DNA of 64,000 nt from Flexithrix dorotheae DSM 6795 (GTDB lineage Bacteria > Bacteroidota > Bacteroidia > Cytophagales > Flammeovirgaceae): the NCBI RefSeq assembly GCF_000379765.1, contig NZ_KB903498.1:139-64138 (forward strand), read 5' to 3'. The notes below the pieces were generated by a model. It ran no database searches and was not told where the DNA came from. It was given only the letters and a program-made list of their open reading frames with translations. Below are positions 1-64,000 of the stretch, in pieces. The translations under genes and the position numbers were made by a program. Within the stretch, counting starts at the first letter, position 1; each line of letters starts with the position of its first letter.

Positions 1-693
1 GACTTGTTCTTTGGTCAGATCATCCAGACTGGAAACACCTTCCGTAGCTTCAAGAAGTGCCACAAAAGCATCATTAGTTGGGGCGAACACGGTTAAGTCA
101 TCATCACCGGAAAGGGCATCTACCAAATCGGCTTTCACCACAGCTTCTACCAAAATGCTGAAGTCAGGATTTCCAGAAGCAATTTCTACAATGTTCATTG
201 GTGGAATTAACACCATATCGATCACGTGAATCACACCGTTTGAGGCAATGATATCCGGAGTAATTACATTACTTTCGTTTACCATCACTCCGGTATCAGT
301 AACTCCAATTTTGACATCATTCCCATTAACGGTGGTAGCGATTTGTCCGTCTGTTAAATCTGTAGAAAGCACTGTGCCTCCCACTACGTGATACAATAAA
401 ATTGGTGTTAAAGCTTCTTTGGAAAGGTCTTCAATCCCATTTACACCAAGGCTGGCAAAAAGAGAATCGAAAGCTGCATTATTTGGGGCGAATACAGTAA
501 ACGGACCATCACCAGATAAGGTTTCCACCAGCTCTGCTTTCACTACAGCTTCAACTAATGTACTAAAATCATCATTTTCGCTGGCTATTTCAACGATGGT
601 TTTGTCCTGTGCAAGGGATGTCTGGGCAAAAAGGAGCGGAATTGTGAGTGCAAATAAAATTTGCCTCAAAGTTTCAGATAGAGTTTTCTTCAT
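1..693 (-). CDS. Secreted FAS1 (fasciclin) repeat protein, 3' end outside window
   Basis: Partial gene: 231 codons are open from the ATG at 693 down to the window edge with no stop. The first ~30 residues form a signal peptide ending near SLAQ. Two FAS1 domains follow (about residues 33-165, and from ~167 onward), each opening with an IVEIAS..DFS.LVEAVVKA block and containing TVFAPxNxAF and, in the first, YHVVGG motifs. The two halves also resemble each other at DNA level, so the gene grew by internal duplication. FAS1 domains mediate adhesion or surface protein contacts; the exact role here is unknown. It is transcribed away from the oxidoreductase at 1305 across a 611-bp divergent region. 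Sure of the family. Confidence 0.92.
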   Translation of the reverse strand, partial: MKKTLSETLRQILFALTIPLLFAQTSLAQDKTIVEIASENDDFSTLVEAVVKAELVETLSGDGPFTVFAPNNAAFDSLFASLGVNGIEDLSKEALTPILLYHVVGGTVLSTDLTDGQIATTVNGNDVKIGVTDTGVMVNESNVITPDIIASNGVIHVIDMVLIPPMNIVEIASGNPDFSILVEAVVKADLVDALSGDDDLTVFAPTNDAFVALLEATEGVSSLDDLTKEQV

Positions 694-952
694 GATAATA
701 AGCGTTAATTTGATCAATGATATTAAACTATCTATCGAACTCCCTTTAAAATAAATTGATGAGACTTTACATAGTGAACTGTTTGAATAAAGGTGTGAAT
801 CGTAGGAAAAAAGGAATGGATTGCATCTATCCAGTTGAATTATATGGTTTTTAGTTTCCTTATTTCAATTCTGGCACCACCAGGGAGTAGGAATTTTCTC
901 CCTTTTTAAAAACTGGTAATTAAATAACCACAATTCCCGATTTAGCACATAA

Positions 953-993
953 CCTAAAAAACTTATTTCAAGCCTAAAAAAACTTGTTTCAAG
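953..993. repeat. Tandem 20/21-bp direct repeat
   Basis: Two adjacent units, 953-972 and 973-993, share the pattern CCTAAAAAA-CTTrTTTCAAG, differing by one extra A and one A/G change. They sit in the divergent promoter region between the FAS1 gene and the oxidoreductase gene. A regulator-binding role is possible but unproven. Confidence 0.6.
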
Positions 994-1022
994 GTATTCT
1001 GACTTGATTGAAGCCAACAGAG

Positions 1023-1058
1023 TAATTAATTTGGAGTCAGACAAAATAATTGATTTGG
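1023..1058. repeat. Spaced direct repeat TAATTrATTTGG
   Basis: TAATTAATTTGG at 1023-1034 is repeated as TAATTGATTTGG at 1047-1058, an offset of 24 bp. It lies in the same divergent intergenic region as the tandem repeat at 953. It could be a binding site for a dimeric regulator or chance in AT-rich DNA. Confidence 0.4.
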
Positions 1059-1107
1059 GTTTTCAATATTTAGTCAACGATTTGTAAAAATTTATCTATT
1101 TTTAAAG

Positions 1108-1138
1108 AGCTTAAGTTTTACTTAAGCTTTCTTTTTTT
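1108..1138 (+). terminator. AT-rich hairpin with T-tract, attenuator- or terminator-like
   Basis: AGCTTAAG (1108-1115) pairs perfectly with CTTAAGCT (1121-1128) around a 5-nt loop and is followed by a T-rich run. The orientation is plus, yet no plus-strand gene ends upstream, so it may belong to an unannotated short transcript or a leader. The rest of 694-1304 holds no credible gene. Confidence 0.45.
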
Positions 1139-1183
1139 GAGCATTTCTGATCTTTTGGTTGTATATTCAACTTTAAACAGGCT

Positions 1184-1213
1184 TTTGGAGCACATGTGAA
1201 ATTTATAGCTTTC
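1184..1213 (+). promoter_or_regulatory. Candidate Bacteroidota promoter for the oxidoreductase gene
   Basis: TTTG at 1184-1187 and TAGCTTTC at 1206-1213, 18 bp apart, approximate the known Bacteroidota pattern of TTTG near -33 and TAnnTTTG near -7. This would place transcription start about 85 nt before the ATG at 1305. Only a sequence match. Confidence 0.35.
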
Positions 1214-1304
1214 CCTGAAAAGTTAAATTCCAGGCATGCTCAAGGCATATTTTTAAACATCAAATAATGAATTATTCCTAATTCTTATTTTTAAACTAAA
1301 CATA

Positions 1305-2642
1305 ATGGAATTATCTAGACGATCATTTATTAAGAAAACTGCTGTGGCTGGCTCAGTGGCTGTGGCAGCTCCTACAATTATTCCTTCAAAAGTTTTTGGC
1401 GCCAATGACCGGATAAATGCTGCGGTTTTAGGTGTAAATGGAAGGGGAAAAAGTCATATCAAAAGCCTAATGGCTCAGGATAATGTAAACCTGGCTATCT
1501 TGTGTGACCCTGATATGAACCTTTTGAAGGAACGCCAAAAGAGCTTTAAAGAAACTTACAATAAGGATGTAGCCCTTGAACAGGATTTAAGAAGGGTTAT
1601 GGACAACAAAGATATTGATGTAGTCAGTATTGCTTCTCCAAACCACTGGCATGCACTTTCAGTAATTTGGGCCTGCCAGGCAGGAAAGGATGTTTATGTG
1701 GAGAAACCCGGATCTCATAATATTTGGGAAGGAAGAAAAATGGTAGAAGCGGCCCAAAAATATGACAGGATTGTGCAACATGGTGTACAATTGAGAAGTT
1801 CTCCGGCAGTTCGGGAAGCTATTGGCTTGATAAGAGATGGCTATATTGGAAATGTATATATGGCTCGTGGGCTGGTTTTCAGATGGAGAGGAGATATTGG
1901 TGACCAGGGATTTTCACCAGTACCAGATGGTATTGATTATGATTTATGGACAGGACCAGCTCCCAAACGTCCATTTACCAAAAACCTGGTGCATTACAAC
2001 TGGCACTGGCACTGGGATTATGGGAATGGTGATGTTGGAAACCAGGGTATACATGAAACTGATTTGTGTATGTGGGGACTGGATGTAGGGCTTCCTTCTA
2101 AAATTACTTCTATGGGAGGAAAATTTCTTTGGGATGACTGTAAAGAAGTGCCAGAAGTATTGACTTCAGTGTATAAATACCCTGATGAAGGGAAAATCAT
2201 TCAATTTGAAGTTCGTCCGTGGTGTACCAATACAGAGGATGATGTGACAGTAGGAAATATTTTCTATGGAGATAAGGGAATTTTAGTGGTAGATGGATAT
2301 GATAAATATAAAACGTATTTAGGCAAAGACAGAACACCAGGAAAATCCGGATCGGATGGGGGAGAGTCAGGAACTGGTATGGACAGAGGAGCAGGAGGAA
2401 CTGATGGTCACTTTGCCAATTTTATTGAGGCAGTAAGAAAGCATGATAAAACCATATTGAATGGGCCGGTGGAAACAGCTCATTTATCCTCTGGTTTGGC
2501 TCACCTTGGCAATATTGCCTACAGGCTTGACAGGGTGTTGACTTTTAATCCAAAATCCGAAACTTTCGTGAACGATCCTGAGGCTGATGCGATGTTAACC
2601 AGAAATTATCGCGAGGGATATGAAGTGCCTGAAATAGTTTAA
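1305..2642 (+). CDS. Tat-exported Gfo/Idh/MocA family oxidoreductase
   Basis: 445 residues. The N-terminus MELSRRSFIKK followed by an Ala/Val-rich stretch is a twin-arginine signal, so the enzyme should fold with its NAD(P) in the cytoplasm and act in the periplasm. A Rossmann domain follows (AAVLGVNGRGKSH, then IDVVSIASPNHWH and VYVEKPGSHN with the family's EKP lysine), then the C-terminal alpha/beta domain. Family members oxidise or reduce sugars, inositol or sugar acids, or use tightly bound NAD for glycoside cleavage; the substrate cannot be read from the sequence. It stands alone with its own terminator at 2667 and lies upstream of a GH117 lipoprotein. Confidence 0.9.
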   Translation: MELSRRSFIKKTAVAGSVAVAAPTIIPSKVFGANDRINAAVLGVNGRGKSHIKSLMAQDNVNLAILCDPDMNLLKERQKSFKETYNKDVALEQDLRRVMDNKDIDVVSIASPNHWHALSVIWACQAGKDVYVEKPGSHNIWEGRKMVEAAQKYDRIVQHGVQLRSSPAVREAIGLIRDGYIGNVYMARGLVFRWRGDIGDQGFSPVPDGIDYDLWTGPAPKRPFTKNLVHYNWHWHWDYGNGDVGNQGIHETDLCMWGLDVGLPSKITSMGGKFLWDDCKEVPEVLTSVYKYPDEGKIIQFEVRPWCTNTEDDVTVGNIFYGDKGILVVDGYDKYKTYLGKDRTPGKSGSDGGESGTGMDRGAGGTDGHFANFIEAVRKHDKTILNGPVETAHLSSGLAHLGNIAYRLDRVLTFNPKSETFVNDPEADAMLTRNYREGYEVPEIV

Positions 2643-2666
2643 ATATAGCATTACCGCTCAGCACTA

Positions 2667-2707
2667 AAACACTGATTAGATTTAACAATCTGGTCAGTGT
2701 TTTTTTA
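2667..2707 (+). terminator. Strong intrinsic terminator
   Basis: AAACACTGA pairs with TCAGTGTTT, with a nested AGATT/AATCT stem inside, directly followed by a run of seven or more T. It ends the oxidoreductase transcript. The remaining 2708-2976 before the next gene shows no gene and no clear regulatory motif. Confidence 0.9.
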
Positions 2708-2976
2708 TTTATAAATAACCAATCTCAAAAATTCTGGCTTCACATCTTATAATTCCCTATCTTGACAAGAAAATTTTCTCCAATCTAGTTTATGTCTAGT
2801 TGGTTTTTTAGGTTATCCTTTCCGCTAAATACTATAATTGTGCTATGACTATCAATTACGAGGTTGAGAGGTAATTCCCTGTGTTCAGTTTTTCGGCAAT
2901 TACTTCTGTCCCATTTCATCCAGGATTCAGTCAGTGAAAACTGGACATTAACTAAAACATAATATCAATTATTAGT

Positions 2977-4203
2977 ATGAGAAAGATGAAAAAGAATTTA
3001 ATTTATTGGTTAATTATTTTAGTGGCAGCCGGGTGTAATGCTCCTACACCAAACAAAGGACAAACCAATGAATCGGTGGAAAGTACTTCGGTAGATATTT
3101 CGGATGAAAAGCTGGATAAACTGGGCATTACCAACAGGGAATACCTGAGTGCGGCTTCAAAAAGGGCACTGGCCTGGCCGGATATTGGAAATGAATGGTT
3201 TATAGAATTTGGGGCTGTACAGCCGCTTAAGGGAGACTTGAAATATGAAGAAGGAGTGGTCAGGAGAGATCCCAGTGCCATGATAAAGGTAAATGGAAAA
3301 TATTATGTCTGGTACAGCAAAAGTACCGGGCCAACTCAGGGTTTTGGAGGTGATATAGAAACTGAAAAAGTTTTCCCATGGGATAGATGTGATATCTGGT
3401 ATGCTACTTCTGAAGACGGCTGGACATGGAAAGAAGAAGGAATGGCGGTTCCCCGTGGTGAAAAAGGTGCTTATGATGACAGGTCAGTTTTCACGGTAGA
3501 AATCATGGAGCATGAAGGGACTTACTATTTGTGTTACCAAACCGTAAAATCTCCATATAATGTAAGGGTAAAAAATCAGGTTGGGCTGGCCTGGTCCGAT
3601 TCTCCCGATGGCCCGTGGACTAAAAGTGAGGAGCCTATTCTGAGCCCTGCGGATAATGGAATCTGGAAAGGAGAAGAACAAAACAGGTTTTTAGTCGAAA
3701 AGAAAGGGGACTTTGACAGTCATAAAGTTCACGATCCATGTATTATACCTTATAAGGGGAAATTTTACCTTTACTATAAAGGGGAGCAAATGGGCGAAGA
3801 AATTACTTTCGGTGGAAGGCAAATCAGACATGGTGTGGCTATTGCCGACAACCCTAAAGGTCCTTACGTGAAATCTCCTTACAATCCTATAAGCAACAGT
3901 GGCCATGAAATCTGTGTTTGGCCTTACAATGGAGGGATTGCCTCTTTAATAACCACAGACGGACCGGAGAAAAACACCATTCAATGGGCTCCGGATGGAA
4001 TCAATTTTGAAATCATGGCGTCTATTAAAGATGCTCCACATGCCATTGGACTGAACAGGGCCAGTGATAATGAAAAAGAACCTACTGAAATCTTAAGATG
4101 GGGGCTTACACACATCTATAATAATGGAGATTACCAGAGTATAATGAGGTTTTCCTCCAGGAGAAAAACCGTTCATTTAGCCAAAGGGGTGAAGGTGAAA
4201 TAA
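2977..4203 (+). CDS. GH117 family exo-glycosidase lipoprotein
   Basis: 408 residues with a lipoprotein signal (VAAGC, Cys20). After a linker comes the GH117 helical motif [12 protein letters not shown] (about 56-67), which in known members mediates domain-swapped dimers, then a five-bladed propeller. Residues matching the family's active site are Asp98 (RRDPSA), Asp253 (HDPC), and His310-Glu311 (SGHEICVWP). GH117 enzymes remove non-reducing-end 3,6-anhydro-alpha-L-galactose from agar-type oligosaccharides; not every member has been tested, so agar is a prediction. No agarase (GH16, GH50, GH86) lies nearby. ATG 2986 is an alternative start. Convergent with the kinase gene at 4248. Confidence 0.88.
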
Positions 4204-4227
4204 AAGTTTTTGTGGGGATTATTTAAT

Positions 4228-4270
4228 TGGCAATGTATGTAACTGGATTATTCCAGTTCCTGCATTGCCA
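4228..4270. terminator. Nested hairpin between convergent genes, overlapping the kinase 3' end
   Basis: TGGCAATG (4228-4235) pairs with CATTGCCA (4263-4270), and inside it AACTGG (4241-4246) pairs with CCAGTT (4253-4258). The stop codon of the minus-strand kinase gene (4248) lies in the inner loop, so its final codons form the structure. It probably acts as a bidirectional terminator although no long T-run follows. Confidence 0.6.
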
Positions 4271-6221
4271 GTTCTTTTGAAATGGTAAAGTAAAAGGTAC
4301 TCCCTTTTCCCGTATGGCTTTCCGCCCAAATTTTCCCGCCATGTAGCTCAACAATTTTTTTGCAATAGGCCAGGCCAACCCCTATACCTTCACCTGCAAA
4401 TTGTTTCCGCGTATTTAATTGTTGGTAAATCAGAAAAATTCGATTTAAATGTTTTTCTGAAATGCCTATACCGTTATCCCTGATCTGAAATTCCCAAAAG
4501 TCTTGATTTTGTCTGGTGCTCAGTTCAATTTGTGGAGGTAGATCCGGGTTTCTGAATTTTAGGGCATTAGTGATTAAATGAAGAAATAGTTGCTTAAGTG
4601 CGTCATACTGCCCCATCAACTGTGGAAGTTCGTTTGCCTTTATCCTGGCCTTTGTATAGCTGATTTGGGTAGAAAGTTCATCTCTGATTTCGCTTAGGAT
4701 GGAATTACAATCTACAGTTTTTATTTCCATTCCCGATCCAATTCTACTATATTCCATCAATCCTCTAATCAGAGTACTCATGCGACTGGAAGCTTTATGA
4801 ATATACAGAAGACTTTTTTGGGTCAATTCATCCAAATGTTGGTTGTTTTTCTTTTGTAGTAATTGAGAAAAATTAGTAATGGTAAGCAGTGGCTCCTGTA
4901 GATCGTGTGAGGCAATAAAGGCAAATTGTTCCAGTTCGCTGTTTTTTTGTTCCAGCCTTTTTACGTACTGAGAAGAAAGCATCTCTTCTGCCTTTTTCCG
5001 TTCAGTGATATCCTGCCTGATGGCTATAAATTGCTGAATTTCTTCCTTTTCATCCTTCAAAGGAATAATGGCAGTATCCACCCAGTAATAGGAACCTGTC
5101 TTGGTTTTGTTTTTTATTTCCCCAACCCAGATTTCCCCCGATTTTATGGTCTGCCACATGGCTTTAAAGAATTCTCTGGAATGAAAACCTGAATTAATAA
5201 TGGCATGAGTTTTTCCAATGAGCTCCTCCCGTGAATATTTTGAAACTTCACAAAAGTGGTCATTTACTTCCTCAATGACGCCATTTTTATCGGTGATGGC
5301 AGTAATTGCGATTTGATCTAACCCATACTTATACTGGAGGAGTTCTTTATTTTTTGCCAACAGGGATTGCTCCAATTCTAGTTTTTTGATTTCAGCTATA
5401 TTCAATTTTTGGGCTATTATTGAAATATAAATAACACTTAATAAAATAAAAGAAATAGTAAATAAGAGGACTCCGAAATCTGTGGCTACCAGTTTGCGAT
5501 TGATGGCTAAAAGCAAAAGAAAACCAAGAGCCAGAGAAAGAATGAGGATAAAAGGCAATAATCGTCTCATCATTTTGCTTCCCGGAGATTTCCCCCAAAG
5601 CAGTCTGGTGATTTCTGAGTCTGGGCCTTTCTTTAAGGTGAGATAAGTAAGTATTAAAAATAAAAAAGCCGTATGAATAGCCATTGTTTGAAAGAATGGG
5701 CTCTTATTTTCTGAAGGAATAAGGAGGATATAGGTAATCGCGGATATAAATGCAATGACTACAATCGCTAAAAAAGATATCGGAAACAGGCTTCTGATCA
5801 TTTGCTTATCGGAAAAGCTACCCCACAAGCCAATACTGAATAAAGCAAAACAAAAAGCTGTCGCCATGGACATTCTCCCGTGATTAATGCTAGAATAATT
5901 ATCGGTGACAAACATGTTATCGATATTTTTATCCAGTACATTAAAATACTCGGAGAAGGTGAGCAGGGAAATTAATAATATAATGCCTGCAAAAACCAGG
6001 TTGAGTGCCTTAAAAAAGGATTGATTTTTCCCAAGTAAAACCACGCATAATCCCGATAAAAAGAAGAGAAGTGCAGTATTAAATTTCATGGTAGCACTAT
6101 TGGGAATAATACTCAGGACGGCCTTAAATTGAAATAACCATCCACCCATTACCAATATACTGACCAGTAAAACAATACCCGTTAATATTTCACTTCCCTT
6201 AATTGCTAAAAATTTTTTCAT
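4248..6221 (-). CDS. Membrane PAS-domain sensor histidine kinase
   Basis: 657 residues. The N-terminal ~265 residues contain about eight hydrophobic segments (a membrane sensor module without obvious extracellular domain). A coiled coil (~270-300) leads to a PAS/PAC domain (ITAITDKNGVIEEVN ... GSYYWVDTAIIPLKD ... RQDITERKKAEE), then a HisKA-type dimerisation domain with FIASHDLQEPL (phospho-acceptor His) and a HATPase_c domain with N, G1 (DNGIGIS) and G2 (GEGIGVGLAYC) boxes. Third gene of an operon, 11 bp after the response regulator at 6233. The kinase core resembles the one at 6704, so the pair may share the regulator. The signal is unknown. Confidence 0.9.
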   Translation of the reverse strand: MKKFLAIKGSEILTGIVLLVSILVMGGWLFQFKAVLSIIPNSATMKFNTALLFFLSGLCVVLLGKNQSFFKALNLVFAGIILLISLLTFSEYFNVLDKNIDNMFVTDNYSSINHGRMSMATAFCFALFSIGLWGSFSDKQMIRSLFPISFLAIVVIAFISAITYILLIPSENKSPFFQTMAIHTAFLFLILTYLTLKKGPDSEITRLLWGKSPGSKMMRRLLPFILILSLALGFLLLLAINRKLVATDFGVLLFTISFILLSVIYISIIAQKLNIAEIKKLELEQSLLAKNKELLQYKYGLDQIAITAITDKNGVIEEVNDHFCEVSKYSREELIGKTHAIINSGFHSREFFKAMWQTIKSGEIWVGEIKNKTKTGSYYWVDTAIIPLKDEKEEIQQFIAIRQDITERKKAEEMLSSQYVKRLEQKNSELEQFAFIASHDLQEPLLTITNFSQLLQKKNNQHLDELTQKSLLYIHKASSRMSTLIRGLMEYSRIGSGMEIKTVDCNSILSEIRDELSTQISYTKARIKANELPQLMGQYDALKQLFLHLITNALKFRNPDLPPQIELSTRQNQDFWEFQIRDNGIGISEKHLNRIFLIYQQLNTRKQFAGEGIGVGLAYCKKIVELHGGKIWAESHTGKGSTFYFTISKELAMQELE

Positions 6222-6232
6222 TCATTAGCCTT

Positions 6233-6640
6233 TTACAATTTGTCAGGGAAATAAGTATGGATAATTTCCTTAAGAATTTCCTCAGTTAATGGTTTCTTTT
6301 TATAGCCGTGAATCAAATCATATTTTTTGGCTTTTATTTCATCATCAGGGTTTAGAGAAGTGGTGAGCATCATTACAACCACACTTACTTTTTGCTTTTC
6401 TTCCAAATGCTGATATGCCTCTAAAAATTCCCATCCGTTCATCCCAGGCATATTGATATCCAGAAAAATCAGGTCTGGTTTGTCCTTGTGGCTAGATTTT
6501 AAATATTCCAATGCTTCATTTCCATCCTGCACAGATACTATTTTTTCGGTACAATCAAAATCGGAAATCACCATCTCATGGAGGAAATTAGTAGGTTCGT
6601 CATCATCCACTAATAAAATACAGTTTAGTTTTTTTTTCAT
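6233..6640 (-). CDS. Single-domain (CheY-like) response regulator
   Basis: 135 residues, a receiver domain only. The acidic pocket LLVDDDEPTN, the phospho-acceptor Asp in LIFLDINMPGMNG and the C-terminal Lys in YKKKPLTEE are all present. There is no DNA-binding or enzymatic output domain, so it must signal through protein contact or phosphotransfer. It lies between two histidine kinase genes on the same strand, as in phytochrome-associated Rcp-type modules. Confidence 0.92.
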   Translation of the reverse strand: MKKKLNCILLVDDDEPTNFLHEMVISDFDCTEKIVSVQDGNEALEYLKSSHKDKPDLIFLDINMPGMNGWEFLEAYQHLEEKQKVSVVVMMLTTSLNPDDEIKAKKYDLIHGYKKKPLTEEILKEIIHTYFPDKL

Positions 6641-6703
6641 CGTCCTCAGTTTTAAGTTGTGTTCATTTACAGTCGTTTTTTTTTTCTTGAATTAAGGTTT
6701 TTT

Positions 6704-7795
6704 TTAAAGGTTTAAGGTGAAGAAAAATGAGCTTCCTTCATTCGGAGTAGATTCCAGCCAGATTTTCCCCTTGTGGTGGTTTACAATTTTCCTGCAATGG
6801 GCTAACCCGATACCCGATCCTTCATACTTATTTCGGTGGTTTAATCGCTGAAAAATATCAAAAACTTTATCCAGATTTTCCTTTTGAATCCCAATACCAT
6901 TGTCTTTTATACAAAACTTGTAATGCCCGTTACCATCCATTTTACCTGCGTTTATGGAAATTAAAGGGGCTACATCGGGTTTTTTAAATTTTAAGGCATT
7001 GCTGATCAGATTTTGAAAAAGCATTCTTAGCTCGGTTTCATATCCCTCCACTACTGGCAACTTTTCTATTTGAATTTTTGCACCCGATTCCTTAATTCTA
7101 ATTTCCAGGTCATCGAGTATATTGTTACAGATAATGTTACAATCCACTTTTTTGGTTATGTTTTCCTGGCCTGCTCGGGAATAATCAAGTAAAATTTTGA
7201 TCAGGTTTTTCATCCTGTCAGCTGCCGCAATTATGAAATTCAGACTTCGTTTTCCTTTTTCATCTAACTGATCCTTGTAATTCTTACCAAGTATGGCAGC
7301 AAAACTGCTGATCGTTCTGAGGGGCTCCTGTAGATCGTGAGAAGTGATATAAGCAAATTGTTCCAGTTCTTTATTCTTTTCCTCCAGGGCTTTGTTCTTT
7401 AAGATTAATTCTTCCTGCGTTTTTCGGAGTTTGGATACATTTTCTGTCAGCAGAATAACAGTTTTTTTATCAACTGGGATGACTTTAAGGTTAAACACCT
7501 GGGTGGCGATTTTGTCATCTCCATAGGTCACATCTCCAATAATTATGATTTCCTGCTTGTCTATGGCTTCCAGATATTTGTCGGGTAAGCCATGTTTATA
7601 GGCATCCGGAAAAGATTCTCGAAGTGTCTTTCCTACAAAAGGTTTAAAATCTATACCTACAATTTTTGAATTGGCATCATTGATAAACAGGTTCCGGAAT
7701 TCTTTGGTTTCCCTCGATTCCAAACCAAGTACATATATTCCAACATTCAGGCTGTTAAGCACTGAATATGGGTTAAGGCTGGATTCCATTTTCAT
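6704..7795 (-). CDS. Soluble PAS-type histidine kinase
   Basis: 363 residues without membrane segments. An N-terminal PAS-like domain (~1-125) and a coiled coil (ELILKNKALEEKNKELEQ) precede a HisKA domain with YITSHDLQEPLRT (His) and a HATPase_c domain ending in DNGIGIQ and GSGIGLAHC boxes. First gene of the three-gene kinase/regulator/kinase operon; 63 bp separate it from the regulator. ATG at codon 3 is an alternative start. The sensor domain's ligand is unknown. Confidence 0.9.
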   Translation of the reverse strand: MKMESSLNPYSVLNSLNVGIYVLGLESRETKEFRNLFINDANSKIVGIDFKPFVGKTLRESFPDAYKHGLPDKYLEAIDKQEIIIIGDVTYGDDKIATQVFNLKVIPVDKKTVILLTENVSKLRKTQEELILKNKALEEKNKELEQFAYITSHDLQEPLRTISSFAAILGKNYKDQLDEKGKRSLNFIIAAADRMKNLIKILLDYSRAGQENITKKVDCNIICNNILDDLEIRIKESGAKIQIEKLPVVEGYETELRMLFQNLISNALKFKKPDVAPLISINAGKMDGNGHYKFCIKDNGIGIQKENLDKVFDIFQRLNHRNKYEGSGIGLAHCRKIVNHHKGKIWLESTPNEGSSFFFTLNL

Positions 7796-8266
7796 ATACA
7801 GTCAGGTAAATAGGTGATTTCAGGAGAGCTTTGTTTTAATACCAGGAAAATTGAATAATCAGAAGAAAAACAGCTTAAATTTTAAAGAGTGGAAAAATTC
7901 TTTTTTCTAACTCACAAATATCAAAACAAACGCTAAGATAAAATTCAAGTTTTTAACCAAAAACCCTTTCCCTGTGCAATCCTGAGGGAATTTAAACTAA
8001 TAAATTCTATTATAGTTTGCAATTTTTTTTTAATATTTCGTTCCTGAAAATAAGTCTATAGAGGATTTATTTTTTGTATTCAAATTTCTAATGAGACTTG
8101 GATTGAAAACAATCTAAAATTACCAGCAAACCACCGCACTTTTTTTTGAAGTGCAAAAATTATTTCAACCTGCCTGTTTTCAGCTAATCCTTAAGTGCTT
8201 AGCCTGAAGCCTTACTTTAATTTTAAAGAAGGTTATTTTTAAGACTGTATTAAACGCTATTTTAAG
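7796..8266. other. Divergent intergenic region between two kinase loci
   Basis: 471 bp, very AT-rich, with no credible gene. It contains a hairpin, GCACTT (8136-8141) with AAGTGC (8149-8154), and several A/T runs. Promoters for the genes at 7795 (minus) and 8267 (plus) must lie here, but no convincing TTTG / TAnnTTTG pair with correct spacing was found. Confidence 0.5.
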
Positions 8267-9661
8267 ATGATTTTTCAATCGAAAACAATTATGTTATTCA
8301 TGTGTATAAGCCTTACATATGTAATCATATTGTGTTTGTTCTACATGTTTTTCACCGGTAAAAAAAATTGGGTATTTTCCACCTTTGTATTATCCAAAAT
8401 ATTCTACTCTCTGGGTTTACTTGCACTGGCTTTTCGTTTTACTATTCCTGAATTCATTTCCCAAAATATTGGGGGAATTCTTTTGTTTTTGGGAATTTCT
8501 CTGGAGGTCTTTTGTTTTATTTCCTCCGACAACCAATTTCGAAAAAGGGAATTGAAGGCACTTGCCATCCCTTTTGCCATTTTCTTTATGTTTAATTTAA
8601 TTCCGCAACAAACCCCTGATTATGTGAAGGGCATTTTTTCGGCTGTGTTGGGTACCTATACTTTAGGATTTGGAGGTATCGTCCTGTTGTTAGCCAAAAA
8701 CAATTCTAAATTCAGGGCAGTATTTGGTTTTATTTTCTTGCTCTTTGCTTTGGGATGGGCCATTCATGGTATTCACCTTTTTTACCTTCAGGAAGAATTC
8801 AGGTTTATGGTAAATGAGTATTTTACCCTGAACATCATTTTTGTGCTTGGGGAAATGGATATTATAGTAGGAAGTTTTGGCTTTTTACTTATCCTCAAAG
8901 AAGTGGATGAATTGAAAATTGCAAAGGATAAATTGGAATTAAAAAAGTTAATTCACCAGAAAAATAAATTCTTTTCCATCATTGCGCACGATCTGAGAGG
9001 ACCTATTGGCACCCTCACCCAATTGGGACAAAATTTACTTAAAAAACACGAAAAAATTTCTCCTAAATTCAGGGAAGAAATAATCAGTTCTATTTACCTG
9101 TCTGCTCAAAAAACTTTTACCCTACTGGACAACTTGTTGCAATGGGCCAGGTCTGAATCCGGAACCATTGAAATAAAACCCGTTTTATTTCAGCTAAGGG
9201 ATTTGATTGAACAAAGTGTGGACTTATTCAAAGATAAAATTGAGGAGAAAAATCTGGAAGTTAAAATTGATATGGAGTATAACCTGAAATGTTTTGCAGA
9301 TTATAAAATGATGAGTGTGGTATTCAATAACCTGATTTCTAACGCGATTAAATATACGCCTGATGGTGGGTTTATTGGGATTTCAGGTGTAGATCAGGAC
9401 AGCCAAATTCAAATAGCTATTAAAGATTCGGGTATCGGAATTGATACCAAGGTCCAACAAACCATTTTTGAGATTGATTCAGATTATCTGATGAAAGGGA
9501 CTAATAATGAAGGTGGATCAGGCCTAGGACTTAAGCTTTGCAAAGGATTTGTAACCAAGAATTCCGGGAAAATTTCCCTTGAAAGCGAACTGAATAATGG
9601 AAGTATTTTTTATGTTTCTTTACCCAAAAAACAGGAGAAAAAGACTTTAATAGATGCCTGA
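8267..9661 (+). CDS. Membrane histidine kinase with multi-TM sensor
   Basis: 464 residues. About seven hydrophobic segments occupy residues 1-210 (first at ~7-30), followed by a short coiled coil (KIAKDKLELKKLIHQKN), a HisKA domain with FFSIIAHDLRGPIGTLTQ (phospho-His), and a HATPase_c domain (NLISNAIKYTP; DSGIGI; GGSGLGLKLC). The seven-helix sensor plus kinase layout is common in Bacteroidota. No cognate regulator gene is adjacent, so it is an orphan kinase here. Convergent with the OmpA gene through the terminator at 9686. Confidence 0.88.
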   Translation: MIFQSKTIMLFMCISLTYVIILCLFYMFFTGKKNWVFSTFVLSKIFYSLGLLALAFRFTIPEFISQNIGGILLFLGISLEVFCFISSDNQFRKRELKALAIPFAIFFMFNLIPQQTPDYVKGIFSAVLGTYTLGFGGIVLLLAKNNSKFRAVFGFIFLLFALGWAIHGIHLFYLQEEFRFMVNEYFTLNIIFVLGEMDIIVGSFGFLLILKEVDELKIAKDKLELKKLIHQKNKFFSIIAHDLRGPIGTLTQLGQNLLKKHEKISPKFREEIISSIYLSAQKTFTLLDNLLQWARSESGTIEIKPVLFQLRDLIEQSVDLFKDKIEEKNLEVKIDMEYNLKCFADYKMMSVVFNNLISNAIKYTPDGGFIGISGVDQDSQIQIAIKDSGIGIDTKVQQTIFEIDSDYLMKGTNNEGGSGLGLKLCKGFVTKNSGKISLESELNNGSIFYVSLPKKQEKKTLIDA

Positions 9662-9685
9662 AAAGATATTTTTTGATAGATAAAA

Positions 9686-9714
9686 AAAAGGCTGTCCGCC
9701 TCGGACAGCCTTTT
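9686..9714. terminator. Bidirectional intrinsic terminator
   Basis: A perfect stem AAAAGGCTGTCC / GGACAGCCTTTT with loop GCCTC, flanked by an A-run and a T-run, so it can end transcripts from both the kinase (plus) and the OmpA-type gene (minus). Confidence 0.93.
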
Positions 9715-9728
9715 CTTAAGCATAAATA

Positions 9729-11297
9729 TTACTGCATTTCCTCAAAAACAGGTTTTATGACAATATCAATCCTTCTGTTTTGGGCTCTGCCTTTGTTGGT
9801 TTCATTACTGGCAAGTGGTTTGGTTTCCCCATATCCTTTCGAATGGATGTTTTCTTTCGTTAATCCGGAGTTGTTCACCATATATTCCATCACAGCTTTA
9901 GCTCTCCTTTCAGATAAAGTCTGATTTAAGGCATCTCCACCCTTGGAATCGGTATGGCCTTCAATTACGATTTTTACATTGTTAAATTCATCAATTGCTG
10001 AAATGGCTTTGTTGAGCAGGGCATAACTTTCCTCGGGAATATAAGATTTTCCTACTTCAAAATTAACCCCTGATAATCGCATTATGATGTCATCTCCTTG
10101 TCTGAATACTTTAGCTTCAGTGTTGTCAAAAATTTGCTCTACTTTTTTGTAGGAAGCATCTATCATTTCTCTTCTTTCCATTCTGTTCTTAAGCAGATCC
10201 TGCTTTTCCTGAATGACAGCTACTTCACTTTTTAGGTTCTGGACTTTCTCTTCCTCGATAGCTTCTTTTTGCTTCAGCTTCAATTCATAGAACATTTTCT
10301 GCTCGGTAATGAACTGTTCAAGGTCAAAAATTTCCTGCTGGCTGGCATATAAATCATAGCTTAAGTTGCCTATTTTTTCCTGGTTTTCGGCAATTTTATT
10401 AAGGATATCACTCACAATTACATCATACCCACTATCCAGACTAATATCAGTACCCAGTACATAGCTAATTTTCATCAGGGGTTCTTCCGACATGAGCAGC
10501 ACATTCTCCATAGTGTAATCCTTATCCTCAAACTCTTTTATATTTTTTGCAAGATAAATGGCATGCCTGGCTTCGAATTCCGATTGTTTGGCCAGTTGCC
10601 TGGCATAATCGGTATCTTCTCTATTCGCTTCAATTTCTTTTTCAGCATTTTTATATAATTGTTTAGCCCGGTTGAAAGTAATTGGAGCGTATTTATCAGC
10701 TTTCATATCATCAGCTTTTTCAATTAAAGCAGATGCATTATTCAAAAATGTAGTTTTTATAGCAGCCAGCTCGGCTTCACGATAAAGTGCTACTGCTCTC
10801 TCTCCTTCTTTTTTGGCAGATTCAAGGTCACCGTTTTCCAGTTCTTCCGCAGCATTTTTAAAACATTCTTCAGCTTCCTCCCATTTTTCCGAAACAGCGC
10901 TTGGGGCCATTGTTTCCATAGCATCATTTCTGGCAGCCATAACATTGGAAAATGTGGGTTCTGCAATGTCTACATGATCGATAGCTCTTTTAAAATGCTG
11001 TGTGGCTTTTTGGAGTTCTTCCTTTATTTCTTTTAAATCATCTTCATCCTGAAAGTCTTCCTCAGCTTCTTTGTAATGTTCTACTCCTTTTGCATAAGCC
11101 TCAGGAGCAAGTAGGTGAGCATCCGCTTTTATTGCTTTATCATAAATTTTATCGGTCAAGTGGAATAATTCCGTTTTTAAATTATCTTTCTTTTGTGCAT
11201 TTGCTGAAAAAGAAAAGCATATGATAGACAGAAAAGAAAGTATAATTCCTGTTCTGATTTTAAATTTTTTAGGTTGAATTTTGTGTTGTTTTCGCAT
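9729..11297 (-). CDS. OmpA-family outer-membrane protein with long helical domain
   Basis: 522 residues. A signal peptide ends near FSANAQ. Residues ~30-400 are highly charged helical sequence rich in repeats of the type KAxEExxxGD and A-x-x-LYxxA, with coiled coils from ~290 to 385. The C-terminal OmpA/MotB domain (~405-515) has the peptidoglycan-binding pattern IEGHTDSKG ... LSERRAKAVMEYM ... GYGETKPLA ... NRRIDI. Such proteins tether the outer membrane or its complexes to the cell wall. The helical region may be a periplasmic spacer. The start ATG at 11297 is followed by a normal signal sequence. Confidence 0.9.
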   Translation of the reverse strand: MRKQHKIQPKKFKIRTGIILSFLSIICFSFSANAQKKDNLKTELFHLTDKIYDKAIKADAHLLAPEAYAKGVEHYKEAEEDFQDEDDLKEIKEELQKATQHFKRAIDHVDIAEPTFSNVMAARNDAMETMAPSAVSEKWEEAEECFKNAAEELENGDLESAKKEGERAVALYREAELAAIKTTFLNNASALIEKADDMKADKYAPITFNRAKQLYKNAEKEIEANREDTDYARQLAKQSEFEARHAIYLAKNIKEFEDKDYTMENVLLMSEEPLMKISYVLGTDISLDSGYDVIVSDILNKIAENQEKIGNLSYDLYASQQEIFDLEQFITEQKMFYELKLKQKEAIEEEKVQNLKSEVAVIQEKQDLLKNRMERREMIDASYKKVEQIFDNTEAKVFRQGDDIIMRLSGVNFEVGKSYIPEESYALLNKAISAIDEFNNVKIVIEGHTDSKGGDALNQTLSERRAKAVMEYMVNNSGLTKENIHSKGYGETKPLASNETNKGRAQNRRIDIVIKPVFEEMQ

Positions 11298-11364
11298 GAT
11301 TATAAATATTTAGTCAAAAAAGAATTTCTATTTCAGTACCATTTGGAGTCTGGCATAGAAAAGT

Positions 11365-11538
11365 TTAAATAGAATTTGGGCTTGGATTTGAAAGGGTATA
11401 AAATGCGTAAACTACGCCTGGAAGCCATCCAATAAGCGTAAGTAAAAGGCATAGCCAAAATGCTCCCCCTAATCCCTTATGTAAGGCTACAGGTAGAGGG
11501 GGTAATAATATTGTCAGAATAATACTTAGGATTGACAT
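11365..11538 (-). CDS. Pmp3/YqaE (UPF0057) family small membrane protein
   Basis: 57 codons, ATG at 11538 to TAA at 11365. Two hydrophobic helices: SIISIILTILLPPLPVALHKG is the region type expected of the family, followed by GGAFWLCLLLTLIGWLPGVVYAFY. The LPPLPVAL block and the closing GWLPGxxYAxY motif are the family signature. Members are stress-inducible membrane proteolipids in bacteria, plants and yeast. It lies 67 bp upstream of the OmpA gene on the same strand. Confidence 0.9.
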   Translation of the reverse strand: MSILSIILTILLPPLPVALHKGLGGAFWLCLLLTLIGWLPGVVYAFYTLSNPSPNSI

Positions 11539-11724
11539 GGTTCTAAAATTTTAGTTTAATGGTTAGTTTTTATACATGGTAAAAAAATGAAGCCATATTC
11601 CTAAATGTGGCTTATTTGCTCATTAAGGACGATATTTTGGAAAAAATTTCCCAGCATGTTGTTTCATCACCACAGTATTTGTATATAAAATTTCACACCC
11701 TTTTCTGATGAATTTCACTATAAA

Positions 11725-12531
11725 TTAAGAGGCTTTTGCTAACCGCTTCAATATATTTCGCGGGAAATCCATTTTCCTGTTCAGTTTAAATTTTCTTAAC
11801 TGATCCATTGTGGTGTGGTATCCAATATCGAATACTTCCCTGGCCTTAGCATTATTTAGAAAGCTGTAATCCACCAATTCTCCTGGTTCAATAAGCACAT
11901 CGCATAATCTTTTCCCTTCTACATTGGACCTGGATACAATCTGAAAAGTTCGGGAAACAATATCCATGATATTATCTACTTTATCAGTTTCATTAACTGG
12001 GTTTACATTTACTCCGATCAGATTCTGGCAGTTATTTAACAAGGGAGTGACTGGCATATTATCTACAATTCCTCCGTCAATAAAGCTTTGGCCATCAATA
12101 GTAACCGGATTGTAAAGAATGGGAATACTTGCCGAAGCCACCAATGGTTCTAAAAGTTCCCCACTTTTAAAATAATGGATTTGGCCTGTATTTAGATTGG
12201 TTGCTCCTATAAAAAGGGGAATTTGAAGAGATTCGAAAGTGGACAGGCAATGGTTTTTCAGGTCTTTCCTCAAACCTGTCATTTCCATGAATCCTTTGAA
12301 ACCAAAGCTTAAATTTGAGCAATTATAAAATTCCTTTTTGCAAAGCAGGTCATAAATTTCCTCAGGTGATACACCACTGGAATATAGTGCGCCTACCAAT
12401 GCCCCTGCGCTTACTCCTGAAATTACATCTGGTTTTATTCCGAGTTCTTCTAATGCTTTAAGTGCTCCAATATGGGCAATTCCCCGAGTTCCTCCACCAC
12501 TTAAAACCAGGCCTGTATTATACTTTTCCAT
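11725..12531 (-). CDS. Patatin-like phospholipase (RssA/YchK type)
   Basis: 268 residues, one patatin domain. The oxyanion loop SGGGTRGIAHIG is at residues ~11-22, the nucleophile elbow GVSAG at ~39-43 and the catalytic-dyad Asp in FIDGGIVDN at ~170. No signal peptide, so it is a cytoplasmic or membrane-peripheral lipid acyl hydrolase acting through a Ser-Asp dyad. The length is normal for this small bacterial class. It is a single gene, separated from the YqaE-type gene by ~190 bp. Confidence 0.9.
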   Translation of the reverse strand: MEKYNTGLVLSGGGTRGIAHIGALKALEELGIKPDVISGVSAGALVGALYSSGVSPEEIYDLLCKKEFYNCSNLSFGFKGFMEMTGLRKDLKNHCLSTFESLQIPLFIGATNLNTGQIHYFKSGELLEPLVASASIPILYNPVTIDGQSFIDGGIVDNMPVTPLLNNCQNLIGVNVNPVNETDKVDNIMDIVSRTFQIVSRSNVEGKRLCDVLIEPGELVDYSFLNNAKAREVFDIGYHTTMDQLRKFKLNRKMDFPRNILKRLAKAS

Positions 12532-12760
12532 TTTTTTATTGAAATAACTGATTGATTATTTTCTTGATTTTACCAATTGTTGTGATTCAATTTCTGTACA
12601 AAACCAGCAATGATCCTCTGGGAACAAATAGGGACTGATTTTGGTGAAAAATGGGTGTGGTTTTGGGGAAAATGATCAACATAAAATGTAGGGAACTTTC
12701 CTCTGGTGGTTTATTAGAAGGCACTGGAGGACAATAAAAACAGGTATTGAAAATAAAAAA

Positions 12761-12799
12761 AGGAAGATAGAACTAATTGAAATTAAATCTATCTTCCTC
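12761..12799. repeat. 11-bp perfect hairpin beside repeat copy 1
   Basis: AGGAAGATAGA (12761-12771) pairs with TCTATCTTCCT (12789-12799). It lies 11 bp from one end of the repeat at 12811. The surrounding 12532-12948 contains no gene; the short open frame at 12676-12858 is made by the hairpin and repeat. Confidence 0.7.
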
Positions 12800-12810
12800 T
12801 GATGAGGGAA

Positions 12811-12923
12811 ATTAAGCACCCGTGCTCCACACCGGGAACTATTATTTCCGAGAAACAATAATCTCTATATCAGACTTTTATGGCAAAATAATACACGATT
12901 AATTCTGAATTCTACTTAAGATC
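12811..12923 (-). repeat. Intergenic repeat family, copy 1 (minus orientation)
   Basis: About 113 bp, closely similar to three other places in the window (14911, 33933, 57113). Read on the minus strand it runs from TTAAGTAGAATT through TCGTGTATTATTTTGCCATA and CTCGGAAATAATAG to GGGTGCTTAATT. It holds one CCCGGTGTGGA unit. It is MITE-like in size, with weak inverted ends (TTAAG / CTTAA) and no coding capacity. Confidence 0.88.
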
Positions 12924-12948
12924 AAAAAAAGGGAAAGTTCGTTAATCT

Positions 12949-13437
12949 CTAGAAATTGGCTATATTATCCTTGCTAAAGAGTTGATCCAGATCTTCTTCT
13001 ACGTTTTTGAGCGTGTTATTGATATCTTTTCGGAGTTCTTCCCAGTTTTCATCGGTTCGGTTCTGAAACCTTTTAAGATCATATTCTATTTTTTCCTTTT
13101 TTCTTTCCAGTTCGGCAATTCGCTCTTTAGTTTCTCTTGAAATTTCTTCTCCTTCCTTTTCCAGGTTGTTATTAAGTTTTTCAATTTCTTGCTCAATGAT
13201 ATTAATTCTCAATTCTGCGGCATCTTCCAAATCCTCCAATTCCTGTTCCACATAATTACCTGTAGCTTTTGGAATATCCCCTAATTCCTTCCCAATATCC
13301 TCACTGGTGTATTGGTCATTTACATCATCTATATCAATAAAGACTTCATAAAAAATAAATCCACCAATCAGTATCAATATCACCAACATAAAAGTTTTAA
13401 AAAATCCGTTTTTTTTCTTTTTGTGCTTCCTTTTCAT
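12949..13437 (-). CDS. Membrane-anchored coiled-coil protein, function unknown
   Basis: 162 residues. A Lys-rich N-terminus (MKRKHKKKKNGF) precedes one membrane helix (~14-31). The rest (~45-155) is almost entirely charged, Glu/Lys-rich coiled coil. The predicted topology is cytoplasmic N-terminus and periplasmic coiled coil. It is not a family I recognise. It is a single gene bounded by repeat copy 1 and a 403-bp spacer. Codon usage looks like that of its neighbours, and the ATG at 13437 is the natural start. Confidence 0.75.
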   Translation of the reverse strand: MKRKHKKKKNGFFKTFMLVILILIGGFIFYEVFIDIDDVNDQYTSEDIGKELGDIPKATGNYVEQELEDLEDAAELRINIIEQEIEKLNNNLEKEGEEISRETKERIAELERKKEKIEYDLKRFQNRTDENWEELRKDINNTLKNVEEDLDQLFSKDNIANF

Positions 13438-13759
13438 GGCTTAGGTTTTTTGGTTTGATAACTATTGGTCAGAAGATTATGCCAGTCTATAAAATAGGTC
13501 CTGATTACGTATTATAGCCCTTTTACATTAATTCCATTGGGGAATTTTTCTACATCCTGAAGTGTAAATTGTGAAAAAAATTCCTCCAACAAGGCTGTCC
13601 TTCCTCAAAATTATAATGAATTTGAAATCAACAGGTAAAAACCATTTGGGCAAAACCTGCGGGCATATCTTCACTAATGTTTTCAGGAATCTGAATCCGT
13701 CAGGGGTACATCAGGGAATTGATTGAGGAAGTTGGAAAAGAGGAGTAATCTTATCGTTT

Positions 13760-13788
13760 TTTGGAAAGGGAAGGATGTTTTATATTTT
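13760..13788 (+). promoter_or_regulatory. Candidate promoter for the MDR dehydrogenase gene
   Basis: TTTG (13760-13763) and TATATTTT (13781-13788) are spaced 17 bp, close to the Bacteroidota TTTG / TAnnTTTG pattern, about 50 bp before the ATG at 13841. The rest of the 403-bp spacer 13438-13840 has no recognisable gene. Confidence 0.4.
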
Positions 13789-13840
13789 TACATAACAGTG
13801 CAGAACAGTTTAATTTCATCAATCCGAAAAAATTTGAATT

Positions 13841-14872
13841 ATGGCCTCTAAAATGCAGATTGCCTCCTTATCCTTTGTAGAAAAAAATCATCCGAATGCA
13901 CAAAAGGTTGCAGTACTTAATGATCCATTTAATATTTCCATGAATTATGCTGAAATCCCTGAACCAGGTGAAGAAGAAATTCGGATTAAGATAAAATATG
14001 TAGGTATCTGTGGATCGGATATCGAAACTTACAGAGGCATAAGAAAACCGGAATTTATGACATTTCCTGCCAGACTTGGCCATGAAGTATCTGGCATAAT
14101 CGATAAAGTTGGCAAAAATGTACACACTTTAAAAAAGGGCATGAAAGTGTCGTGCCGGTATGTATGGGGTGCTTTTGCCGAATATATCGTTTGCTCGCCA
14201 TTTAATGTGAAAGTAGTGCCCAATGACTTTCCTGATGAAGAAATCAGTTCATTGGAAGTACTTCCGGGAATTTTACATGCAGCCGAATTGTCTGAAGTTC
14301 AGGCGAATACTTCTGTGCTAATTACTGGGCAGGGTGTAAGCGGTTTGGTGATGACTCAGGTTATGGCTCTGTTTAGCCCAAAGCATTTGGTGGTTACGGA
14401 TTTGCATGAAAAAAACCTGGAACTAGCGAAAAAATATGGTGCTACCCATACTTATCTGATACCCACGGAAGAAACTCCCACCATGGAGGTAGTAGGGAAA
14501 GATTTTCCCGATGGTTTCGATGTGGTAATTCCCTGTTTGCTGGAGGGCAATGGGATGATCGATGCCCTAAATGCGGTCGCTTTTGGAGGAAAAATTGTGA
14601 TGTATGGCTGTATTGGTCCTTGTACCGGGGAATTTGATTTCTTTAAAATGCATAAAAAAAGAGTAGATATATTCTCTACAGAGCCCAAAAGAGATATTGA
14701 TATGCGCAGGTTTTGGCAGGAAGGCCTGCAGCTGGTACAGGACGGATTGGTGAATACGGTGGAAATGGTGACGCATAGATACGACCTGGAAGAAGTGGCA
14801 GAGGCTTTCAAATTGAGGGATGATAAAAACAGAGAAAGCGCCATCCATGTGTTGATTGATTGTAGCAAGTAA
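13841..14872 (+). CDS. Zinc-type medium-chain alcohol/sugar dehydrogenase
   Basis: 343 residues. The GroES-like domain has the catalytic-zinc Cys57 in GICGSD and the His81-Glu82 pair in LGHEVSG. The Rossmann domain has TGQGVSGLVM in place of a strict GxGxxG. The usual four-cysteine structural zinc loop is missing: only KVSCRYVWGAFAEYIVCSP remains between the catalytic segments, so it is a one-zinc variant. Members oxidise polyols, sugars or threonine using NAD(P); the substrate is not evident. No signal peptide, so cytoplasmic. Transcribed alone, followed by repeat copy 2 and a long hairpin. Confidence 0.85.
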   Translation: MASKMQIASLSFVEKNHPNAQKVAVLNDPFNISMNYAEIPEPGEEEIRIKIKYVGICGSDIETYRGIRKPEFMTFPARLGHEVSGIIDKVGKNVHTLKKGMKVSCRYVWGAFAEYIVCSPFNVKVVPNDFPDEEISSLEVLPGILHAAELSEVQANTSVLITGQGVSGLVMTQVMALFSPKHLVVTDLHEKNLELAKKYGATHTYLIPTEETPTMEVVGKDFPDGFDVVIPCLLEGNGMIDALNAVAFGGKIVMYGCIGPCTGEFDFFKMHKKRVDIFSTEPKRDIDMRRFWQEGLQLVQDGLVNTVEMVTHRYDLEEVAEAFKLRDDKNRESAIHVLIDCSK

Positions 14873-14910
14873 AAATGATATTGGAGTCCCATTTCCAAGT
14901 TGGCGGATAG

Positions 14911-15011
14911 AATTAAGCACCTGTGCTATTATTTCCGAGGAATAATAATCTCTATATCAGTCTTTTATGGCAAAATAATCCACGATTAATTTTGAATTAC
15001 TACTTAAGATC
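14911..15011 (-). repeat. Intergenic repeat family, copy 2 (minus orientation, shortest form)
   Basis: About 101 bp and about 90 percent alike to copy 1 over the shared core, but it has no CCCGGTGTGGA unit: AATAATAG joins directly to CACAGGTGCTTAATT when read on the minus strand. It lies between the convergent dehydrogenase and esterase genes and abuts the hairpin at 15011. Confidence 0.88.
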
Positions 15012-15058
15012 CGCATTTGTAATGTAATCATACAAGTTAATTTACATTACAAATGCGG
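15011..15058. terminator. 17-bp perfect hairpin between convergent genes
   Basis: CCGCATTTGTAATGTAA (15011-15027) is matched exactly by its reverse complement at 15042-15058 around a 14-nt loop. It has no T-run on either side but is well placed to end transcripts of both convergent genes (13841 plus, 15087 minus). It begins exactly where repeat copy 2 ends, so it could also be part of, or an insertion beside, that element. Confidence 0.65.
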
Positions 15059-15086
15059 AATTGATTTTCAGGCAAAATTCAACGAC

Positions 15087-16490
15087 TTATTCCCAATCAT
15101 CGGTTCTGAAGGAAGAAGCTGGAAGTCCATCTGTATTGTATAAATCCCCAACCACAAAATCATCGAAAGCATAGCGAACGGCTACCGGTTTTCCTACCGG
15201 GGAAATCAGGGTAATTCCTTCTCTGGTAATAATCGCCTTGGCCGGATAGAATCTTTTATTCTCTCCTGCTACTTTGAAATGACTCAGTTCTTTTCCATAT
15301 GAAGTCAGTCCGTATTTGGCATGATCAAAAGTCAATTTAATGATATTGCCTTCAATGTTCATGTCCTTCAAAACAGGTCCTGAAAATTCTATTCCCTTTT
15401 GTTCATAGGTCTTAGCTAAAGCTAAAAAGGCAAGCCTTTCTCCAGCTGCTTTTTTATTAGCAGGATGAATACAGTCTTTTTCCCCGGCATCCATCACGCA
15501 GGCCATTCCTATATTGGGGATAGCTGTGGAAGCTTTCAATTGGGCTTCTCTAAGATAGGCAGAATTCTGTCCATTCATGCCGTAATCGTAAGGAGCAATT
15601 TGCACATAATAAAATGGAAATTCCCCAATGCCCCATTCTTTTCTCCAGTTTTCCACTAACCCGGGCATTAGTTTTTCATATCTGCCTGGTTCGTTTCTAT
15701 TGGCTTCTCCCTGATACCACAAGGCCCCCCTTATGCCATAGCCCACCATGGGGTTGATCATGGCATTGAATAAAACGGTAGGTGTTTGTTGGGAAAATTC
15801 TTCTAAATCTTTTTCGGGTAAATCCACCCAGTCGAATTTTTCAAAACCATTTTCACTGATCCAGGGTTCAATTCTGGTCCCCCCCCAGCTCGAACAGATT
15901 AAACCTACCGGAACGTCTAGCGCATCCTGAATCATTCTACCGAAAAAATAGGCTGTTGCACTAAATTGAGCCACATTTTCCGGATTGCATTCCTTCCATT
16001 CTCCTTTAAAATTGGGCTGTTCTTCCAGCGTTTTTTCCCTTTCTACCGTCATTAGCCGAATGGATGCATTTGATGAGGTGGCAATCGCTTCATTTGCTCC
16101 AAGAATTGGCTGATTGAAATAGCCTTTCATAATCATTTGCATATTGGATTGCCCGGAACAAACCCAGACTTCTCCTATCAGCACATCATTTAATTTTAAT
16201 TCAGTACCATCAGAAATGGTAATGTCATAAGGTCCTCCAGCTTCCGGGGTACTTACTTTGAGTTTCCACTTCCCGTTTTTATCCGAGGAAGTAGTATAAC
16301 TTTTACCATCCCAGGAAGTGGTGATTTTTACTTCTTTTTTGGGGGAGGCCTTTCCCCAAATGGCAACTTCGGTTTGTTGTTGCAAAACCATGTGATCTCC
16401 AAAAATGACCGGAAGTTCGATTTGAGCCCGGGAGATGCCGGATATAAATAATAAGATAAGTAGAATGCTTGTTTGTTTGAATCTTTTCAT
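15087..16490 (-). CDS. SASA-family (sialate O-acetylesterase-type) esterase
   Basis: 467 residues. A signal peptide ends near ISRAQ. An N-terminal beta-sandwich (ELPVIFGDHMVLQQQ ... VAIWGKASP) leads to the SGNH-like catalytic domain with WVCSGQSNMQM (nucleophile Ser in GQSNM), a block with SSWGGTRIEPW, then LWYQGEANRNEPGRYEKL. A late His probably comes from DCIHPANK. The family removes O-acetyl groups from sialic acid or other glycans; in a polysaccharide-degrading marine bacterium a deacetylating role on plant or algal glycan is as likely. It is a single gene; its promoter region carries GGGT-ATTTGA-ACCC (16507-16520). Confidence 0.9.
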   Translation of the reverse strand: MKRFKQTSILLILLFISGISRAQIELPVIFGDHMVLQQQTEVAIWGKASPKKEVKITTSWDGKSYTTSSDKNGKWKLKVSTPEAGGPYDITISDGTELKLNDVLIGEVWVCSGQSNMQMIMKGYFNQPILGANEAIATSSNASIRLMTVEREKTLEEQPNFKGEWKECNPENVAQFSATAYFFGRMIQDALDVPVGLICSSWGGTRIEPWISENGFEKFDWVDLPEKDLEEFSQQTPTVLFNAMINPMVGYGIRGALWYQGEANRNEPGRYEKLMPGLVENWRKEWGIGEFPFYYVQIAPYDYGMNGQNSAYLREAQLKASTAIPNIGMACVMDAGEKDCIHPANKKAAGERLAFLALAKTYEQKGIEFSGPVLKDMNIEGNIIKLTFDHAKYGLTSYGKELSHFKVAGENKRFYPAKAIITREGITLISPVGKPVAVRYAFDDFVVGDLYNTDGLPASSFRTDDWE

Positions 16491-16845
16491 TTCAGTTTTT
16501 TATTTAGGGTATTTGAACCCAAAATGTTAGTGATTTCCTGATTCTAAATCAAACAACTTTCTATAATAATTGAAATAATATGGATGAAAAAGTCCTGAGT
16601 GTTTCCAAAATAGAATGGGCTCTTTTCGCATTAGCCTTTTTTGATGAATTTTTTGATTTGAAGTTTCCGGGAAAACCCGTATCTTGTAAAAAGAAGGAAT
16701 TTAAGGTCTTCTTTAGAAGATACCTTCTGAAATGACTAACACAACCAGTGATTATTTTATTAGATGGAGCTTAATCAGGTTTTTTAACCTATTGAATAAC
16801 TATTATCCTAAAGTAATTTTTAATCCATTCTAACCAAATGTAATC
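16491..16845. other. Divergent intergenic region
   Basis: 355 bp without a gene. A short dyad GGGT / ACCC (16507-16520) lies just upstream of the esterase start, and an imperfect dyad GGTCTTCT / AGAAGATACC is near 16705-16725. No clear promoter match was found for the lipoprotein gene at 16846. Confidence 0.4.
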
Positions 16846-17640
16846 ATGAAAAAAATTCAAAATGAACTAGTCTGCATTTTTTCAATCCTGGCATTTTTTG
16901 TATTTGGGTCCATCCTTTTCTCAAGTTGCAATTCTGCTAAGGAATCCTCCACAAAGGAAATGGAGGAACCTGCCGAAGAAATTGTAGATGTAGTGGTGGA
17001 AGAAGATATCTGGATCATTGAAGAACATCATTATGACCAGATTCCACTTTCCGCAGAAGCAAAAATGGAAACTCCTGCTATGGAAGAATCCGCCTCTGAT
17101 GAAACTGTTGTAGAAGAAGCCGGTGTAGAATCTCCACTTGGCAATACAGAAGCTGAAGAACAAATGACTTCAGGCATCGAAATGGAAACCATGAAGGCTT
17201 TGGAAGCCAATCTTATGGAAAAAGATTTTGAAATGCTGGAAACTGTGGAGGTCACAGAAATGGCTATTCCTTTAGAAGAAACCCAAACAGTGGTGGCTTA
17301 CGGGAAAAAAGGGGAAACTCAGGCTACAATACAGGTAATAACCAATCTTCAGACGAATGAAATTGAACAAATTATTTTTGCAGATGACAAACACCAGGAT
17401 ATTTATAATGTGAAAGCCGGGATGAGCGGGAAGGAGGTAAAAAAACTTCGAAAGGAAATAAAACATATGGTCCATAAAGGCCAGGTTTTTTTGTATGATG
17501 ATCAGTCAAATGTCATGTACCTTATGAGTGCCAGTGATATGGAGGGAAATGAAATCACGGAAGCTGAATTAGAAACTATGGAAGTTCAGTCTATCATTTG
17601 GAAAGATAAAAAGCATCACAAAAAAGAAATGGAAGAATAA
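16846..17640 (+). CDS. Acidic lipoprotein, function unknown
   Basis: 264 residues. The signal ends with a lipobox-like FSSCNSAK (Cys about 28). Residues ~33-150 are extremely Glu-rich with low complexity (EEPAEEIVDVVVEEDIW; METPAMEE), probably disordered. The C-terminal ~110 residues look folded, with VVAYGKKGETQATIQVITN and an anti-parallel beta pattern, ending in Lys/His/Glu-rich sequence (KHHKKEMEE) that could bind cations. I do not recognise the family. It is a single gene ended by the hairpin at 17662. Confidence 0.72.
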   Translation: MKKIQNELVCIFSILAFFVFGSILFSSCNSAKESSTKEMEEPAEEIVDVVVEEDIWIIEEHHYDQIPLSAEAKMETPAMEESASDETVVEEAGVESPLGNTEAEEQMTSGIEMETMKALEANLMEKDFEMLETVEVTEMAIPLEETQTVVAYGKKGETQATIQVITNLQTNEIEQIIFADDKHQDIYNVKAGMSGKEVKKLRKEIKHMVHKGQVFLYDDQSNVMYLMSASDMEGNEITEAELETMEVQSIIWKDKKHHKKEMEE

Positions 17641-17661
17641 TTTTTCCATTAAAAATTTGAA

Positions 17662-17692
17662 GCCACAATTGTCAGGAAAAGACAATTGTGGC
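17662..17692. terminator. 12-bp perfect hairpin between convergent genes
   Basis: GCCACAATTGTC (17662-17673) pairs with GACAATTGTGGC (17681-17692) around AGGAAAA. It lies between the lipoprotein gene (plus) and the DUF5060 gene (minus) and is a likely bidirectional terminator, though T-runs are weak. Confidence 0.72.
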
Positions 17693-17713
17693 CAATATAA
17701 ATAAGTGATTTTT

Positions 17714-19549
17714 TCAACTTCTTTTTAATAGAACCACCCAGTCTTGCTTTTCATGTGCATCCTCAATTTCCGGAGGATTTCCTATTTGAACAGTTTTTCC
17801 TCCTTCAATTGTTTTTAAAGATCCGGTACTTAAATCACCACCTTTTAGCGGATTGAACCAATGCACCTGAAACTCCCCTGAAGTTTCACTGAGGTCGATG
17901 GAATAATTTCCCTCTTCAGGTAAATAAATTGCATAGATTTCATCTGTTTTGCGGAAACAAAATGCTCCTTTGGGTTTTACCAGTTCAGGAGCCGGCCACA
18001 TTTCCCAATAAGGCAGATGAGTATTGAAAAAAGTGACAGCAATATTGGTCAGTTCCCAGAGCCGGTCTCTTCTGCGCCAGTCCTCCGAATTAAGGTCGGT
18101 ATGTAAATTTCTTGCTCCAAAATACCATTCTACACCAGCCCCACCAGACATCAAAGTTCCCCACAAAACATTTCCTCTTAAAGTCTCATGCTGAGGATCG
18201 AGAGAATCGGATTGCGCACCGGTATGCCACATGCCTATTTCGTCCATGGTAATCAGCCATTCATGTCCTGAATTTCGGGCTTTCTCTTTCCATTCCTGAA
18301 CTACTTCAAATACTTTTTCCCTTTTATCTTGTTGTAAAGAAAGGCCATCTAAATCCTTAAATCCAATGATGGAATCCAGAATTACACTTCGAACCGGATC
18401 ATGAGAATGAGTGTGTAGTAACACAGGATGCTGGTAAGGATCAGATTCTTTGATAAAACTGGTCATAGCCTTTCGCTGAGCGTCATTTTGCCCAATGGGT
18501 GAGAAGGGAGCAGGACCATTTTCCTCTCCTAAATTCCAGACTAAAGCCAGGTGATGGCCGAAACGGGCAATCATTTCCTGTAAATACAATTTTCGAATGG
18601 TTCCGGTATCACCATTATCCAGCATGGTTTCGTTTTCAGTTTCCTGTAATACCACATGCATCAAAATACCCTTTTCCTGCATGTGATTAAAAACTATTTC
18701 CCATTGGGCCAATTTACTGACATCAAACCGGGTAAAATCATCCGGAGTGTGATAAGGCCAGACATCTTTTCCATCCCCATTGATATTCAGCGTTAAAAAA
18801 TAAATGGAGTTCATGCCTTTCGAGGCCAAATAATTAATTCCACCGATTAAGGCCTTCCCTTTTCCATTTTGCCAGGTTGGATCTCCATCGTTCCAGTCTT
18901 TTAAATGAGGTTTGTATTCATGGATTTCCTTGGGAGCCGCAGCTTCTCCCTTTCTTGCTTCGGCCAGCATGCGGTAAGTGTCGTCAAAATCCTTGAAGGC
19001 CAACAGGTTTTCCGGGCTATTGGTACCCCCTTTGAGCCAGTAGTTATTAGAGTCTTTGAATTTGAAAAAACCGTTAGAAGCCTCTATTCTACCGTGTCCT
19101 CTAAAATCTTTTCCAGAAATTTCTGAGGAAATAACTTTAAATTTTCCTTCAGCATTTTCCAGTTTTATTGTTTCTTCCTGTTTCAGATTGTCACTCAGGG
19201 CTACCTTTTCTCCATGATAAAAGAAAGCTTTATAATTCCAGTTCCCTAGTTGGTCCGGAGTGAATCTCACTTTCCATACTTTTCCTGCTTTTGCGCTGGT
19301 TTCAGCAGCATTTCCATCTGCAGCATAAAATCCCCTGACATCGTATTCGGTTCCATCCTGATGTTGGAAAGTTACCTGTAATCTGTAATTCAAAAATGGA
19401 TTGTCAGGTGCATTTTCAGCAGTTTCAGGTCCATCAAAAGGCAGGGTAATTGTGTGCCATTGCTGATAGGCTTTTACCACTTCTTCCTGTTCAGGAGAAC
19501 AGCTTACAATTAGAAAAAATATGCCTGAAATGAAAATTAATAATTTCAT
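17714..19549 (-). CDS. DUF5060-domain clan GH-A-like glycosidase lipoprotein
   Basis: 611 residues, lipobox LIVSC (Cys17). The DUF5060 beta-sandwich (~30-115: LPFDGPETAENAPDNPFLNYRL ends here, then VRGFYAADGNAAETS) precedes a (beta/alpha)8-type barrel. WNLGEEN (acid/base Glu342 predicted) and ITMDEIGMWH (nucleophile Glu437 predicted) match clan GH-A positions. The C-terminal ~90 residues resemble the putative collagen-binding-type domain seen in this group. A direct paralogue lies immediately upstream (19571), and both follow a GntR regulator. The substrate is unknown; annotation as a collagenase-like protein would not be supported by the active-site residues. Confidence 0.82.
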   Translation of the reverse strand: MKLLIFISGIFFLIVSCSPEQEEVVKAYQQWHTITLPFDGPETAENAPDNPFLNYRLQVTFQHQDGTEYDVRGFYAADGNAAETSAKAGKVWKVRFTPDQLGNWNYKAFFYHGEKVALSDNLKQEETIKLENAEGKFKVISSEISGKDFRGHGRIEASNGFFKFKDSNNYWLKGGTNSPENLLAFKDFDDTYRMLAEARKGEAAAPKEIHEYKPHLKDWNDGDPTWQNGKGKALIGGINYLASKGMNSIYFLTLNINGDGKDVWPYHTPDDFTRFDVSKLAQWEIVFNHMQEKGILMHVVLQETENETMLDNGDTGTIRKLYLQEMIARFGHHLALVWNLGEENGPAPFSPIGQNDAQRKAMTSFIKESDPYQHPVLLHTHSHDPVRSVILDSIIGFKDLDGLSLQQDKREKVFEVVQEWKEKARNSGHEWLITMDEIGMWHTGAQSDSLDPQHETLRGNVLWGTLMSGGAGVEWYFGARNLHTDLNSEDWRRRDRLWELTNIAVTFFNTHLPYWEMWPAPELVKPKGAFCFRKTDEIYAIYLPEEGNYSIDLSETSGEFQVHWFNPLKGGDLSTGSLKTIEGGKTVQIGNPPEIEDAHEKQDWVVLLKRS

Positions 19550-19570
19550 GGTTAATGTTTTATGGTGAAC

Positions 19571-21397
19571 TTATTTTTTTCTTTGAATCAAAACTACCCA
19601 GTCCTTTTCCTGATCATTTGGTGCAGTCCCCACTTCTTTCCAGTCACCACCTTTTAATGATTTTACTGAGCCATCCTGTAATTCTCCTCCGGTTCTTGGA
19701 TTGTACCATTTCACTTCAAAACTGGATTTCACATCGCTTAGATTTACCCTGGTAGTTCCGCCATTCCGGAGAAAAATAGTATAAACTTCCCCTGCTTTGG
19801 CAAAACAGTAATCAGTTGGAGAAGCAATTAATTCATCGGCAGAAACCATTTCCCAAAAAGGGATATATTGGTGAAAAAAATCCAGTGCATACCTAGTTTG
19901 TTCCCACATGTGCTCTCTGTTTCGCCAGTCTTCATTGGCCAAATCGGAGGTGGATCCATCGTTTTGCCAGCCAAAATACCATTCTACTCCGGCAGCTCCT
20001 GCCATATAACTGGCCCATAAAATATCTTTTCGCTCGTGGTCGTGCCAGTAATCTTCCTGGTCGGTAAGGGTACCTCTGTCTGCAGGTCCAAATTCATCCA
20101 GACAAACCATCCAGGGGTGACCCGTTTTGGCAGATTCTTCCCTCCAGATTTTAATCTGATCGTGTGTTCTAATCCAGGGCATCACCTGAAGAGAGGGACC
20201 GTGAAAAGTCTGATGGCCGAGCAATGGCCTGAATTTTACTTCCTCCTTATAAATGCCGTTGTGGACTACAATTGGGTGATGATAAGGGTCATATCCAGCG
20301 ATGTAATCGGAAAATGCCTTAATACTTTCAGCAGAATTATTATTTTCTTCTCCTAAATTCCAGGTGATGGCCAAATGGTGTCCAAACCGGGCAATCAGTT
20401 CCCGGAAATATAATTTTCGGGTATCACCTAATTTCCCACCGTCCAGTATATTATCATTTTCAGTTTCTTGAGTAACTATGTGTAACATAATTCCCATTCG
20501 CTCCATATGCGAAAAAACGATTTCCCATTGGTCGAGTTTGCTGACATCAAATACATAGTGAGTCCAGGGATCAATCCATGGCCAAACATCATTTCCATCC
20601 CCATTTACATTCATGGTAAGGAAATAAACAGAGTTCATTCCTTTTGAACTCAAATAATTGATGGCTCCGATCAAACCTTTTCCTTTGCCATTTTTCCAGG
20701 TTGGGTCACCTTCCCGCCAATCATTGATATGAGGTTTATAATAATGCAATCCATTTTCAAGGGCAGGAAGGGGAATTCCTCCCTTATCCCGGGTTCCGTC
20801 AAATTCCCCATAGGCTAAAAGTGTTTCAGGGCTGTCTGCTCCGCCCTTAAGAAAATATTTTTGCGAACCAGCAAATTTCAAATAATGCTCACCTACATAC
20901 TGCAACATGCCCTGAGTCCTGAAGTCAGGAGCCTGTTTATCGCTCGCAGAAATGGTAAATGAGCCGGAAGCTCCATCGAATGCCATAGGTTCTCCAGCCA
21001 TGGGAAAATCATTTATGGCCACTTTAAATCCTTCCCGAAATGAGGCGGCCCATTTCCATTCGCCAGTTGAGAAAGGGACAAAATGGCATCTCCATTTGTG
21101 GCCGGAAGTAGCCCCGGAATGGGCAGCATTTCCATCAGCCGCAAAATAACCTGGCACTGATAAAGTTTGTTTTCCATTAGAAAAAGTAACTATAAGCCGG
21201 TAATTTAAAAATGGGCTGAAAGCATCGTCTTCACCGGTTTCCGGGCCATCAAAAGTGAGTGTCACCTTATGCCATTGTTTCAGTTCTCCGGTGATGGCTA
21301 CTCCTTTTCCGGTTTGAGCACGACCGCTAAAAGCCAAAACCAATAAACTTAAAATGGAAGGAATGAACAGTTTCTTAAATAGTTTAGTTTTTTTCAT
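19571..21397 (-). CDS. DUF5060-domain clan GH-A-like glycosidase, paralogue
   Basis: 609 residues from ATG 21397. A longer frame to 21499 exists but would overlap the regulator's last 30 codons, whereas ATG 21397 lies 10 bp after its stop and begins a normal signal peptide (MKKTKLFKKLF ... FSGRAQ). DUF5060 domain (LTFDGPETGEDDAFSPFLNY), then a barrel with WNLGEENN (Glu350, predicted acid/base) and CLDEFGPADRG (Glu435, predicted nucleophile). Strongly similar along its whole length to the next gene downstream, so a tandem duplication. It ends with a soluble signal rather than a lipobox, so the two copies may work at different sites. Confidence 0.83.
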   Translation of the reverse strand: MKKTKLFKKLFIPSILSLLVLAFSGRAQTGKGVAITGELKQWHKVTLTFDGPETGEDDAFSPFLNYRLIVTFSNGKQTLSVPGYFAADGNAAHSGATSGHKWRCHFVPFSTGEWKWAASFREGFKVAINDFPMAGEPMAFDGASGSFTISASDKQAPDFRTQGMLQYVGEHYLKFAGSQKYFLKGGADSPETLLAYGEFDGTRDKGGIPLPALENGLHYYKPHINDWREGDPTWKNGKGKGLIGAINYLSSKGMNSVYFLTMNVNGDGNDVWPWIDPWTHYVFDVSKLDQWEIVFSHMERMGIMLHIVTQETENDNILDGGKLGDTRKLYFRELIARFGHHLAITWNLGEENNNSAESIKAFSDYIAGYDPYHHPIVVHNGIYKEEVKFRPLLGHQTFHGPSLQVMPWIRTHDQIKIWREESAKTGHPWMVCLDEFGPADRGTLTDQEDYWHDHERKDILWASYMAGAAGVEWYFGWQNDGSTSDLANEDWRNREHMWEQTRYALDFFHQYIPFWEMVSADELIASPTDYCFAKAGEVYTIFLRNGGTTRVNLSDVKSSFEVKWYNPRTGGELQDGSVKSLKGGDWKEVGTAPNDQEKDWVVLIQRKK

Positions 21398-21407
21398 TTT
21401 CTTGAGT

Positions 21408-22049
21408 TTAATCCTGAATCTTTTTGATGATAAGTTCTCTGGAAAGATTGAGGTGATTTCTGGTATGTATAACCGCTTGATTGGCATCTTTTTTTTCAAT
21501 TGCTGAAATGATATCCATGTGTTCTGGTAAGGTTTCTTCAGGTGGTCTGATCAGACCAATAATATCAATCAGAAACAGCAAATTTCCTTTCTGAAAAAGC
21601 CTGTACAGAAAACTATTTCCACAATTTTGCAGGATGGAATCGTGAAATTCCATGTCAGCCTTTTTATAGGCAGTCACCTCAATTTTTGGAGTTTGGGTTA
21701 AAAATGGTTGGAATAGTTTTCGGATTTTTGCTACCTGAGTATGGGAAGCATTTTCTGTAAATAACTTCACAGCGGCTTCTTCCAATGCCATTCTGCAATC
21801 GTATATTTCAATCACTTCCTTATCACTATACTTTTTTACCATCATTCCCCGCCTTGGGACCGACTCCACCAGATATTCTGCTTCCAGCATTTGAAGGGCC
21901 GACCTCAAAGGCGTACGGCTGATTCCCAGGGATTCTGCAAGTTTGTCCTGAACGATTTTTTGGCCAGGTTGCAGTTTTTTGGACATAATCATGGCTTTAA
22001 CCTTTTTGTAAGCTTGCTGACTTAATTCATCACTGGATATCTTAGACAT
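21408..22049 (-). CDS. GntR-family transcriptional regulator (FCD type)
   Basis: 213 residues. N-terminal winged helix (~8-72: KKVKAMIMSKKLQPGQKIVQ; LGISRTPLRSALQMLEAEYLV is the recognition region) and an all-helical FCD ligand domain (~90-205) carrying the usual acidic and His residues (DMEFHDSIL; HMDIISAIEKKDANQA; HTRNHL) that bind a metal and small acid ligands. First gene of an operon with two DUF5060 glycosidases; 10 bp to the next ATG. A 21-bp palindrome directly upstream (22063) is a probable autoregulatory operator. The ligand is likely a sugar acid or similar product of the operon, by inference. Confidence 0.9.
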   Translation of the reverse strand: MSKISSDELSQQAYKKVKAMIMSKKLQPGQKIVQDKLAESLGISRTPLRSALQMLEAEYLVESVPRRGMMVKKYSDKEVIEIYDCRMALEEAAVKLFTENASHTQVAKIRKLFQPFLTQTPKIEVTAYKKADMEFHDSILQNCGNSFLYRLFQKGNLLFLIDIIGLIRPPEETLPEHMDIISAIEKKDANQAVIHTRNHLNLSRELIIKKIQD

Positions 22050-22062
22050 TTTTAGACCTTAT

Positions 22063-22083
22063 TTTCGTATACCGTATACGAAA
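22063..22083. promoter_or_regulatory. 21-bp perfect palindrome, predicted GntR operator
   Basis: Half-site TTTCGTATAC (22063-22072) and its exact reverse complement (22074-22083) flank one central C. It lies 14 bp upstream of the regulator ATG, between the divergent regulator operon and the glycosidase gene at 22330. Palindromes of this type are typical for GntR dimers. No second GTATAC copy was seen in the intergenic region. Confidence 0.82.
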
Positions 22084-22329
22084 TTACTTAAAAAAATCCA
22101 TTCCTCTATAAAAACATTTTAAAGCGGCATAAACCCTTACCGAAAAGGGAATACAAAATGAAGAATTTGAAGAAATTCTAGGGCCTGGGAAAGTAAAATA
22201 AGGATGAGTTTTGAGGAATGAATTTGTTAAAAACCAACTTATTCCAGGGGTTTCTTCAGGTTAAGCCCACTTATTGCTTTAATCTAGGCAACAAGATTTT
22301 TTCAACCAAACTGAAAACTATTTTTTAAC

Positions 22330-23841
22330 ATGACCAGATTAGCTTATTTTTTCTCGTTTTTAATTATAACATCATGCACAGATGTTTTTATAGAAGATGA
22401 AGGTTCGATTAATCCAGACTATCCCAATGTAGAAAAATGGGATGTACTAGAACTCTCTTTTCAGGCTGAGGAACTGGAAGATACCTATTCTACCCCACCG
22501 TTGAGTGGAATTTTTACACACAATGGGGAAAGTAGGGAAATAGATGGATTTTACGATGGAAATGGAAATTACAAGCTCAGATTTATGCCTTCTGATAATG
22601 GTTTATGGACCTATAAAATAACCAGTGAAATTGATTCCTTAAATGGCAAAGAAGGAGGAATTAATTGTATTGCACCTTCATCGGAAAATCACGGTAAGGT
22701 AGAAGTGCAGGATTCGTATCATTTTGTCTACAGCGATGGGGAAAATTATTTCCCGTTTGGTACTACCCTTTATGCCTGGTTTTGGCAGGGGGAGGATTTG
22801 GAAGAACAGACTCTGCAAACGCTGTCTGAAAATGCTTTTAATAAAGTGAGAATGTGTGTTTTTCCTAAAAACTATAAATATTGCCAGAATGAACCGCCCA
22901 TGTATCCTTTTTTAAGAGGTTCGGATGGCCAGTTCGATTATAATAAAATCAATTATGAATATTTCCAGCATTATGACAGAAGAATAGCGCAACTCCTAGA
23001 GATGGGCATTGAAGCAGATGTGATTTTATTCCATCCTTACGATTACGTAGGATGGGGTTTTAGTAGAATGGGTGAAGAGGCCAATAAAAAATATCTGAGG
23101 TATATAATGGCCAGGTTGGGGGCATATAGAAATATTTGGTGGTCAATGGCAAATGAATACCAGCTAATGGATGATTTTTCTGAGGAAGATTGGGAAGAAC
23201 TCGGACAGTTTGTAAAAAATAATGATCCTTATCATCATCTGATTTCTATTCATAATGCCAATAGTGGATTTTATGACTTTACCAGACCCTGGATTACGCA
23301 TGCAAGTATTCAGGTAAAAGATGTGGAACCATTGAATGAATGGCGGGAGGATTATGGAAAACCCATAGTTGCGGATGAGGTTGGTTATGAGGGAAATATT
23401 CCGGATGTCTGGGGCAATCTTTCAGCGGAAGAATTAATGTATAAGTTTTGGGTGGCTACAGTAAGAGGTGGATATGTTAGTCATGGGGAAACCTTCCAGC
23501 ATCCTGAGGATATTCTCTGGTGGGCAAAAGGCGGGACTTTGTATGGAGAAACTCCGGAGAGAATAGCATTTTTAAAAGGTATAGTGGAAGAAATTGGTGC
23601 AGGGTTGGAGAGTAAAGATGAGGAGGAGTTTATTGGAGAAAATGGCAGTTATATATTGCATTATCTGGGAGAAGAAAACAATGAGGTATACAATTATAAA
23701 TTACCCGACAATGCCGCTTATCAGGTGGATCTTATTGATACCTGGAATATGGAAATCCAATCCATAGGGGAATTTACCAATGAGGTAAAAATGGATTTGC
23801 CCAGCAAAAAATATTTGGCGGTTCGGATGAGGAGGAAGTAG
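22330..23841 (+). CDS. DUF5060/DUF5605-type putative glycosidase lipoprotein
   Basis: 503 residues. Lipobox IITSC (Cys16). An N-terminal DUF5060-like beta-sandwich (~35-105) is followed by a GH-A-like barrel with YFPFGTTLYAWFW, WSMANEYQ (Glu276, predicted acid/base) and VADEVGYEG (Glu350, predicted nucleophile), then a small C-terminal beta domain. It is divergent from the GntR operon that holds two further DUF5060 proteins, and the shared operator suggests co-regulation. Different barrel details make it a distinct subfamily rather than a third tandem copy. The substrate is unknown. Confidence 0.82.
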   Translation: MTRLAYFFSFLIITSCTDVFIEDEGSINPDYPNVEKWDVLELSFQAEELEDTYSTPPLSGIFTHNGESREIDGFYDGNGNYKLRFMPSDNGLWTYKITSEIDSLNGKEGGINCIAPSSENHGKVEVQDSYHFVYSDGENYFPFGTTLYAWFWQGEDLEEQTLQTLSENAFNKVRMCVFPKNYKYCQNEPPMYPFLRGSDGQFDYNKINYEYFQHYDRRIAQLLEMGIEADVILFHPYDYVGWGFSRMGEEANKKYLRYIMARLGAYRNIWWSMANEYQLMDDFSEEDWEELGQFVKNNDPYHHLISIHNANSGFYDFTRPWITHASIQVKDVEPLNEWREDYGKPIVADEVGYEGNIPDVWGNLSAEELMYKFWVATVRGGYVSHGETFQHPEDILWWAKGGTLYGETPERIAFLKGIVEEIGAGLESKDEEEFIGENGSYILHYLGEENNEVYNYKLPDNAAYQVDLIDTWNMEIQSIGEFTNEVKMDLPSKKYLAVRMRRK

Positions 23842-23867
23842 CCTGACATTGGGAAAATGATAAATTG

Positions 23868-23899
23868 GGGTAGGTCTGTTCACAGACTTACCCTTTTTT
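23868..23899 (+). terminator. Intrinsic terminator
   Basis: GGGTAGGTCTG pairs with CAGACTTACCC (one G-T wobble) around TTCA, followed by TTTTTT. It ends the DUF5060/DUF5605 gene transcript. Confidence 0.9.
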
Positions 23900-23961
23900 A
23901 ATTTGTTATTATGCCTGATTTTCGTTAATTCACTTATTGTTTAAAAACAGGATTCCAGAAA

Positions 23962-25251
23962 ATGAAAAAGTTTATTAACGTCTCGCTTGTATTAATTACA
24001 AATTTATGCCTCTTATTAAGTGCGTGCAATGCCCCAAAATCTGAGGAAAGTACAAAGGAAATTTCCAAAGTAGTAGATCAATCCACCGTTGACCGAATAG
24101 ATTCTACGCTGAAAAGCTTTGTGGATGCTGGTCAGCTTGCCGGAGTGTCGGCTTTGGTTTATGAGAAAGGGGAAGAGGTTTACTTTAATACCTTTGGTTA
24201 TTCCGATCGTGAAGCCGGAACACCCATGTCCAGAAATACAATTGTGCTGATCTACTCCATGACCAAACCGCTCACCGGTACGGCATTGATGACACTTTAT
24301 GAAGATGGAGCTTTTCAATTGGATGATCCTGTGTCTAAATATCTTCCCGAATTTTCCGATATGCAGGTATATTCAGGGGTGGATTCTTCCGGAAATATAA
24401 TGGTGGAGCCACTTGATCGCCCGATTACGGTTAGAGATTTGACCCGCCACACTACCGGGATCATCAATAGAACTGATGTTCCCGGGCTTGGCGAAAAGTA
24501 TGGAAAATTGGACATTTATAATAGAGAAGGAAATCTGACCGAAATGGCGGAAAAACTTTCCAGTATTCCACTTTGGTTTCAACCGGGCACACAATGGGAA
24601 TATGGAACCAGTGTAGATATGCAGGCACTGATTGTAGAAAGGATTTCTGGAAAACCATTCCATGAATATTTAAAGGAAAATGTTTTAGATCCCCTTGGTA
24701 TGAAGGAAACCAGGTATTTTGTTCCTGAAATGGATAGAGACAGGCTGGCGGCTAATTACAGGCTGGGAAATGACACATTGAATAGGATACCCGATGAACA
24801 GGCTCTTTCATTTAATACCAAACAATGGCCGTTGAAACTTGGTGGATGGGGATTAACTTCCACGCTGGATGATTATATGCAATTTGCCCAAATGCTGGTG
24901 AATGAAGGCCAACATGGAGAAACAAAAATCCTTGAACCTGAAACCGTGAAATTAATGGCTACAGACCACCTGACAGATAGTGTAAAAATACGGTCATTTT
25001 TGGAAAATAAAGGACAAGTTGGATTTGGAATAGACTTCGCAGTGCGCTTAAGCCCCCCGGCAAGCCCTGAAGAAAATAATGGGGAAGTAGGAGAATTTTT
25101 TTGGGATGGGGCTGCAAGTACTTTGTTTTGGGTAGATCCGAAAAATGAATTAACAGCAGTTTTGTTTGTACAGTTGTTTCCTTACGATCAGATTGGTTTA
25201 CACAAGAATTTTCGGGATGCAGTTTATGGACATTATCCATTTCCCAATTAG
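23962..25251 (+). CDS. Serine hydrolase of the beta-lactamase/EstB class, lipoprotein
   Basis: 429 residues. Lipobox LLSAC (Cys22). The catalytic SxxK motif is YSMTK (Ser99, Lys102) and the Tyr of the YxS/N-type motif is Tyr214 in WEYGTSVDM. Class C-like folds of this kind include esterases, D-aminopeptidases and penicillin-binding-protein-like proteins, so a role in antibiotic resistance should not be assumed. The neighbourhood of exported glycosidases suggests an esterase acting on acylated sugars, which is inference. It stands alone behind a terminator. Confidence 0.87.
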   Translation: MKKFINVSLVLITNLCLLLSACNAPKSEESTKEISKVVDQSTVDRIDSTLKSFVDAGQLAGVSALVYEKGEEVYFNTFGYSDREAGTPMSRNTIVLIYSMTKPLTGTALMTLYEDGAFQLDDPVSKYLPEFSDMQVYSGVDSSGNIMVEPLDRPITVRDLTRHTTGIINRTDVPGLGEKYGKLDIYNREGNLTEMAEKLSSIPLWFQPGTQWEYGTSVDMQALIVERISGKPFHEYLKENVLDPLGMKETRYFVPEMDRDRLAANYRLGNDTLNRIPDEQALSFNTKQWPLKLGGWGLTSTLDDYMQFAQMLVNEGQHGETKILEPETVKLMATDHLTDSVKIRSFLENKGQVGFGIDFAVRLSPPASPEENNGEVGEFFWDGAASTLFWVDPKNELTAVLFVQLFPYDQIGLHKNFRDAVYGHYPFPN

Positions 25252-25439
25252 ACACCAAATTTTTTCTAATTCTGGTTTGAGGCTTCATGTCATAATTTAA
25301 TATAATCACCATTATTAGCTATAATTTTTTGGCTATTGATAGGGATTGATTTTCCTGTAGAGGAAACGTAATTTTGAAATTAATTATAATTAGTCTAAAT
25401 AAAAATAAAATTAATTATCCATTAATTTCATCCCAAATT

Positions 25440-25766
25440 ATGAACAATTGTAACCCAAGAATATTGGTAGAGGAAAAATATCTGACTGTTTTACAATGTA
25501 AATCATGCAAAAGGGTAGGCCTTAGTTTCCATAATATTTTGATAGGTTTTAGCCCAAGAGGTTTTAATACTTTCTCCAAATCGGTCATTGCGCTGGACTT
25601 TGATAAGGTTTGTATCAGAGAGGGAAGTCTTACCCCTTTTGTTATCCTAAATTCTTGTCATGAAGACATTCAGTTCAATTTTTCCAGAGAGGAGTTTCTA
25701 CAATTAAAATCAGGCCTTGCAAAAGCTCAATTGCTATTAGAGGCAGTCAATATTCTTAACCAGTAA
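25440..25766 (+). CDS. Small CxxC protein, Bacteroidota-specific type (DUF6686-like)
   Basis: 108 residues from ATG 25440; the longer frame begins only at a TTG (25374) and is not preferred. It has a possible metal-binding CKSCKR (about 20-25) in a beta strand, then GLSFHNILIGFS and a helical C-terminus (FSREEFLQLKSGLAKAQLLL). It is followed after 13 bp by a gene of exactly the same length with matching secondary structure, so the two are diverged tandem paralogues. It resembles small uncharacterised Bacteroidota proteins; family assignment is tentative and function unknown. Confidence 0.7.
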   Translation: MNNCNPRILVEEKYLTVLQCKSCKRVGLSFHNILIGFSPRGFNTFSKSVIALDFDKVCIREGSLTPFVILNSCHEDIQFNFSREEFLQLKSGLAKAQLLLEAVNILNQ

Positions 25767-25779
25767 AAATCCAATCCAC

Positions 25780-26106
25780 ATGGAGAAGAGCAAAAATTAC
25801 ATTTACCACCAGAACGAATTTTGTTTTACAGCAAAAGGCCCTTCCAAAGATCATGTCCATATAGTTTTCGGAAATGTAGCACTTTATTTATCAATAGATT
25901 CCTTCGTTTTATTTTCCAGGGAAATATCCGAAACCAATGAGTCTCTGGCAATGAGATGTTGTAAAGCCAATAAGGATTTTGTGGTTAAGACTTCCTTCAA
26001 CAATATGGCTTTTGTATTTTCCAACTCGGAACTGGAGCAACTTAAAGAAGCGGTAGATCAGACATTTTTAATGATAGAGATACAAAACCTTATTTGCAGG
26101 GAGTAA
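25780..26106 (+). CDS. Paralogue of the preceding small protein, without the CxxC pair
   Basis: 108 residues. It aligns weakly with its neighbour: HIVFGNVALYLSIDSFVLFSREI corresponds to the strand block there, and FVFSNSELEQLKEAV to the helical end, which starts FNFSREEF in the partner. The two Cys of the first protein are replaced, though it has a CC pair (RCCKANK). It probably forms an operon with it. Function unknown. Confidence 0.68.
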   Translation: MEKSKNYIYHQNEFCFTAKGPSKDHVHIVFGNVALYLSIDSFVLFSREISETNESLAMRCCKANKDFVVKTSFNNMAFVFSNSELEQLKEAVDQTFLMIEIQNLICRE

Positions 26107-26274
26107 ATTAATCTATTTTTAATTTGATGGTTAATTTTCTCTTAAGGGCAGTTACAATTACATTTTGGGCTACATACAATTCTATCTTTTAATGAGGTTT
26201 GTTAATATTGTATATTATCTTGATTTTTAGATAATCTTCCCTGCTCATGGGAATGACAACAAACTAAATTGAAA

Positions 26275-28416
26275 ATGAAAAAAGAATTGATACTGGTGAA
26301 CCTGGTTCTCATGTTGTTCACCATTAGTGCCTACCCTAAACCTGATCTTGAAATTGTCCGCCAGCGTGTGATTGAAGTAGCTATGGATGCTGGAGTCAAG
26401 GATGAAATAATTAAACAAAGACTTAATGATATTACTTCTGATGGCAGCTGGGATTATATTAATTATGAAGATGTTTCCCGCACCGGATTTGAGAATAGAA
26501 ATCATTTAAGCAATATGGTTTTAATGGCCAGAGCTTATAAAAGTAAAAAATCATCATATTATAAAAGTAAAAAACTAAAAGCAGCGATTGAATCGGCCCT
26601 GAATTTCTGGGTAAAAAAAGATTTTATATGTGACAATTGGTGGCATAATCAGATTGGTACACCTACTAATCTGGTCACCTTACTCTTGATTATGGATGGC
26701 GATTTACCAGGGGATTTGGTGGAAAAAACCCAGCCAATTATTGGAAGAGCACATCTCAATGCTTCCGGGGCAAGACCAAGTGGTGACAGGATTAAAATAG
26801 CTGGAATTTTGGCTAAAAACCTTTTGTATAATAAGGATGGGGACGGGTTTGATGAAGTAATTGAAGTGATTGAAGGCGAAATAAAATTTGCAACTGGCAG
26901 AGGAATGCAATATGATTACAGTTTTCACCACCGGAAGGACAGAGTTAACAATACCCTTTCCTATGGCTTGGGATATGCCTATGCTTTTGCCGAATGGGCC
27001 GCCTATGTAGCCGGAACCAAATATGCTTTTTCCAATGAGAAAATAAACCAGTTGACAGATTATTATCTGGATGGCATCTGCAAACATATGGTTTACGCAA
27101 AATTTCCGGATCCTGCTGCTAAAAACAGAAGCATCACAAGGGAAGGAACACTAAAACCCCAAAATGCAAGCACTGCAATAAAATTACTAAAGGCTTCTAC
27201 TTACAGAAAAAATGAGATAGAAGAGATAATCGCCATTTGTTTGGAAGGGGAAAAAGCGACTACCTCACACGCTACCTTTTTCTGGCAATCCGAACATTTT
27301 ACATTCCAGCGACCTGATTTTTTTACTTCAGTAAGAATGTATTCCACCAGAAATAATAACATGGAAGTACCTTACAATGGGGAGGGTCTGTATAATCATT
27401 ATCGGGGAGATGGTGTAAATCATATTTCCATTACCGGAAGAGAATTATATGACATTTGGCCGGTTTATGACTGGCAGAAAATTCCAGGAGCCACTATTCT
27501 TCAAAAACCATCGCTTATCCCCGAGGAGGGTATTCAAAAAGATGGGTTAACCGATTTTGTAGGGGCCATAACTAATGGAAATTATGGTGCAGCTGCTTTT
27601 GATTTTATAAGTCCGCACGATCTGGTTAAAGCCAGGAAGTCCTGGTTCTTTTTTGATGATATTTATGTTTGCCTTGGGGCCGGGATTTCTTCCAGATCGG
27701 AATATCCGGTGGCCACTACCTTAAATCAATGTTTACTAAATGGAGAAGTTTCTGTTTGGGAAAATGGGGAAAAGAAATTATTGGAGAAAGGAGAACGAGA
27801 ATTGAAAGAGGTAACAAAAATTTATCATGATGGAGTAGGCTATATTTTTCCCGAACCTACCATTGTAAATTTACAAAATGATCAGGTTTCAGGTAGTTGG
27901 TTTAAAATTAACCGACAATCAGACTCTCCAAAAGAGGAAGTAAAACTGGATGCTTTTAAATTATGGCTGGATCATGGAAGTCACCCAAATGAGTCTGCCT
28001 ATGAATATTATGTAGTGCCTGCTACTTCAGCAGAGGGGATGGAAAACCATCCTGAAAATAGGGTGGAAGTTTTAGAAAATTCGAAAAATCTTCAGGCAGT
28101 AACACATAAAGGATTGAATTTATATCAAATTGTGTTTTATAAAAGTGGAGAAATTCAATTGAATGATGACCTGATCTTATCTGCTGAGAGTCCGGGCCTG
28201 GTGATGATCAGGACGGATGGAAATGAGGTAAAGGAAATTTCGGTTTCAGATCCTGGTAGAAAATTGTCAAATCTCTATTTTTCAATTACTTCAAAGCTGA
28301 AATCCGGAGCTGAAAATATACAAATCAGGTGGAATGAAAAAAGTGGAAAAAGTGAAATAAGTGTACTTTTACCCGAAGGTGTAATGGCTGGTAAAAGTAT
28401 GACATTCCTTTTCTAG
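26275..28416 (+). CDS. Polysaccharide lyase family 8 (PL8)
   Basis: 713 residues from ATG 26275 (the frame extends two codons to a TTG). Signal peptide to about ISAYP. The N-terminal (alpha/alpha) toroid carries the family block CDNWWHNQIGTPTNLV (~119-134) and SFHHRKDRVNNTLSYG, whose His218/219 and Tyr230 are the expected catalytic pair; the beta-sheet domains follow (~370-710). PL8 lyases cleave uronic-acid-containing glycans (hyaluronan, chondroitin, xanthan) by beta-elimination; the actual substrate cannot be fixed. It precedes the cytochrome/DUF1552 pair on the same strand, 164 bp away. Confidence 0.85.
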   Translation: MKKELILVNLVLMLFTISAYPKPDLEIVRQRVIEVAMDAGVKDEIIKQRLNDITSDGSWDYINYEDVSRTGFENRNHLSNMVLMARAYKSKKSSYYKSKKLKAAIESALNFWVKKDFICDNWWHNQIGTPTNLVTLLLIMDGDLPGDLVEKTQPIIGRAHLNASGARPSGDRIKIAGILAKNLLYNKDGDGFDEVIEVIEGEIKFATGRGMQYDYSFHHRKDRVNNTLSYGLGYAYAFAEWAAYVAGTKYAFSNEKINQLTDYYLDGICKHMVYAKFPDPAAKNRSITREGTLKPQNASTAIKLLKASTYRKNEIEEIIAICLEGEKATTSHATFFWQSEHFTFQRPDFFTSVRMYSTRNNNMEVPYNGEGLYNHYRGDGVNHISITGRELYDIWPVYDWQKIPGATILQKPSLIPEEGIQKDGLTDFVGAITNGNYGAAAFDFISPHDLVKARKSWFFFDDIYVCLGAGISSRSEYPVATTLNQCLLNGEVSVWENGEKKLLEKGERELKEVTKIYHDGVGYIFPEPTIVNLQNDQVSGSWFKINRQSDSPKEEVKLDAFKLWLDHGSHPNESAYEYYVVPATSAEGMENHPENRVEVLENSKNLQAVTHKGLNLYQIVFYKSGEIQLNDDLILSAESPGLVMIRTDGNEVKEISVSDPGRKLSNLYFSITSKLKSGAENIQIRWNEKSGKSEISVLLPEGVMAGKSMTFLF

Positions 28417-28580
28417 AAAATGTACTTTTGAAATTGAATGGAATGGCCAGCCATCGAATATACCAATTCAGCGAATGAAAGGCGCAAAATATCGGTAAAA
28501 TTCTTGGAAATCTGGCAAAACTCAATTTACTTCAAGAGCTAAAATTACCTATTAAATCACTTAGAACCAGAATACTGCCG

Positions 28581-31500
28581 TTGGATAAAATTGATAAATA
28601 TACTAGTGGAAAGCCGCTCATTATTGGTGCGATAGTTTTTTCGTGTCTCTTAATAGCACTGGCTTTTATACCTTTAAGTGAGGAGGACGTGCATTGGGCA
28701 CTGGCATTTTTAGGCCAGTTTCATCCCCTTTTGGTTCATTTGCCCATCGGAATTTTATTAGGGCTATTTGCCTTAGAAGTTTTTAGTTTTGTCCGCCCTT
28801 CTTTACAGCTCCAGCCTGCATGTGGAGCTTTATTGTGGCTGGCTGTTTTCTCTGCCATTCCTACTGTAATAGCAGGGACACTGCTGGCGGCCTCTGGAGA
28901 ATATGGAAGTAATGTTTTTCAACTTCACAAGTGGTTGGGGCTGGCTACTGCTGTTTTGAGTATTTGGCTAATTGTCATCAGACAAAATGTGTCAAAATCG
29001 GAAAACAAAAAGTTTAACTCCTATCATTTTGCCCTGTTTGTAAATGTCATTATCCTGAGTATAACTGGTCATTATGGAGGCTCACTTACACACGGATCTA
29101 ATTTCTTAACTAAGAATTTACCAGAAGAAGTAAGGGCATTCTTTGGAGATGATCCCTACGCAGTAGATGGATTGGCTGCCATGGAGTCCAGCCTGATTGA
29201 TGAAACGCTGGAAAATATTGAATATGTAAAAGACATCAGTCCAATTACCCAAAAATATTGTATCGAGTGCCATGGGGAAGATGAACAAAAAGGGGGCTTA
29301 AGATTAGATAAAATAGACCCTGATTTGGTGCATGGGCAGGATGCAGAAACCTGGCGCCATATGCTGAATATGGTGAATAGTGGCGAAATGCCACCAGAGG
29401 ATGAGAAACAATTAAATGATGATGAAAGAAGGGTTTTAGTAGACTGGATTACAGCCTCAATTCACTATGCAGTAGAAATCAGGAAATCGGAGCAAAAAGC
29501 AGTTATCAGACGACTTACCAAAAATCAGTATACCAATTCCCTGAATAAGTTATTGAATGTTCCCGTAAAGTTTGGTGAAGTTTTACCTGACGATGCCAAA
29601 TCGGAAATGGGATTTAGCAATAACGGCCAGGTATTGCAGGTTTCGCCACTGCATATTGATTATTACAAACAAATAGCCAGAGAAGCTCTGGACAAAGCCA
29701 TTGCTCCTGCAGAGAAACCACCAGTTACACATTATAAGGTTACTTTTGGAAAGGGCATAGGTAAAGATTTGCCTGCTGGAAGAATAGGAGGCTATCAAAG
29801 TGCACCTATTAATCCTGATGATTTTGTGGTGGAGATATTAGATGAAAACGGTAAGCCTAAAAAAGGACTGAATAGTGAAGAAGAGGCTCAACTTACCGAA
29901 ATAAAGAAAAATATTGGTGTAGGTATGAGGGGTTCCGATGCTGATCGGTATGAAGTGGTGGATGAGGGTATTATTTTATATTCTGCACTTCCACACAAAG
30001 AAGTTACTCCAAAATCATGGCAGGGCCCATCCCCTAATTTGAAATTACTTTTCAGAAATTATTTCCCAATGAAAGGTGATTTTGAATTTAGGGTAAAAGC
30101 ATCCAAAGGCTATCAGTGGTATTCTCAAAAAGAAGGATTTATCAGTTTGAGGGACAAGAAAATTGCTGAAGGAATTGAGGGAGCCATTTATCTTACTCCA
30201 AAAGAGGCCAAGGAAAAAGCTAATCTGGTATTAAAAAATAACCAGCTTATTCCCAAAGAGGTAACAGAAGAAAGCCGGGCTGTTTTTAAATTTAATGCCC
30301 CAAAAGAAGGTTATTATCAAATTGATTTTGGCCATCCTTTTGTACCAGCTGATGCCATGCCTTCCATGCAGTTGAAAGTGGATAATCATAAGCTGCAGGA
30401 AAGACTTCATCTGGATCAGGCAATGGAAAATGAAGCGGAGATCAAAACACCCATTACCCTGGCTTACTTAAAGGAAGGAGAACATACGCTGACAATTGGG
30501 GGCAATTTTTTTGTAGGTTTCAGCAGGGTAGTAGTCACTCCGTTTCCGGAAGATCATCCTATTACCTTAGAGTTGAAATCTGAAGCAGAAAAAAGTAAAG
30601 CCAAATATGACAATGAAATTCCTTCTATCAGAACTTTTGCCGGAGCAAGAACAGATGATGGGATGGACTATAAAACATTTGATACATTCAAATACGTAAA
30701 AGCCAAACTTGGAGAACCAGAGACTTACACTTTTAAGGGAAGATTAGAAAACCTGCCTATTCCAATGATTGATACGGTAGAAACAGAAATCCTGGCCAAC
30801 ATCATGATTGTGGGATTATGGAATGATTATCTGGTGAAAGATAATAAGGATTCCGGACCTCCATTGTTGATTAAAGAAATAGAATTTGAGGCTCCCTTTT
30901 ACCCCACATGGCCTCCGGAAAGTCATACAAAAATCTTTTTCCCTTCAGATGAAAAGGACAATGAAGAGGCATATACCCGTGAAATCCTGACAAGGTTTAT
31001 TGAGGATGCTTACCGTAGGCCTTTGGAGAAAGGAGAACTTGATCCCTATATGAAATTCTGGCGAAATACCAGAAGCGATTTCGATCGTTATGAGGATAGC
31101 ATTAAAGAAGTACTAATTGCAGTTTTGTGCTCGCCTAAGTTTATCTATCTGGCAGAACCGGAAAAAGATGCCTCGGAAGAAGACAAAGAATTTTACCTGG
31201 CCTCCCGGCTATCTTATTTTCTCTGGAATGCTCCTCCAGATGAGGAGTTGCTCGAACTGGCAGAAGATGGCGATCTTCATGATAAAAGTGATCTGAAAGA
31301 ACAGGTAAGGAGGATGTTACAGGATGACAGAGCCTGGGATATGATCCGGAGATTTTCGAATGAATGGCTAAGGGTGGACCGGCATGAAAGCATGAGCACC
31401 AATGTGAATGAATACAGAGATTTCACCAGGTTTGTGAAAGCTGATATGTCGGAAGAGACTTACCACTTTATCCATTATGTGCTGAAGGAAGACTTGAGTA

Positions 31501-32195
31501 TACTGAATCTGATAGAATCCGATTTTGCTATGCTCAATCAGAACCTTGCTGAATTTTACGGAATTGAGGGAGTAAAAGGAAATGAATTCCGGGCAGTACC
31601 GGTAAGTAAGGATTTGCACAGAGGCGGTTTGCTTTCTCAGGGTGCATTCTTAAGTGGGCATTCTGATGGTACTCAGGCCCACGCCATAAAACGGGCGGTT
31701 TGGTTAAGGTCCAAAATATTGGGGGACAGGCCTCCGGATCCACCGCCAAATGTACCGGAACTCGATCCTGAAACCCCGGGATTCGAAAAACTGACTCTAA
31801 AAGAGCAGCTGTTTTTACATAGGGATAAGGCTTCCTGTATGGATTGCCATAAAAAAATTGATCCCTATGGAATTGTGTTTGAAAATTACAATGCAGTGGG
31901 TATATTCCAGACAGTAGCCAAAGATAAACCTATTGATGTAAAAGCTGAATTGCCTGATGGAGCAGCAGTAAATGGAATTGATGAAATAAAATCGTATATT
32001 TTAAACATGAAAAGTGACGAATTTACCCGGTCGTTGGTGAAACATTTGTTTTCCTATGCCCTTGGTAGAGATGTGACTTTCGTGGATGAGCAGGAAATTG
32101 AGGCGATTGTGAAAGCAGTTCGTAAAGATGATTACCGCTTTCAATCCGTTTTTGAACATATTGTAACCAGCCCTTCATTCAGAGGGGAATTTTAA
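28581..32195 (+). CDS. Planctomycete-type cytochrome c protein (DUF1587/1592/1588/1585 group) with N-terminal membrane domain
   Basis: 1204 residues, TTG start; no in-frame ATG exists between the upstream stop (28476) and 28581. N-terminal ~160 residues form about four membrane helices (DUF2231-like). A c-type heme site CIECH (about 228-232) sits in the planctomycete cytochrome domain, and DUF1587, DUF1592, DUF1588 and DUF1585-type domains follow, with a second heme-like CMDCHKKIDPYG near 1085. Such proteins form a fixed pair with DUF1552 proteins, as here (12 bp downstream), and are thought to carry out periplasmic redox chemistry, but no reaction is established. Confidence 0.85.
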   Translation: MDKIDKYTSGKPLIIGAIVFSCLLIALAFIPLSEEDVHWALAFLGQFHPLLVHLPIGILLGLFALEVFSFVRPSLQLQPACGALLWLAVFSAIPTVIAGTLLAASGEYGSNVFQLHKWLGLATAVLSIWLIVIRQNVSKSENKKFNSYHFALFVNVIILSITGHYGGSLTHGSNFLTKNLPEEVRAFFGDDPYAVDGLAAMESSLIDETLENIEYVKDISPITQKYCIECHGEDEQKGGLRLDKIDPDLVHGQDAETWRHMLNMVNSGEMPPEDEKQLNDDERRVLVDWITASIHYAVEIRKSEQKAVIRRLTKNQYTNSLNKLLNVPVKFGEVLPDDAKSEMGFSNNGQVLQVSPLHIDYYKQIAREALDKAIAPAEKPPVTHYKVTFGKGIGKDLPAGRIGGYQSAPINPDDFVVEILDENGKPKKGLNSEEEAQLTEIKKNIGVGMRGSDADRYEVVDEGIILYSALPHKEVTPKSWQGPSPNLKLLFRNYFPMKGDFEFRVKASKGYQWYSQKEGFISLRDKKIAEGIEGAIYLTPKEAKEKANLVLKNNQLIPKEVTEESRAVFKFNAPKEGYYQIDFGHPFVPADAMPSMQLKVDNHKLQERLHLDQAMENEAEIKTPITLAYLKEGEHTLTIGGNFFVGFSRVVVTPFPEDHPITLELKSEAEKSKAKYDNEIPSIRTFAGARTDDGMDYKTFDTFKYVKAKLGEPETYTFKGRLENLPIPMIDTVETEILANIMIVGLWNDYLVKDNKDSGPPLLIKEIEFEAPFYPTWPPESHTKIFFPSDEKDNEEAYTREILTRFIEDAYRRPLEKGELDPYMKFWRNTRSDFDRYEDSIKEVLIAVLCSPKFIYLAEPEKDASEEDKEFYLASRLSYFLWNAPPDEELLELAEDGDLHDKSDLKEQVRRMLQDDRAWDMIRRFSNEWLRVDRHESMSTNVNEYRDFTRFVKADMSEETYHFIHYVLKEDLSILNLIESDFAMLNQNLAEFYGIEGVKGNEFRAVPVSKDLHRGGLLSQGAFLSGHSDGTQAHAIKRAVWLRSKILGDRPPDPPPNVPELDPETPGFEKLTLKEQLFLHRDKASCMDCHKKIDPYGIVFENYNAVGIFQTVAKDKPIDVKAELPDGAAVNGIDEIKSYILNMKSDEFTRSLVKHLFSYALGRDVTFVDEQEIEAIVKAVRKDDYRFQSVFEHIVTSPSFRGEF

Positions 32196-32206
32196 CCAAT
32201 AAAAAA

Positions 32207-33562
32207 ATGGGAAAAAAATCCTGGAAATTAGACAGAAGAACATTTCTAAAAGGTCTTGGGGTAACTTGTATGTTACCTTATCTTGAGGCCATGGGCGATC
32301 CGTTTATGGGAAGTAGCACTTCCAGTGAAGTACCAAAGCGTCTTTGTTTTGTGTACTTTCCTAATGGTTGTGGTTTACCCCCCGAAGAAAATCCGGATCA
32401 CAAGAACTGGAGTTGGTTTCCAATCGGAGAAGGTCGGGATTACAAATTGACCAAAACCTTATCTCCTCTTGCTCCTTTTAGAGATGAAATGTCTATCATT
32501 AAGGGATTGAGCCATCCCAGAAGCCGAAACCTGCTTGGTCACCTGGCGGGGGATACCTGGCTTACCGGAGGAGATTTAAGAGGAAATGAATACAAAAACA
32601 ATATTTCCGTAGATCAGGTAGTGGCGCAACATTATAGTAAATACACCCGGTATCCCTATCTGGCCTTATCTACTGATGGCGGTGTGGGTTACAAATCCAG
32701 GGTTTCCACACTTTCCTTTGATCACACTGGAAAACCACTTCCTTCAGAACACAGACAAAGACAAATTTTTGAAAGATATTTCGCCCAGGGAGGTAGTGGG
32801 GAAACTTCGGCTGCCAGAAAGAAAAGTCTTCAACAAGATAAAAAAATTGTAGATCTGGTGCTGGAAGACAGCAAAAATTTACAGAAAAGGCTGGGAAAAT
32901 CAGATCAGCAGAAAATGGATGAATACCTGACTTCTCTGAATTCGGTAGAAACACAAATCAAAAGGAATGAAGAATGGCTGGACATTCCCATGAAAGATTT
33001 TAATGCAGATCACCTGAATTTGAATGTGAATGCCACAGTTGATCCTCAGGGTTATATCCGATCTACATTTGATTTAATGGTTTTGGCCATGCAGGTGGAC
33101 TTAACAAGAGTAATGACTTATATGATGGCCAGGGAAGATGGAATGGGATTTGGTGAAAATTTCCCAAAAATTGCACTTGGATTGCAGAGAGGTCACCATG
33201 CCATTAGCCATGATAAATCGGCAAATCACTGGCAGGAGTGGGGAAGATACGACCAATGGCTGGCCAAACAATATGCCTACTTCCTGGATCGAATGAAAAA
33301 TACCCATGACGAATATGGTTCATTACTGGAAAATACAATGGTGCTTTATGGAAGTGCATGTAGTACCACGCATGATGCCATCAATTATCCACTGGTTTTG
33401 GCTGGTGGTTCTAAAATGGGTGTGAAGCATGGAAAATATATAAAATATGAAGATCAGATGCCGATGTCCAATCTGTTTGTAAGTATGCTGAACACCATGG
33501 GTATAGAAACTGAAAGTTTCTCAGACAGTACTGGTAAACTGGATACGGATATTTTTGGATAA
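32207..33562 (+). CDS. DUF1552 family protein, Tat-exported
   Basis: 451 residues. The N-terminus KLDRRTFLKGLGVTCMLPYL is a Tat signal. The body matches the DUF1552 layout: KRLCFVYFPNGC, then SPLAPFRDEMSIIKGL and GHLAGDTWLTG, with a late MVLYGSACSTTHDA block. DUF1552 proteins accompany DUF1592-group cytochromes; their fold is related to the alkaline phosphatase/sulfatase-like DUF1501 group, with no proven activity. It is in one operon with the cytochrome gene, ended by the terminator at 33616. Confidence 0.87.
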   Translation: MGKKSWKLDRRTFLKGLGVTCMLPYLEAMGDPFMGSSTSSEVPKRLCFVYFPNGCGLPPEENPDHKNWSWFPIGEGRDYKLTKTLSPLAPFRDEMSIIKGLSHPRSRNLLGHLAGDTWLTGGDLRGNEYKNNISVDQVVAQHYSKYTRYPYLALSTDGGVGYKSRVSTLSFDHTGKPLPSEHRQRQIFERYFAQGGSGETSAARKKSLQQDKKIVDLVLEDSKNLQKRLGKSDQQKMDEYLTSLNSVETQIKRNEEWLDIPMKDFNADHLNLNVNATVDPQGYIRSTFDLMVLAMQVDLTRVMTYMMAREDGMGFGENFPKIALGLQRGHHAISHDKSANHWQEWGRYDQWLAKQYAYFLDRMKNTHDEYGSLLENTMVLYGSACSTTHDAINYPLVLAGGSKMGVKHGKYIKYEDQMPMSNLFVSMLNTMGIETESFSDSTGKLDTDIFG

Positions 33563-33583
33563 AAAATAAGTAGTACAAAGGCT

Positions 33584-33606
33584 CTTCGGAACTTGAAATT
33601 CCGAAG
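33584..33606 (+). other. 8-bp hairpin before the terminator
   Basis: CTTCGGAA (33584-33591) pairs with TTCCGAAG (33599-33606), 10 bp ahead of the terminator stem. The two hairpins may act together or shield the mRNA 3' end. Confidence 0.6.
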
Positions 33607-33615
33607 CATTATCGT

Positions 33616-33666
33616 AGGATTTTTAATTCGATTTTTATTGGATTCGAATTAAAAATCCTTTTTTAT
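33616..33666 (+). terminator. 16-bp perfect-stem intrinsic terminator
   Basis: AGGATTTTTAATTCGA (33616-33631) pairs exactly with its complement at 33644-33659 and is followed by TTTTTTA. It ends the cytochrome/DUF1552 operon. Confidence 0.9.
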
Positions 33667-33706
33667 TGATTCAGCTTTATACAATTTTTGGTGCAAGCTC
33701 AAATAT

Positions 33707-33940
33707 TTGGATATTGCCCACTTTCTTATTTTCATTTGGCCAGTTTGTCTTATTTTTAGCCCTATTTGGAAAAACACAGAGACAAGCCTTTTTTGTGGGA
33801 GGAATTTAGTGTTTGTTGGAATCGGGGTTTTGATTTTAATAGGGTCAGGAAATTACCATTCTGCTATTCCCACATACTTTACTTCCCTTCCTTTTGCATT
33901 TCTTGTTTTTAAAGTGATGGTTAACAATGCTTTTAAGTAA
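33707..33940 (+). CDS. Possible small hydrophobic protein (weak)
   Basis: 77 codons from a TTG; its TAA lies inside repeat copy 3. The product is hydrophobic with two segments (HFLIFIWPVCLIF and LVFVGIGVLILIGSG). The codon mix looks plausible, but there is no ATG and no recognisable homology, so this could be chance. It lies in the 807-bp gap between DUF1552 and SusD. Confidence 0.2.
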   Translation: MDIAHFLIFIWPVCLIFSPIWKNTETSLFCGRNLVFVGIGVLILIGSGNYHSAIPTYFTSLPFAFLVFKVMVNNAFK

Positions 33941-34056
33941 TAATTCAAAATTAACTGTGTATTATTTTGCTATAAAAGGCTGATAGAGAGATTACTTTTT
34001 CTCGGAAATAATAGTTCCCGGTGTGGAGCACCCGGTGTGGAACACTGTTGCTTAAA
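33933..34056 (+). repeat. Intergenic repeat family, copy 3 (plus orientation, two units)
   Basis: About 124 bp: TTAAGTAATAATTC ... GTGTATTATTTTGC ... CTCGGAAATAATAG, then two CCCGGTGTGGA units (at 34017 and 34031) and the end TGTTGCTTAAAT. Orientation is opposite to copies 1 and 2. Confidence 0.88.
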
Positions 34057-34136
34057 TAAGGTTCTTATTAATTACAGGAAGCTCATAACGGTTTATTTGA
34101 ATAGCTGGTAATCAGCACAAGGAAAGCTTACGCCTG

Positions 34137-34193
34137 CTTTATATTCTATAAAATATAGATTATAAATTATATAATATAAAATATATTTTATTG
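34137..34193. other. AT-rich block
   Basis: 57 bp of nearly pure A/T (only about one C and two G), rich in TATA and ATATAA steps. It lies in the 807-bp gap between DUF1552 and SusD. It may be a bend or melting region; no gene is in it. Confidence 0.6.
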
Positions 34194-34226
34194 AAGTTTA
34201 GGCTTTTACTCAATTCCATCATAAAT

Positions 34227-34258
34227 AAAAAAAGACCAGCACATGATACTGGTCCTTT
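34227..34258 (-). terminator. Intrinsic terminator of the SusC/SusD operon
   Basis: On the minus strand GACCAG pairs with CTGGTC around ~9 nt and is followed by a run of seven T. It ends the transcript from the SusD gene about 110 bp after its stop. Confidence 0.85.
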
Positions 34259-34369
34259 TATTCTAATTAATATGAAAATAAAACATCTAACAAGTGGAGA
34301 TTTTTATTCATTTCTCCTTTGTCAAATAATAGGTTCGCATTAATAAATTGTTGGCGCTTTTTATATATG

Positions 34370-35971
34370 CTATTGATATTCTATATTTTGTTTTAAGTTT
34401 CCATTATTATCTATTTCAGATTGTGGAATAGGCTTGATCAAATGTTTGGGTTCCCAGTTTTGCTGAGCAAGTGTATTTCCAAAATCAATATCTGTTTTAA
34501 TGTTTATCAGATTGGCCCGGTGCCATCTTACCAAATCATCATATCGATGACATTCCAAAGCAAGTTCTACTCTTCTTTCGTGCATCAACCACTGGAACAT
34601 CTGGTTTTGATCTACCGCAGCAGATCTTGCTGGTAATAAATCAGCCGGAGCAGGATCACCATTCACAATTTCATAATTATTTCTGGCTCTTTCTCTCACC
34701 ATATTGATGAGCTCTGCGGCTCTGGCTACATTTCCATTGCCAAGCAACTCCGCTTCCGCAAGCATTAATAATACATCTGCATATCGGATTACCCTTTCAT
34801 TATTTCCACTCCAGTTGGGAGGAAACTGTCCGGTTACGAATGGTCTCAAATATTTGGCTGGAGAAGCTCCTGTAATTGACCAGGCAGGATCATATGGTGC
34901 ACCTGCATAATCTTCTCCTTCCTGATAAAAAGTATGGAAAATTCTGGGGTCACCATCTTCAAATTCATTTTGGAGAGAACTGGTAATATGCACCTGGCCA
35001 TAACCATCACTATTAGCACCGGGGGCGCAATTTCCATTATGACAGGAAGTCCCCATAAATACTTTTCTACCTGTACCGGCTGCTCCAACATTTTGGTTTT
35101 GAGGAAGACCAAAATCTGTAGGCAACCAGGGATTAAAATCTCCTCTTGTCATCTGAATCTCAAATACAGACTCTGCATTATTTTCAGAATTTTCAGAGAA
35201 ATTTGCTCCAAAATCTTCCATCAGACTAAATTTTCCTACCAGCTTGTTTAGCTCTGTAGCCGCTTCTGCATACTTAGCCGCATTTCCTTCCCACTGTGCC
35301 CGGAATAATTTTACTTTTCCAAGTAAGGCGGTTGCTGCAAGGGAAGTAGCCCTGCCTACATTGTCGGCATCCCAGGATTCTGGAAGATTTTCCTGCCCAA
35401 CTTTTAAATCTGATTCAATAAAATCCCATAATTCTGCGAATGTGGCATTGCCAATTTTCGAATCTTCAATGCTTGTCACCACTTCAGATACTAAGGGAAC
35501 TTCACCATAATTTCTTACCAACACGAAGTAAAAATAGGCCCTTAGGAATTTGGCTTCTCCTTCAAATCGAGCTTTATTTCCCTCGTCAGAGAAACCATCA
35601 GCAAGAGGTAATCGATCCATGATTACGTTTGCTCTCATAATCCCTTTGTAAGATTCATTCCACAAATAATTGAATTCACCATCGTTGGGTAACCATCGAA
35701 ATTCTTCCTGTGCATTGCTGCCTTGGGGGTTTCTTACATCATCTCCAGGATACAAAATTCCTTTAAACCATCCCCTTCCATTTTGATCGAAGTATAAATT
35801 AAGGAGCGTAGAGTATGGAGCCAGAGAGGCAGCCTCAAAATCTTTTTCAGTATTGTAAAAAGTTTGAGAGTTCAATTCTCCAAGTGGAGAAAGGTCCAGT
35901 CTTTTTTCACATTCGCTAAAAACAAGCAAACAGCTGAGTAGTAAAAAACTATATTTTATTTTTCTTTTCAT
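34370..35971 (-). CDS. SusD/RagB-family outer-membrane glycan-binding lipoprotein
   Basis: 533 residues. Signal with Cys14 (LLLSC) and Cys20 (FSEC) as possible lipid sites; the second gives the usual short mature start CEKRLDLSPLG but has an atypical Glu at -1. The TPR-like SusD fold is evident from FYNTEKDFEAA, RGWFKG, GEAKFLRAYFYFVLVRNYG and the C-terminal WLMHERRVELALECHRYDDLVRW. It captures oligosaccharide or peptide-like nutrients for the SusC channel encoded directly upstream (87 bp). The ligand is unknown, since no degrading enzyme is in the same operon. Confidence 0.93.
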   Translation of the reverse strand: MKRKIKYSFLLLSCLLVFSECEKRLDLSPLGELNSQTFYNTEKDFEAASLAPYSTLLNLYFDQNGRGWFKGILYPGDDVRNPQGSNAQEEFRWLPNDGEFNYLWNESYKGIMRANVIMDRLPLADGFSDEGNKARFEGEAKFLRAYFYFVLVRNYGEVPLVSEVVTSIEDSKIGNATFAELWDFIESDLKVGQENLPESWDADNVGRATSLAATALLGKVKLFRAQWEGNAAKYAEAATELNKLVGKFSLMEDFGANFSENSENNAESVFEIQMTRGDFNPWLPTDFGLPQNQNVGAAGTGRKVFMGTSCHNGNCAPGANSDGYGQVHITSSLQNEFEDGDPRIFHTFYQEGEDYAGAPYDPAWSITGASPAKYLRPFVTGQFPPNWSGNNERVIRYADVLLMLAEAELLGNGNVARAAELINMVRERARNNYEIVNGDPAPADLLPARSAAVDQNQMFQWLMHERRVELALECHRYDDLVRWHRANLINIKTDIDFGNTLAQQNWEPKHLIKPIPQSEIDNNGNLKQNIEYQ

Positions 35972-36058
35972 ATCTATTTTAATTTTTAAGAATTCATGTT
36001 TTTGAATTCTATGTTATCTCTTTTTATTCCAGTTATGAATGCTTTACCTTCTACCTTT

Positions 36059-39000
36059 TTAGAAACCAACTTGTAGTCCTAATTGCAGGGTTCTGGTCTG
36101 GGGAATATTTCCCTGATCTGTTCCTGCTCCCAGTTGGTTTGATATTGCTCTATAAGTAAAGACTTCGGGATCTGGTCCTGAATAATTGGTAATTGTCAAC
36201 AGGTTAGAACCTGAAACATAAACCCTAACATTTTGGATAGAATTGGTTTTATCCAATAGAGATTTGGGTAAAGAGTATCCAAGCTGCAAGTTTTTCATCC
36301 TAAAATACCCGGCATCCTCTACAAACCTGTCAGAAAATCTGTTGTTGTCGTTGGGATCGGTAGCGATTGCTCTTGGCATGGTGTTACTTGTTCCAGGACC
36401 AGTCCATCGATTTGCAGTAGTACTCATTACATTTCGTCCACTTCCAGTAAGCCTTTCCCCATCTCTTCTGAATTCATTGTATAACTGTACTCCGGAAACA
36501 CCCTGAAAGAAAATACTAAGGTCGAATCCCTTATAGTTGGCTCCTACATTTATTCCGTAATAGAAATCAGGAATGGTTTTTCCCAAATAGGTCCGGTCGT
36601 TAAAATTGATTTCTCCATCAGGTTCACCTGAGAATTGCTGTCCATCAGGAGCACCCTCTGGAGCGGGACCGTTATTGTCTACAAAAATCACATCCCCTGC
36701 TCTTGCACCCTGAGAATTGGCATCAGGAAGGGCATTAGCTGCTTCCGCATCGGTTTGGTAAATTCCCGCAGTCTGGTAACCATAGAAATAACCGATGGGT
36801 TGCCCGATTCCGGTTCTGTAAATTTCATTGGAAGAAAATTCTTCAATTCCCGGAGCCAATGCAGTTAATTCATTCTTTACAGTGGTAAGGTTAGTAGCAA
36901 TGTCAAGATTAAACTCTCCAAAGTTTTGATGGTAGCCTAATTCCAACTCTATACCCGAGTTCACTACTTCACCTACGTTTGCGGGTGTATTTTCAAACCC
37001 GGTAATTCTTGGTAATGGCAGAGAGATTAAAAAATCCTTGGTGGTTCTTTTGTAATAAGTCATTAAAAGATCGAATTTGTTATCCAGAAAAGTCATATCA
37101 AAGCCCACATCAAATGTTTCGTTTGTCTCCCATATCACTTCCTTGTTTACAAAGTTTACCGGGGCCGGGGCCTGTACAGAAGTAGAGCCTGCCAATCCAT
37201 AATCTGGAGTTGGAGAAACTCTAAACACATGCGGGAAAGCAGTGGTCTGATCATTACCCAATTGTCCCCAGCTACCTCTTATTTTAAGTTCGGAAATGGC
37301 ATTTATTCCATTAAAGAAATCCTCCTCACTTACTCTCCAGGCTGCAGATACGGATGGAAAGGTTCCCCATCTTCTATCATCTTCCGGAGAGAAGCTTGAA
37401 GTTCCGTCTCTTCTTACCGTAGCGGTTACCAAATATTTTTTCATGTAATCGTAACTAAACCTTCCTATATATCCCACATAAGCGCCTTCCCCGGCTCCAC
37501 CTCCAATCAGTAAATTTTCTGAGGCATTTTTCACATTAATATAAAAGTCAGGATCTGCAGAAAGGAAATTTTCTCCTCTCCCTGAAAGCGAAGTAGATCT
37601 TAATTTTTGATATTCTAATCCGGCTAAAACATTGAAGTTATGGTCGCCAAAATTTTTATCGTAATTTAAGGTGTTGGTGAATACCTGTGTATAACCCTCA
37701 CTTCTACTATCTGTTCTTTCCTGGTTTGGTCTGTTCAACCCCATCTCAGCAGCAGTATAACCAGGATTCCAGGAATCATTTCTGCCCCAATTCATATCAA
37801 TAGAGGCCATTGATTTAAATTTTAAACCATTGATAATTTCCAATTCACCATAGATACTACCCAGCATTCTGGTACTTCTGTCATAATTATCTCTGATCTG
37901 GTTGATCCCATTTTGGTTTCCGATAATTAATCCATTTACATCCTCATTGCCATTGTAGCCATATCTGTTTCCCGGAATTTCATTTCTATAATCATAGATT
38001 TCAAAAAATGGAGGCATGGTGGCTGCATTGGCCAGCAAAAATCCATCTCCTCCTCCATTCACACCTCTAAATACTTCCTGATAGGACATTGTAAAAGTAT
38101 TTCCAAACTTAAACCTTTTGCCTACCTTATAGTCCGCATTTGCCCGGAATGTATACCGGTCAAGTTCCCATTTGTTCAATACTGCATCCTGGTTAAAATA
38201 TCCTGCAGAAACGAAATAGTTTGCATTGTCATTTGCTCCGGAAACCGAGAGGTTATAATTCTGAATGGGTGCATTATTATTTTTTACATCACCCGCCCAG
38301 TCTTCATTAATACTTCTGTAAGGTGAACCTGGCTGTAGGTCTGGATGCAAAATTAAGTAACTTGGGTCGTCAGGAGAAAGCTCATTTTGAATATTAAAGT
38401 TGTTGTAAGCTTCCTCGGTAAGGGCAATATACTGATCTGTATTATTCATATCCCACATACTCGGAAGTTTTTGTACCCCATAATATCCGTCAAAATTGAT
38501 TTGCGGCTTACCCTGTTTTCCTCTTTTGGTTGTAATGATTACTACTCCATTGGCAGCCCTTACACCATATACAGCTGCAGCGGAGGCATCTTTGAGCACC
38601 GATATACTTTCAATATCAGAAGGATTTAGTGTAGAAAGCGGGTTGGTAATAGGCCCATTTGGATTACCCCCTGTGTTTTTCCCAACCGGAACCCCATCAA
38701 TTACGAATAATGGTTGTGCGTTTCCTACCGTACCCACACCCCTGATTCTGATGGCTGTTGGAGCTCCCGGAGTACCATCCATTGGGGTAACCTGAACACC
38801 GGAAATTCTACCCTGTAAGGCCTGATCGGCACTGGATATGGGTAATTTTTGAATTTCTTCTGAATCCATTGTTCCTATAGATTCGGTGAGCAAAGTCCTG
38901 CTTTTCTCTCCATAACCAATTACGACTACCTCTTCCAATTGTGCTAAGTCAGTTTTAAGGGAAACATCAATCACAGACTGTGCACCTACTTCTAATTCCT

Positions 39001-39583
39001 GAGTAACATAGCCAATATAACTAAATTGTAGAGTAGAACCTTCTGTTACACTGAGTGAATAATTTCCATCAAAATCGGTAGTCGTTCCTGATGAAGTTCC
39101 TTTAATTAAAATACTTACCCCTGGAAGTGGCTCATTGGTGTCATCTGTTACTTTTCCACTTATTTTCACTTGCTGGAATTCCGTAACACTTTCTTTTAAG
39201 TTGGGGAATTTATTGGTGTTTTTAGAAATGTGTATATTGTTATTTATCCTGGTAAAACGCAATCCAGTTTGCTTGGAGATGGTATATAACAATTCAGCAA
39301 CGCTACTGTTTCCACCAATTATTTTAACTTTTTCATTTTCATTGAGTGTGGCATCGGTGAAGGTAAAACTAAAATTTGTTTTTCTTTCCAACTCAGCGAT
39401 AGCCTTCTTAAGCGATACGTTCTTGGAAGAGACATGAACCTCAATATCATGAATACTTCCTTTCTCTTTCTGGGCATTACCTTCATTGGCCAGCAAAAAA
39501 CTGCAGAAGAATGACTGGACAAAAATGCCAAATACCAAAAGCTTAGACATAATAATAATTTGTCTTAGTAATTTCAATTTCAT
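36059..39583 (-). CDS. SusC/RagA-family TonB-dependent transporter with STN signalling domain
   Basis: 1174 residues. Signal peptide to about NEGNAQ, then an STN domain (~48-115: VSLKKAIAELERKTNFSF) that marks transporters coupled to FecR/sigma signalling, a carboxypeptidase-regulatory-like beta domain (~135-210: KVTDDTNEPLPGVSILIKGT), a TonB box and plug (EEVVVIGYGEKSR, then LFVIDGVPVG), and a 22-stranded barrel ending LQLGLQVGF. It imports substrate using TonB energy; with the FecR and ECF genes upstream it probably senses its own substrate. ATG at codon 13 is an alternative start. Confidence 0.94.
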   Translation of the reverse strand: MKLKLLRQIIIMSKLLVFGIFVQSFFCSFLLANEGNAQKEKGSIHDIEVHVSSKNVSLKKAIAELERKTNFSFTFTDATLNENEKVKIIGGNSSVAELLYTISKQTGLRFTRINNNIHISKNTNKFPNLKESVTEFQQVKISGKVTDDTNEPLPGVSILIKGTSSGTTTDFDGNYSLSVTEGSTLQFSYIGYVTQELEVGAQSVIDVSLKTDLAQLEEVVVIGYGEKSRTLLTESIGTMDSEEIQKLPISSADQALQGRISGVQVTPMDGTPGAPTAIRIRGVGTVGNAQPLFVIDGVPVGKNTGGNPNGPITNPLSTLNPSDIESISVLKDASAAAVYGVRAANGVVIITTKRGKQGKPQINFDGYYGVQKLPSMWDMNNTDQYIALTEEAYNNFNIQNELSPDDPSYLILHPDLQPGSPYRSINEDWAGDVKNNNAPIQNYNLSVSGANDNANYFVSAGYFNQDAVLNKWELDRYTFRANADYKVGKRFKFGNTFTMSYQEVFRGVNGGGDGFLLANAATMPPFFEIYDYRNEIPGNRYGYNGNEDVNGLIIGNQNGINQIRDNYDRSTRMLGSIYGELEIINGLKFKSMASIDMNWGRNDSWNPGYTAAEMGLNRPNQERTDSRSEGYTQVFTNTLNYDKNFGDHNFNVLAGLEYQKLRSTSLSGRGENFLSADPDFYINVKNASENLLIGGGAGEGAYVGYIGRFSYDYMKKYLVTATVRRDGTSSFSPEDDRRWGTFPSVSAAWRVSEEDFFNGINAISELKIRGSWGQLGNDQTTAFPHVFRVSPTPDYGLAGSTSVQAPAPVNFVNKEVIWETNETFDVGFDMTFLDNKFDLLMTYYKRTTKDFLISLPLPRITGFENTPANVGEVVNSGIELELGYHQNFGEFNLDIATNLTTVKNELTALAPGIEEFSSNEIYRTGIGQPIGYFYGYQTAGIYQTDAEAANALPDANSQGARAGDVIFVDNNGPAPEGAPDGQQFSGEPDGEINFNDRTYLGKTIPDFYYGINVGANYKGFDLSIFFQGVSGVQLYNEFRRDGERLTGSGRNVMSTTANRWTGPGTSNTMPRAIATDPNDNNRFSDRFVEDAGYFRMKNLQLGYSLPKSLLDKTNSIQNVRVYVSGSNLLTITNYSGPDPEVFTYRAISNQLGAGTDQGNIPQTRTLQLGLQVGF

Positions 39584-39772
39584 ATTTTAGACTCGGTTTT
39601 AAGTAAAAAAAATTGCTTGATACTGTCTGGCTCTGCTATTGCACAATTTGGCGCCAACTAAATGGGGCAATAAAAGAGCTTTAAAGCTGGGGTTTTCCTA
39701 ATGAGGTCATTAATTTCATCAGGAACGTTCCAGCTTTTTTTGATTAGGAACTATTAAAAAAAGTGCATTTTT

Positions 39773-40810
39773 TCATTTATTTTCATGAGTTAGTGTTACA
39801 ATTTTCCCATCAATTTTATATTTAAAATTGAATGATATTTTCATTCCTTTCAGCACATTTTCCAGTGATTCATCCTGAAAACGGCCCGTGAATTTTTCTT
39901 TAAAAGACAGCCCCGGTTTTAGAATAAAGGTGACTCCATACCACCTCTCCAGCTTGTTTAGTATAGTTCGAAAATCGTCTTCCTGAAATAAAATCGTTCC
40001 ATTTTTCCAGGCCACCACTTCTTTAGGATCAAACTTATCTTTTACCACTTCACCAGTTTTTTTATAGGTAATTCGGTCATTTGGTTTTAGAATAAAACTA
40101 TTTCCTTCCTGATTTGAAACTTTGAGCTTTCCGGTTACCAGGGAAATTTCAACTCCTTCGTATGAATTAATGTTGAAAGAAGTCCCTAATACTTTTGCCT
40201 CAATATCATTAACTACCACAATAAATGGTTTGGCAGGATTTTCAGTGACGTCAAAAAAGGCTTCACCAGTGAGAAAAACCTTTCTGGTTTCTCCTTCAAA
40301 GAACCGGGAAAATTTCAACGAACTTTCTGCATTTAATTTTACCGTAGTCCCATCACCTAAGGTAAGTGTACTTTTCATCCCTTTGGGGGTACTTTTTTCC
40401 AGAAGCTCCGTGGCTGTGATTTTTTCTTTTCCTAAATTTTCAAAATTTTCAACAATAAGATAGGCACCAGCAAAGGCTAATAAAAGGGGTAAAAGAACAG
40501 CTGCAATTTTTTTATAATTTTGAAGAAAGCTTTTCTCCTGTTCCTCTTCAAATGCTATAGTGTGAGAGTGATCCTCCTTAAATATCTTCTCGAACATTTC
40601 AAGGTAATCTTCTTCCTGAAGTTCTGGAGTATAAGCCAATTCCAGATTCTGAACAATATGTTTTGCCTGTAATATGTCCTTTCGCTTGGCCGGATTATTC
40701 TGAATCCATTTTTCCCAAAACTCACCTGATTCATGGTCAGCATTCTTGGCCCACTTCACAAAAAGGTCGTCTTTTATAAAATCCTCTATGGTATAATCCT
40801 TATAATTCAT
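39773..40810 (-). CDS. FecR-family anti-sigma factor
   Basis: 345 residues. A cytoplasmic N-terminal helical domain (~1-90) is followed by one membrane helix (~95-113), the FecR beta domain (~135-240: TLGDGTTVKLNAESSLKFSR; ITYKK), and a DUF4974-type C-terminal domain (~260-335: LNKLERWYGVTFILK). It should bind the ECF factor inside and the transporter's STN domain outside. It lies between the sigma and SusC genes. Confidence 0.93.
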   Translation of the reverse strand: MNYKDYTIEDFIKDDLFVKWAKNADHESGEFWEKWIQNNPAKRKDILQAKHIVQNLELAYTPELQEEDYLEMFEKIFKEDHSHTIAFEEEQEKSFLQNYKKIAAVLLPLLLAFAGAYLIVENFENLGKEKITATELLEKSTPKGMKSTLTLGDGTTVKLNAESSLKFSRFFEGETRKVFLTGEAFFDVTENPAKPFIVVVNDIEAKVLGTSFNINSYEGVEISLVTGKLKVSNQEGNSFILKPNDRITYKKTGEVVKDKFDPKEVVAWKNGTILFQEDDFRTILNKLERWYGVTFILKPGLSFKEKFTGRFQDESLENVLKGMKISFNFKYKIDGKIVTLTHENK

Positions 40811-40996
40811 TTAAGTACCCGTACAATTAAAAATTTTGCAAATTCACCTGATATTATCCAGTGAATTATCTGGTATTACCTTCAATCTAATACCCTTTAC
40901 CTTAATAGAGGGAAGAAATGAAAAGTTGGGACATTTTTGAGGAAAAATTTTTTTAAAATTTTAAAGTAATTGGAAAATACCTTTTTGAGAAGGTTT

Positions 40997-41680
40997 CTAA
41001 CCAATTAACATCAGGAGGATTAGGGGAAAAAGGAGGTATTTTATAGCCGAAATTTTTTCTTTCAGGCTTTCAATTCCTCTGTATATAAGTTTTCTGGCAG
41101 AATCTTTATTTTTCAAACCCATGATATAGGCAATTTCTTCATGAGAAAATCCCTCATAATAATAATGTACGATAGCCTGTCTTTGCTTTTTTGAGAGCTT
41201 GTTTAATTCCTTTGTTAAAAATTGAAGTCTTTCCTGATAGGTTTCTCCTTCAATGAGCTCTACTTCGGCATTTATTTTTATGGAAAAACCTCCAGCATTC
41301 AGATTTTGATTTCCATCATAAATAACAAAATCATTCTTCTTTGATTTTTCCAGCAGCATTCTCCACAAACTTTTGTACAGGTAAGCCTTAATGGAAACTA
41401 CCTCACCCAAAGATTTTCGCTTCATTTTTAAATGAATAAACAAATCCTGGATTTTATCTTTAATTCTATCTTTATCTCTGGTGATCTGGTGACCAAAAAT
41501 GAATAATTTTTCTACATAGGTGTTATAAATATGGCATAAGGCATCATCGTCACCATTCTTAAATAGCAACCAGATTTCCGGGTCAGATTTTCCCGGGAAA
41601 CCCTGCTGATCAAATTGCACTGTTTTGGGTACAGCTTTTTTCGCTGGAGATGGGATAAATGATTTTTGCCCGATCTTCAT
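40997..41680 (-). CDS. ECF-type RNA polymerase sigma factor with hydrophobic C-terminal tail
   Basis: 227 residues. Sigma-2 region (SDPEIWLLFKNGDDDALCHIY; DKIQDLFIHL) and sigma-4 helix-turn-helix (LSKKQRQAIVHYYYEGFSHEEIA is the region, with GLKNKDSARKLIYRGIESL). The last ~17 residues (AIKYLLFPLILLMLIG) are wholly hydrophobic, so the factor may be tethered to the membrane near FecR. The start at 41680 adds a ~20-residue extension before the sigma domain. It probably drives the SusC/D operon and itself. Confidence 0.9.
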   Translation of the reverse strand: MKIGQKSFIPSPAKKAVPKTVQFDQQGFPGKSDPEIWLLFKNGDDDALCHIYNTYVEKLFIFGHQITRDKDRIKDKIQDLFIHLKMKRKSLGEVVSIKAYLYKSLWRMLLEKSKKNDFVIYDGNQNLNAGGFSIKINAEVELIEGETYQERLQFLTKELNKLSKKQRQAIVHYYYEGFSHEEIAYIMGLKNKDSARKLIYRGIESLKEKISAIKYLLFPLILLMLIG

Positions 41681-41813
41681 AAAATTAATAGAAAAGTAAA
41701 ATTTTGATCCCTTTTACCTTTTGGGTTAAAAAGCGTACTAAATATAAACCCAAGGTAGGAAAAATGCATCAATAAGGTGTCAGAATTCTTTTAAGGTACG
41801 AATATTCCATTTA

Positions 41814-41831
41814 TGTACTATCCTGTACTAT
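41814..41831. repeat. Tandem TGTACTAT repeat upstream of the ECF gene
   Basis: TGTACTAT occurs at 41814-41821 and 41824-41831, offset 10 bp, in the 207-bp gap between the LytTR gene and the ECF gene (134-151 bp before the ECF ATG). This is a one-helical-turn repeat; a regulator, perhaps the LytTR protein, could bind it. Confidence 0.5.
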
Positions 41832-41887
41832 GGGGTAAGTGAAAAAATGGAATTATTTTTCCTCTAAAAAAATATAAATTCAATTAC

Positions 41888-42583
41888 TTATCTTCTGATT
41901 AATTTCGAATTAATAATTTTTTCTACTACCTCATCTTTATAAGATCTGCTGATGGGAATTTTGTCTTTTCCTATCACTAGTTGATTACCCTCCAGGGCTT
42001 TAATTGCCTTCAGATTAATGATAAATGATTTATGAACCTGAATAAATTGAGTTTCCGGAAGTTGTTCCAAAAAACTTTTAAGGGTAATATGCACGATATG
42101 TTTTTCCTGAAGACAATTTAATTTCAGGTAATTTTGAAAACCCTCGATATATTGAATATCCTCATAAAAAATCTTCTCTGTCCTTTTATCAGTCTTGATG
42201 AAAAAACTATCGGGAGGGTCCTCCTTTAAATCTTTTTTTACCTTTTCACATGCTTTCAAGAAACGATTGAAAGAAATGGGTTTCATGAGATAATCTACAA
42301 TATCCAATTCATATCCCTCCAGTGCATAATTATCATAGGCTGTGGTAAATACTACTTTTGGCGGTTTTTTTAATGACTTCAAAAAATCTATCCCGGTGAG
42401 GTAAGGCATTTGAATATCCAGAAAAAGCAACTCAGGGTTAATCTGATCTATTTTTTCCAATAAATCCAAAGCTGAAGAAAATTCCCCCACACATTCCAGA
42501 TAAGGAATTTTTTCTACATAGCCTCTCAACCCCTCTAAAGCAATTGGTTCATCATCCACTATGGCACATTTTATTTTTTTCAT
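41888..42583 (-). CDS. LytTR-family response regulator
   Basis: 231 residues. Receiver domain (~1-120) with the DDEP acidic pair and phospho-Asp in LLFLDIQMPYLTG, then the LytTR DNA-binding domain (~135-228: FFIKTDKRTEKIFYEDIQYIEGFQNYLKL ends in sight; FIQVHKSFIINLKAI). Its ATG overlaps the sensor kinase stop by 4 bp (ATGA), so they are co-translated. Target genes are unknown; the adjacent acyltransferase is a candidate. Confidence 0.94.
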   Translation of the reverse strand: MKKIKCAIVDDEPIALEGLRGYVEKIPYLECVGEFSSALDLLEKIDQINPELLFLDIQMPYLTGIDFLKSLKKPPKVVFTTAYDNYALEGYELDIVDYLMKPISFNRFLKACEKVKKDLKEDPPDSFFIKTDKRTEKIFYEDIQYIEGFQNYLKLNCLQEKHIVHITLKSFLEQLPETQFIQVHKSFIINLKAIKALEGNQLVIGKDKIPISRSYKDEVVEKIINSKLIRR

Positions 42584-43602
42584 ATCCTTATTTCTAAGTG
42601 GGCTTTAAATGATTTATCATCTATAAATGTAGAAAATTTATGTTGGTTAGGATAGAGGATTTCCAGCCTTCTTTTCAGATTTTTAAGCCCTATTCCATTT
42701 GATCTATTCTGATTAACCTGGCGAATCGTATTTTCTATTTCAAAGCTTACTTTACCCTCCTTTTCCTCCAAAATCATTGAAATTTCTGGAGTTGTTCCTC
42801 CCACATATTTAAAGGCATTTTCTACCAAAGGGATCAGTAGATGAGGGTAGATTTCCTTTTCAGAAGTCGATAAATTTTCCTTTACATCTAAATCTTTACT
42901 CCTTCGGGATTTATGAACCTGCCCATATAAATGTATAAACTTACTTTCTTTCGAGATGGGAACCAGTTTTTGTTGCTCCTGATATAAATTATACCGAAGC
43001 AGTTCTGATAGCTTTTCAATACTCGTTTTGGCTTCAGGAATACTTTTATCCATCTGAAAGTATATGTTATTTAAGCCATTAAAAAGAAAATGTGGACTGA
43101 ACTGGCTTTTCAGAAATGACAATTCAGTTTTAAGCCTTTCATTTTCCAGTTTTTGCAATTTCACCCGACTGGCTATAAATTCATGTAAATAAAAATTACC
43201 CCTACGAACCAAAAAATAGATCTGAACAAAAAGTGTAGGTAACAGATTAATCTGAACAAAATCACTGAGGGTAAGGCCATCATCAGTAAGAGCCACCATT
43301 GGGAGAATAGTCAGGTTAATGATGATGATGGTGAAAAAAGTAAGCAGAGATAATTCCTTAATTATCTTTTTAGTTGAAAAATCATTTTTAAAGTCTGAGT
43401 CAAATTTGGACTCTAATCGCCTGATGAGAAAATCAAAAATATAGGCGACTAAAATTGTAGTTACCACCTCAATTGCAGTGATATAAAAAGGCCTTTCCCA
43501 AAATCTGAAGCCACTGCTCATGGTATCATTTACGATCCGAACGGTACTATAAATGAGTAATCCGAAAATTCCGGGGAATATATATTTCCAGAAAAATTTC
43601 AT
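42580..43602 (-). CDS. LytS-type sensor histidine kinase
   Basis: 340 residues. About four membrane helices (~5-125), a coiled coil (~145-170), the His_kinase domain with SQFSPHFLFNGLNNIYF (phospho-His) and an ATPase domain with VENAFKY and NGIGLKNLKRRLEILY. It is partner of the LytTR regulator by overlap, and it starts 13 bp after the acyltransferase stop, so the three genes form an operon. Confidence 0.92.
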   Translation of the reverse strand: MKFFWKYIFPGIFGLLIYSTVRIVNDTMSSGFRFWERPFYITAIEVVTTILVAYIFDFLIRRLESKFDSDFKNDFSTKKIIKELSLLTFFTIIIINLTILPMVALTDDGLTLSDFVQINLLPTLFVQIYFLVRRGNFYLHEFIASRVKLQKLENERLKTELSFLKSQFSPHFLFNGLNNIYFQMDKSIPEAKTSIEKLSELLRYNLYQEQQKLVPISKESKFIHLYGQVHKSRRSKDLDVKENLSTSEKEIYPHLLIPLVENAFKYVGGTTPEISMILEEKEGKVSFEIENTIRQVNQNRSNGIGLKNLKRRLEILYPNQHKFSTFIDDKSFKAHLEIRI

Positions 43603-43615
43603 TTCAAAATCAATT

Positions 43616-44809
43616 TTAGACAGGTTGGGCTACCTTATCGTTTTCATTATGGTAATATCCCTTGTTTACGGAGGACTTCTTTTTATTTACAATATTTGAT
43701 TTCACCCCAAAAAGAAAACGAATTAGTCCAAATGGTCTAATTAAATATTCGTAAAAAGCTACACTCAAAACAAGGCTTAATGTACTAATAAACAGATATT
43801 TAGCCAAAATACTTTCATCCACTAAAGTCACCACATAGAACCCAATAATCACAATTGCAGTTTGATGTAAAATATAAAAGGGATAAATAGCCTGGTTGGC
43901 ATAATTTAAAATCGGATGAGGTTGGTTCAGGTATTGTTTCCCTAAAGCCAGGATGGCTAATAACCACATCCAGGCATTTAATGGCATCAATAAAGAAATC
44001 AAAGCATCTGTCTCCTGAGTGGTTTCCATTCGGTTCCATCGAAAGAAATTGATCAAAACAATGGAAAAAACCGCCATCCCCAACAAGTTTCTTTTTTGTG
44101 CAGTTATAAAATTGATAAAATGTGGCACAACACCAACCAGATAGCCTGTTGCAAAGAACAAAAACCAATACGAATGCCAGCACCAATCATCAATAAAAGC
44201 ATTAGTTCTGTTGGATTCACTGGTGATGAAAAAATAGCAAAGAGTGGTAGGCAACACCAAAATAAGATAAATCGACCATGGATTGGATATGATGAAAGCA
44301 TTAAACTTTTGTTTTATTTCAGGCTTTCTCAGGTATAAAAATAATGGTAATCCAATTACCGAATAAAAGAAAAGGTACAAAACAAACCACATGTGGTGCC
44401 AGGAAAAGTTCCCTTCCGGATAGGGCACAAAATCTAAAACTGAAGGATAAAAATTGAGGAATGATGCTTCTATCTCTTCATTGAATAATCGCTCAAAATA
44501 GAGTTGGGGAGGAACTATAAAAAACATGGCAAAAATTACGGGAAGCATTAGGCGGTTATGTCTTTCTTTTATGTAAACCCATGGTGTTCTTTTTTTCAAT
44601 GCCCAGCATGTTCCCATTCCGGAAATGAAAAATAACAGCGGCATTCGGAACTGACTCAGCCAAAAGTTGAATTCCAGCCAGATATAACTGAGCTGATCAT
44701 TCTTGATATGCCAATCCCATTCTTCTGTAAAGATCATAGCCGTGTGAAAATAGAGCACCAATAGTATGGCAATGATTCTCAACCAATCGATATAATAATT
44801 TCTTTCCAT
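43616..44809 (-). CDS. Acyltransferase 3 family membrane protein
   Basis: 397 residues with about ten membrane helices. It starts YYIDWLRIIAILLVLYFH (family RxxA-type motif with catalytic His) and has FFISGMGTCWALKKR with the family's conserved Gly/Arg. Members acylate cell-surface glycans, lipids or peptides. It is the first gene of the operon with the LytS/LytTR pair, so surface acylation may be controlled by that pair. The acceptor is unknown. Confidence 0.88.
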   Translation of the reverse strand: MERNYYIDWLRIIAILLVLYFHTAMIFTEEWDWHIKNDQLSYIWLEFNFWLSQFRMPLLFFISGMGTCWALKKRTPWVYIKERHNRLMLPVIFAMFFIVPPQLYFERLFNEEIEASFLNFYPSVLDFVPYPEGNFSWHHMWFVLYLFFYSVIGLPLFLYLRKPEIKQKFNAFIISNPWSIYLILVLPTTLCYFFITSESNRTNAFIDDWCWHSYWFLFFATGYLVGVVPHFINFITAQKRNLLGMAVFSIVLINFFRWNRMETTQETDALISLLMPLNAWMWLLAILALGKQYLNQPHPILNYANQAIYPFYILHQTAIVIIGFYVVTLVDESILAKYLFISTLSLVLSVAFYEYLIRPFGLIRFLFGVKSNIVNKKKSSVNKGYYHNENDKVAQPV

Positions 44810-44946
44810 AAGTCAATTTTTAAGTGTTCACTAAGATGAGTTGAATCATCTTTTTGGTGAAATACTTTTGATGAATGGAAAGAAAACAGGGATGTTTAAC
44901 CATTGTGAATGGTTAGCATTTCCCCGATACTATATGGTTTAGGAAA

Positions 44947-45852
44947 CTATTCAGTTTTAAATGAAATGGTTCCCAGGTTTGAAAATTCTACTTTCACTTC
45001 GGCAGCATCATCAATAGTTGGATTTGCATAAAGTGAACCCGTAATGACCAAATCTCCTGCTTTGAGATATTGCCCGTATTTTGGAAGCAAATTGGCTAAT
45101 TCATATAAGGCATTGAGAGGATTTCCATAAATATTGGATGCCACTCCCTTCGCTGCAAGTTTTCCATTTATAAAACATTTCGCGGTTTCATTTTCGAAGT
45201 CAAAATCAGAAGCCGGAATTTTAACTGTGCCTACAATGGTACCTGCCTGACCCATTCCAGTGGCCAAAACATGAGCAGGGTTTACCTGAGTTCCATTCGA
45301 AGTGGTGGCAATTGATTTTGCAAACTCTATGGCACCCACCACATATTCAATACAGGATTTGGCATCATCCATAGAGGAAAGGCCTTCTTTTAGGTCATTT
45401 TTTATGATAAATCCTACCTCTGCTTCCACCATGGCACCACCTCCGGGAAAGGTTTCCATTGGGACAGAGGAATTGGGTGCAATCATATTTGTATTAAGGA
45501 TATATCCAAAAACAGGATCAAATTGAGCCGGATCGGAAGTGGCCGTACCACCCATTTTCCAGCCAATTTTAGTTTTTCCCTTGGCTAATTCTTTTTCCAA
45601 TACCCTCAATTGAATTTTTGAGGCCAGCTCCCTTTCCAGGTCGGGGTTTTCTCTTGATAATAAATCGGTAATAATGGCATTTTCCCGGTAAAACTGAAGG
45701 GAATCTACCAATTGCTCCTCAGACATTTTCATACTTTTGGCTGCAGGTGGCGGAGTTTCTTCTGTTTGCTTCTTTTCAGGAGAAGAACAGGAAGCCAAAT
45801 AAATGAGCAATAAGGAAAAACTGAAAATTTGGAAAGGTGAAAAGGTTTTCAT
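44947..45852 (-). CDS. FAH-superfamily (2-keto-4-pentenoate hydratase-like) lipoprotein
   Basis: 301 residues. Signal with lipobox YLASC (Cys22) and a Pro/Glu linker, then the hydratase fold: GWKMGGTATSDPAQFDPVFGYIL, a metal-binding block AMVEAEVGFIIKND, VVGAIEFA and DLVITGSLYANP. This fold normally works in the cytoplasm on keto-acids from aromatic degradation; a lipid-anchored copy is unusual. It lies 45 bp after an Nramp-like transporter gene on the same strand, so a shared small-acid substrate is possible, which is inference. Confidence 0.85.
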   Translation of the reverse strand: MKTFSPFQIFSFSLLLIYLASCSSPEKKQTEETPPPAAKSMKMSEEQLVDSLQFYRENAIITDLLSRENPDLERELASKIQLRVLEKELAKGKTKIGWKMGGTATSDPAQFDPVFGYILNTNMIAPNSSVPMETFPGGGAMVEAEVGFIIKNDLKEGLSSMDDAKSCIEYVVGAIEFAKSIATTSNGTQVNPAHVLATGMGQAGTIVGTVKIPASDFDFENETAKCFINGKLAAKGVASNIYGNPLNALYELANLLPKYGQYLKAGDLVITGSLYANPTIDDAAEVKVEFSNLGTISFKTE

Positions 45853-45897
45853 GAGAGTGAGTTTAAGATTAGTAATCAGGGAGAAAGTTATTCTTGC

Positions 45898-47142
45898 TTA
45901 GAAAAAATCTTTTAAGGCTAAAAAACCTATATAGGAAATGATACAGGAGAAAATAAACGCGGCAATCAGGCCTAAATTTAGCATAATTCCCGCTTTGTGT
46001 TCCTGCATAATTTTTTCCTGGTTAATGATGTAAAAAATCCCGCCAATGGCCAAAGGAAGTACAAAAACATTGGCTACCTGGGTGGCAATCTGGGCAATAA
46101 TCGGATTGGCTCCCATGATAGGCACCGAAAGACCAACCACACAGGCCACAGCCGTTAATACTTTAAAAAGCTTTGATTTCACATCCAGTTTGCCATTTTT
46201 GTAATCCGCCACCAGCAATGGGGCTACCATAAGAATGGGGAAAACGGACGACAATCCTGCACTGAGTGCACCGGTCATGAAGAGGGCTACCGCAAATTTT
46301 CCGGCCACAGGTTCAAGGGTATTCACCATATCAATGACTCTATTGATACTTAGACCCTGATAATACATGGCTCCCATGGCTGTAATCATGATGGATCCGC
46401 TGATGACAAACATCAAAAGCGCAGAGGAAAAAGCATCTTTTGATTGGTTTTTAACTTCATTTATTCCCCAGCCTTTTCCCTGCATCAGCAGGGGTCGAAC
46501 CACAAAAGTAGGAGCTGCCATTGTGGTGCCTACAAATGCCGCAACCATTAAATTTCCTCCGGGAGCATCTGGAATGGTGGGGAGAAAACCCAGGGCTATT
46601 TCTGAAGGAGCAGGGAAAACAATAAACATAGATATGATAAAGGAAATCCCCATAATGGTGACAAATACAATGAGGACTTTCTCAAAAAATGAATAATTTC
46701 CCTGGATTAAAAGCAGGTAAAGGATGAACAGAATGCCGATGGCAATACCCAGAACTGCCCAATAACTTTCGGTGGGTAAAGTAGGTAAGAACAGCCGGGA
46801 AATTTCATAAAGTGCACTTGAAGAAAGGCCCACAATTCCGGAAAGGGAATTCCACTGCCCTATTACTATCCCAACCATGAGTAGAATAGCCAGTACTTTT
46901 CCATATTTTAGTTCTGTTTTAAAACTATTGACTGTGGTCCTTCCGGTAACCACAGCATATCTTCCATAGGCTTCCATCAGTGTCCAGGAAAAAAGACAAC
47001 TTAAAATCAAAACCCATAATAATTGAGATCCGAACTGGCTGCCTGCCTTGGCCATTGCAGTTACGCTTCCGGTACCTACCGTATAACCAATGCAAAAAAT
47101 TCCCGGGCCAATAGAGAGTAAAAAGGCTACGACTTTTTTCAT
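45898..47142 (-). CDS. Nramp-superfamily transporter lacking canonical metal-site motifs
   Basis: 414 residues with about eleven membrane helices. The N-terminal GPGIFCIGYTVGTGSVTAM region aligns with Nramp TM1, but the DPGN metal ligands are replaced, and TM6 carries TMAAPTFVVRP where Nramp has the MPH motif. It therefore probably does not move Mn or Fe in the classic way; some Nramp relatives carry Mg or other substrates. It is immediately upstream of the FAH-fold lipoprotein, suggesting an organic-acid related function. Calling it MntH would be wrong on this evidence. Confidence 0.82.
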   Translation of the reverse strand: MKKVVAFLLSIGPGIFCIGYTVGTGSVTAMAKAGSQFGSQLLWVLILSCLFSWTLMEAYGRYAVVTGRTTVNSFKTELKYGKVLAILLMVGIVIGQWNSLSGIVGLSSSALYEISRLFLPTLPTESYWAVLGIAIGILFILYLLLIQGNYSFFEKVLIVFVTIMGISFIISMFIVFPAPSEIALGFLPTIPDAPGGNLMVAAFVGTTMAAPTFVVRPLLMQGKGWGINEVKNQSKDAFSSALLMFVISGSIMITAMGAMYYQGLSINRVIDMVNTLEPVAGKFAVALFMTGALSAGLSSVFPILMVAPLLVADYKNGKLDVKSKLFKVLTAVACVVGLSVPIMGANPIIAQIATQVANVFVLPLAIGGIFYIINQEKIMQEHKAGIMLNLGLIAAFIFSCIISYIGFLALKDFF

Positions 47143-47245
47143 GTTAATTTATTAAAGTAGTTAAGATAAGGTGTAGTCGTTTTGAGTGTGAGATGCTTCA
47201 CTCCTGGTGATTTAATGAAATCAGGTAGAGAAAAAAATCCTCACC

Positions 47246-48346
47246 TTAATAGCCGGTAATCTCCTTTAGTTTATTAAAAAAGCTTTTTTTCCGATCGGAA
47301 TTGATACTCCAGTCCACCGGAACGCTTTGGAAGCCATCTTCAAATCCTTCCCCATCCATTCTAAAATCAAAATATCCCCAGGAAGCATAGGCTTTTATAG
47401 CATTTACCATGTTGTTTTCTTCCTTATCGAAATCAAAATGGTCATCTTCATTGAACAGGATCGGTTTAGGAGTATACCCTTCCACTTTTCTGGTATCTTC
47501 TACCAGCTTAGTCACTTTTTTCGGGTCTTTAATTCCATTGCCATGAATCAAAATAAAATCTGCAGATTTTACCACATTGGGTAAAGGCAAAAATCCTCCT
47601 CCATAGCTAGTGCTCACCAATAAACTAAATTCTTTTTTCTTCTTTTTCTGCACACGTTCAATCAGTTCATGGACCCTTTCCGGTTGCAAAATAGGGTGAT
47701 CATATCGGACATTGGATTCGTTGTTAATTTCTACGATTATATTCTTATAACCTTTATCCAAGATCCATTTAGTGATATTATCTACAGCATTTATTACTGC
47801 TTTTTCATCTTTCAGGTATTGATCCTGCCCAAAATAAAAATAACCCAGAATTACCACCATACCCAATTCATCGGCTTTATTGAGAATTTTCTCTAACCGG
47901 GCCATGTAATCTGATCGGAGTGCTCCCTCATCATCGAATGTTGAATTTCTCCAACCCTTATTGCCATAACCCATGGGGCTTCCTCCCTGCAAATTGAGTG
48001 TAAAAGCCAGCAAACCGTGCTTTTTCCATTCTTCCATTCCCAGAATAAATTCATCTGTATTCCTATCAGCATCCCATTTTTGGGTATCGGGATATTTAAA
48101 CCTGTCTCTGGTTTCCGGATTTAAATCATCGAAAATTCCCTGAACCATTCTCGAATTCATTAAAAGCCCTTCAATTTTATGCCCATTCCATTCCCGTCCT
48201 TTGTAGGTCAGTTCTCCGTTGATATAAAACTGATTCCCCTTAATGGAAACAATGGTTTTGTTTTTTTTCGCAGAAAAGGAAATAGCGAAGAAAACTGCAA
48301 TAGATAGTAGAAGTAGTTTAATAAATTTCATGTTTTTCATTTTCAA
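47246..48346 (-). CDS. Clan GH-A-like glycoside hydrolase (GH5-like), secreted
   Basis: 366 residues with a signal peptide (~1-25). A (beta/alpha)8 barrel is indicated by FTLNLQGGSPMGYG, VVILGYFYFGQDQY, VEINNES (Glu210 predicted acid/base) and PILFNEDDHF (Glu300 predicted nucleophile). I cannot name the exact GH family. It is last in a run of minus-strand genes with three sulfatases (23 bp from the next), so it probably acts on the same sulfated glycan after desulfation. Confidence 0.75.
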   Translation of the reverse strand: MKMKNMKFIKLLLLSIAVFFAISFSAKKNKTIVSIKGNQFYINGELTYKGREWNGHKIEGLLMNSRMVQGIFDDLNPETRDRFKYPDTQKWDADRNTDEFILGMEEWKKHGLLAFTLNLQGGSPMGYGNKGWRNSTFDDEGALRSDYMARLEKILNKADELGMVVILGYFYFGQDQYLKDEKAVINAVDNITKWILDKGYKNIIVEINNESNVRYDHPILQPERVHELIERVQKKKKKEFSLLVSTSYGGGFLPLPNVVKSADFILIHGNGIKDPKKVTKLVEDTRKVEGYTPKPILFNEDDHFDFDKEENNMVNAIKAYASWGYFDFRMDGEGFEDGFQSVPVDWSINSDRKKSFFNKLKEITGY

Positions 48347-48369
48347 TTTGTCTCCTTAAAAATACAGGA

Positions 48370-49902
48370 TTAATAGTCTAAAAACTCACCACAAACCTTA
48401 TCCTGATACCATTTATCATCTGTTTGTTTGAGTAAAAATTCCAATTCCTTTATCAGTTTTTTTCCTACAGACGCTTCTATTTTTTCAAAAGGAATTCTAT
48501 TCAACTGGTTAGGATCAGCTTCGTTATCATAACAAAATACTTCATCGGCTTTTCCGTCTTTCTGGTTGACCACAAACATGTATTTTCCTGTGTAAACTCC
48601 TCTGGAATTACCATTCATGAAAAGTGCAGAGGCAGGTTTTTCCAAATCGTCCCCGGATGATTTTTTTAAAATGGAAGCGTAATTTTTTCCTTGCACTTCA
48701 TCAGGAATCTTATCTTCCATACCCGCCAGAGAAAGTAGGGTAGGCATCACATCTGGAACACTTAAGATTAAATCCTCTATTCTGGGTTTTAATTTATCCC
48801 CCCATTTAATTATAAATGGGATGTTATAAGCTTCTATTTCAGGTGTGTTTTTCCCAGTTTTGCCATGGCTTCCCAACATTTCTCCATGATCGGAGGAAAA
48901 TACAATTATGGTATTTTCCGAAAGCCCCAGTTTGGCCAAATGGTCCAGTACTTTCCCTATGAAATGATCTACTGCACTCACATTGGCATAATAGTATGGA
49001 GCATAGTGTCCCACAGCAGTATCAGCATTTTCATGGGTAAGGAGTTGATCAATATGGATATTCCCGGAATCTGTGTATTGATCAAAAAATTCCATATAAG
49101 TACTTTTTTCTGTCCATGGATTATGAGGCGGATTAAGCGACCACATCAGGAAAAAAGGTTTTTGGGGATCACGCTGGCCATGGGTATTGGACAAATAATC
49201 AATAATTTTTTCAGATTCCAGTTCTGCAGAAAATTTTCCGGGTTTATAAGGTTCCCCGTCCTTTTTGCCTTCAATCGCTTTTGGATCATTGGAATATACC
49301 AAAGGATTAAAATGGTCATCTTTTAAGGCCTGGAAGAAATAATCAATACTGTGTCGGTCAGGTCCTGGCGGAACATAGGTATCATAGCGGTTGATAAAAT
49401 GTCCTCCCGGAGCCTCTTTTGAACCCACAAAAGTCCCGTTCTCATCAAATAAAGGTTCGGTTTTCTGCCAGTGGCACTTCCCAAAATAGGCTACATTGTA
49501 ATCCGCCTGTGCAAAAACATCGGTTATACAAATGGCATCTGTTCTCAGTTGCACATCCCTGTCTGCCCTGCAATTATTGGTAATACCATTTTGATACGGA
49601 TACATTCCGGAGAGAAGCATACCCCTGTATGGACTGCATAATGGGAAATTGCTTACGGCCCGGCTGAATACAATTCCGCCTTCTGCCAGCTTATCCAAAG
49701 CGGGAGTAGACACAGGATCGGGATTGCCCTGTAAAAACTCCTTGTTCCCAGGCTTTGACCAAAAGCCCAGGCTGTAGTTTCGGTATTGATCAGGGCAAAT
49801 AAAAATAATGTTTGGAGCAGCTTCTTCTATGGCCTCATCTTTAGAGTTACAGGCGACCAATAGGATAATTTGAATTAAAATGAACCAATTAAAGTGCTTC
49901 AT
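48370..49902 (-). CDS. Sulfatase (S1 type), CSPYR active site, lipoprotein
   Basis: 510 residues. Lipobox LLVAC (Cys18). The alkaline-phosphatase-like domain has NIIFICPDQYRNY (metal site), Cys89 in CSPYRG (to be oxidised to formylglycine) and VFSSDHGEMLGSHGKTGK (metal site). The fourth active-site position is Tyr where Ser is usual. A C-terminal small domain ends at ~505. It removes sulfate from a glycan in the periplasm or at the outer membrane. It is 7 bp after the next sulfatase's stop, in one operon with 47246. The maturation enzyme is not in this window. Confidence 0.92.
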   Translation of the reverse strand: MKHFNWFILIQIILLVACNSKDEAIEEAAPNIIFICPDQYRNYSLGFWSKPGNKEFLQGNPDPVSTPALDKLAEGGIVFSRAVSNFPLCSPYRGMLLSGMYPYQNGITNNCRADRDVQLRTDAICITDVFAQADYNVAYFGKCHWQKTEPLFDENGTFVGSKEAPGGHFINRYDTYVPPGPDRHSIDYFFQALKDDHFNPLVYSNDPKAIEGKKDGEPYKPGKFSAELESEKIIDYLSNTHGQRDPQKPFFLMWSLNPPHNPWTEKSTYMEFFDQYTDSGNIHIDQLLTHENADTAVGHYAPYYYANVSAVDHFIGKVLDHLAKLGLSENTIIVFSSDHGEMLGSHGKTGKNTPEIEAYNIPFIIKWGDKLKPRIEDLILSVPDVMPTLLSLAGMEDKIPDEVQGKNYASILKKSSGDDLEKPASALFMNGNSRGVYTGKYMFVVNQKDGKADEVFCYDNEADPNQLNRIPFEKIEASVGKKLIKELEFLLKQTDDKWYQDKVCGEFLDY

Positions 49903-49909
49903 TATCGAT

Positions 49910-51409
49910 CTAGTTTTTTAATTTTTCCATCGCTTCTTTATACAAAGTTGTGTACTTGTGAAATCCAATTTCCTTTCCATTCAACATTTCCAGATAAGCT
50001 TCCGGATGTTTGTATTTTACCCAGTCTAAGATGTCAACTGCGGTTGGATAAACCGGATGAAAGGCATCGGATGAGGCGGTCATATCTTTTTCTGTTGCTT
50101 TCAGTTTAATCCGAAACTGATTCAGAATATCTTTATAATTATCATCACCAGCCAGGTTTTTTAATTCATGAGGGTCATTTTCAAGATCATACAATTCTTC
50201 AACAGGTTTGGTAGGAGAGAAAAAGTAAGCTTCATCAGCATTTAATTTTCCTTCAAATTTTAGCTTTCGCATGGCATGCACTGCCGGCCGGTAAAATTCC
50301 AGATAAGCCTGGTGTGCATCCCAGGAAACCTCCGGCATATAATTTTTAATATATTTATATTTTTTTGAGGTCAGACTTCTGGATTTTTCCATTACTTCAT
50401 CCCATAAATCCCTTGCACCATAGGAATATTCTCTTGAAAAATTATCATCCATAAATGAACTGCCAGTCATATATTCAGGAACCTCAATGCCTGCCAAATC
50501 AAGAATTGTAGCTGTGATATCTGTGGCACTTACAATTTCATCTCTTACTGCTCCGGTTTTTATTCCTTCCGGCCAGCTCACAATTAGCGGTATATGCAGG
50601 CCAGGATCAAAAAGATAGCCTTTTCCCCGGATATTACAGCGGCCATTATCTCCAATAAAAATAATCACTGTATTTTCATAAAGTCCTTTTTCTTTTAAAT
50701 CCTGAATGATAATACCAATTTCATGATCCATGTATTCCATCTGATCCAGGTATTTGGCCCAGTCAAGCCTTACTACAGGGTCATCAGCCATGTACGGAGG
50801 TAATTTTACTTTATCCGGATCAACAGGATGGTCAGACTTTTCACGGATTTCATCCCACCAGTCGCCTCTGTGGGTTACTTTTAACTGAATTTGGGCAAAA
50901 AATGGCGTTTCATCTTTTGGGATGATATCGTACTGATCAAATAGGCCAAATTTGTTTTTTCCATCCCATTCCCCAATAGCTTCATGTTTAAAGTTCACAT
51001 CTATTTTCCGGCCCTTTCCCATGACATATTCATTTCCTAAAATGCAGGTATATCCTGCTTTGCGGAGTAAATAAGTGAATGGTTTATATGGTTCTGCTAA
51101 TGGCAGCTCCCTGTTACTTCTATGATGCTGGGCGTTTATTTTGTTTTGCATCACCCCGGTCATCATTGCAGACCTGCTTGGTGAACAGATAGGATTGGTG
51201 ACGAAACAATTGTTGAACTTTAAGCCATTTTCTGCCAATTTATTCAATACCGGAGTTTTTACAGCTTCCATTCCATAGCATTCTATATCCGGTCCAATAT
51301 CTTCTGCCATGAGCCAGATAATATTTGGTCTTTCTTGGGAAATGGCTGTTAGGGAAATAAACATTCCCAGGGTAAATAAAAAGTAGACTTTGTTGGTTAG
51401 TTTTTTCAT
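49910..51409 (-). CDS. Sulfatase (S1 type), heparan-N-sulfatase-like group
   Basis: 499 residues with a soluble signal peptide to about TAISQ. It shows NIIWLMAEDIGPD (metal), Cys75 in NPICSPSRS (formylglycine), and IFIGDNGRCNIRGKG (metal and substrate). The overall layout resembles the N-sulfoglucosamine sulfohydrolase branch, but the glycan is not determined. A palindrome 145 bp upstream (51554) may regulate it. Confidence 0.92.
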   Translation of the reverse strand: MKKLTNKVYFLFTLGMFISLTAISQERPNIIWLMAEDIGPDIECYGMEAVKTPVLNKLAENGLKFNNCFVTNPICSPSRSAMMTGVMQNKINAQHHRSNRELPLAEPYKPFTYLLRKAGYTCILGNEYVMGKGRKIDVNFKHEAIGEWDGKNKFGLFDQYDIIPKDETPFFAQIQLKVTHRGDWWDEIREKSDHPVDPDKVKLPPYMADDPVVRLDWAKYLDQMEYMDHEIGIIIQDLKEKGLYENTVIIFIGDNGRCNIRGKGYLFDPGLHIPLIVSWPEGIKTGAVRDEIVSATDITATILDLAGIEVPEYMTGSSFMDDNFSREYSYGARDLWDEVMEKSRSLTSKKYKYIKNYMPEVSWDAHQAYLEFYRPAVHAMRKLKFEGKLNADEAYFFSPTKPVEELYDLENDPHELKNLAGDDNYKDILNQFRIKLKATEKDMTASSDAFHPVYPTAVDILDWVKYKHPEAYLEMLNGKEIGFHKYTTLYKEAMEKLKN

Positions 51410-51553
51410 AATTACTAGTACTTTACGAAATTCTTTTTTTTACTAAACTGTATGGGAATGAGTCAGTAAATCACTTCTTTTTTGTTCCATAACCAAGTGC
51501 CTTACCCACAAGTAAGCAAACATTGGAATTTGGAAGTTTCAATAAATTAAAAA

Positions 51554-51568
51554 TGCTGGTTACCAGCA
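51554..51568. promoter_or_regulatory. 15-bp palindrome upstream of a sulfatase gene
   Basis: TGCTGGT and ACCAGCA flank one central T, a perfect 7-1-7 dyad about 145 bp before the ATG at 51409 and after the stop of the upstream sulfatase. It is a candidate operator; the regulator is unknown. Confidence 0.55.
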
Positions 51569-51611
51569 GATGACTGTTATTTTATTCAATAGGTTATACA
51601 GTTACTTATTT

Positions 51612-51657
51612 AGAAAAATAGTCAGACCTTTCCTTTTTTAAGCCTGACTATTTCTCT
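51612..51657 (-). terminator. Terminator-like hairpin after the arylsulfatase gene
   Basis: AGAAAAATAGTCAG (51612-51625) pairs, with one mismatch, with CTGACTATTTCTCT (51644-51657), and the minus-strand stem ends in a U-rich arm. It lies 10 bp after the stop of the gene at 51667. Confidence 0.65.
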
Positions 51658-51666
51658 TCATAAGCG

Positions 51667-53217
51667 TTATTTCAATTCCAGTTTTTCTGTTTCTTTATAT
51701 TCTATTCCCCGAATGCTTTCAAATTCTGCAATCATTTCTTCCAGTTTTTCTGGATTGCTTTCAGCCAGGTTATTTTGTTCGCCAATATCTTCCTTGAGGT
51801 TATACAATTGAAATTCATTGGCATTACCTATTTCTATATTAACCGTCTTTATCACAGCAGGTCCTTTGTAAGGAGGGATCATTGCCCAGTCTCCTTTTCG
51901 GAAAGCGGTACGGCTGGTGGCTTCCAAAACTAAATTGTCTCGGCCTTTTTCACTTTTACCTTTAAAAACATCCAGCAGATTCTGGCTGTCTCCTACCTGT
52001 ACATCACTGTCAGTTAAGGCAGCCAAAGATGCCAGAAAATCGATTTGGGAAACTAGTGCATCAGATACTCCTGGTTGAATTTCCCCTTCCCAGTATGTGA
52101 TAAAGGGTACTCTTGTTCCCGCTTCAAACAAACTGTATTTCCCCCCTCTTAATGGACCTGCCGGGGTATGTTTGCCTAATTTTTCCACTGCATCATCATA
52201 ATAACCATCATTCAGTACCGGGCCATTATCACTGGATAAAATGATCAGGGTGTTTTCCAATAAACCTTCTGTTTCCAGGGTTTTGATGAATTCACCGATG
52301 CACCAATCCGCTTCCACAATTACATCTCCTCTTGGTCCCATTCCTGATTTACCCACAAATCTTGGATGAGGTGTACGAGGAACGTGTGGTTGCTGTAAAG
52401 CATAATAGAGGAAGAATGGTTCATCTTTGTGTCCTTTGATGTATTCCTGTGCTTTGCCCAGAAAATGATCGGCCATATCTTCATCAACCCATTTGGCAGA
52501 TTCTCCTCCTTTCATAAACCCAATTCTGGGAATGCCATTTACAATACTATTGTTGTGACCGTGATGCCATTTCATTTTCAACAATTCAGGGTTGTCTTTT
52601 CCGGTAGGTTCTCCCTCAAAGTTTTTGCTGTAATCAATTTCAATGGGATCGTTCGGGTCAAGATTTACCACTTTCCCATTTTCAATATAGACGGTAGGCA
52701 CTCTGTCCTGAGTAGCCGCCATAATGTAGGCATAATCGAAACCTACCTCATTTGGTCCCGGAGAAATATGCTGGTTCCAATCTACTTGTCCGTCACCCAG
52801 ACCCAAATGCCATTTCCCCACAATTCCGGTATGGTATCCGCTTTGTTTCAACATTTTGGGGATAGTCATTTGTTGGGTACTGATTAGTAATGGAGCCGTT
52901 CCCGGAAGAATTTTGGCATTTTTGTTTCTCCATGGATACTGGCCGGTAAGCAAGGCATATCTACTGGGTGAACAAGTTGCAGAAGAGGCATAACCATTGG
53001 TAAACCTCATCCCTCCATTTGCCAGCCGATCAATATTTGGAGTTTTCAATTCAGTAGAACCATAGGCTCCAACATCTCCATAACCCAGATCATCAGCATA
53101 AATGATAATGACGTTTGGGGCTTTCTGCTCGACTACCTCCTTATTCTGCTCTGGTGCATTACAGGATAATAATATGGCTTGTAAAATTAGGATCTTTATT
53201 ATTCCTTTAACTTTCAT
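51667..53217 (-). CDS. Arylsulfatase (S1 type), lipoprotein
   Basis: 516 residues. Lipobox AILLSC (Cys19). NVIIIYADDLGYGDVG (metal), Cys82 in TCSPSRYALLTG (formylglycine) and ILSSDNGPVLNDG (metal) are canonical. It has the usual C-terminal domain. It is separated from the next sulfatase by 257 bp with a hairpin, so it has its own transcript, and follows the DgoD-like gene by 189 bp. The removed sulfate position is unknown. Confidence 0.93.
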   Translation of the reverse strand: MKVKGIIKILILQAILLSCNAPEQNKEVVEQKAPNVIIIYADDLGYGDVGAYGSTELKTPNIDRLANGGMRFTNGYASSATCSPSRYALLTGQYPWRNKNAKILPGTAPLLISTQQMTIPKMLKQSGYHTGIVGKWHLGLGDGQVDWNQHISPGPNEVGFDYAYIMAATQDRVPTVYIENGKVVNLDPNDPIEIDYSKNFEGEPTGKDNPELLKMKWHHGHNNSIVNGIPRIGFMKGGESAKWVDEDMADHFLGKAQEYIKGHKDEPFFLYYALQQPHVPRTPHPRFVGKSGMGPRGDVIVEADWCIGEFIKTLETEGLLENTLIILSSDNGPVLNDGYYDDAVEKLGKHTPAGPLRGGKYSLFEAGTRVPFITYWEGEIQPGVSDALVSQIDFLASLAALTDSDVQVGDSQNLLDVFKGKSEKGRDNLVLEATSRTAFRKGDWAMIPPYKGPAVIKTVNIEIGNANEFQLYNLKEDIGEQNNLAESNPEKLEEMIAEFESIRGIEYKETEKLELK

Positions 53218-53406
53218 GTTTTTCGTTTGATAATACTTTTTGTTTCTAATAATTCCCGAATTTAGTCAATCGAATTGAATCTTCAATTTTTACTGTACTA
53301 ATCTCAGTTTTTCTCCATTGAAGTGTGCTCTTTTTTAACTGAAATAATTTTTTAGTGACTCAAAAACAGGAAAAATGAAGTTGAGGAATCCAACAGATTT
53401 GGCCAA

Positions 53407-54657
53407 TTACCAATCCACTACCGAACCATCAGACTCCAGATATGATTCTCTGTTCCGCCATTCATGCCCTAATTTATCGGCAATGGCATCTTCATCTAAT
53501 TGGATGCCGAGACCAGGGTCGGTAGGAATGTCTACATGGCCATTTTTGACTACAAATGGTTTTTTGATATATCCTTCACCAAGCGTAACCTGTTCCTGAC
53601 ATAAAAAATTGGGGATAGATGCCGCCAGTTGAAGTCCACTTGCCAGGGAAATTGGCCCAAGAGGATTGTGTGGTGCTATGGAAGCATAATGAGCTTCTGC
53701 CATTCCGGCAATTAATCTTCCTTCAAAAATACCTCCGGCATGGCACAGGTCTGGTTGAAGTATGCTGGCAGCTTGTTTTTCCAGAATTTCTCTAAATCCC
53801 CATTTTGTGAAAATCCGTTCTCCTGTAGCAATTGGCAGATGGGTTTCTTTGGCTAATCTTGCCATAATATCCACATTTTGACAATTGACAGGTTCTTCAA
53901 TAAAAAATGGCTGGTGGGGTTCCAGGGCATGAATGAGTAAAGCGGCATTTTGAGGACTGATAGCCCCATGAAAATCAATACCTACATCCCCGTCTTTACC
54001 AGCTGCAGCTTTTAATTCTGCAAAAGCCTGTGTGGCCTCTTCTATAAATTGTTGCGAAGCAATGATCCCCGACTGTGTAGCATTTTTCACACTGGTTTTA
54101 AAGGCTGTAAAACCCTCAGCCTTAGCTTTTTTTACAGTCTCTACCGATCTGGCATGGGCATAAACTCTTATTCGGTCTCTAGTTGGTCCTCCGAGAAGTT
54201 CATAAATTGGGACGCCTAGTGCTTTGCCTTTTATATCCCAGAGGGCCTGGTCTAGTCCACTTAAGGCGCTGGTGAGAATTGGGCCACCCCGGTAAAAGGA
54301 ATGTCTGTATAGAGCCTGCCAGTGATGCACGATTTTCCTGGCGTCTTTTCCGAGCAGGTAGGGTTCCATTTCCTTGATGGCCATGGCACAGGTATCGGCC
54401 CGACCTTCTGTAATGGGTTCTCCCAGGCCAATTATTCCCGCATCAGTATGGACTTTCAAGAAGAGAAATCTGGGTTTTACTTTAAAGGTTTCTAATTGGG
54501 TAATTCTTATGGCTTCGCGTTCCCCATTTAAAGAAACCTGTGAGGAATCTTTAGCCTGAAGACTATAAGCACCCGTGGTACTGATGGCTATGGAAGCAAA
54601 AGCATTTCTGAAGAATTTCCTTCTGGAACGTGAACTGTTTTCATTTACAATTGTCAT
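53407..54657 (-). CDS. D-galactonate dehydratase-like enolase-superfamily enzyme with Tat-like signal
   Basis: 416 residues. The N-terminus SRSRRKFFRNAFASIAIS plus TGAYSLQAKD is a Tat-type signal, unexpected for this cytoplasmic family. The enolase-superfamily barrel shows the DgoD pattern: GIDFHGAISP (Asp, His), FFIEEPVNCQN, ATGERIF, LQPDLCHAGG and APHNPLGPI (catalytic His). It would remove water from a galactonate-type sugar acid. It lies next to sulfatases, consistent with use of galactose- or anhydrogalactose-derived acids. A cycloisomerase role is an alternative. Confidence 0.85.
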   Translation of the reverse strand: MTIVNENSSRSRRKFFRNAFASIAISTTGAYSLQAKDSSQVSLNGEREAIRITQLETFKVKPRFLFLKVHTDAGIIGLGEPITEGRADTCAMAIKEMEPYLLGKDARKIVHHWQALYRHSFYRGGPILTSALSGLDQALWDIKGKALGVPIYELLGGPTRDRIRVYAHARSVETVKKAKAEGFTAFKTSVKNATQSGIIASQQFIEEATQAFAELKAAAGKDGDVGIDFHGAISPQNAALLIHALEPHQPFFIEEPVNCQNVDIMARLAKETHLPIATGERIFTKWGFREILEKQAASILQPDLCHAGGIFEGRLIAGMAEAHYASIAPHNPLGPISLASGLQLAASIPNFLCQEQVTLGEGYIKKPFVVKNGHVDIPTDPGLGIQLDEDAIADKLGHEWRNRESYLESDGSVVDW

Positions 54658-55183
54658 GGGAGGATAGGTTTAAAAAATAAGTGTTTAAATTGAGGTGAAA
54701 TTTCCAATTTACGCTAGATAAGAAAATTGGCCTTATTTGCAAGTAAAGACTTACCTCAATCATCTTAAACAGGCCAAAATGGTCTTAGGAGTTGCTGAAT
54801 TAATAAAGTAGTTGTCTTAAGCCATTTCCAGGGACTGTCATTAGCCAGTATGGATAACATATTTTTAATCATATTGCTGAGGATTGAGCTGATCTTTAGT
54901 TCTCGAAAATGAAACCTTCCGGTGAGAAGGGAAGCATCGAAAGACAAATCTTTGTTAGATGGTGAGGAATAATAATATTTTCTTTTTAACTTAAGGAATC
55001 ATCCAGGAGCCTATCATTATCGTGAAGTAGGCGGGAAGTGACTGACTAAAAAGTATGCAAAATTTTAGGAGTATTTGGAGGAAAAGCTGAGCCCGGAAGG
55101 TAAAATAGAAGGTATAAATAATTGATGGTAGGGAAAGGAATAGGAGTCAATTAATTCAAATTTAGCCAAAAGACCTCTTTGAT
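54658..55183. other. Divergent intergenic region, no gene seen
   Basis: 526 bp. A 60-codon minus-strand frame at 54765-54947 has no recognisable homology and could be a relic. No clear terminator, repeat or promoter consensus was found. Confidence 0.45.
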
Positions 55184-56161
55184 ATGGAAATTTCAAGAAG
55201 AAAATTTATTAAAGGAACTGTTGCCATTGGTGTAACCTTAGCGAATTCCCAGCTGCTGTCGGGTTGCGGGACCTACAATTCTCATGACCTGGCCACAATG
55301 GAACTGGGAAAAACCGGGGTGAAACTGCCAAGAATTGCCCTCGGACTTGGTAGTAGATTTTGTGCAATCGAAAAGGAAGACGAAGCGCTGGATGTTTTGA
55401 CCTATGCCCTGGATAATGGTCTATATTATTGGGATACAGCCAACAACTACCAAAATAATAAACTGGGTGTGATTAGTGAGGAAAGGATAGGGAAAATATT
55501 GAAAGACAGAAGATCAGAAGTTTTTATCAGCACTAAGATTTCCGCCAGGGAACCTGACCAGGCAATGAAACAAATTGAAGAAAGTTTGGACAGGATGCAG
55601 ATCACACAATTCGACATGCTCAAAATTCATGGGGTGAAAGATGTTGAGGATGTGGATGCAATAGAGAAAAAGGATGGAGTCCTGGAAATTGTCCATAAAA
55701 TGAAAGAAGAAGGAGTTACCCGGTTTATTGGATTCAGTGGTCATACCGACCCAGTGGCATTGAAACATTTTGCTGAAAATTACAATTTTGACAGTATGTT
55801 GATGGCACTCAATCATTACAATCCGCAAAATGGGTACAAACGTCAGGAGGAAGTATTACCAGTGGCCCATGCAAAAGGAATGGGAGTGATGCTCATGAAA
55901 GTGATTCGGCCAAGAGAAAAAGATGCTTCATTGCAGCCGAAGGATTTGATCAGGTACGCTTTGTCCATTAAAGAAGCTGATGGGATAGTTTTAGGTACAG
56001 ATTCCAAGGAAGTGGTAAAAAGTAATTTGGAAATCCTCAAAAACTTTAAGCCAATGGAAGCTGCAGAGATGGATAAATTAAGCATGAGGCTTTCTCCATT
56101 TTATCAGCATGATGGATTACCATGGATGGAAAACAAATATCAGGATGGTAATTGGGCTTAA
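55184..56161 (+). CDS. Tat-exported aldo/keto reductase lipoprotein
   Basis: 325 residues. The signal ISRRKFIKGT ... LLSGCG combines a twin-arginine motif and a lipobox (Cys28), so it is exported folded and lipid-anchored. The AKR barrel has DTANNYQNN (catalytic Asp and Tyr), FISTKISAR (Lys) and LKIHGV (His). The reaction is NAD(P)H-dependent reduction or oxidation of an aldehyde or sugar. It stands alone between the divergent DgoD-like gene and a convergent operon. Confidence 0.88.
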   Translation: MEISRRKFIKGTVAIGVTLANSQLLSGCGTYNSHDLATMELGKTGVKLPRIALGLGSRFCAIEKEDEALDVLTYALDNGLYYWDTANNYQNNKLGVISEERIGKILKDRRSEVFISTKISAREPDQAMKQIEESLDRMQITQFDMLKIHGVKDVEDVDAIEKKDGVLEIVHKMKEEGVTRFIGFSGHTDPVALKHFAENYNFDSMLMALNHYNPQNGYKRQEEVLPVAHAKGMGVMLMKVIRPREKDASLQPKDLIRYALSIKEADGIVLGTDSKEVVKSNLEILKNFKPMEAAEMDKLSMRLSPFYQHDGLPWMENKYQDGNWA

Positions 56162-56190
56162 AAATGATTATTGAATCTGTTAAATAAAAC

Positions 56191-56214
56191 AACTGCTTCC
56201 TTTCGGAAGCAGTT
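56191..56214. terminator. 10-bp perfect hairpin between convergent genes
   Basis: AACTGCTTCC and GGAAGCAGTT are perfect complements around TTTC (56201-56204), between the aldo/keto reductase (plus) and the NmrA-type reductase (minus). Likely a shared terminator. Confidence 0.78.
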
Positions 56215-56231
56215 ACAAATTCTGATAGAAA

Positions 56232-57074
56232 TTAATTAGGCTGTGGGACCGGGGGATTCCAAACACCTGTTTTTACCGTTTCCCGAATATATTTCCTGAA
56301 ATCTGTTGGTTTTCTGCCCAGCACCCTTTCAATATCATGGGAAATGACATTATTGCCTTTGGCATCCAGCACGTTACTGAACAGGTAATTAATCAGCCAG
56401 ATGTAATCGGTAGGGACCTGGTGTTCTCCCAACATTTTGATATATTCCTCTAATGAAATTGGGGTAAATTGAATTTCCCTTCCTGAGGCTGCTGAAATTT
56501 CGGTTATTACTTCTTCAAAAGTCCAGAGTTCAGGACCAGTCAGTGCATAAATTTGCCCATTATGCTTATCATTTAATAATACTTCCACAGCCACATCGGC
56601 AATGTCATTTGTATCTACATAAGGAACCTTTGCATCAGGTTTTGGAAGTGCGACATGGCCGGCCAGAATTGGGTCAAGGAAAAAGGTTTCACTAAAATTT
56701 TGGCTAAACCAACTGGCCCGAATAATCGTGTAATCCAAACCAGACTGCATAACCACTTCTTCACACAATTCGGCTTCTCTTTCTCCTTTGCCGGAAAGTA
56801 ATACGAGTTTCTTTACGCCACTTTTTAATGCCTGTTCGGTTAAGGATTTGATGGCTTCCAAGGCACCAGGAACAGCAAGGTCTGGTTGGAAAGTGATGTA
56901 AACTTTCTCTATTCCTTCCAAGGCATTTTCCCAGGTTGAGGGCTTTTCCCAATCAAAAGAGGGAGTAGCCTTCCTTGACCCGATTCTGACAGGGTGGTTC
57001 ATGTGCTGCAGTTTTTCTACCACTTTTCTACCGGTTTTACCAGTGCCTCCAATTACAAGAATGTTATTTTTCAT
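56232..57074 (-). CDS. NmrA/SDR-a5-like NAD(P)-binding protein
   Basis: 280 residues. Atypical SDR with ILVIGGTGKTGRKVVEKL (GxxGxxG, residues ~5-21), KLVLLSGKGEREAELCEE and DYTIIRASWFSQNFS. Relatives include NAD(P)H:quinone reductase QorB and the sensor NmrA. It lies downstream of the AraC-linked operon, separated by repeat copy 4. The usual YxxxK catalytic pair is not obvious, so it may be a reductase of the QorB type or a binding protein. Confidence 0.83.
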   Translation of the reverse strand: MKNNILVIGGTGKTGRKVVEKLQHMNHPVRIGSRKATPSFDWEKPSTWENALEGIEKVYITFQPDLAVPGALEAIKSLTEQALKSGVKKLVLLSGKGEREAELCEEVVMQSGLDYTIIRASWFSQNFSETFFLDPILAGHVALPKPDAKVPYVDTNDIADVAVEVLLNDKHNGQIYALTGPELWTFEEVITEISAASGREIQFTPISLEEYIKMLGEHQVPTDYIWLINYLFSNVLDAKGNNVISHDIERVLGRKPTDFRKYIRETVKTGVWNPPVPQPN

Positions 57075-57112
57075 AATATGATTTATTTAAAGATTTAGAA
57101 TGATTACAAGAA

Positions 57113-57238
57113 TTTAAGTAGTAATTAAAAATTAATCGTGTATTATTCTGCCATAAAAGACAGATAGAGAGATTACTTTTTCTCAGAAATAATAGTACCC
57201 GGTGTGGAGTACCCGGTGTGGATCACTGGTACTTAATT
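57113..57238 (+). repeat. Intergenic repeat family, copy 4 (plus orientation, two units)
   Basis: About 126 bp: TTAAGTAGTAATT ... TCGTGTATTATTCTGCCATA ... CTCAGAAATAATAG, then two CCCGGTGTGGA units and the end CTGGTACTTAATT. It has the best inverted ends (TTAAGTA / TACTTAA). It overlaps the 3' end of the minus-strand DUF1772 gene, giving its last residues and stop. Confidence 0.9.
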
Positions 57239-57726
57239 TTGGTGAAAGCTGCCAGCAAGGCAAAAAGAAAAGAGCTGACAGCTGCAATGGTTCTTATCAG
57301 ATGAAACCTGTTCCATCGGATTTCATAGTGTTGCCTGAACTGTGCGAGCTGATCTGTAGCCAGCTCATTCAAATTCAGCTTATCCAGGGCATTATTTAAG
57401 GGTACATTCCCCAATCCCGTTATGCCAAAAGTCCCGACCAGATAGATAATGGAAGCTATAAGTAAAAACCAAAAGGTTAATTCGGTCCGTCCCCACTCCT
57501 GAATGACACAGCCTGCCAGCATAATCATACTTCCGAAAAAGATCAGGAAAAAAGCCGGATTTAAAATGGCTCTGTTGATGGACTGCATGGCCTCCAAATA
57601 GTAGAGATCAGTCAGTTTTTTAGTGCCGGGAATAACCGAGACCGACCAGGCATAAAAAAGTCCTGCAGAAAGTCCTGTCAATAGAATAGCTATAAAAAGG
57701 GAAATAGTTTTAACAGATATGTACAT
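57223..57726 (-). CDS. DUF1772-family membrane protein
   Basis: 167 residues from ATG 57726; a 177-residue frame begins at 57756 but would overlap the preceding gene, whereas 57726 is 2 bp after its TAG. About four membrane helices (~5-28, ~55-75, ~85-105, ~143-160) with the family pattern LSAGLFYAWSVSVIPG and WNRFHLIR. Related proteins are linked to aromatic or quinone metabolism (anthrone-oxygenase group) but function is unclear. The final IKYQ and TGA come from repeat copy 4. Confidence 0.85.
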   Translation of the reverse strand: MYISVKTISLFIAILLTGLSAGLFYAWSVSVIPGTKKLTDLYYLEAMQSINRAILNPAFFLIFFGSMIMLAGCVIQEWGRTELTFWFLLIASIIYLVGTFGITGLGNVPLNNALDKLNLNELATDQLAQFRQHYEIRWNRFHLIRTIAAVSSFLFALLAAFTKIKYQ

Positions 57727-57728
57727 GG

Positions 57729-58064
57729 CTAAAATATATTTTCGGTGGCAAGCCAATTTTTTAAGATGCGATATTCTTCTTCAGTTAATTTAATTTCTTC
57801 ACCTTTCGGCATTCTTTTCAGTACAAATACCTGTTGGTAGATTTTTTGTGCATGCTTTCCCATATTTTTGGGAGAGAATACCTTAAAGGGATTTTTTTTA
57901 CGATGACACACATTGCATTTTGTATTGAGTACTGTAAAAGCCGCTTCCTTAGGATCTGAATAGATGGCATTACCCGTTTTCTGTGTAAGAAATTTTGCTT
58001 CAGTGATGGATTTTTCTATTCCAAAACAGATGAGCAATGCGATTAGAATTGTTATTTTTCTCAT
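57729..58064 (-). CDS. Heme-binding (CxxCH) periplasmic protein
   Basis: 111 residues with a signal peptide (~1-22). The single CNVCH motif (about residues 51-55) after AFTVLNTK marks a haem-binding domain; KNPFKVF and EEYRILKNWL follow the usual small-cytochrome pattern. It is the middle gene of an operon (10 bp after the upstream membrane protein and 2 bp before the DUF1772 gene), which suggests electron transfer to or from the two membrane proteins. Confidence 0.85.
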   Translation of the reverse strand: MRKITILIALLICFGIEKSITEAKFLTQKTGNAIYSDPKEAAFTVLNTKCNVCHRKKNPFKVFSPKNMGKHAQKIYQQVFVLKRMPKGEEIKLTEEEYRILKNWLATENIF

Positions 58065-58074
58065 CCTTTTTTTG

Positions 58075-58458
58075 TTAATTGATCTTCATGCTAAACCTGG
58101 CATAAAACACGATAACCAGCAAATATTCGAGTGCGATTAACCAGAATGCCGGAGCAATAAAAAAGCTTTGATAAGTTCCTCCATTGGGAATGATGAGTAG
58201 TGGAACCGTAATTATCCCATCAAGCAAAATTGCGGTACAAACCATGATCAGCCCGGCTTGTAAACCCATTGTATTAGGCGTTTTTTTAAAGTAAAAGCGA
58301 GCGCCAAGCCAGGCGATTGGGATTAGGAAAATGGCCAGAAAAATATTAGCCTGCAGTTCTGAATCTTCCAGAATGGGGATGAAAAAGGAGCAGGTGTAAA
58401 CTACAACTCCCAGCATCCAGATGAAGGCTCCAACCAAAATTGTTTTAATTATCTTCAT
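58075..58458 (-). CDS. Small four-helix membrane protein (DUF5367-like)
   Basis: 127 residues from ATG 58458; an upstream ATG at 58485 adds an uncharged-His-rich MCHHNNKND start that is less likely. Four hydrophobic helices with a WLGARFYFK loop. It resembles DUF5367-type proteins; function unknown. It is the first gene of the three-gene operon, downstream of the AraC-type direct repeat at 58511. Confidence 0.75.
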   Translation of the reverse strand: MKIIKTILVGAFIWMLGVVVYTCSFFIPILEDSELQANIFLAIFLIPIAWLGARFYFKKTPNTMGLQAGLIMVCTAILLDGIITVPLLIIPNGGTYQSFFIAPAFWLIALEYLLVIVFYARFSMKIN

Positions 58459-58510
58459 GTCATTTTTGTTATTGTGATGACACAAAGTTGTGGGGGATTC
58501 AACAGAATAC

Positions 58511-58546
58511 TTTGTTCCAAAAGGAGCAAGGTTTGTTCGAAAAGGA
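58511..58546 (-). promoter_or_regulatory. AraC-type direct repeat, 21-bp offset
   Basis: TTTGTTCCAAAAGGA (58511-58525) and TTTGTTCGAAAAGGA (58532-58546) are near-identical with a 21-bp offset, i.e. two helical turns, which is classic for AraC-family activators. They lie 53-88 bp before the ATG at 58458, directly between the AraC gene (58759) and the operon it probably controls. Confidence 0.78.
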
Positions 58547-58758
58547 TTTTCGCTTTATTTTACCAGGATCGGTGTGTTTTTCAGTCAGGTTAGACTGGAA
58601 AATAAGTATACTCATCTGTTGAGATGCCTTTAGCGATTATATTAAGGCTGGATTTTAGGTAGTAGTACAAGGGCGACTAGCAGAGCGCCTGTCCTTACGA
58701 AATAAGTGAGGTCTATCATTGCTTAACAAGTTGATTATCAAGACCAAACTCCAGTTGT

Positions 58759-59619
58759 TTATTTAAAGCCTGTGGCACTAGGACGAAAACCAAATTTTTT
58801 GGTAAAGGCATTGGAAAAAGAACTCAAACTATCATATCCCACATGCCAGGCCGCTTCCTGAATGGTGGCTTCTTTATTTCTGATAAGTTCATGCGCCTTA
58901 TTCAGTCGCTCATGCTGAAGGTATTTGAACACGGGCACTCCAAAAAGGGCTTTAAAGTTCTTTTTTAATTTAAAAGTATTCAGTCCAATTTGCCTGGAAA
59001 GTTCTGATAGGGAAGGTGGGGAATCCATATTCATGGTGAGAATTTCCTTTGCTTCTAATAACTTATTCCGTTCATCCTCAGGAATTTGTTCCGAAGACAT
59101 CATTGAAAGCTGACCAAAGAAATGCGCCAGAAGAGAAGTTATCTGACTTCTGAAAAACATCATTTTGGCTTTTCCTTCATATTTTGTGTGGAAAATCTGG
59201 TCTACTATGGATTGCATTTCCGGTGTCATAAAAAAACTCGGCCCCTCCACATAGTGATCCTCAGGATGAACCAATTGATGCAACATTTCTCCAAACAATT
59301 CTCCTTCAATAATTGGGAGTTTATCCAAGTTTTTGATTGTAGTTGCGATTACAATACATTCCAGGGGTTTTGTAGCCGAGACTGTATGCTGAAATTCTAC
59401 TTTTTCATCGGCATAAAAGGAAAGCGCTAATCCTTTAGTATGACTGAAAGATTTTTGATTTTCTTCGAAATTAACCTGAAGGTCTACATTTCCCGAACCA
59501 TAAAAAGCAACAGCTATCACAGGTTCATCAAACAGGCAGGTATCTACTGTGGGAAAATCCGCATTTGCCTCTTCCACAAGAACGGTAAAATCATTTATGT
59601 CGATAATATCTCTGGTCAT
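58759..59619 (-). CDS. AraC-family transcriptional regulator
   Basis: 286 residues. An N-terminal ~170-residue cupin-like domain (VNFEENQKSFSH; EFQHTVSATKPLECIVIA) carries no recognised ligand pocket. The C-terminal two helix-turn-helix AraC domain (~185-283) shows PPSLSELSRQIGLNTFKLKKNF (first motif ends there), FKYLQHERLNKAHELI and WHVGYDSLSSFSNAFTKKFG. It lies upstream of and on the same strand as a redox operon with the predicted binding repeats at 58511. A dyad just upstream (59639) may serve autoregulation. Confidence 0.92.
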   Translation of the reverse strand: MTRDIIDINDFTVLVEEANADFPTVDTCLFDEPVIAVAFYGSGNVDLQVNFEENQKSFSHTKGLALSFYADEKVEFQHTVSATKPLECIVIATTIKNLDKLPIIEGELFGEMLHQLVHPEDHYVEGPSFFMTPEMQSIVDQIFHTKYEGKAKMMFFRSQITSLLAHFFGQLSMMSSEQIPEDERNKLLEAKEILTMNMDSPPSLSELSRQIGLNTFKLKKNFKALFGVPVFKYLQHERLNKAHELIRNKEATIQEAAWHVGYDSLSSFSNAFTKKFGFRPSATGFK

Positions 59620-59638
59620 GGGAATTTAATTTGCCGAT

Positions 59639-59658
59639 GTTCAAATTTTCATTTGAAC
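59639..59658. promoter_or_regulatory. 8-4-8 inverted repeat upstream of the AraC gene
   Basis: GTTCAAAT (59639-59646) and ATTTGAAC (59651-59658) are perfect complements 20 bp before the AraC ATG, within a 364-bp divergent region to the ThuA gene. It could be an operator for either gene. Confidence 0.55.
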
Positions 59659-59761
59659 CGAGGTTCCTAAAATGGGCATTTGCAGCGAAATACCTGAAAT
59701 TTAAACATACTCTAACACTACCAAATGGTTTAGAAAAGAATTGTAACAGTTGAATTTAGAG

Positions 59762-59794
59762 TTTGCCAAACAAGAAAACAAATTTTTACTTTTA
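59762..59794 (+). promoter_or_regulatory. Weak promoter candidate for the ThuA gene
   Basis: TTTG (59762-59765) and TACTTTTA (59787-59794), 21 bp apart, match TTTG / TAnnTTTG loosely, ~190 bp before the ATG. The remainder of 59659-59983 shows no gene. Confidence 0.3.
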
Positions 59795-59983
59795 AAACAC
59801 TCGGTACTAAGACTAATGGAAAGAGATTCTCCCATTAAGTAAAGAAATTAAAACTATAACAAGGCATAGGTTACCTGTTCTTTTCTGAAGCTCCACTGTA
59901 CAAAAATTTTCACTAACTTTAGGCCAGATAAAAATAGCAATGGGAAGCCTGTTGGTTTTTCAGTTAAAACAAAAAAATAGAAA

Positions 59984-61015
59984 ATGAAAAGTATCTGGAT
60001 AGTATATTTAATAGCCATTTTGGCTGCTTGCAACAGTGTGGATAACCAGAAAACGGAACAATCTAAACTGAAAGCATTAATTCTAGATGGTCAAAATAAC
60101 CATTATATCTGGCCGAAATCTACCATGATGATGAAAAGTTACCTGGAGGAAACCGGTCTTTTTGAGGTGGAAATAAATCGGGCAGATTCAATCTGGCTGG
60201 GCATCAAATATAACCAAAGCAGAGAAGTGCCATTGGAGGGATATCTTGAGAAATACCCTGTAGAACCAGCCCCTAAAGGAATATCAAAAACAGATCCGGT
60301 TAAAATTTCAGATTTCAGTATGGACTTTAGCCCTTATGATTTGATTATTTCCAACCTTGGGGAAAACTCGGCTTACTGGCCGGAAGCCACCAGGAAAAAA
60401 TTTGAACAATACATGAATGATGGAGGAGGTTTGGTAGTGGTTCACGCTGCTGATAATGCCTGGGGAGACTGGGATGAATTCAACAAAATGATTGGATTAG
60501 GTGCCTGGGGAGGACGTGATAGTCTGACAGGGCCTTATGTTTATATGGATGATGAAGGTCAAATTCAGAAAGATCCTAAGGAAGGCCATTGTGCCACCCA
60601 TGGGCTCGAACATCAATATGTGGTTACCACAAGAGCGCCTGAACATCCAATTATGAAAGGTTTACCTGCCGATTGGCTGCATACTCAGGATGAACTTTAC
60701 GACCGAATGAGAGGACCGTTTGAAAATGCCACCATTCTGGCCACAGCGTATTCCGATGTAGAGAAAAATGAACAACCCTGGGAACCTTCTTTTAAAGGTA
60801 CTGGATGGAATGTAGCCACTCTTATGGCGATTAATTATGGAAAGGGCCGTGTTTTTCATTCCACATTGGGGCACTTCGATTATTCCATGGAATGTGTAGG
60901 ATTTAAAACGACCTTCCAACGAGGAGCAGAATGGGCCGCAACCGGAAAAGTAACCCAGGAGGTTCCGGATAATTTCCCCACAAAAGACAAAGCAGTTGCT
61001 GTTAAATTTGAATAG
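59984..61015 (+). CDS. ThuA-domain lipoprotein
   Basis: 343 residues. Lipobox ILAAC (Cys16). The ThuA fold (class I glutamine-amidotransferase-like) shows LKALILDGQNNHYIW, YDLIISNLGENSAYW, GGGLVVVHAADNAWGDWDEFN and KGRVFHSTLGH. ThuA domain proteins are common in sugar-utilisation loci, often beside Gfo/Idh/MocA enzymes, but no reaction is proven. It lies 54 bp before the GH95 gene, so one operon. Confidence 0.86.
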   Translation: MKSIWIVYLIAILAACNSVDNQKTEQSKLKALILDGQNNHYIWPKSTMMMKSYLEETGLFEVEINRADSIWLGIKYNQSREVPLEGYLEKYPVEPAPKGISKTDPVKISDFSMDFSPYDLIISNLGENSAYWPEATRKKFEQYMNDGGGLVVVHAADNAWGDWDEFNKMIGLGAWGGRDSLTGPYVYMDDEGQIQKDPKEGHCATHGLEHQYVVTTRAPEHPIMKGLPADWLHTQDELYDRMRGPFENATILATAYSDVEKNEQPWEPSFKGTGWNVATLMAINYGKGRVFHSTLGHFDYSMECVGFKTTFQRGAEWAATGKVTQEVPDNFPTKDKAVAVKFE

Positions 61016-61069
61016 TATCCAAAAAAGAAAATACCATAATATAGGATTAAACTAATAATTGAAAAACTA

Positions 61070-63451
61070 ATGAACAAAGATTGCCTTAAACTAGTAAAAA
61101 ATGGATGCTGGTTAATTGTGCTTTTTTTGATTTCCTGCAGTGCACAGGAAGAAATTATAGAAGCTCAGCAAACTGATGATATTTTATGGTATGCACAGCC
61201 TGCTGCCGATTGGAATGAAGCCTTACCGCTAGGCAATGGGAAGTTGGGGGTAATGGTTTTTGGCAATACCTCTAATGAGCGTATTCAGTTAAATGATGAC
61301 TCCATGTGGCCTGCGGATGTGGAGGCTTGGGATGAACCTGAGGGAAATAAGGCTGATTTGGACAGGATCAGGCAATTACTTTTTGAGGGAAATAACCAGG
61401 AAGCCGATAAATTATTTGTAGAAAAGTTTTCCAGAAAAGGTGTGGTGAGATCTCACCAGACTATGGGAGACTTATTTATAGATTTCAACCATGAAAACAT
61501 TTCCGATTACCGGAGGGAATTAAATATTTCCAAAGCTATTTCTACTGTTTCTTACCAATCGAACGGAAAACTGGTTACTGAAAAAGTATTGGTTTCTCAT
61601 CCCCATAAAGCGATCGTTATTGAGCTGACTACTGAGGCAGAGGATGGGCTTAATGGCAAATTAAGATTGAGCAGACCGGCAGATCAGGGTTCACCAACAG
61701 CCAAAACCTTTACCACTCCTGAAAACCTACTGGTGATGCAGGGAGAGGTTACCCAACGTGATGGACAATTCAATTCGGAACCTTTTCCTATTTTGGAGGG
61801 CGTGAAATTTGAGACTTGTCTGAAAATTAATCATGAAGGGGGAAGTATTGAAAAGGGAGAAGATTATCTGGAACTGAAAAATGCAAAAAAAGCTACAATC
61901 TACCTTGTTTCTAATTCTTCTTACTATTTTGAAGATTTCAGCGGGCAAAATCAAAATGATCTGGAAACTATTGCTACCAAAAGTTTTGATGATTTGGCCG
62001 AGAATCATGTTGAAGATTATCAAAGTTTGTATTCCAGATTAAATCTTAAATTGAGTGAGAATGCGCTGGATTCCCTGCCAACTGACCAGAGGATCGAAAA
62101 TATTAAAAATGGGGCTTTAGATGTGGGACTTGAAGCATTGTTGTATCAATATGGCCGCTACTTGTTGATTTCATCTTCCAGGGTGGGTACAAATCCGGCA
62201 AACCTGCAAGGTTTGTGGAATGAACATATCACCGCTCCCTGGAATGCAGATTACCACCTTAATATTAATTTGCAGATGAATTACTGGCTGGCTGATATGG
62301 CAAATCTTAGCGAGTTAAATAATCCATTGTTTGATTATATAGACAAACTGGTTGAAAACGGAAAAGTAACTGCAAGGAGAAACTTTGGCTGCAGTGGTAC
62401 TTTTATTCCCCATGCCACTGATTTATGGGCAGTTACCTGGTTACGAGCGCCTACGGCCTATTGGGGATGCTCGCTTGGAGGTGGAGGCTGGCTTATGCAG
62501 CATTATTGGGATCATTTTGAATTTACCAGAGATACTACCTTCTTGAAAAACAGGGCTTTTCCCGCTATTCAGGAAGTGGCCAGGTTTTACAGCGACTGGA
62601 TTATAGAAGATCCCCGGGATGGCTCATTAATTTCAGCGCCTTCAACTTCTCCGGAAAATCGTTTTATTAATGACAAAGGGCAGCATGTAGCCACTTGTTT
62701 GGGAAGTGCCATGGACCAGCAGGTCATCTTTGAAGTGTTTGATCATTACCTGAAAGGAGCAGAGATTTTAGATATAAATAATGATTTTGTAGAAAAAATT
62801 AAACAGCAAAAAGAAAAATTACGGCCTGGTTTTGTGATTGGGGAAGATGGAAGAATTCTGGAATGGGACAGGGCATATGAAGAGCCTGAGCCGGGTCACA
62901 GACACATGTCTCATTTGTACGGATTTCATCCGGGCACAGATGTGACCAAAGACAAAAATCCCGATGTATTTGTAGCGGTGAAGAAGACCCTGGATCACCG
63001 CTTGGACAATGGTGGAGCAGGCACAGGATGGAGTAGAGCCTGGTTAATCAATTGCAGTGCCAGGTTAATGGATGGGGAAATGGCACATGAACACATTCAA
63101 CTGTTGTTTAAAAAATCAATGTCCAAAAACCTGTTTGATATGCATCCCCCTTTCCAGATAGATGGCAACTTTGGTTATACTGCAGGCGTATCGGAAATGC
63201 TGATGCAATCCCATGAGGAAGGTATTATCCGAATTTTACCAGCCTTACCAAAGCAGTGGGAAAACGGACATATCAAAGGAATAAAAGGCAGAGGAGGTTT
63301 AACTTTTGATATTTTCTGGGAAAATAATTTGCTAACCAAAGTGGTGATCAAATCAGAAATTCCCAACCAATTCAATCTGGTTTATAAGGATAAAAAAGAG
63401 CCTGTGAGAATTAAAGCAGGTGAGACATACATTTATGAACCTGTTAATTGA
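61070..63451 (+). CDS. GH95-family alpha-L-fucosidase/alpha-L-galactosidase, lipoprotein
   Basis: 793 residues. Lipobox FLISC (Cys23). An N-terminal beta domain (~40-270: LWYAQPAADWNEALPLGNGK is the GH95 start) leads to an (alpha/alpha)6 barrel. NADYHLNINLQMNYW (Asn398, Asn400) contributes the catalytic asparagines, SPENR (Glu529) the acid, and QIDGNFG (Asp698) the assisting base, as in characterised GH95. It acts by inversion on alpha-L-fucosides or alpha-L-galactosides at chain ends. It lies between ThuA and an esterase gene, so it probably processes an algal or plant glycan. Confidence 0.93.
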   Translation: MNKDCLKLVKNGCWLIVLFLISCSAQEEIIEAQQTDDILWYAQPAADWNEALPLGNGKLGVMVFGNTSNERIQLNDDSMWPADVEAWDEPEGNKADLDRIRQLLFEGNNQEADKLFVEKFSRKGVVRSHQTMGDLFIDFNHENISDYRRELNISKAISTVSYQSNGKLVTEKVLVSHPHKAIVIELTTEAEDGLNGKLRLSRPADQGSPTAKTFTTPENLLVMQGEVTQRDGQFNSEPFPILEGVKFETCLKINHEGGSIEKGEDYLELKNAKKATIYLVSNSSYYFEDFSGQNQNDLETIATKSFDDLAENHVEDYQSLYSRLNLKLSENALDSLPTDQRIENIKNGALDVGLEALLYQYGRYLLISSSRVGTNPANLQGLWNEHITAPWNADYHLNINLQMNYWLADMANLSELNNPLFDYIDKLVENGKVTARRNFGCSGTFIPHATDLWAVTWLRAPTAYWGCSLGGGGWLMQHYWDHFEFTRDTTFLKNRAFPAIQEVARFYSDWIIEDPRDGSLISAPSTSPENRFINDKGQHVATCLGSAMDQQVIFEVFDHYLKGAEILDINNDFVEKIKQQKEKLRPGFVIGEDGRILEWDRAYEEPEPGHRHMSHLYGFHPGTDVTKDKNPDVFVAVKKTLDHRLDNGGAGTGWSRAWLINCSARLMDGEMAHEHIQLLFKKSMSKNLFDMHPPFQIDGNFGYTAGVSEMLMQSHEEGIIRILPALPKQWENGHIKGIKGRGGLTFDIFWENNLLTKVVIKSEIPNQFNLVYKDKKEPVRIKAGETYIYEPVN

Positions 63452-63511
63452 AAAAGTTTAAACACATTATAGTTTTCCAGTTTTGAATAACCCGATACCT
63501 ATTATATAAAT

Positions 63512-64000
63512 ATGAAAAGCAATTTTTTAATTCTGTTTCTCCTTGTTTTTGGGGAAGTAATCGCACAATCTGGTTCCGAAACATATCCAGCTGACCCTGC
63601 TTCTAAAGTTCAGGAAGGAGTACCTCAGGGGGAAATATTAGAATTTACTTTTGATCAGTCCGAAATATTTCCAGGTACTACCCGGGAAATAAGTGTGTAC
63701 ATTCCCAGCCAATACAAGGCTGATAAACCAGCTTGTGTTCATGTAAATCAGGATGGAATAAAATGGAATGCACCTACCGTTTTTGATAACCTCATTCACC
63801 AAAAAGAAATGCCGGTTACCATTGGGGTTTTTATTACTCCTGGAAAAGTTTTAGCTCAAAATGGAGATGGAATTGCAGTAGACCGGTTCAACAGAAGTTT
63901 TGAATATGATGGGCTTGGCGATCGGTATGCACGGTTTCTATTGGAGGAAGTTTTTCCTTTTGTAGAAAGCCAGAAAACCAATGATGGCAGACCTATAATT
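63512..64000 (+). CDS. Secreted esterase (enterochelin-esterase-like alpha/beta hydrolase), 3' part outside window
   Basis: 163 codons open from ATG 63512 to the window edge. Signal peptide (~1-18, ending EVIAQ). TTREISVYIPSQY and KPACVHVNQDGIKWNAP, then MPVTIGVFITPG, match the esterase D/Fes-like family that removes acyl or feruloyl groups from glycans. The Ser nucleophile lies past the edge. It is 60 bp after GH95 and probably in its operon. Confidence 0.82.
   Translation, partial: MKSNFLILFLLVFGEVIAQSGSETYPADPASKVQEGVPQGEILEFTFDQSEIFPGTTREISVYIPSQYKADKPACVHVNQDGIKWNAPTVFDNLIHQKEMPVTIGVFITPGKVLAQNGDGIAVDRFNRSFEYDGLGDRYARFLLEEVFPFVESQKTNDGRPII

Follow-up and report, generated by a model that had tools for sequence, protein, structure and literature searches.

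What does a transporter of the Nramp superfamily carry when it lacks the residues that bind metal, and does it work as a unit with the putatively exported enzyme encoded beside it? The question is raised by a 64,000-nt stretch of the Flexithrix dorotheae DSM 6795 genome (hereafter the window), in which the initial annotation had read a two-gene uptake system, possibly for a keto acid or related small acid, consisting of an Nramp-like transporter and a hydratase-fold lipoprotein. Both open reading frames were recovered at their coordinates on the minus strand, with 45 bp between them (Table 1). Below, T is used as a short name for the Nramp-related transporter without metal ligands, meaning the window protein together with its relatives.

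Table 1. Features of the window discussed in the text, with the basis of each assignment
Feature	Coordinates	Strand	Basis
Nramp-related transporter without metal ligands (T), 414 aa	45898..47142	minus	PF01566, AlphaFold fold
TM1 segment GYTVGTGSVT, residues 19-28 of T	47059..47088	minus	alignment of 183 Nramp-superfamily proteins
TM6 segment GTTMAAPTFVVRP, residues 205-217 of T	46492..46530	minus	same 183-protein alignment
FAH-fold (HpaH/MhpD-like) protein with lipoprotein signal, 301 aa	44947..45852	minus	PF01557, NCBIfam HpaH, PDB 2eb4
Lipoprotein signal of the FAH protein, residues 1-22, last four LASC	45787..45852	minus	sequence
Weak GH5 (Cellulase) similarity, same gene run as T	47246..48346	minus	PF00150
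Sulfatase, same gene run as T	48370..49902	minus	PF00884
Sulfatase, same gene run as T	49910..51409	minus	PF00884
Sulfatase, same gene run as T	51667..53217	minus	PF00884
Galactonate-dehydratase-type enzyme of the enolase superfamily, Tat-like signal SRRKFF	53407..54657	minus	NF010624; signal by sequence
SusD-like protein of the surrounding polysaccharide-utilisation-like locus	34370..35971	minus	PF07980, PF14322
SusC-like TonB-dependent receptor	36059..39583	minus	sequence and position, no HMM
FecR-like protein	39773-40810	minus	PF04773/PF16344
Sigma-70 region-4 protein	40997-41680	minus	PF08281

Fold and metal-binding positions of the transporter

The window T is an Nramp-superfamily protein both by profile and by the fold computed here. 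It scores 188.8 bits with Pfam Nramp PF01566 (cut-off 29.8), and the top structural match of its AlphaFold model (pLDDT 87.6, pTM 0.88) is DraNramp (6d91; Z 44.0, rmsd 2.7 over 387 residues, 16% identity), with Z values of 32-44 against metal-transporter structures. By sequence, the nearest solved relative is EleNRMT (7qia, 57 bits). The protein also passes the NCBIfam model 'Nramp family divalent metal transporter' (81.3 bits, cut-off 50), and because of this match T-like proteins are automatically named metal transporters. One scan found 474 relatives, in several bacterial phyla. In a 2026 preprint, the Nramp-related part of the superfamily is the part without DPGN and MPH (PMC12873925); the window T, with PF01566 above its curated cut-off, an Nramp-type fold and neither motif, falls within it.

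The absence of DPGN from TM1 and of MPH from TM6, as first read from the window alone, was borne out by comparison with 61 canonical homologues. Gly23 and Ser26 of the window T replace the metal-binding Asp and Asn of canonical Nramps in TM1, while in TM6 Ala209 and Pro211 replace the canonical Met and His, and Arg216 also takes the place of a canonical His. At the DPGN positions, G23, T24 and S26 are present in 101/101 T proteins, against D, P and N in 61/61 canonical ones; at the MPH positions the window T reads AAP, against M, P and H in all 61. None of the four canonical metal ligands is kept in any of the 101 T proteins and each is kept in every canonical Nramp (these motif counts omit L118, L150 and L160, where the T frame was masked by a longer antisense frame during ORF calling, and L154, taken as a duplicate of L063 because both contigs are 244335 long). 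Arg216 is found in 101/101 T proteins, at a position that is His in 61/61 canonical Nramps. Moreover, no conserved acidic residue was found in TM1 or TM6 (helices taken from the AlphaFold model) among 85 close T proteins, a set composed of proteins from 76 of the 80 fetched loci, seven from a phylum scan, L005 and the window protein.

It could be that T is still a carrier of divalent cations (Mg2+ or Mn2+), co-expressed with dehydratases, kinases and sulfatases that need metal, as superfamily membership, the NCBIfam match, the closeness to EleNRMT and the structural similarity to metal transporters would all suggest. Metals may be carried without DPGN and MPH, since EleNRMT, itself Nramp-related, transports Mg2+ (PMC12873925) and YcsG, a PxpT homologue, is reported to be an Mn2+ importer that raises cellular Mn in B. 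subtilis (PMC10448178), even though PxpT-like proteins have neither motif. At the same time, the replacement of all four ligands, the conserved TM6 Arg and the lack of a conserved acid in TM1 and TM6 argue against a metal substrate, as do two further results given below, and we consider this explanation unlikely. Arg216 was counted in favour of an anionic substrate because a fixed positive charge is a better fit for an anion than for a divalent cation; it is not specific for acids, given that a distant T clade found with GlcNAc genes carries it too (16/16).

The transporter, rather than the gene pair, recurs with sugar-acid genes

The gene next to T encodes, as initially annotated, an FAH-fold protein with a lipoprotein signal (N-terminus MKTFSPFQIFSFSLLLIYLASC). 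It matches Pfam FAA_hydrolase PF01557 (38.2 bits, cut-off 23.9) and PDB 2eb4 (E 2.3e-16), and scores 99.4 bits with the NCBIfam HpaH equivalog TIGR02312, below the cut-off of 351.5. The lipobox Cys22 is retained in two homologues at 49% identity, and K99, E143, E145 and E176 do not vary among these three proteins. The four residues align with K61, E106, E108 and E139 of 2eb4 (counted by hand on the alignment), and we take them to be the catalytic Lys and the metal-binding Glu triad of HpcG. An AlphaFold model of the FAH protein built from the three-row alignment reached a pLDDT of only 46.4 and was set aside.

If the two genes formed a dedicated uptake system, with enzyme and transporter always acting together, they should be found together. 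An intact FAH gene is present in 3/81 T loci, adjoining T directly in the window and in L096 and lying about 8 kb away in L099; in a fourth locus, L097, a decayed copy stands next to T. The genes are therefore not always adjacent, being both intact and adjacent in two of 81 loci. FAH homologues are rare elsewhere as well: among 291 genomes of the order only that of F. dorotheae itself was found, and among 395 genomes of the phylum its own and two others (36-37% identity), both away from T. (A PF01557 search of the own genome returned five other FAH proteins and missed that of the window, which means that such a first pass loses weak members, and it was not used for counting.) The conserved lipobox and K/E/E/E set, the recurrent proximity, and the galactonate/mannonate-dehydratase-type gene also present in L096 and L099 would fit a two-gene system. 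Considering that T recurs without FAH, however, such a system is refuted as a general rule, the pair was rejected as a unit, and a dedicated two-gene system strikes us as highly improbable.

What does recur across bacteria is T together with sugar-acid genes. A gene of 2-keto-3-deoxy acid or uronate metabolism was found in 36/81 T loci and in 0/40 loci that carry a canonical Nramp in the same phylum, a contrast that is favoured by the seeds having been drawn from T loci; the control loci were picked among the best-scoring places listed, and most come from genomes other than those with the T loci. The absence of such contexts from the canonical loci is one of the two further results that argue against a metal carrier. 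No seed-defined sugar-acid gene was found in the other 45/81 T loci, including all nine titled Cyclobacterium, and 20/78 T genes have no same-strand neighbour within 250 bp; both counts weigh against a sugar-acid substrate. The contexts are of several kinds. T is followed directly by genes for DgoK and a KDPG-type aldolase at L063 (the same locus as L154), L156 and L159; KdgK and an aldolase are encoded at L066 and L067, and KdgK at L065. A GarL-type aldolase is found at L119, L123, L125, L130, L136, L140 and L141, and galactonate/mannonate-dehydratase-type genes in the window, L095, L096, L099, L103, L105, L116 and L141. At least one of PL7, PL17-like, PL6 and KdgF-like genes (PL6 read from Pfam Chondroitinas_B, PL17 from Hepar_II_III/Alginate_lyase, KdgF from a Cupin_2 match) is present at L068, L069, L155, L163-L169, L172-L174 and others.

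Two side observations concern the same loci. A cluster seen at L100 (amidohydrolase, RidA-like protein, class-V aminotransferase) recurs in 16-17 of 80 loci and suggests no substrate, and SusC/SusD-like genes, judged by sequence and with no HMM, occur at L096, L099 and L164.

Some of the contexts could also be read as pointing to another product of the locus as the substrate of T, such as an amino sugar, a neutral sugar or a short uronide oligosaccharide, with the keto acid entering elsewhere, for example through an MFS transporter. An MFS gene, and hence a candidate alternative importer, is present in 9/16 alginate T loci, a T clade at 34-40% identity has GH20, NagB- or NagA-like genes in 12/15 loci, and four T loci match the seeds by a sulfatase alone. 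On the other hand, DgoK and its aldolase work at the stage of the 2-keto-3-deoxy acid and not on the intact sugar, so that their genes directly after T speak against this explanation, as do seven alginate T loci with no MFS gene in the stretch seen (five of the seven stretches being short). We regard it as distinctly unlikely.

Residue 211 in TM6 tracks context, though in few independent lineages. The 85 close T proteins divide into 21 with Ala and 64 with Pro at this site. Alginate genes accompany 16/21 Ala211 loci and 0/64 Pro211 loci (L070, the locus of L005, being counted as having no alginate genes without a context scan), and dgo, GarL, dehydratase or FAH genes accompany 0/21 and 18/64, respectively. 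Fisher's test of residue 211 against alginate genes gives p 2.6e-13, a value that ignores descent and is not to be taken as a probability: the Ala211 group needs just two changes on the tree, a quick one with a long-branch warning for L053 and L054 among others. That this residue varies with the kind of substrate handled by the products of nearby genes is the second of the results that argue against a metal carrier.

Proposed substrate and pathway

Considering that the metal ligands are lost and that genes for 2-keto-3-deoxy sugar acids lie nearby, T is probably a sugar-acid importer. Specifically, our observations suggest, and we hold with moderate confidence, that it imports 2-keto-3-deoxy sugar acids or close keto uronates, not metal, and that it does so in the pathway of the window as well. 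The earlier guess of keto-acid or small-acid import thus fits the contexts, while the two-gene system attached to it is unsupported.

Candidate elements of such a pathway are encoded in the window. The galactonate-dehydratase-type protein (53407..54657) scores 417.8 bits with the NCBIfam galactonate dehydratase model (cut-off 311), which predicts its activity, and the GH5 similarity is weak (E 7e-4, 19.6 bits, below the curated cut-off of 23.5). Elsewhere in the genome, at C1:799 kb, dgoK adjoins a KDPG-type aldolase gene, which supports the import reading. The sulfatases and the putative glycosidase would probably free a sugar, and the galactonate-dehydratase-type enzyme with the Tat-like signal would probably remove water from the corresponding acid, most likely galactonate, before it enters the cytoplasm. 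The product, 2-keto-3-deoxy-galactonate, would then be imported by T, acting as an inner-membrane carrier of the LeuT fold, and be phosphorylated and cleaved by the DgoK and aldolase encoded elsewhere. For the FAH lipoprotein we consider a metal-dependent hydratase, dehydratase or isomerase activity outside the cytoplasm probable, with the same 4-hydroxy-2-keto acid or a by-product of it as substrate. Export of both enzymes is predicted from their signals; the substrate, direction and coupling ion of T and the reaction of the FAH protein are inferred.

A broader reading, about which we are close to undecided, is that a widespread Nramp branch carries amino sugars and acids derived from carbohydrates, and that the choice of substrate class would lie with the very TM1 and TM6 positions at which canonical Nramps hold the metal. 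Pro at 211 would then mark dgo-type loci and Ala alginate-type loci, while GlcNAc loci would be marked by Val, Ala or Ser at 211 together with Asn21 and Glu at 96, with Arg216 perhaps serving as a shared anchor. In the lineage of the window, exported enzymes would dehydrate sugar acids first and the 2-keto-3-deoxy acids would be imported afterwards, amounting to a De Ley-Doudoroff pathway in periplasmic form, an exported FAH enzyme included.

If T does import sugar acids, many database annotations are wrong and a step at the inner membrane, by which bacteria from several phyla use alginate and galactonate, would be identified; close relatives that move organic substrates would also give a reference for studying how metal selectivity evolved in Nramps. 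A literature search, mostly of non-subscription papers, found no sugar-acid function for the T clade among the matches listed. A testable substrate for even one Nramp-related group would be useful, since according to the 2026 preprint all but two of these groups are entirely uncharacterised (PMC12873925).

Comparison with known systems

A close parallel is PxpT/YcsG (MntG), which like T belongs to the Nramp superfamily, has neither DPGN nor MPH, and is encoded beside genes for the breakdown of a small organic acid. C. glutamicum needs PxpT to grow on 5-oxoproline (PMC13274462), which gives the import reading a precedent in a related protein. The motifs differ, PxpT-like proteins having IGPGTVT in TM1 and VVPYNLFLH in TM6 where the window T has VGTGSVT and AAPTFVVRP, and 12 PxpT-like rows group apart, with no T row among them (SH-aLRT 95 on the quick tree); these rows, identified by their motifs and by the pxpABC genes in L088, stood in for PxpT and YcsG themselves in the alignment. 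The enzyme context is also unlike that of T: the PxpT-like gene in L088 adjoins LamB_YcsF and carboxyltransferase domains, neither of which was found by Pfam scan among 16 window proteins.

EleNRMT (7qji) shares the fold of T (Z 41.6) at 19% identity, and its TM1 Asp aligns with Gly23 of T (counted on the 7qia alignment); if this Asp is assumed to mark the NRMT group, T falls outside it. We know of no sugar-acid context for EleNRMT. Canonical Nramp/MntH proteins such as DraNramp share PF01566 and the fold with T, but they have DPGN and MPH and form a group apart (SH-aLRT 99, quick tree).

The FAH protein belongs to the same family as the HpaH/HpcG and MhpD-type hydratases and has their K/E/E/E set, but it has a lipobox and scores far under the HpaH equivalog cut-off. 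To our knowledge, the known hydratases of these types are all cytoplasmic, and the window protein thus carries an export signal in an enzyme family otherwise known from inside the cell. Finally, in the alginolytic systems of Alteromonas sp. 76-1, an 'Nramp' gene is drawn and labelled 'metal-ion transporter' (PMC6431674); it resembles T in its family name and in lying within a cluster for alginate degradation, a likeness drawn from context.

Fold and former metal site of the transporter

Reading the metal-ligand positions from an alignment of 183 Nramp-superfamily proteins showed that the transporter of the window (T, a name also used for its relatives) carries G23, S26, A209 and P211 where canonical members, the metal transporters with DPGN in TM1 and MPH in TM6, have D, N, M and H (n=61). 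The initial annotation had held that DPGN and MPH are missing from T, and indeed all four ligand positions are replaced in the window protein. None of the 101 T-group members in this alignment (64 with Pro211, 21 with Ala211 and 16 from a more distant clade) has any canonical ligand at the four positions, and residue 216 is Arg in 101/101 of them versus His in 61/61 canonical proteins, which gives this Nramp-related branch a signature of its own at the former metal site. Among the 85 close T proteins, no conserved acidic residue was found in TM1 or TM6, taking the helices from the AlphaFold model. That model (49-row alignment, pLDDT 87.6, pTM 0.88) matches DraNramp (Z 44.0), EleNRMT (41.6) and a YcsG model (38.3), with amino-acid carriers such as AdiC (Z 29.6) ranking next. 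The replaced ligand positions and these structural matches together show T to be an Nramp-fold carrier that lacks a metal site of known kind. Proteins of this sort have been named 'Nramp-related', and the accessible part of that paper terms their groups uncharacterised, save the NRMT-like (EleNRMT, Mg2+) and MntG/YcsG (proposed Mn2+ importer) groups (PMC12873925).

Features of the window under study
Feature	Coordinates	Strand	Description
T	45898-47142	minus	414 aa, Pfam Nramp 188.8 bits
FAH-fold protein	44947-45852	minus	301 aa, 45 bp downstream of T

Other Nramp-type genes were seen along the way. The same strain's genome has a second Nramp-related gene (L072, C14:557900-575900), of a type 38-39% identical to T that is shared with L071; at both loci it directly follows an amidohydrolase gene judged to be NagA-like (in L071 its product matches Pfam Amidohydro_1 and begins with a signal-like sequence), with two oxidoreductase genes (Gfo/Idh) upstream. 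A third type (L091, on contig C7 of this genome, and L087) has TM1 GPGSLT, and TM6 ASSFSIVGVF in L091, and is followed 3' by two conserved genes (~338 and ~352 aa), whose L091 products gave no Pfam match at E 1e-6. A PxpT-like Nramp gene precedes three 5-oxoprolinase genes in L088, L089 and L090 (scanned in L088), with a conserved 372-373-aa lipoprotein-like gene immediately upstream of it in L088 and L090. Many canonical Nramp ORFs of the phylum (L175-L244) are ~620-655 aa, ~200 residues longer than others, and PDB entry 9a52 is a deposited model of YcsG paired with FabL.

The FAH gene and its module

The gene next to T does encode an FAH-fold protein with a lipoprotein signal, as first annotated. 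The signal ends LASC, and among solved structures its nearest relatives are HpaH/HpcG-type hydratases and oxalocrotonate decarboxylases. All three intact FAH proteins keep the lipobox Cys as well as K99, E143, E145 and E176, four residues that align with K61, E106, E108 and E139 of 2eb4. These three proteins come from 81 T loci, namely the window and the best 80 (57-82% identity) of 474 T relatives in a species-genome scan, so the two-gene unit that had been proposed is not general. Nor are the genes always adjacent: most T loci are without FAH, and of the two relatives among the best 80, one lies directly downstream of T (L096, 48.8% identity to the window's) and the other ~8 kb upstream (L099, 48.0%). 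In L097 an FAH gene starts right after T and is broken by a frameshift and truncation. Beyond these loci FAH relatives are scarce: 3/395 phylum genomes have one, namely this genome and two others in which the gene (36-37%) lies apart from T, and order-wide the count is 1/291, this genome only.

Common to the window, L096 and L099 is a galactonate/mannonate-dehydratase-type enolase-superfamily gene, scoring 417.8 bits in the window and 349.3 in L096 against the galactonate dehydratase model (cut-off 311); that of L099, incomplete at the stretch end, is nearer ManD (340.6 bits, under the cut-off of 550). In L096, SusC/SusD-like genes, judged by sequence, precede the dehydratase-type gene, and the FAH lipoprotein gene is directly followed by one (12152-14404) whose product joins a sulfatase to an SMP-30/gluconolactonase domain. 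L099 has a PQQ-dehydrogenase-type gene immediately upstream of T. At these three loci the FAH gene thus belongs to a module that also comprises T, a sugar-acid dehydratase and SusCD-like genes. At 26269-33562 the window has a gene for a polysaccharide lyase of family 8, followed by genes for a 1204-aa cytochrome-c + PSD protein and an HXXSHH (DUF1552) protein.

Sugar-acid genes around the transporter

Neighbours were read in the 80 best loci, the window and the loci of a phylum scan (T relative at E up to 1e-30 in 24/395 genomes), with family names assigned by HMM on representatives and transferred via sequence clusters or phmmer. Together with the signature at the former metal site, the broader result is that this Nramp-related branch recurs in sugar-acid loci: 36/81 T loci carry one or more genes for 2-keto-3-deoxy acids or uronates, as do six of the seven close T loci found phylum-wide. 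Sugar-acid, uronate and GH20/Nag-type seed genes were found at 0/40 canonical Nramp loci, a comparison that favours T loci, as the seeds are proteins from T loci themselves, and whose controls come mostly from other genomes. A clade at 34-40% identity has GH20, NagB- or NagA-like genes at 12/15 loci and a uronate gene (GH88) at 3/15. Seed-gene matches are absent in 45/81 T loci, including all nine Cyclobacterium loci; clusters with amidohydrolase, RidA-like and class-V aminotransferase genes (L100 type) recur in 16-17/80 and one of glucose/sorbosone-dehydrogenase type with cytochrome c (L104 type) in 8/80, and 20/78 loci have no same-strand neighbour within 250 bp of T.

As examples, the genes after T in L063/L154 (one and the same locus) encode DgoK (PF05035), a KDPG-type aldolase and an SMP-30-type protein, and the first two of these also come after T in L156 and L159. 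A GarL-type aldolase gene is immediately 3' of T in L119, L123 and L130, and in L095 and L103 the gene immediately 5' of T encodes an enolase-superfamily dehydratase, which in L116 lies one gene farther away. Other orders are SDR, KdgK, PFK-like gene, KDPG aldolase, T (L066, L067); PL7, T, kinase-6PGD fusion, PL17-like, PL6 (L068); and SusCD-like, T, PL17-like, KdgF-like cupin, MFS, SDR, KdgK (L164 and relatives).

Residue 211, proposed substrate and precedents

Of the 85 close T proteins, 64 carry Pro and 21 carry Ala at TM6 position 211. Alginate genes (counted as PL6, PL7, PL17-like and KdgF-like) are present at 16/21 Ala211 loci versus 0/64 Pro211 loci, and dgo, GarL, dehydratase or FAH genes at 0/21 versus 18/64; the Ala211 loci without alginate genes are L157, L161, L162, L170 and L070 (context not scanned). 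Residues 21 and 96 are Thr and Gln in 85/85 close T proteins, and Asn (15/16) and Glu (14/16) in the GlcNAc-context clade. A quick tree, flagged for long branches, requires two changes each for the Pro, Ala and GlcNAc groups, with canonical (SH-aLRT 99) and PxpT-like (SH-aLRT 95) proteins each forming one group. With so few changes and such branches, the link between residue and context possibly reflects one or two events, and is a lead rather than proof.

The reading that fits best is that T imports 2-keto-3-deoxy sugar acids or related DEH-type keto uronates. The keto-acid or small-acid substrate first suggested was of the right class, judging by the sugar-acid gene contexts. The window dehydratase begins with a Tat-like SRRKFF signal, which, with the FAH lipobox, suggests that there an exported dehydratase would produce the keto acid outside the cytoplasm. 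The FAH-family branch to which this protein belongs forms and consumes 4-hydroxy-2-keto acids, a chemical class that includes 2-keto-3-deoxy acids, and it is plausible but unproven that the FAH protein is a hydratase or dehydratase acting on that same keto acid. A dgoK gene and a KDPG-type aldolase gene sit side by side on another contig of this genome; with them the route from galactonate would be complete, ending in pyruvate and glyceraldehyde 3-phosphate.

An MFS gene is also present in 9/16 alginate T loci, and none was found in the other 7/16 within the stretch compared. In the available portions of two alginate papers the importer is MFS (or ToaABC) (PMC12472053, PMC7874173), and Alteromonas alginate clusters are drawn with an Nramp gene labelled metal-ion transporter in the portion available of a third (PMC6431674). 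Within the superfamily, the precedent for an organic substrate is C. glutamicum PxpT, needed for growth on 5-oxoproline, although its authors, in the text accessible, leave metal transport possible (PMC13274462); the counter-precedent is B. subtilis YcsG, reported in the accessible text as importing Mn2+ (PMC10448178).
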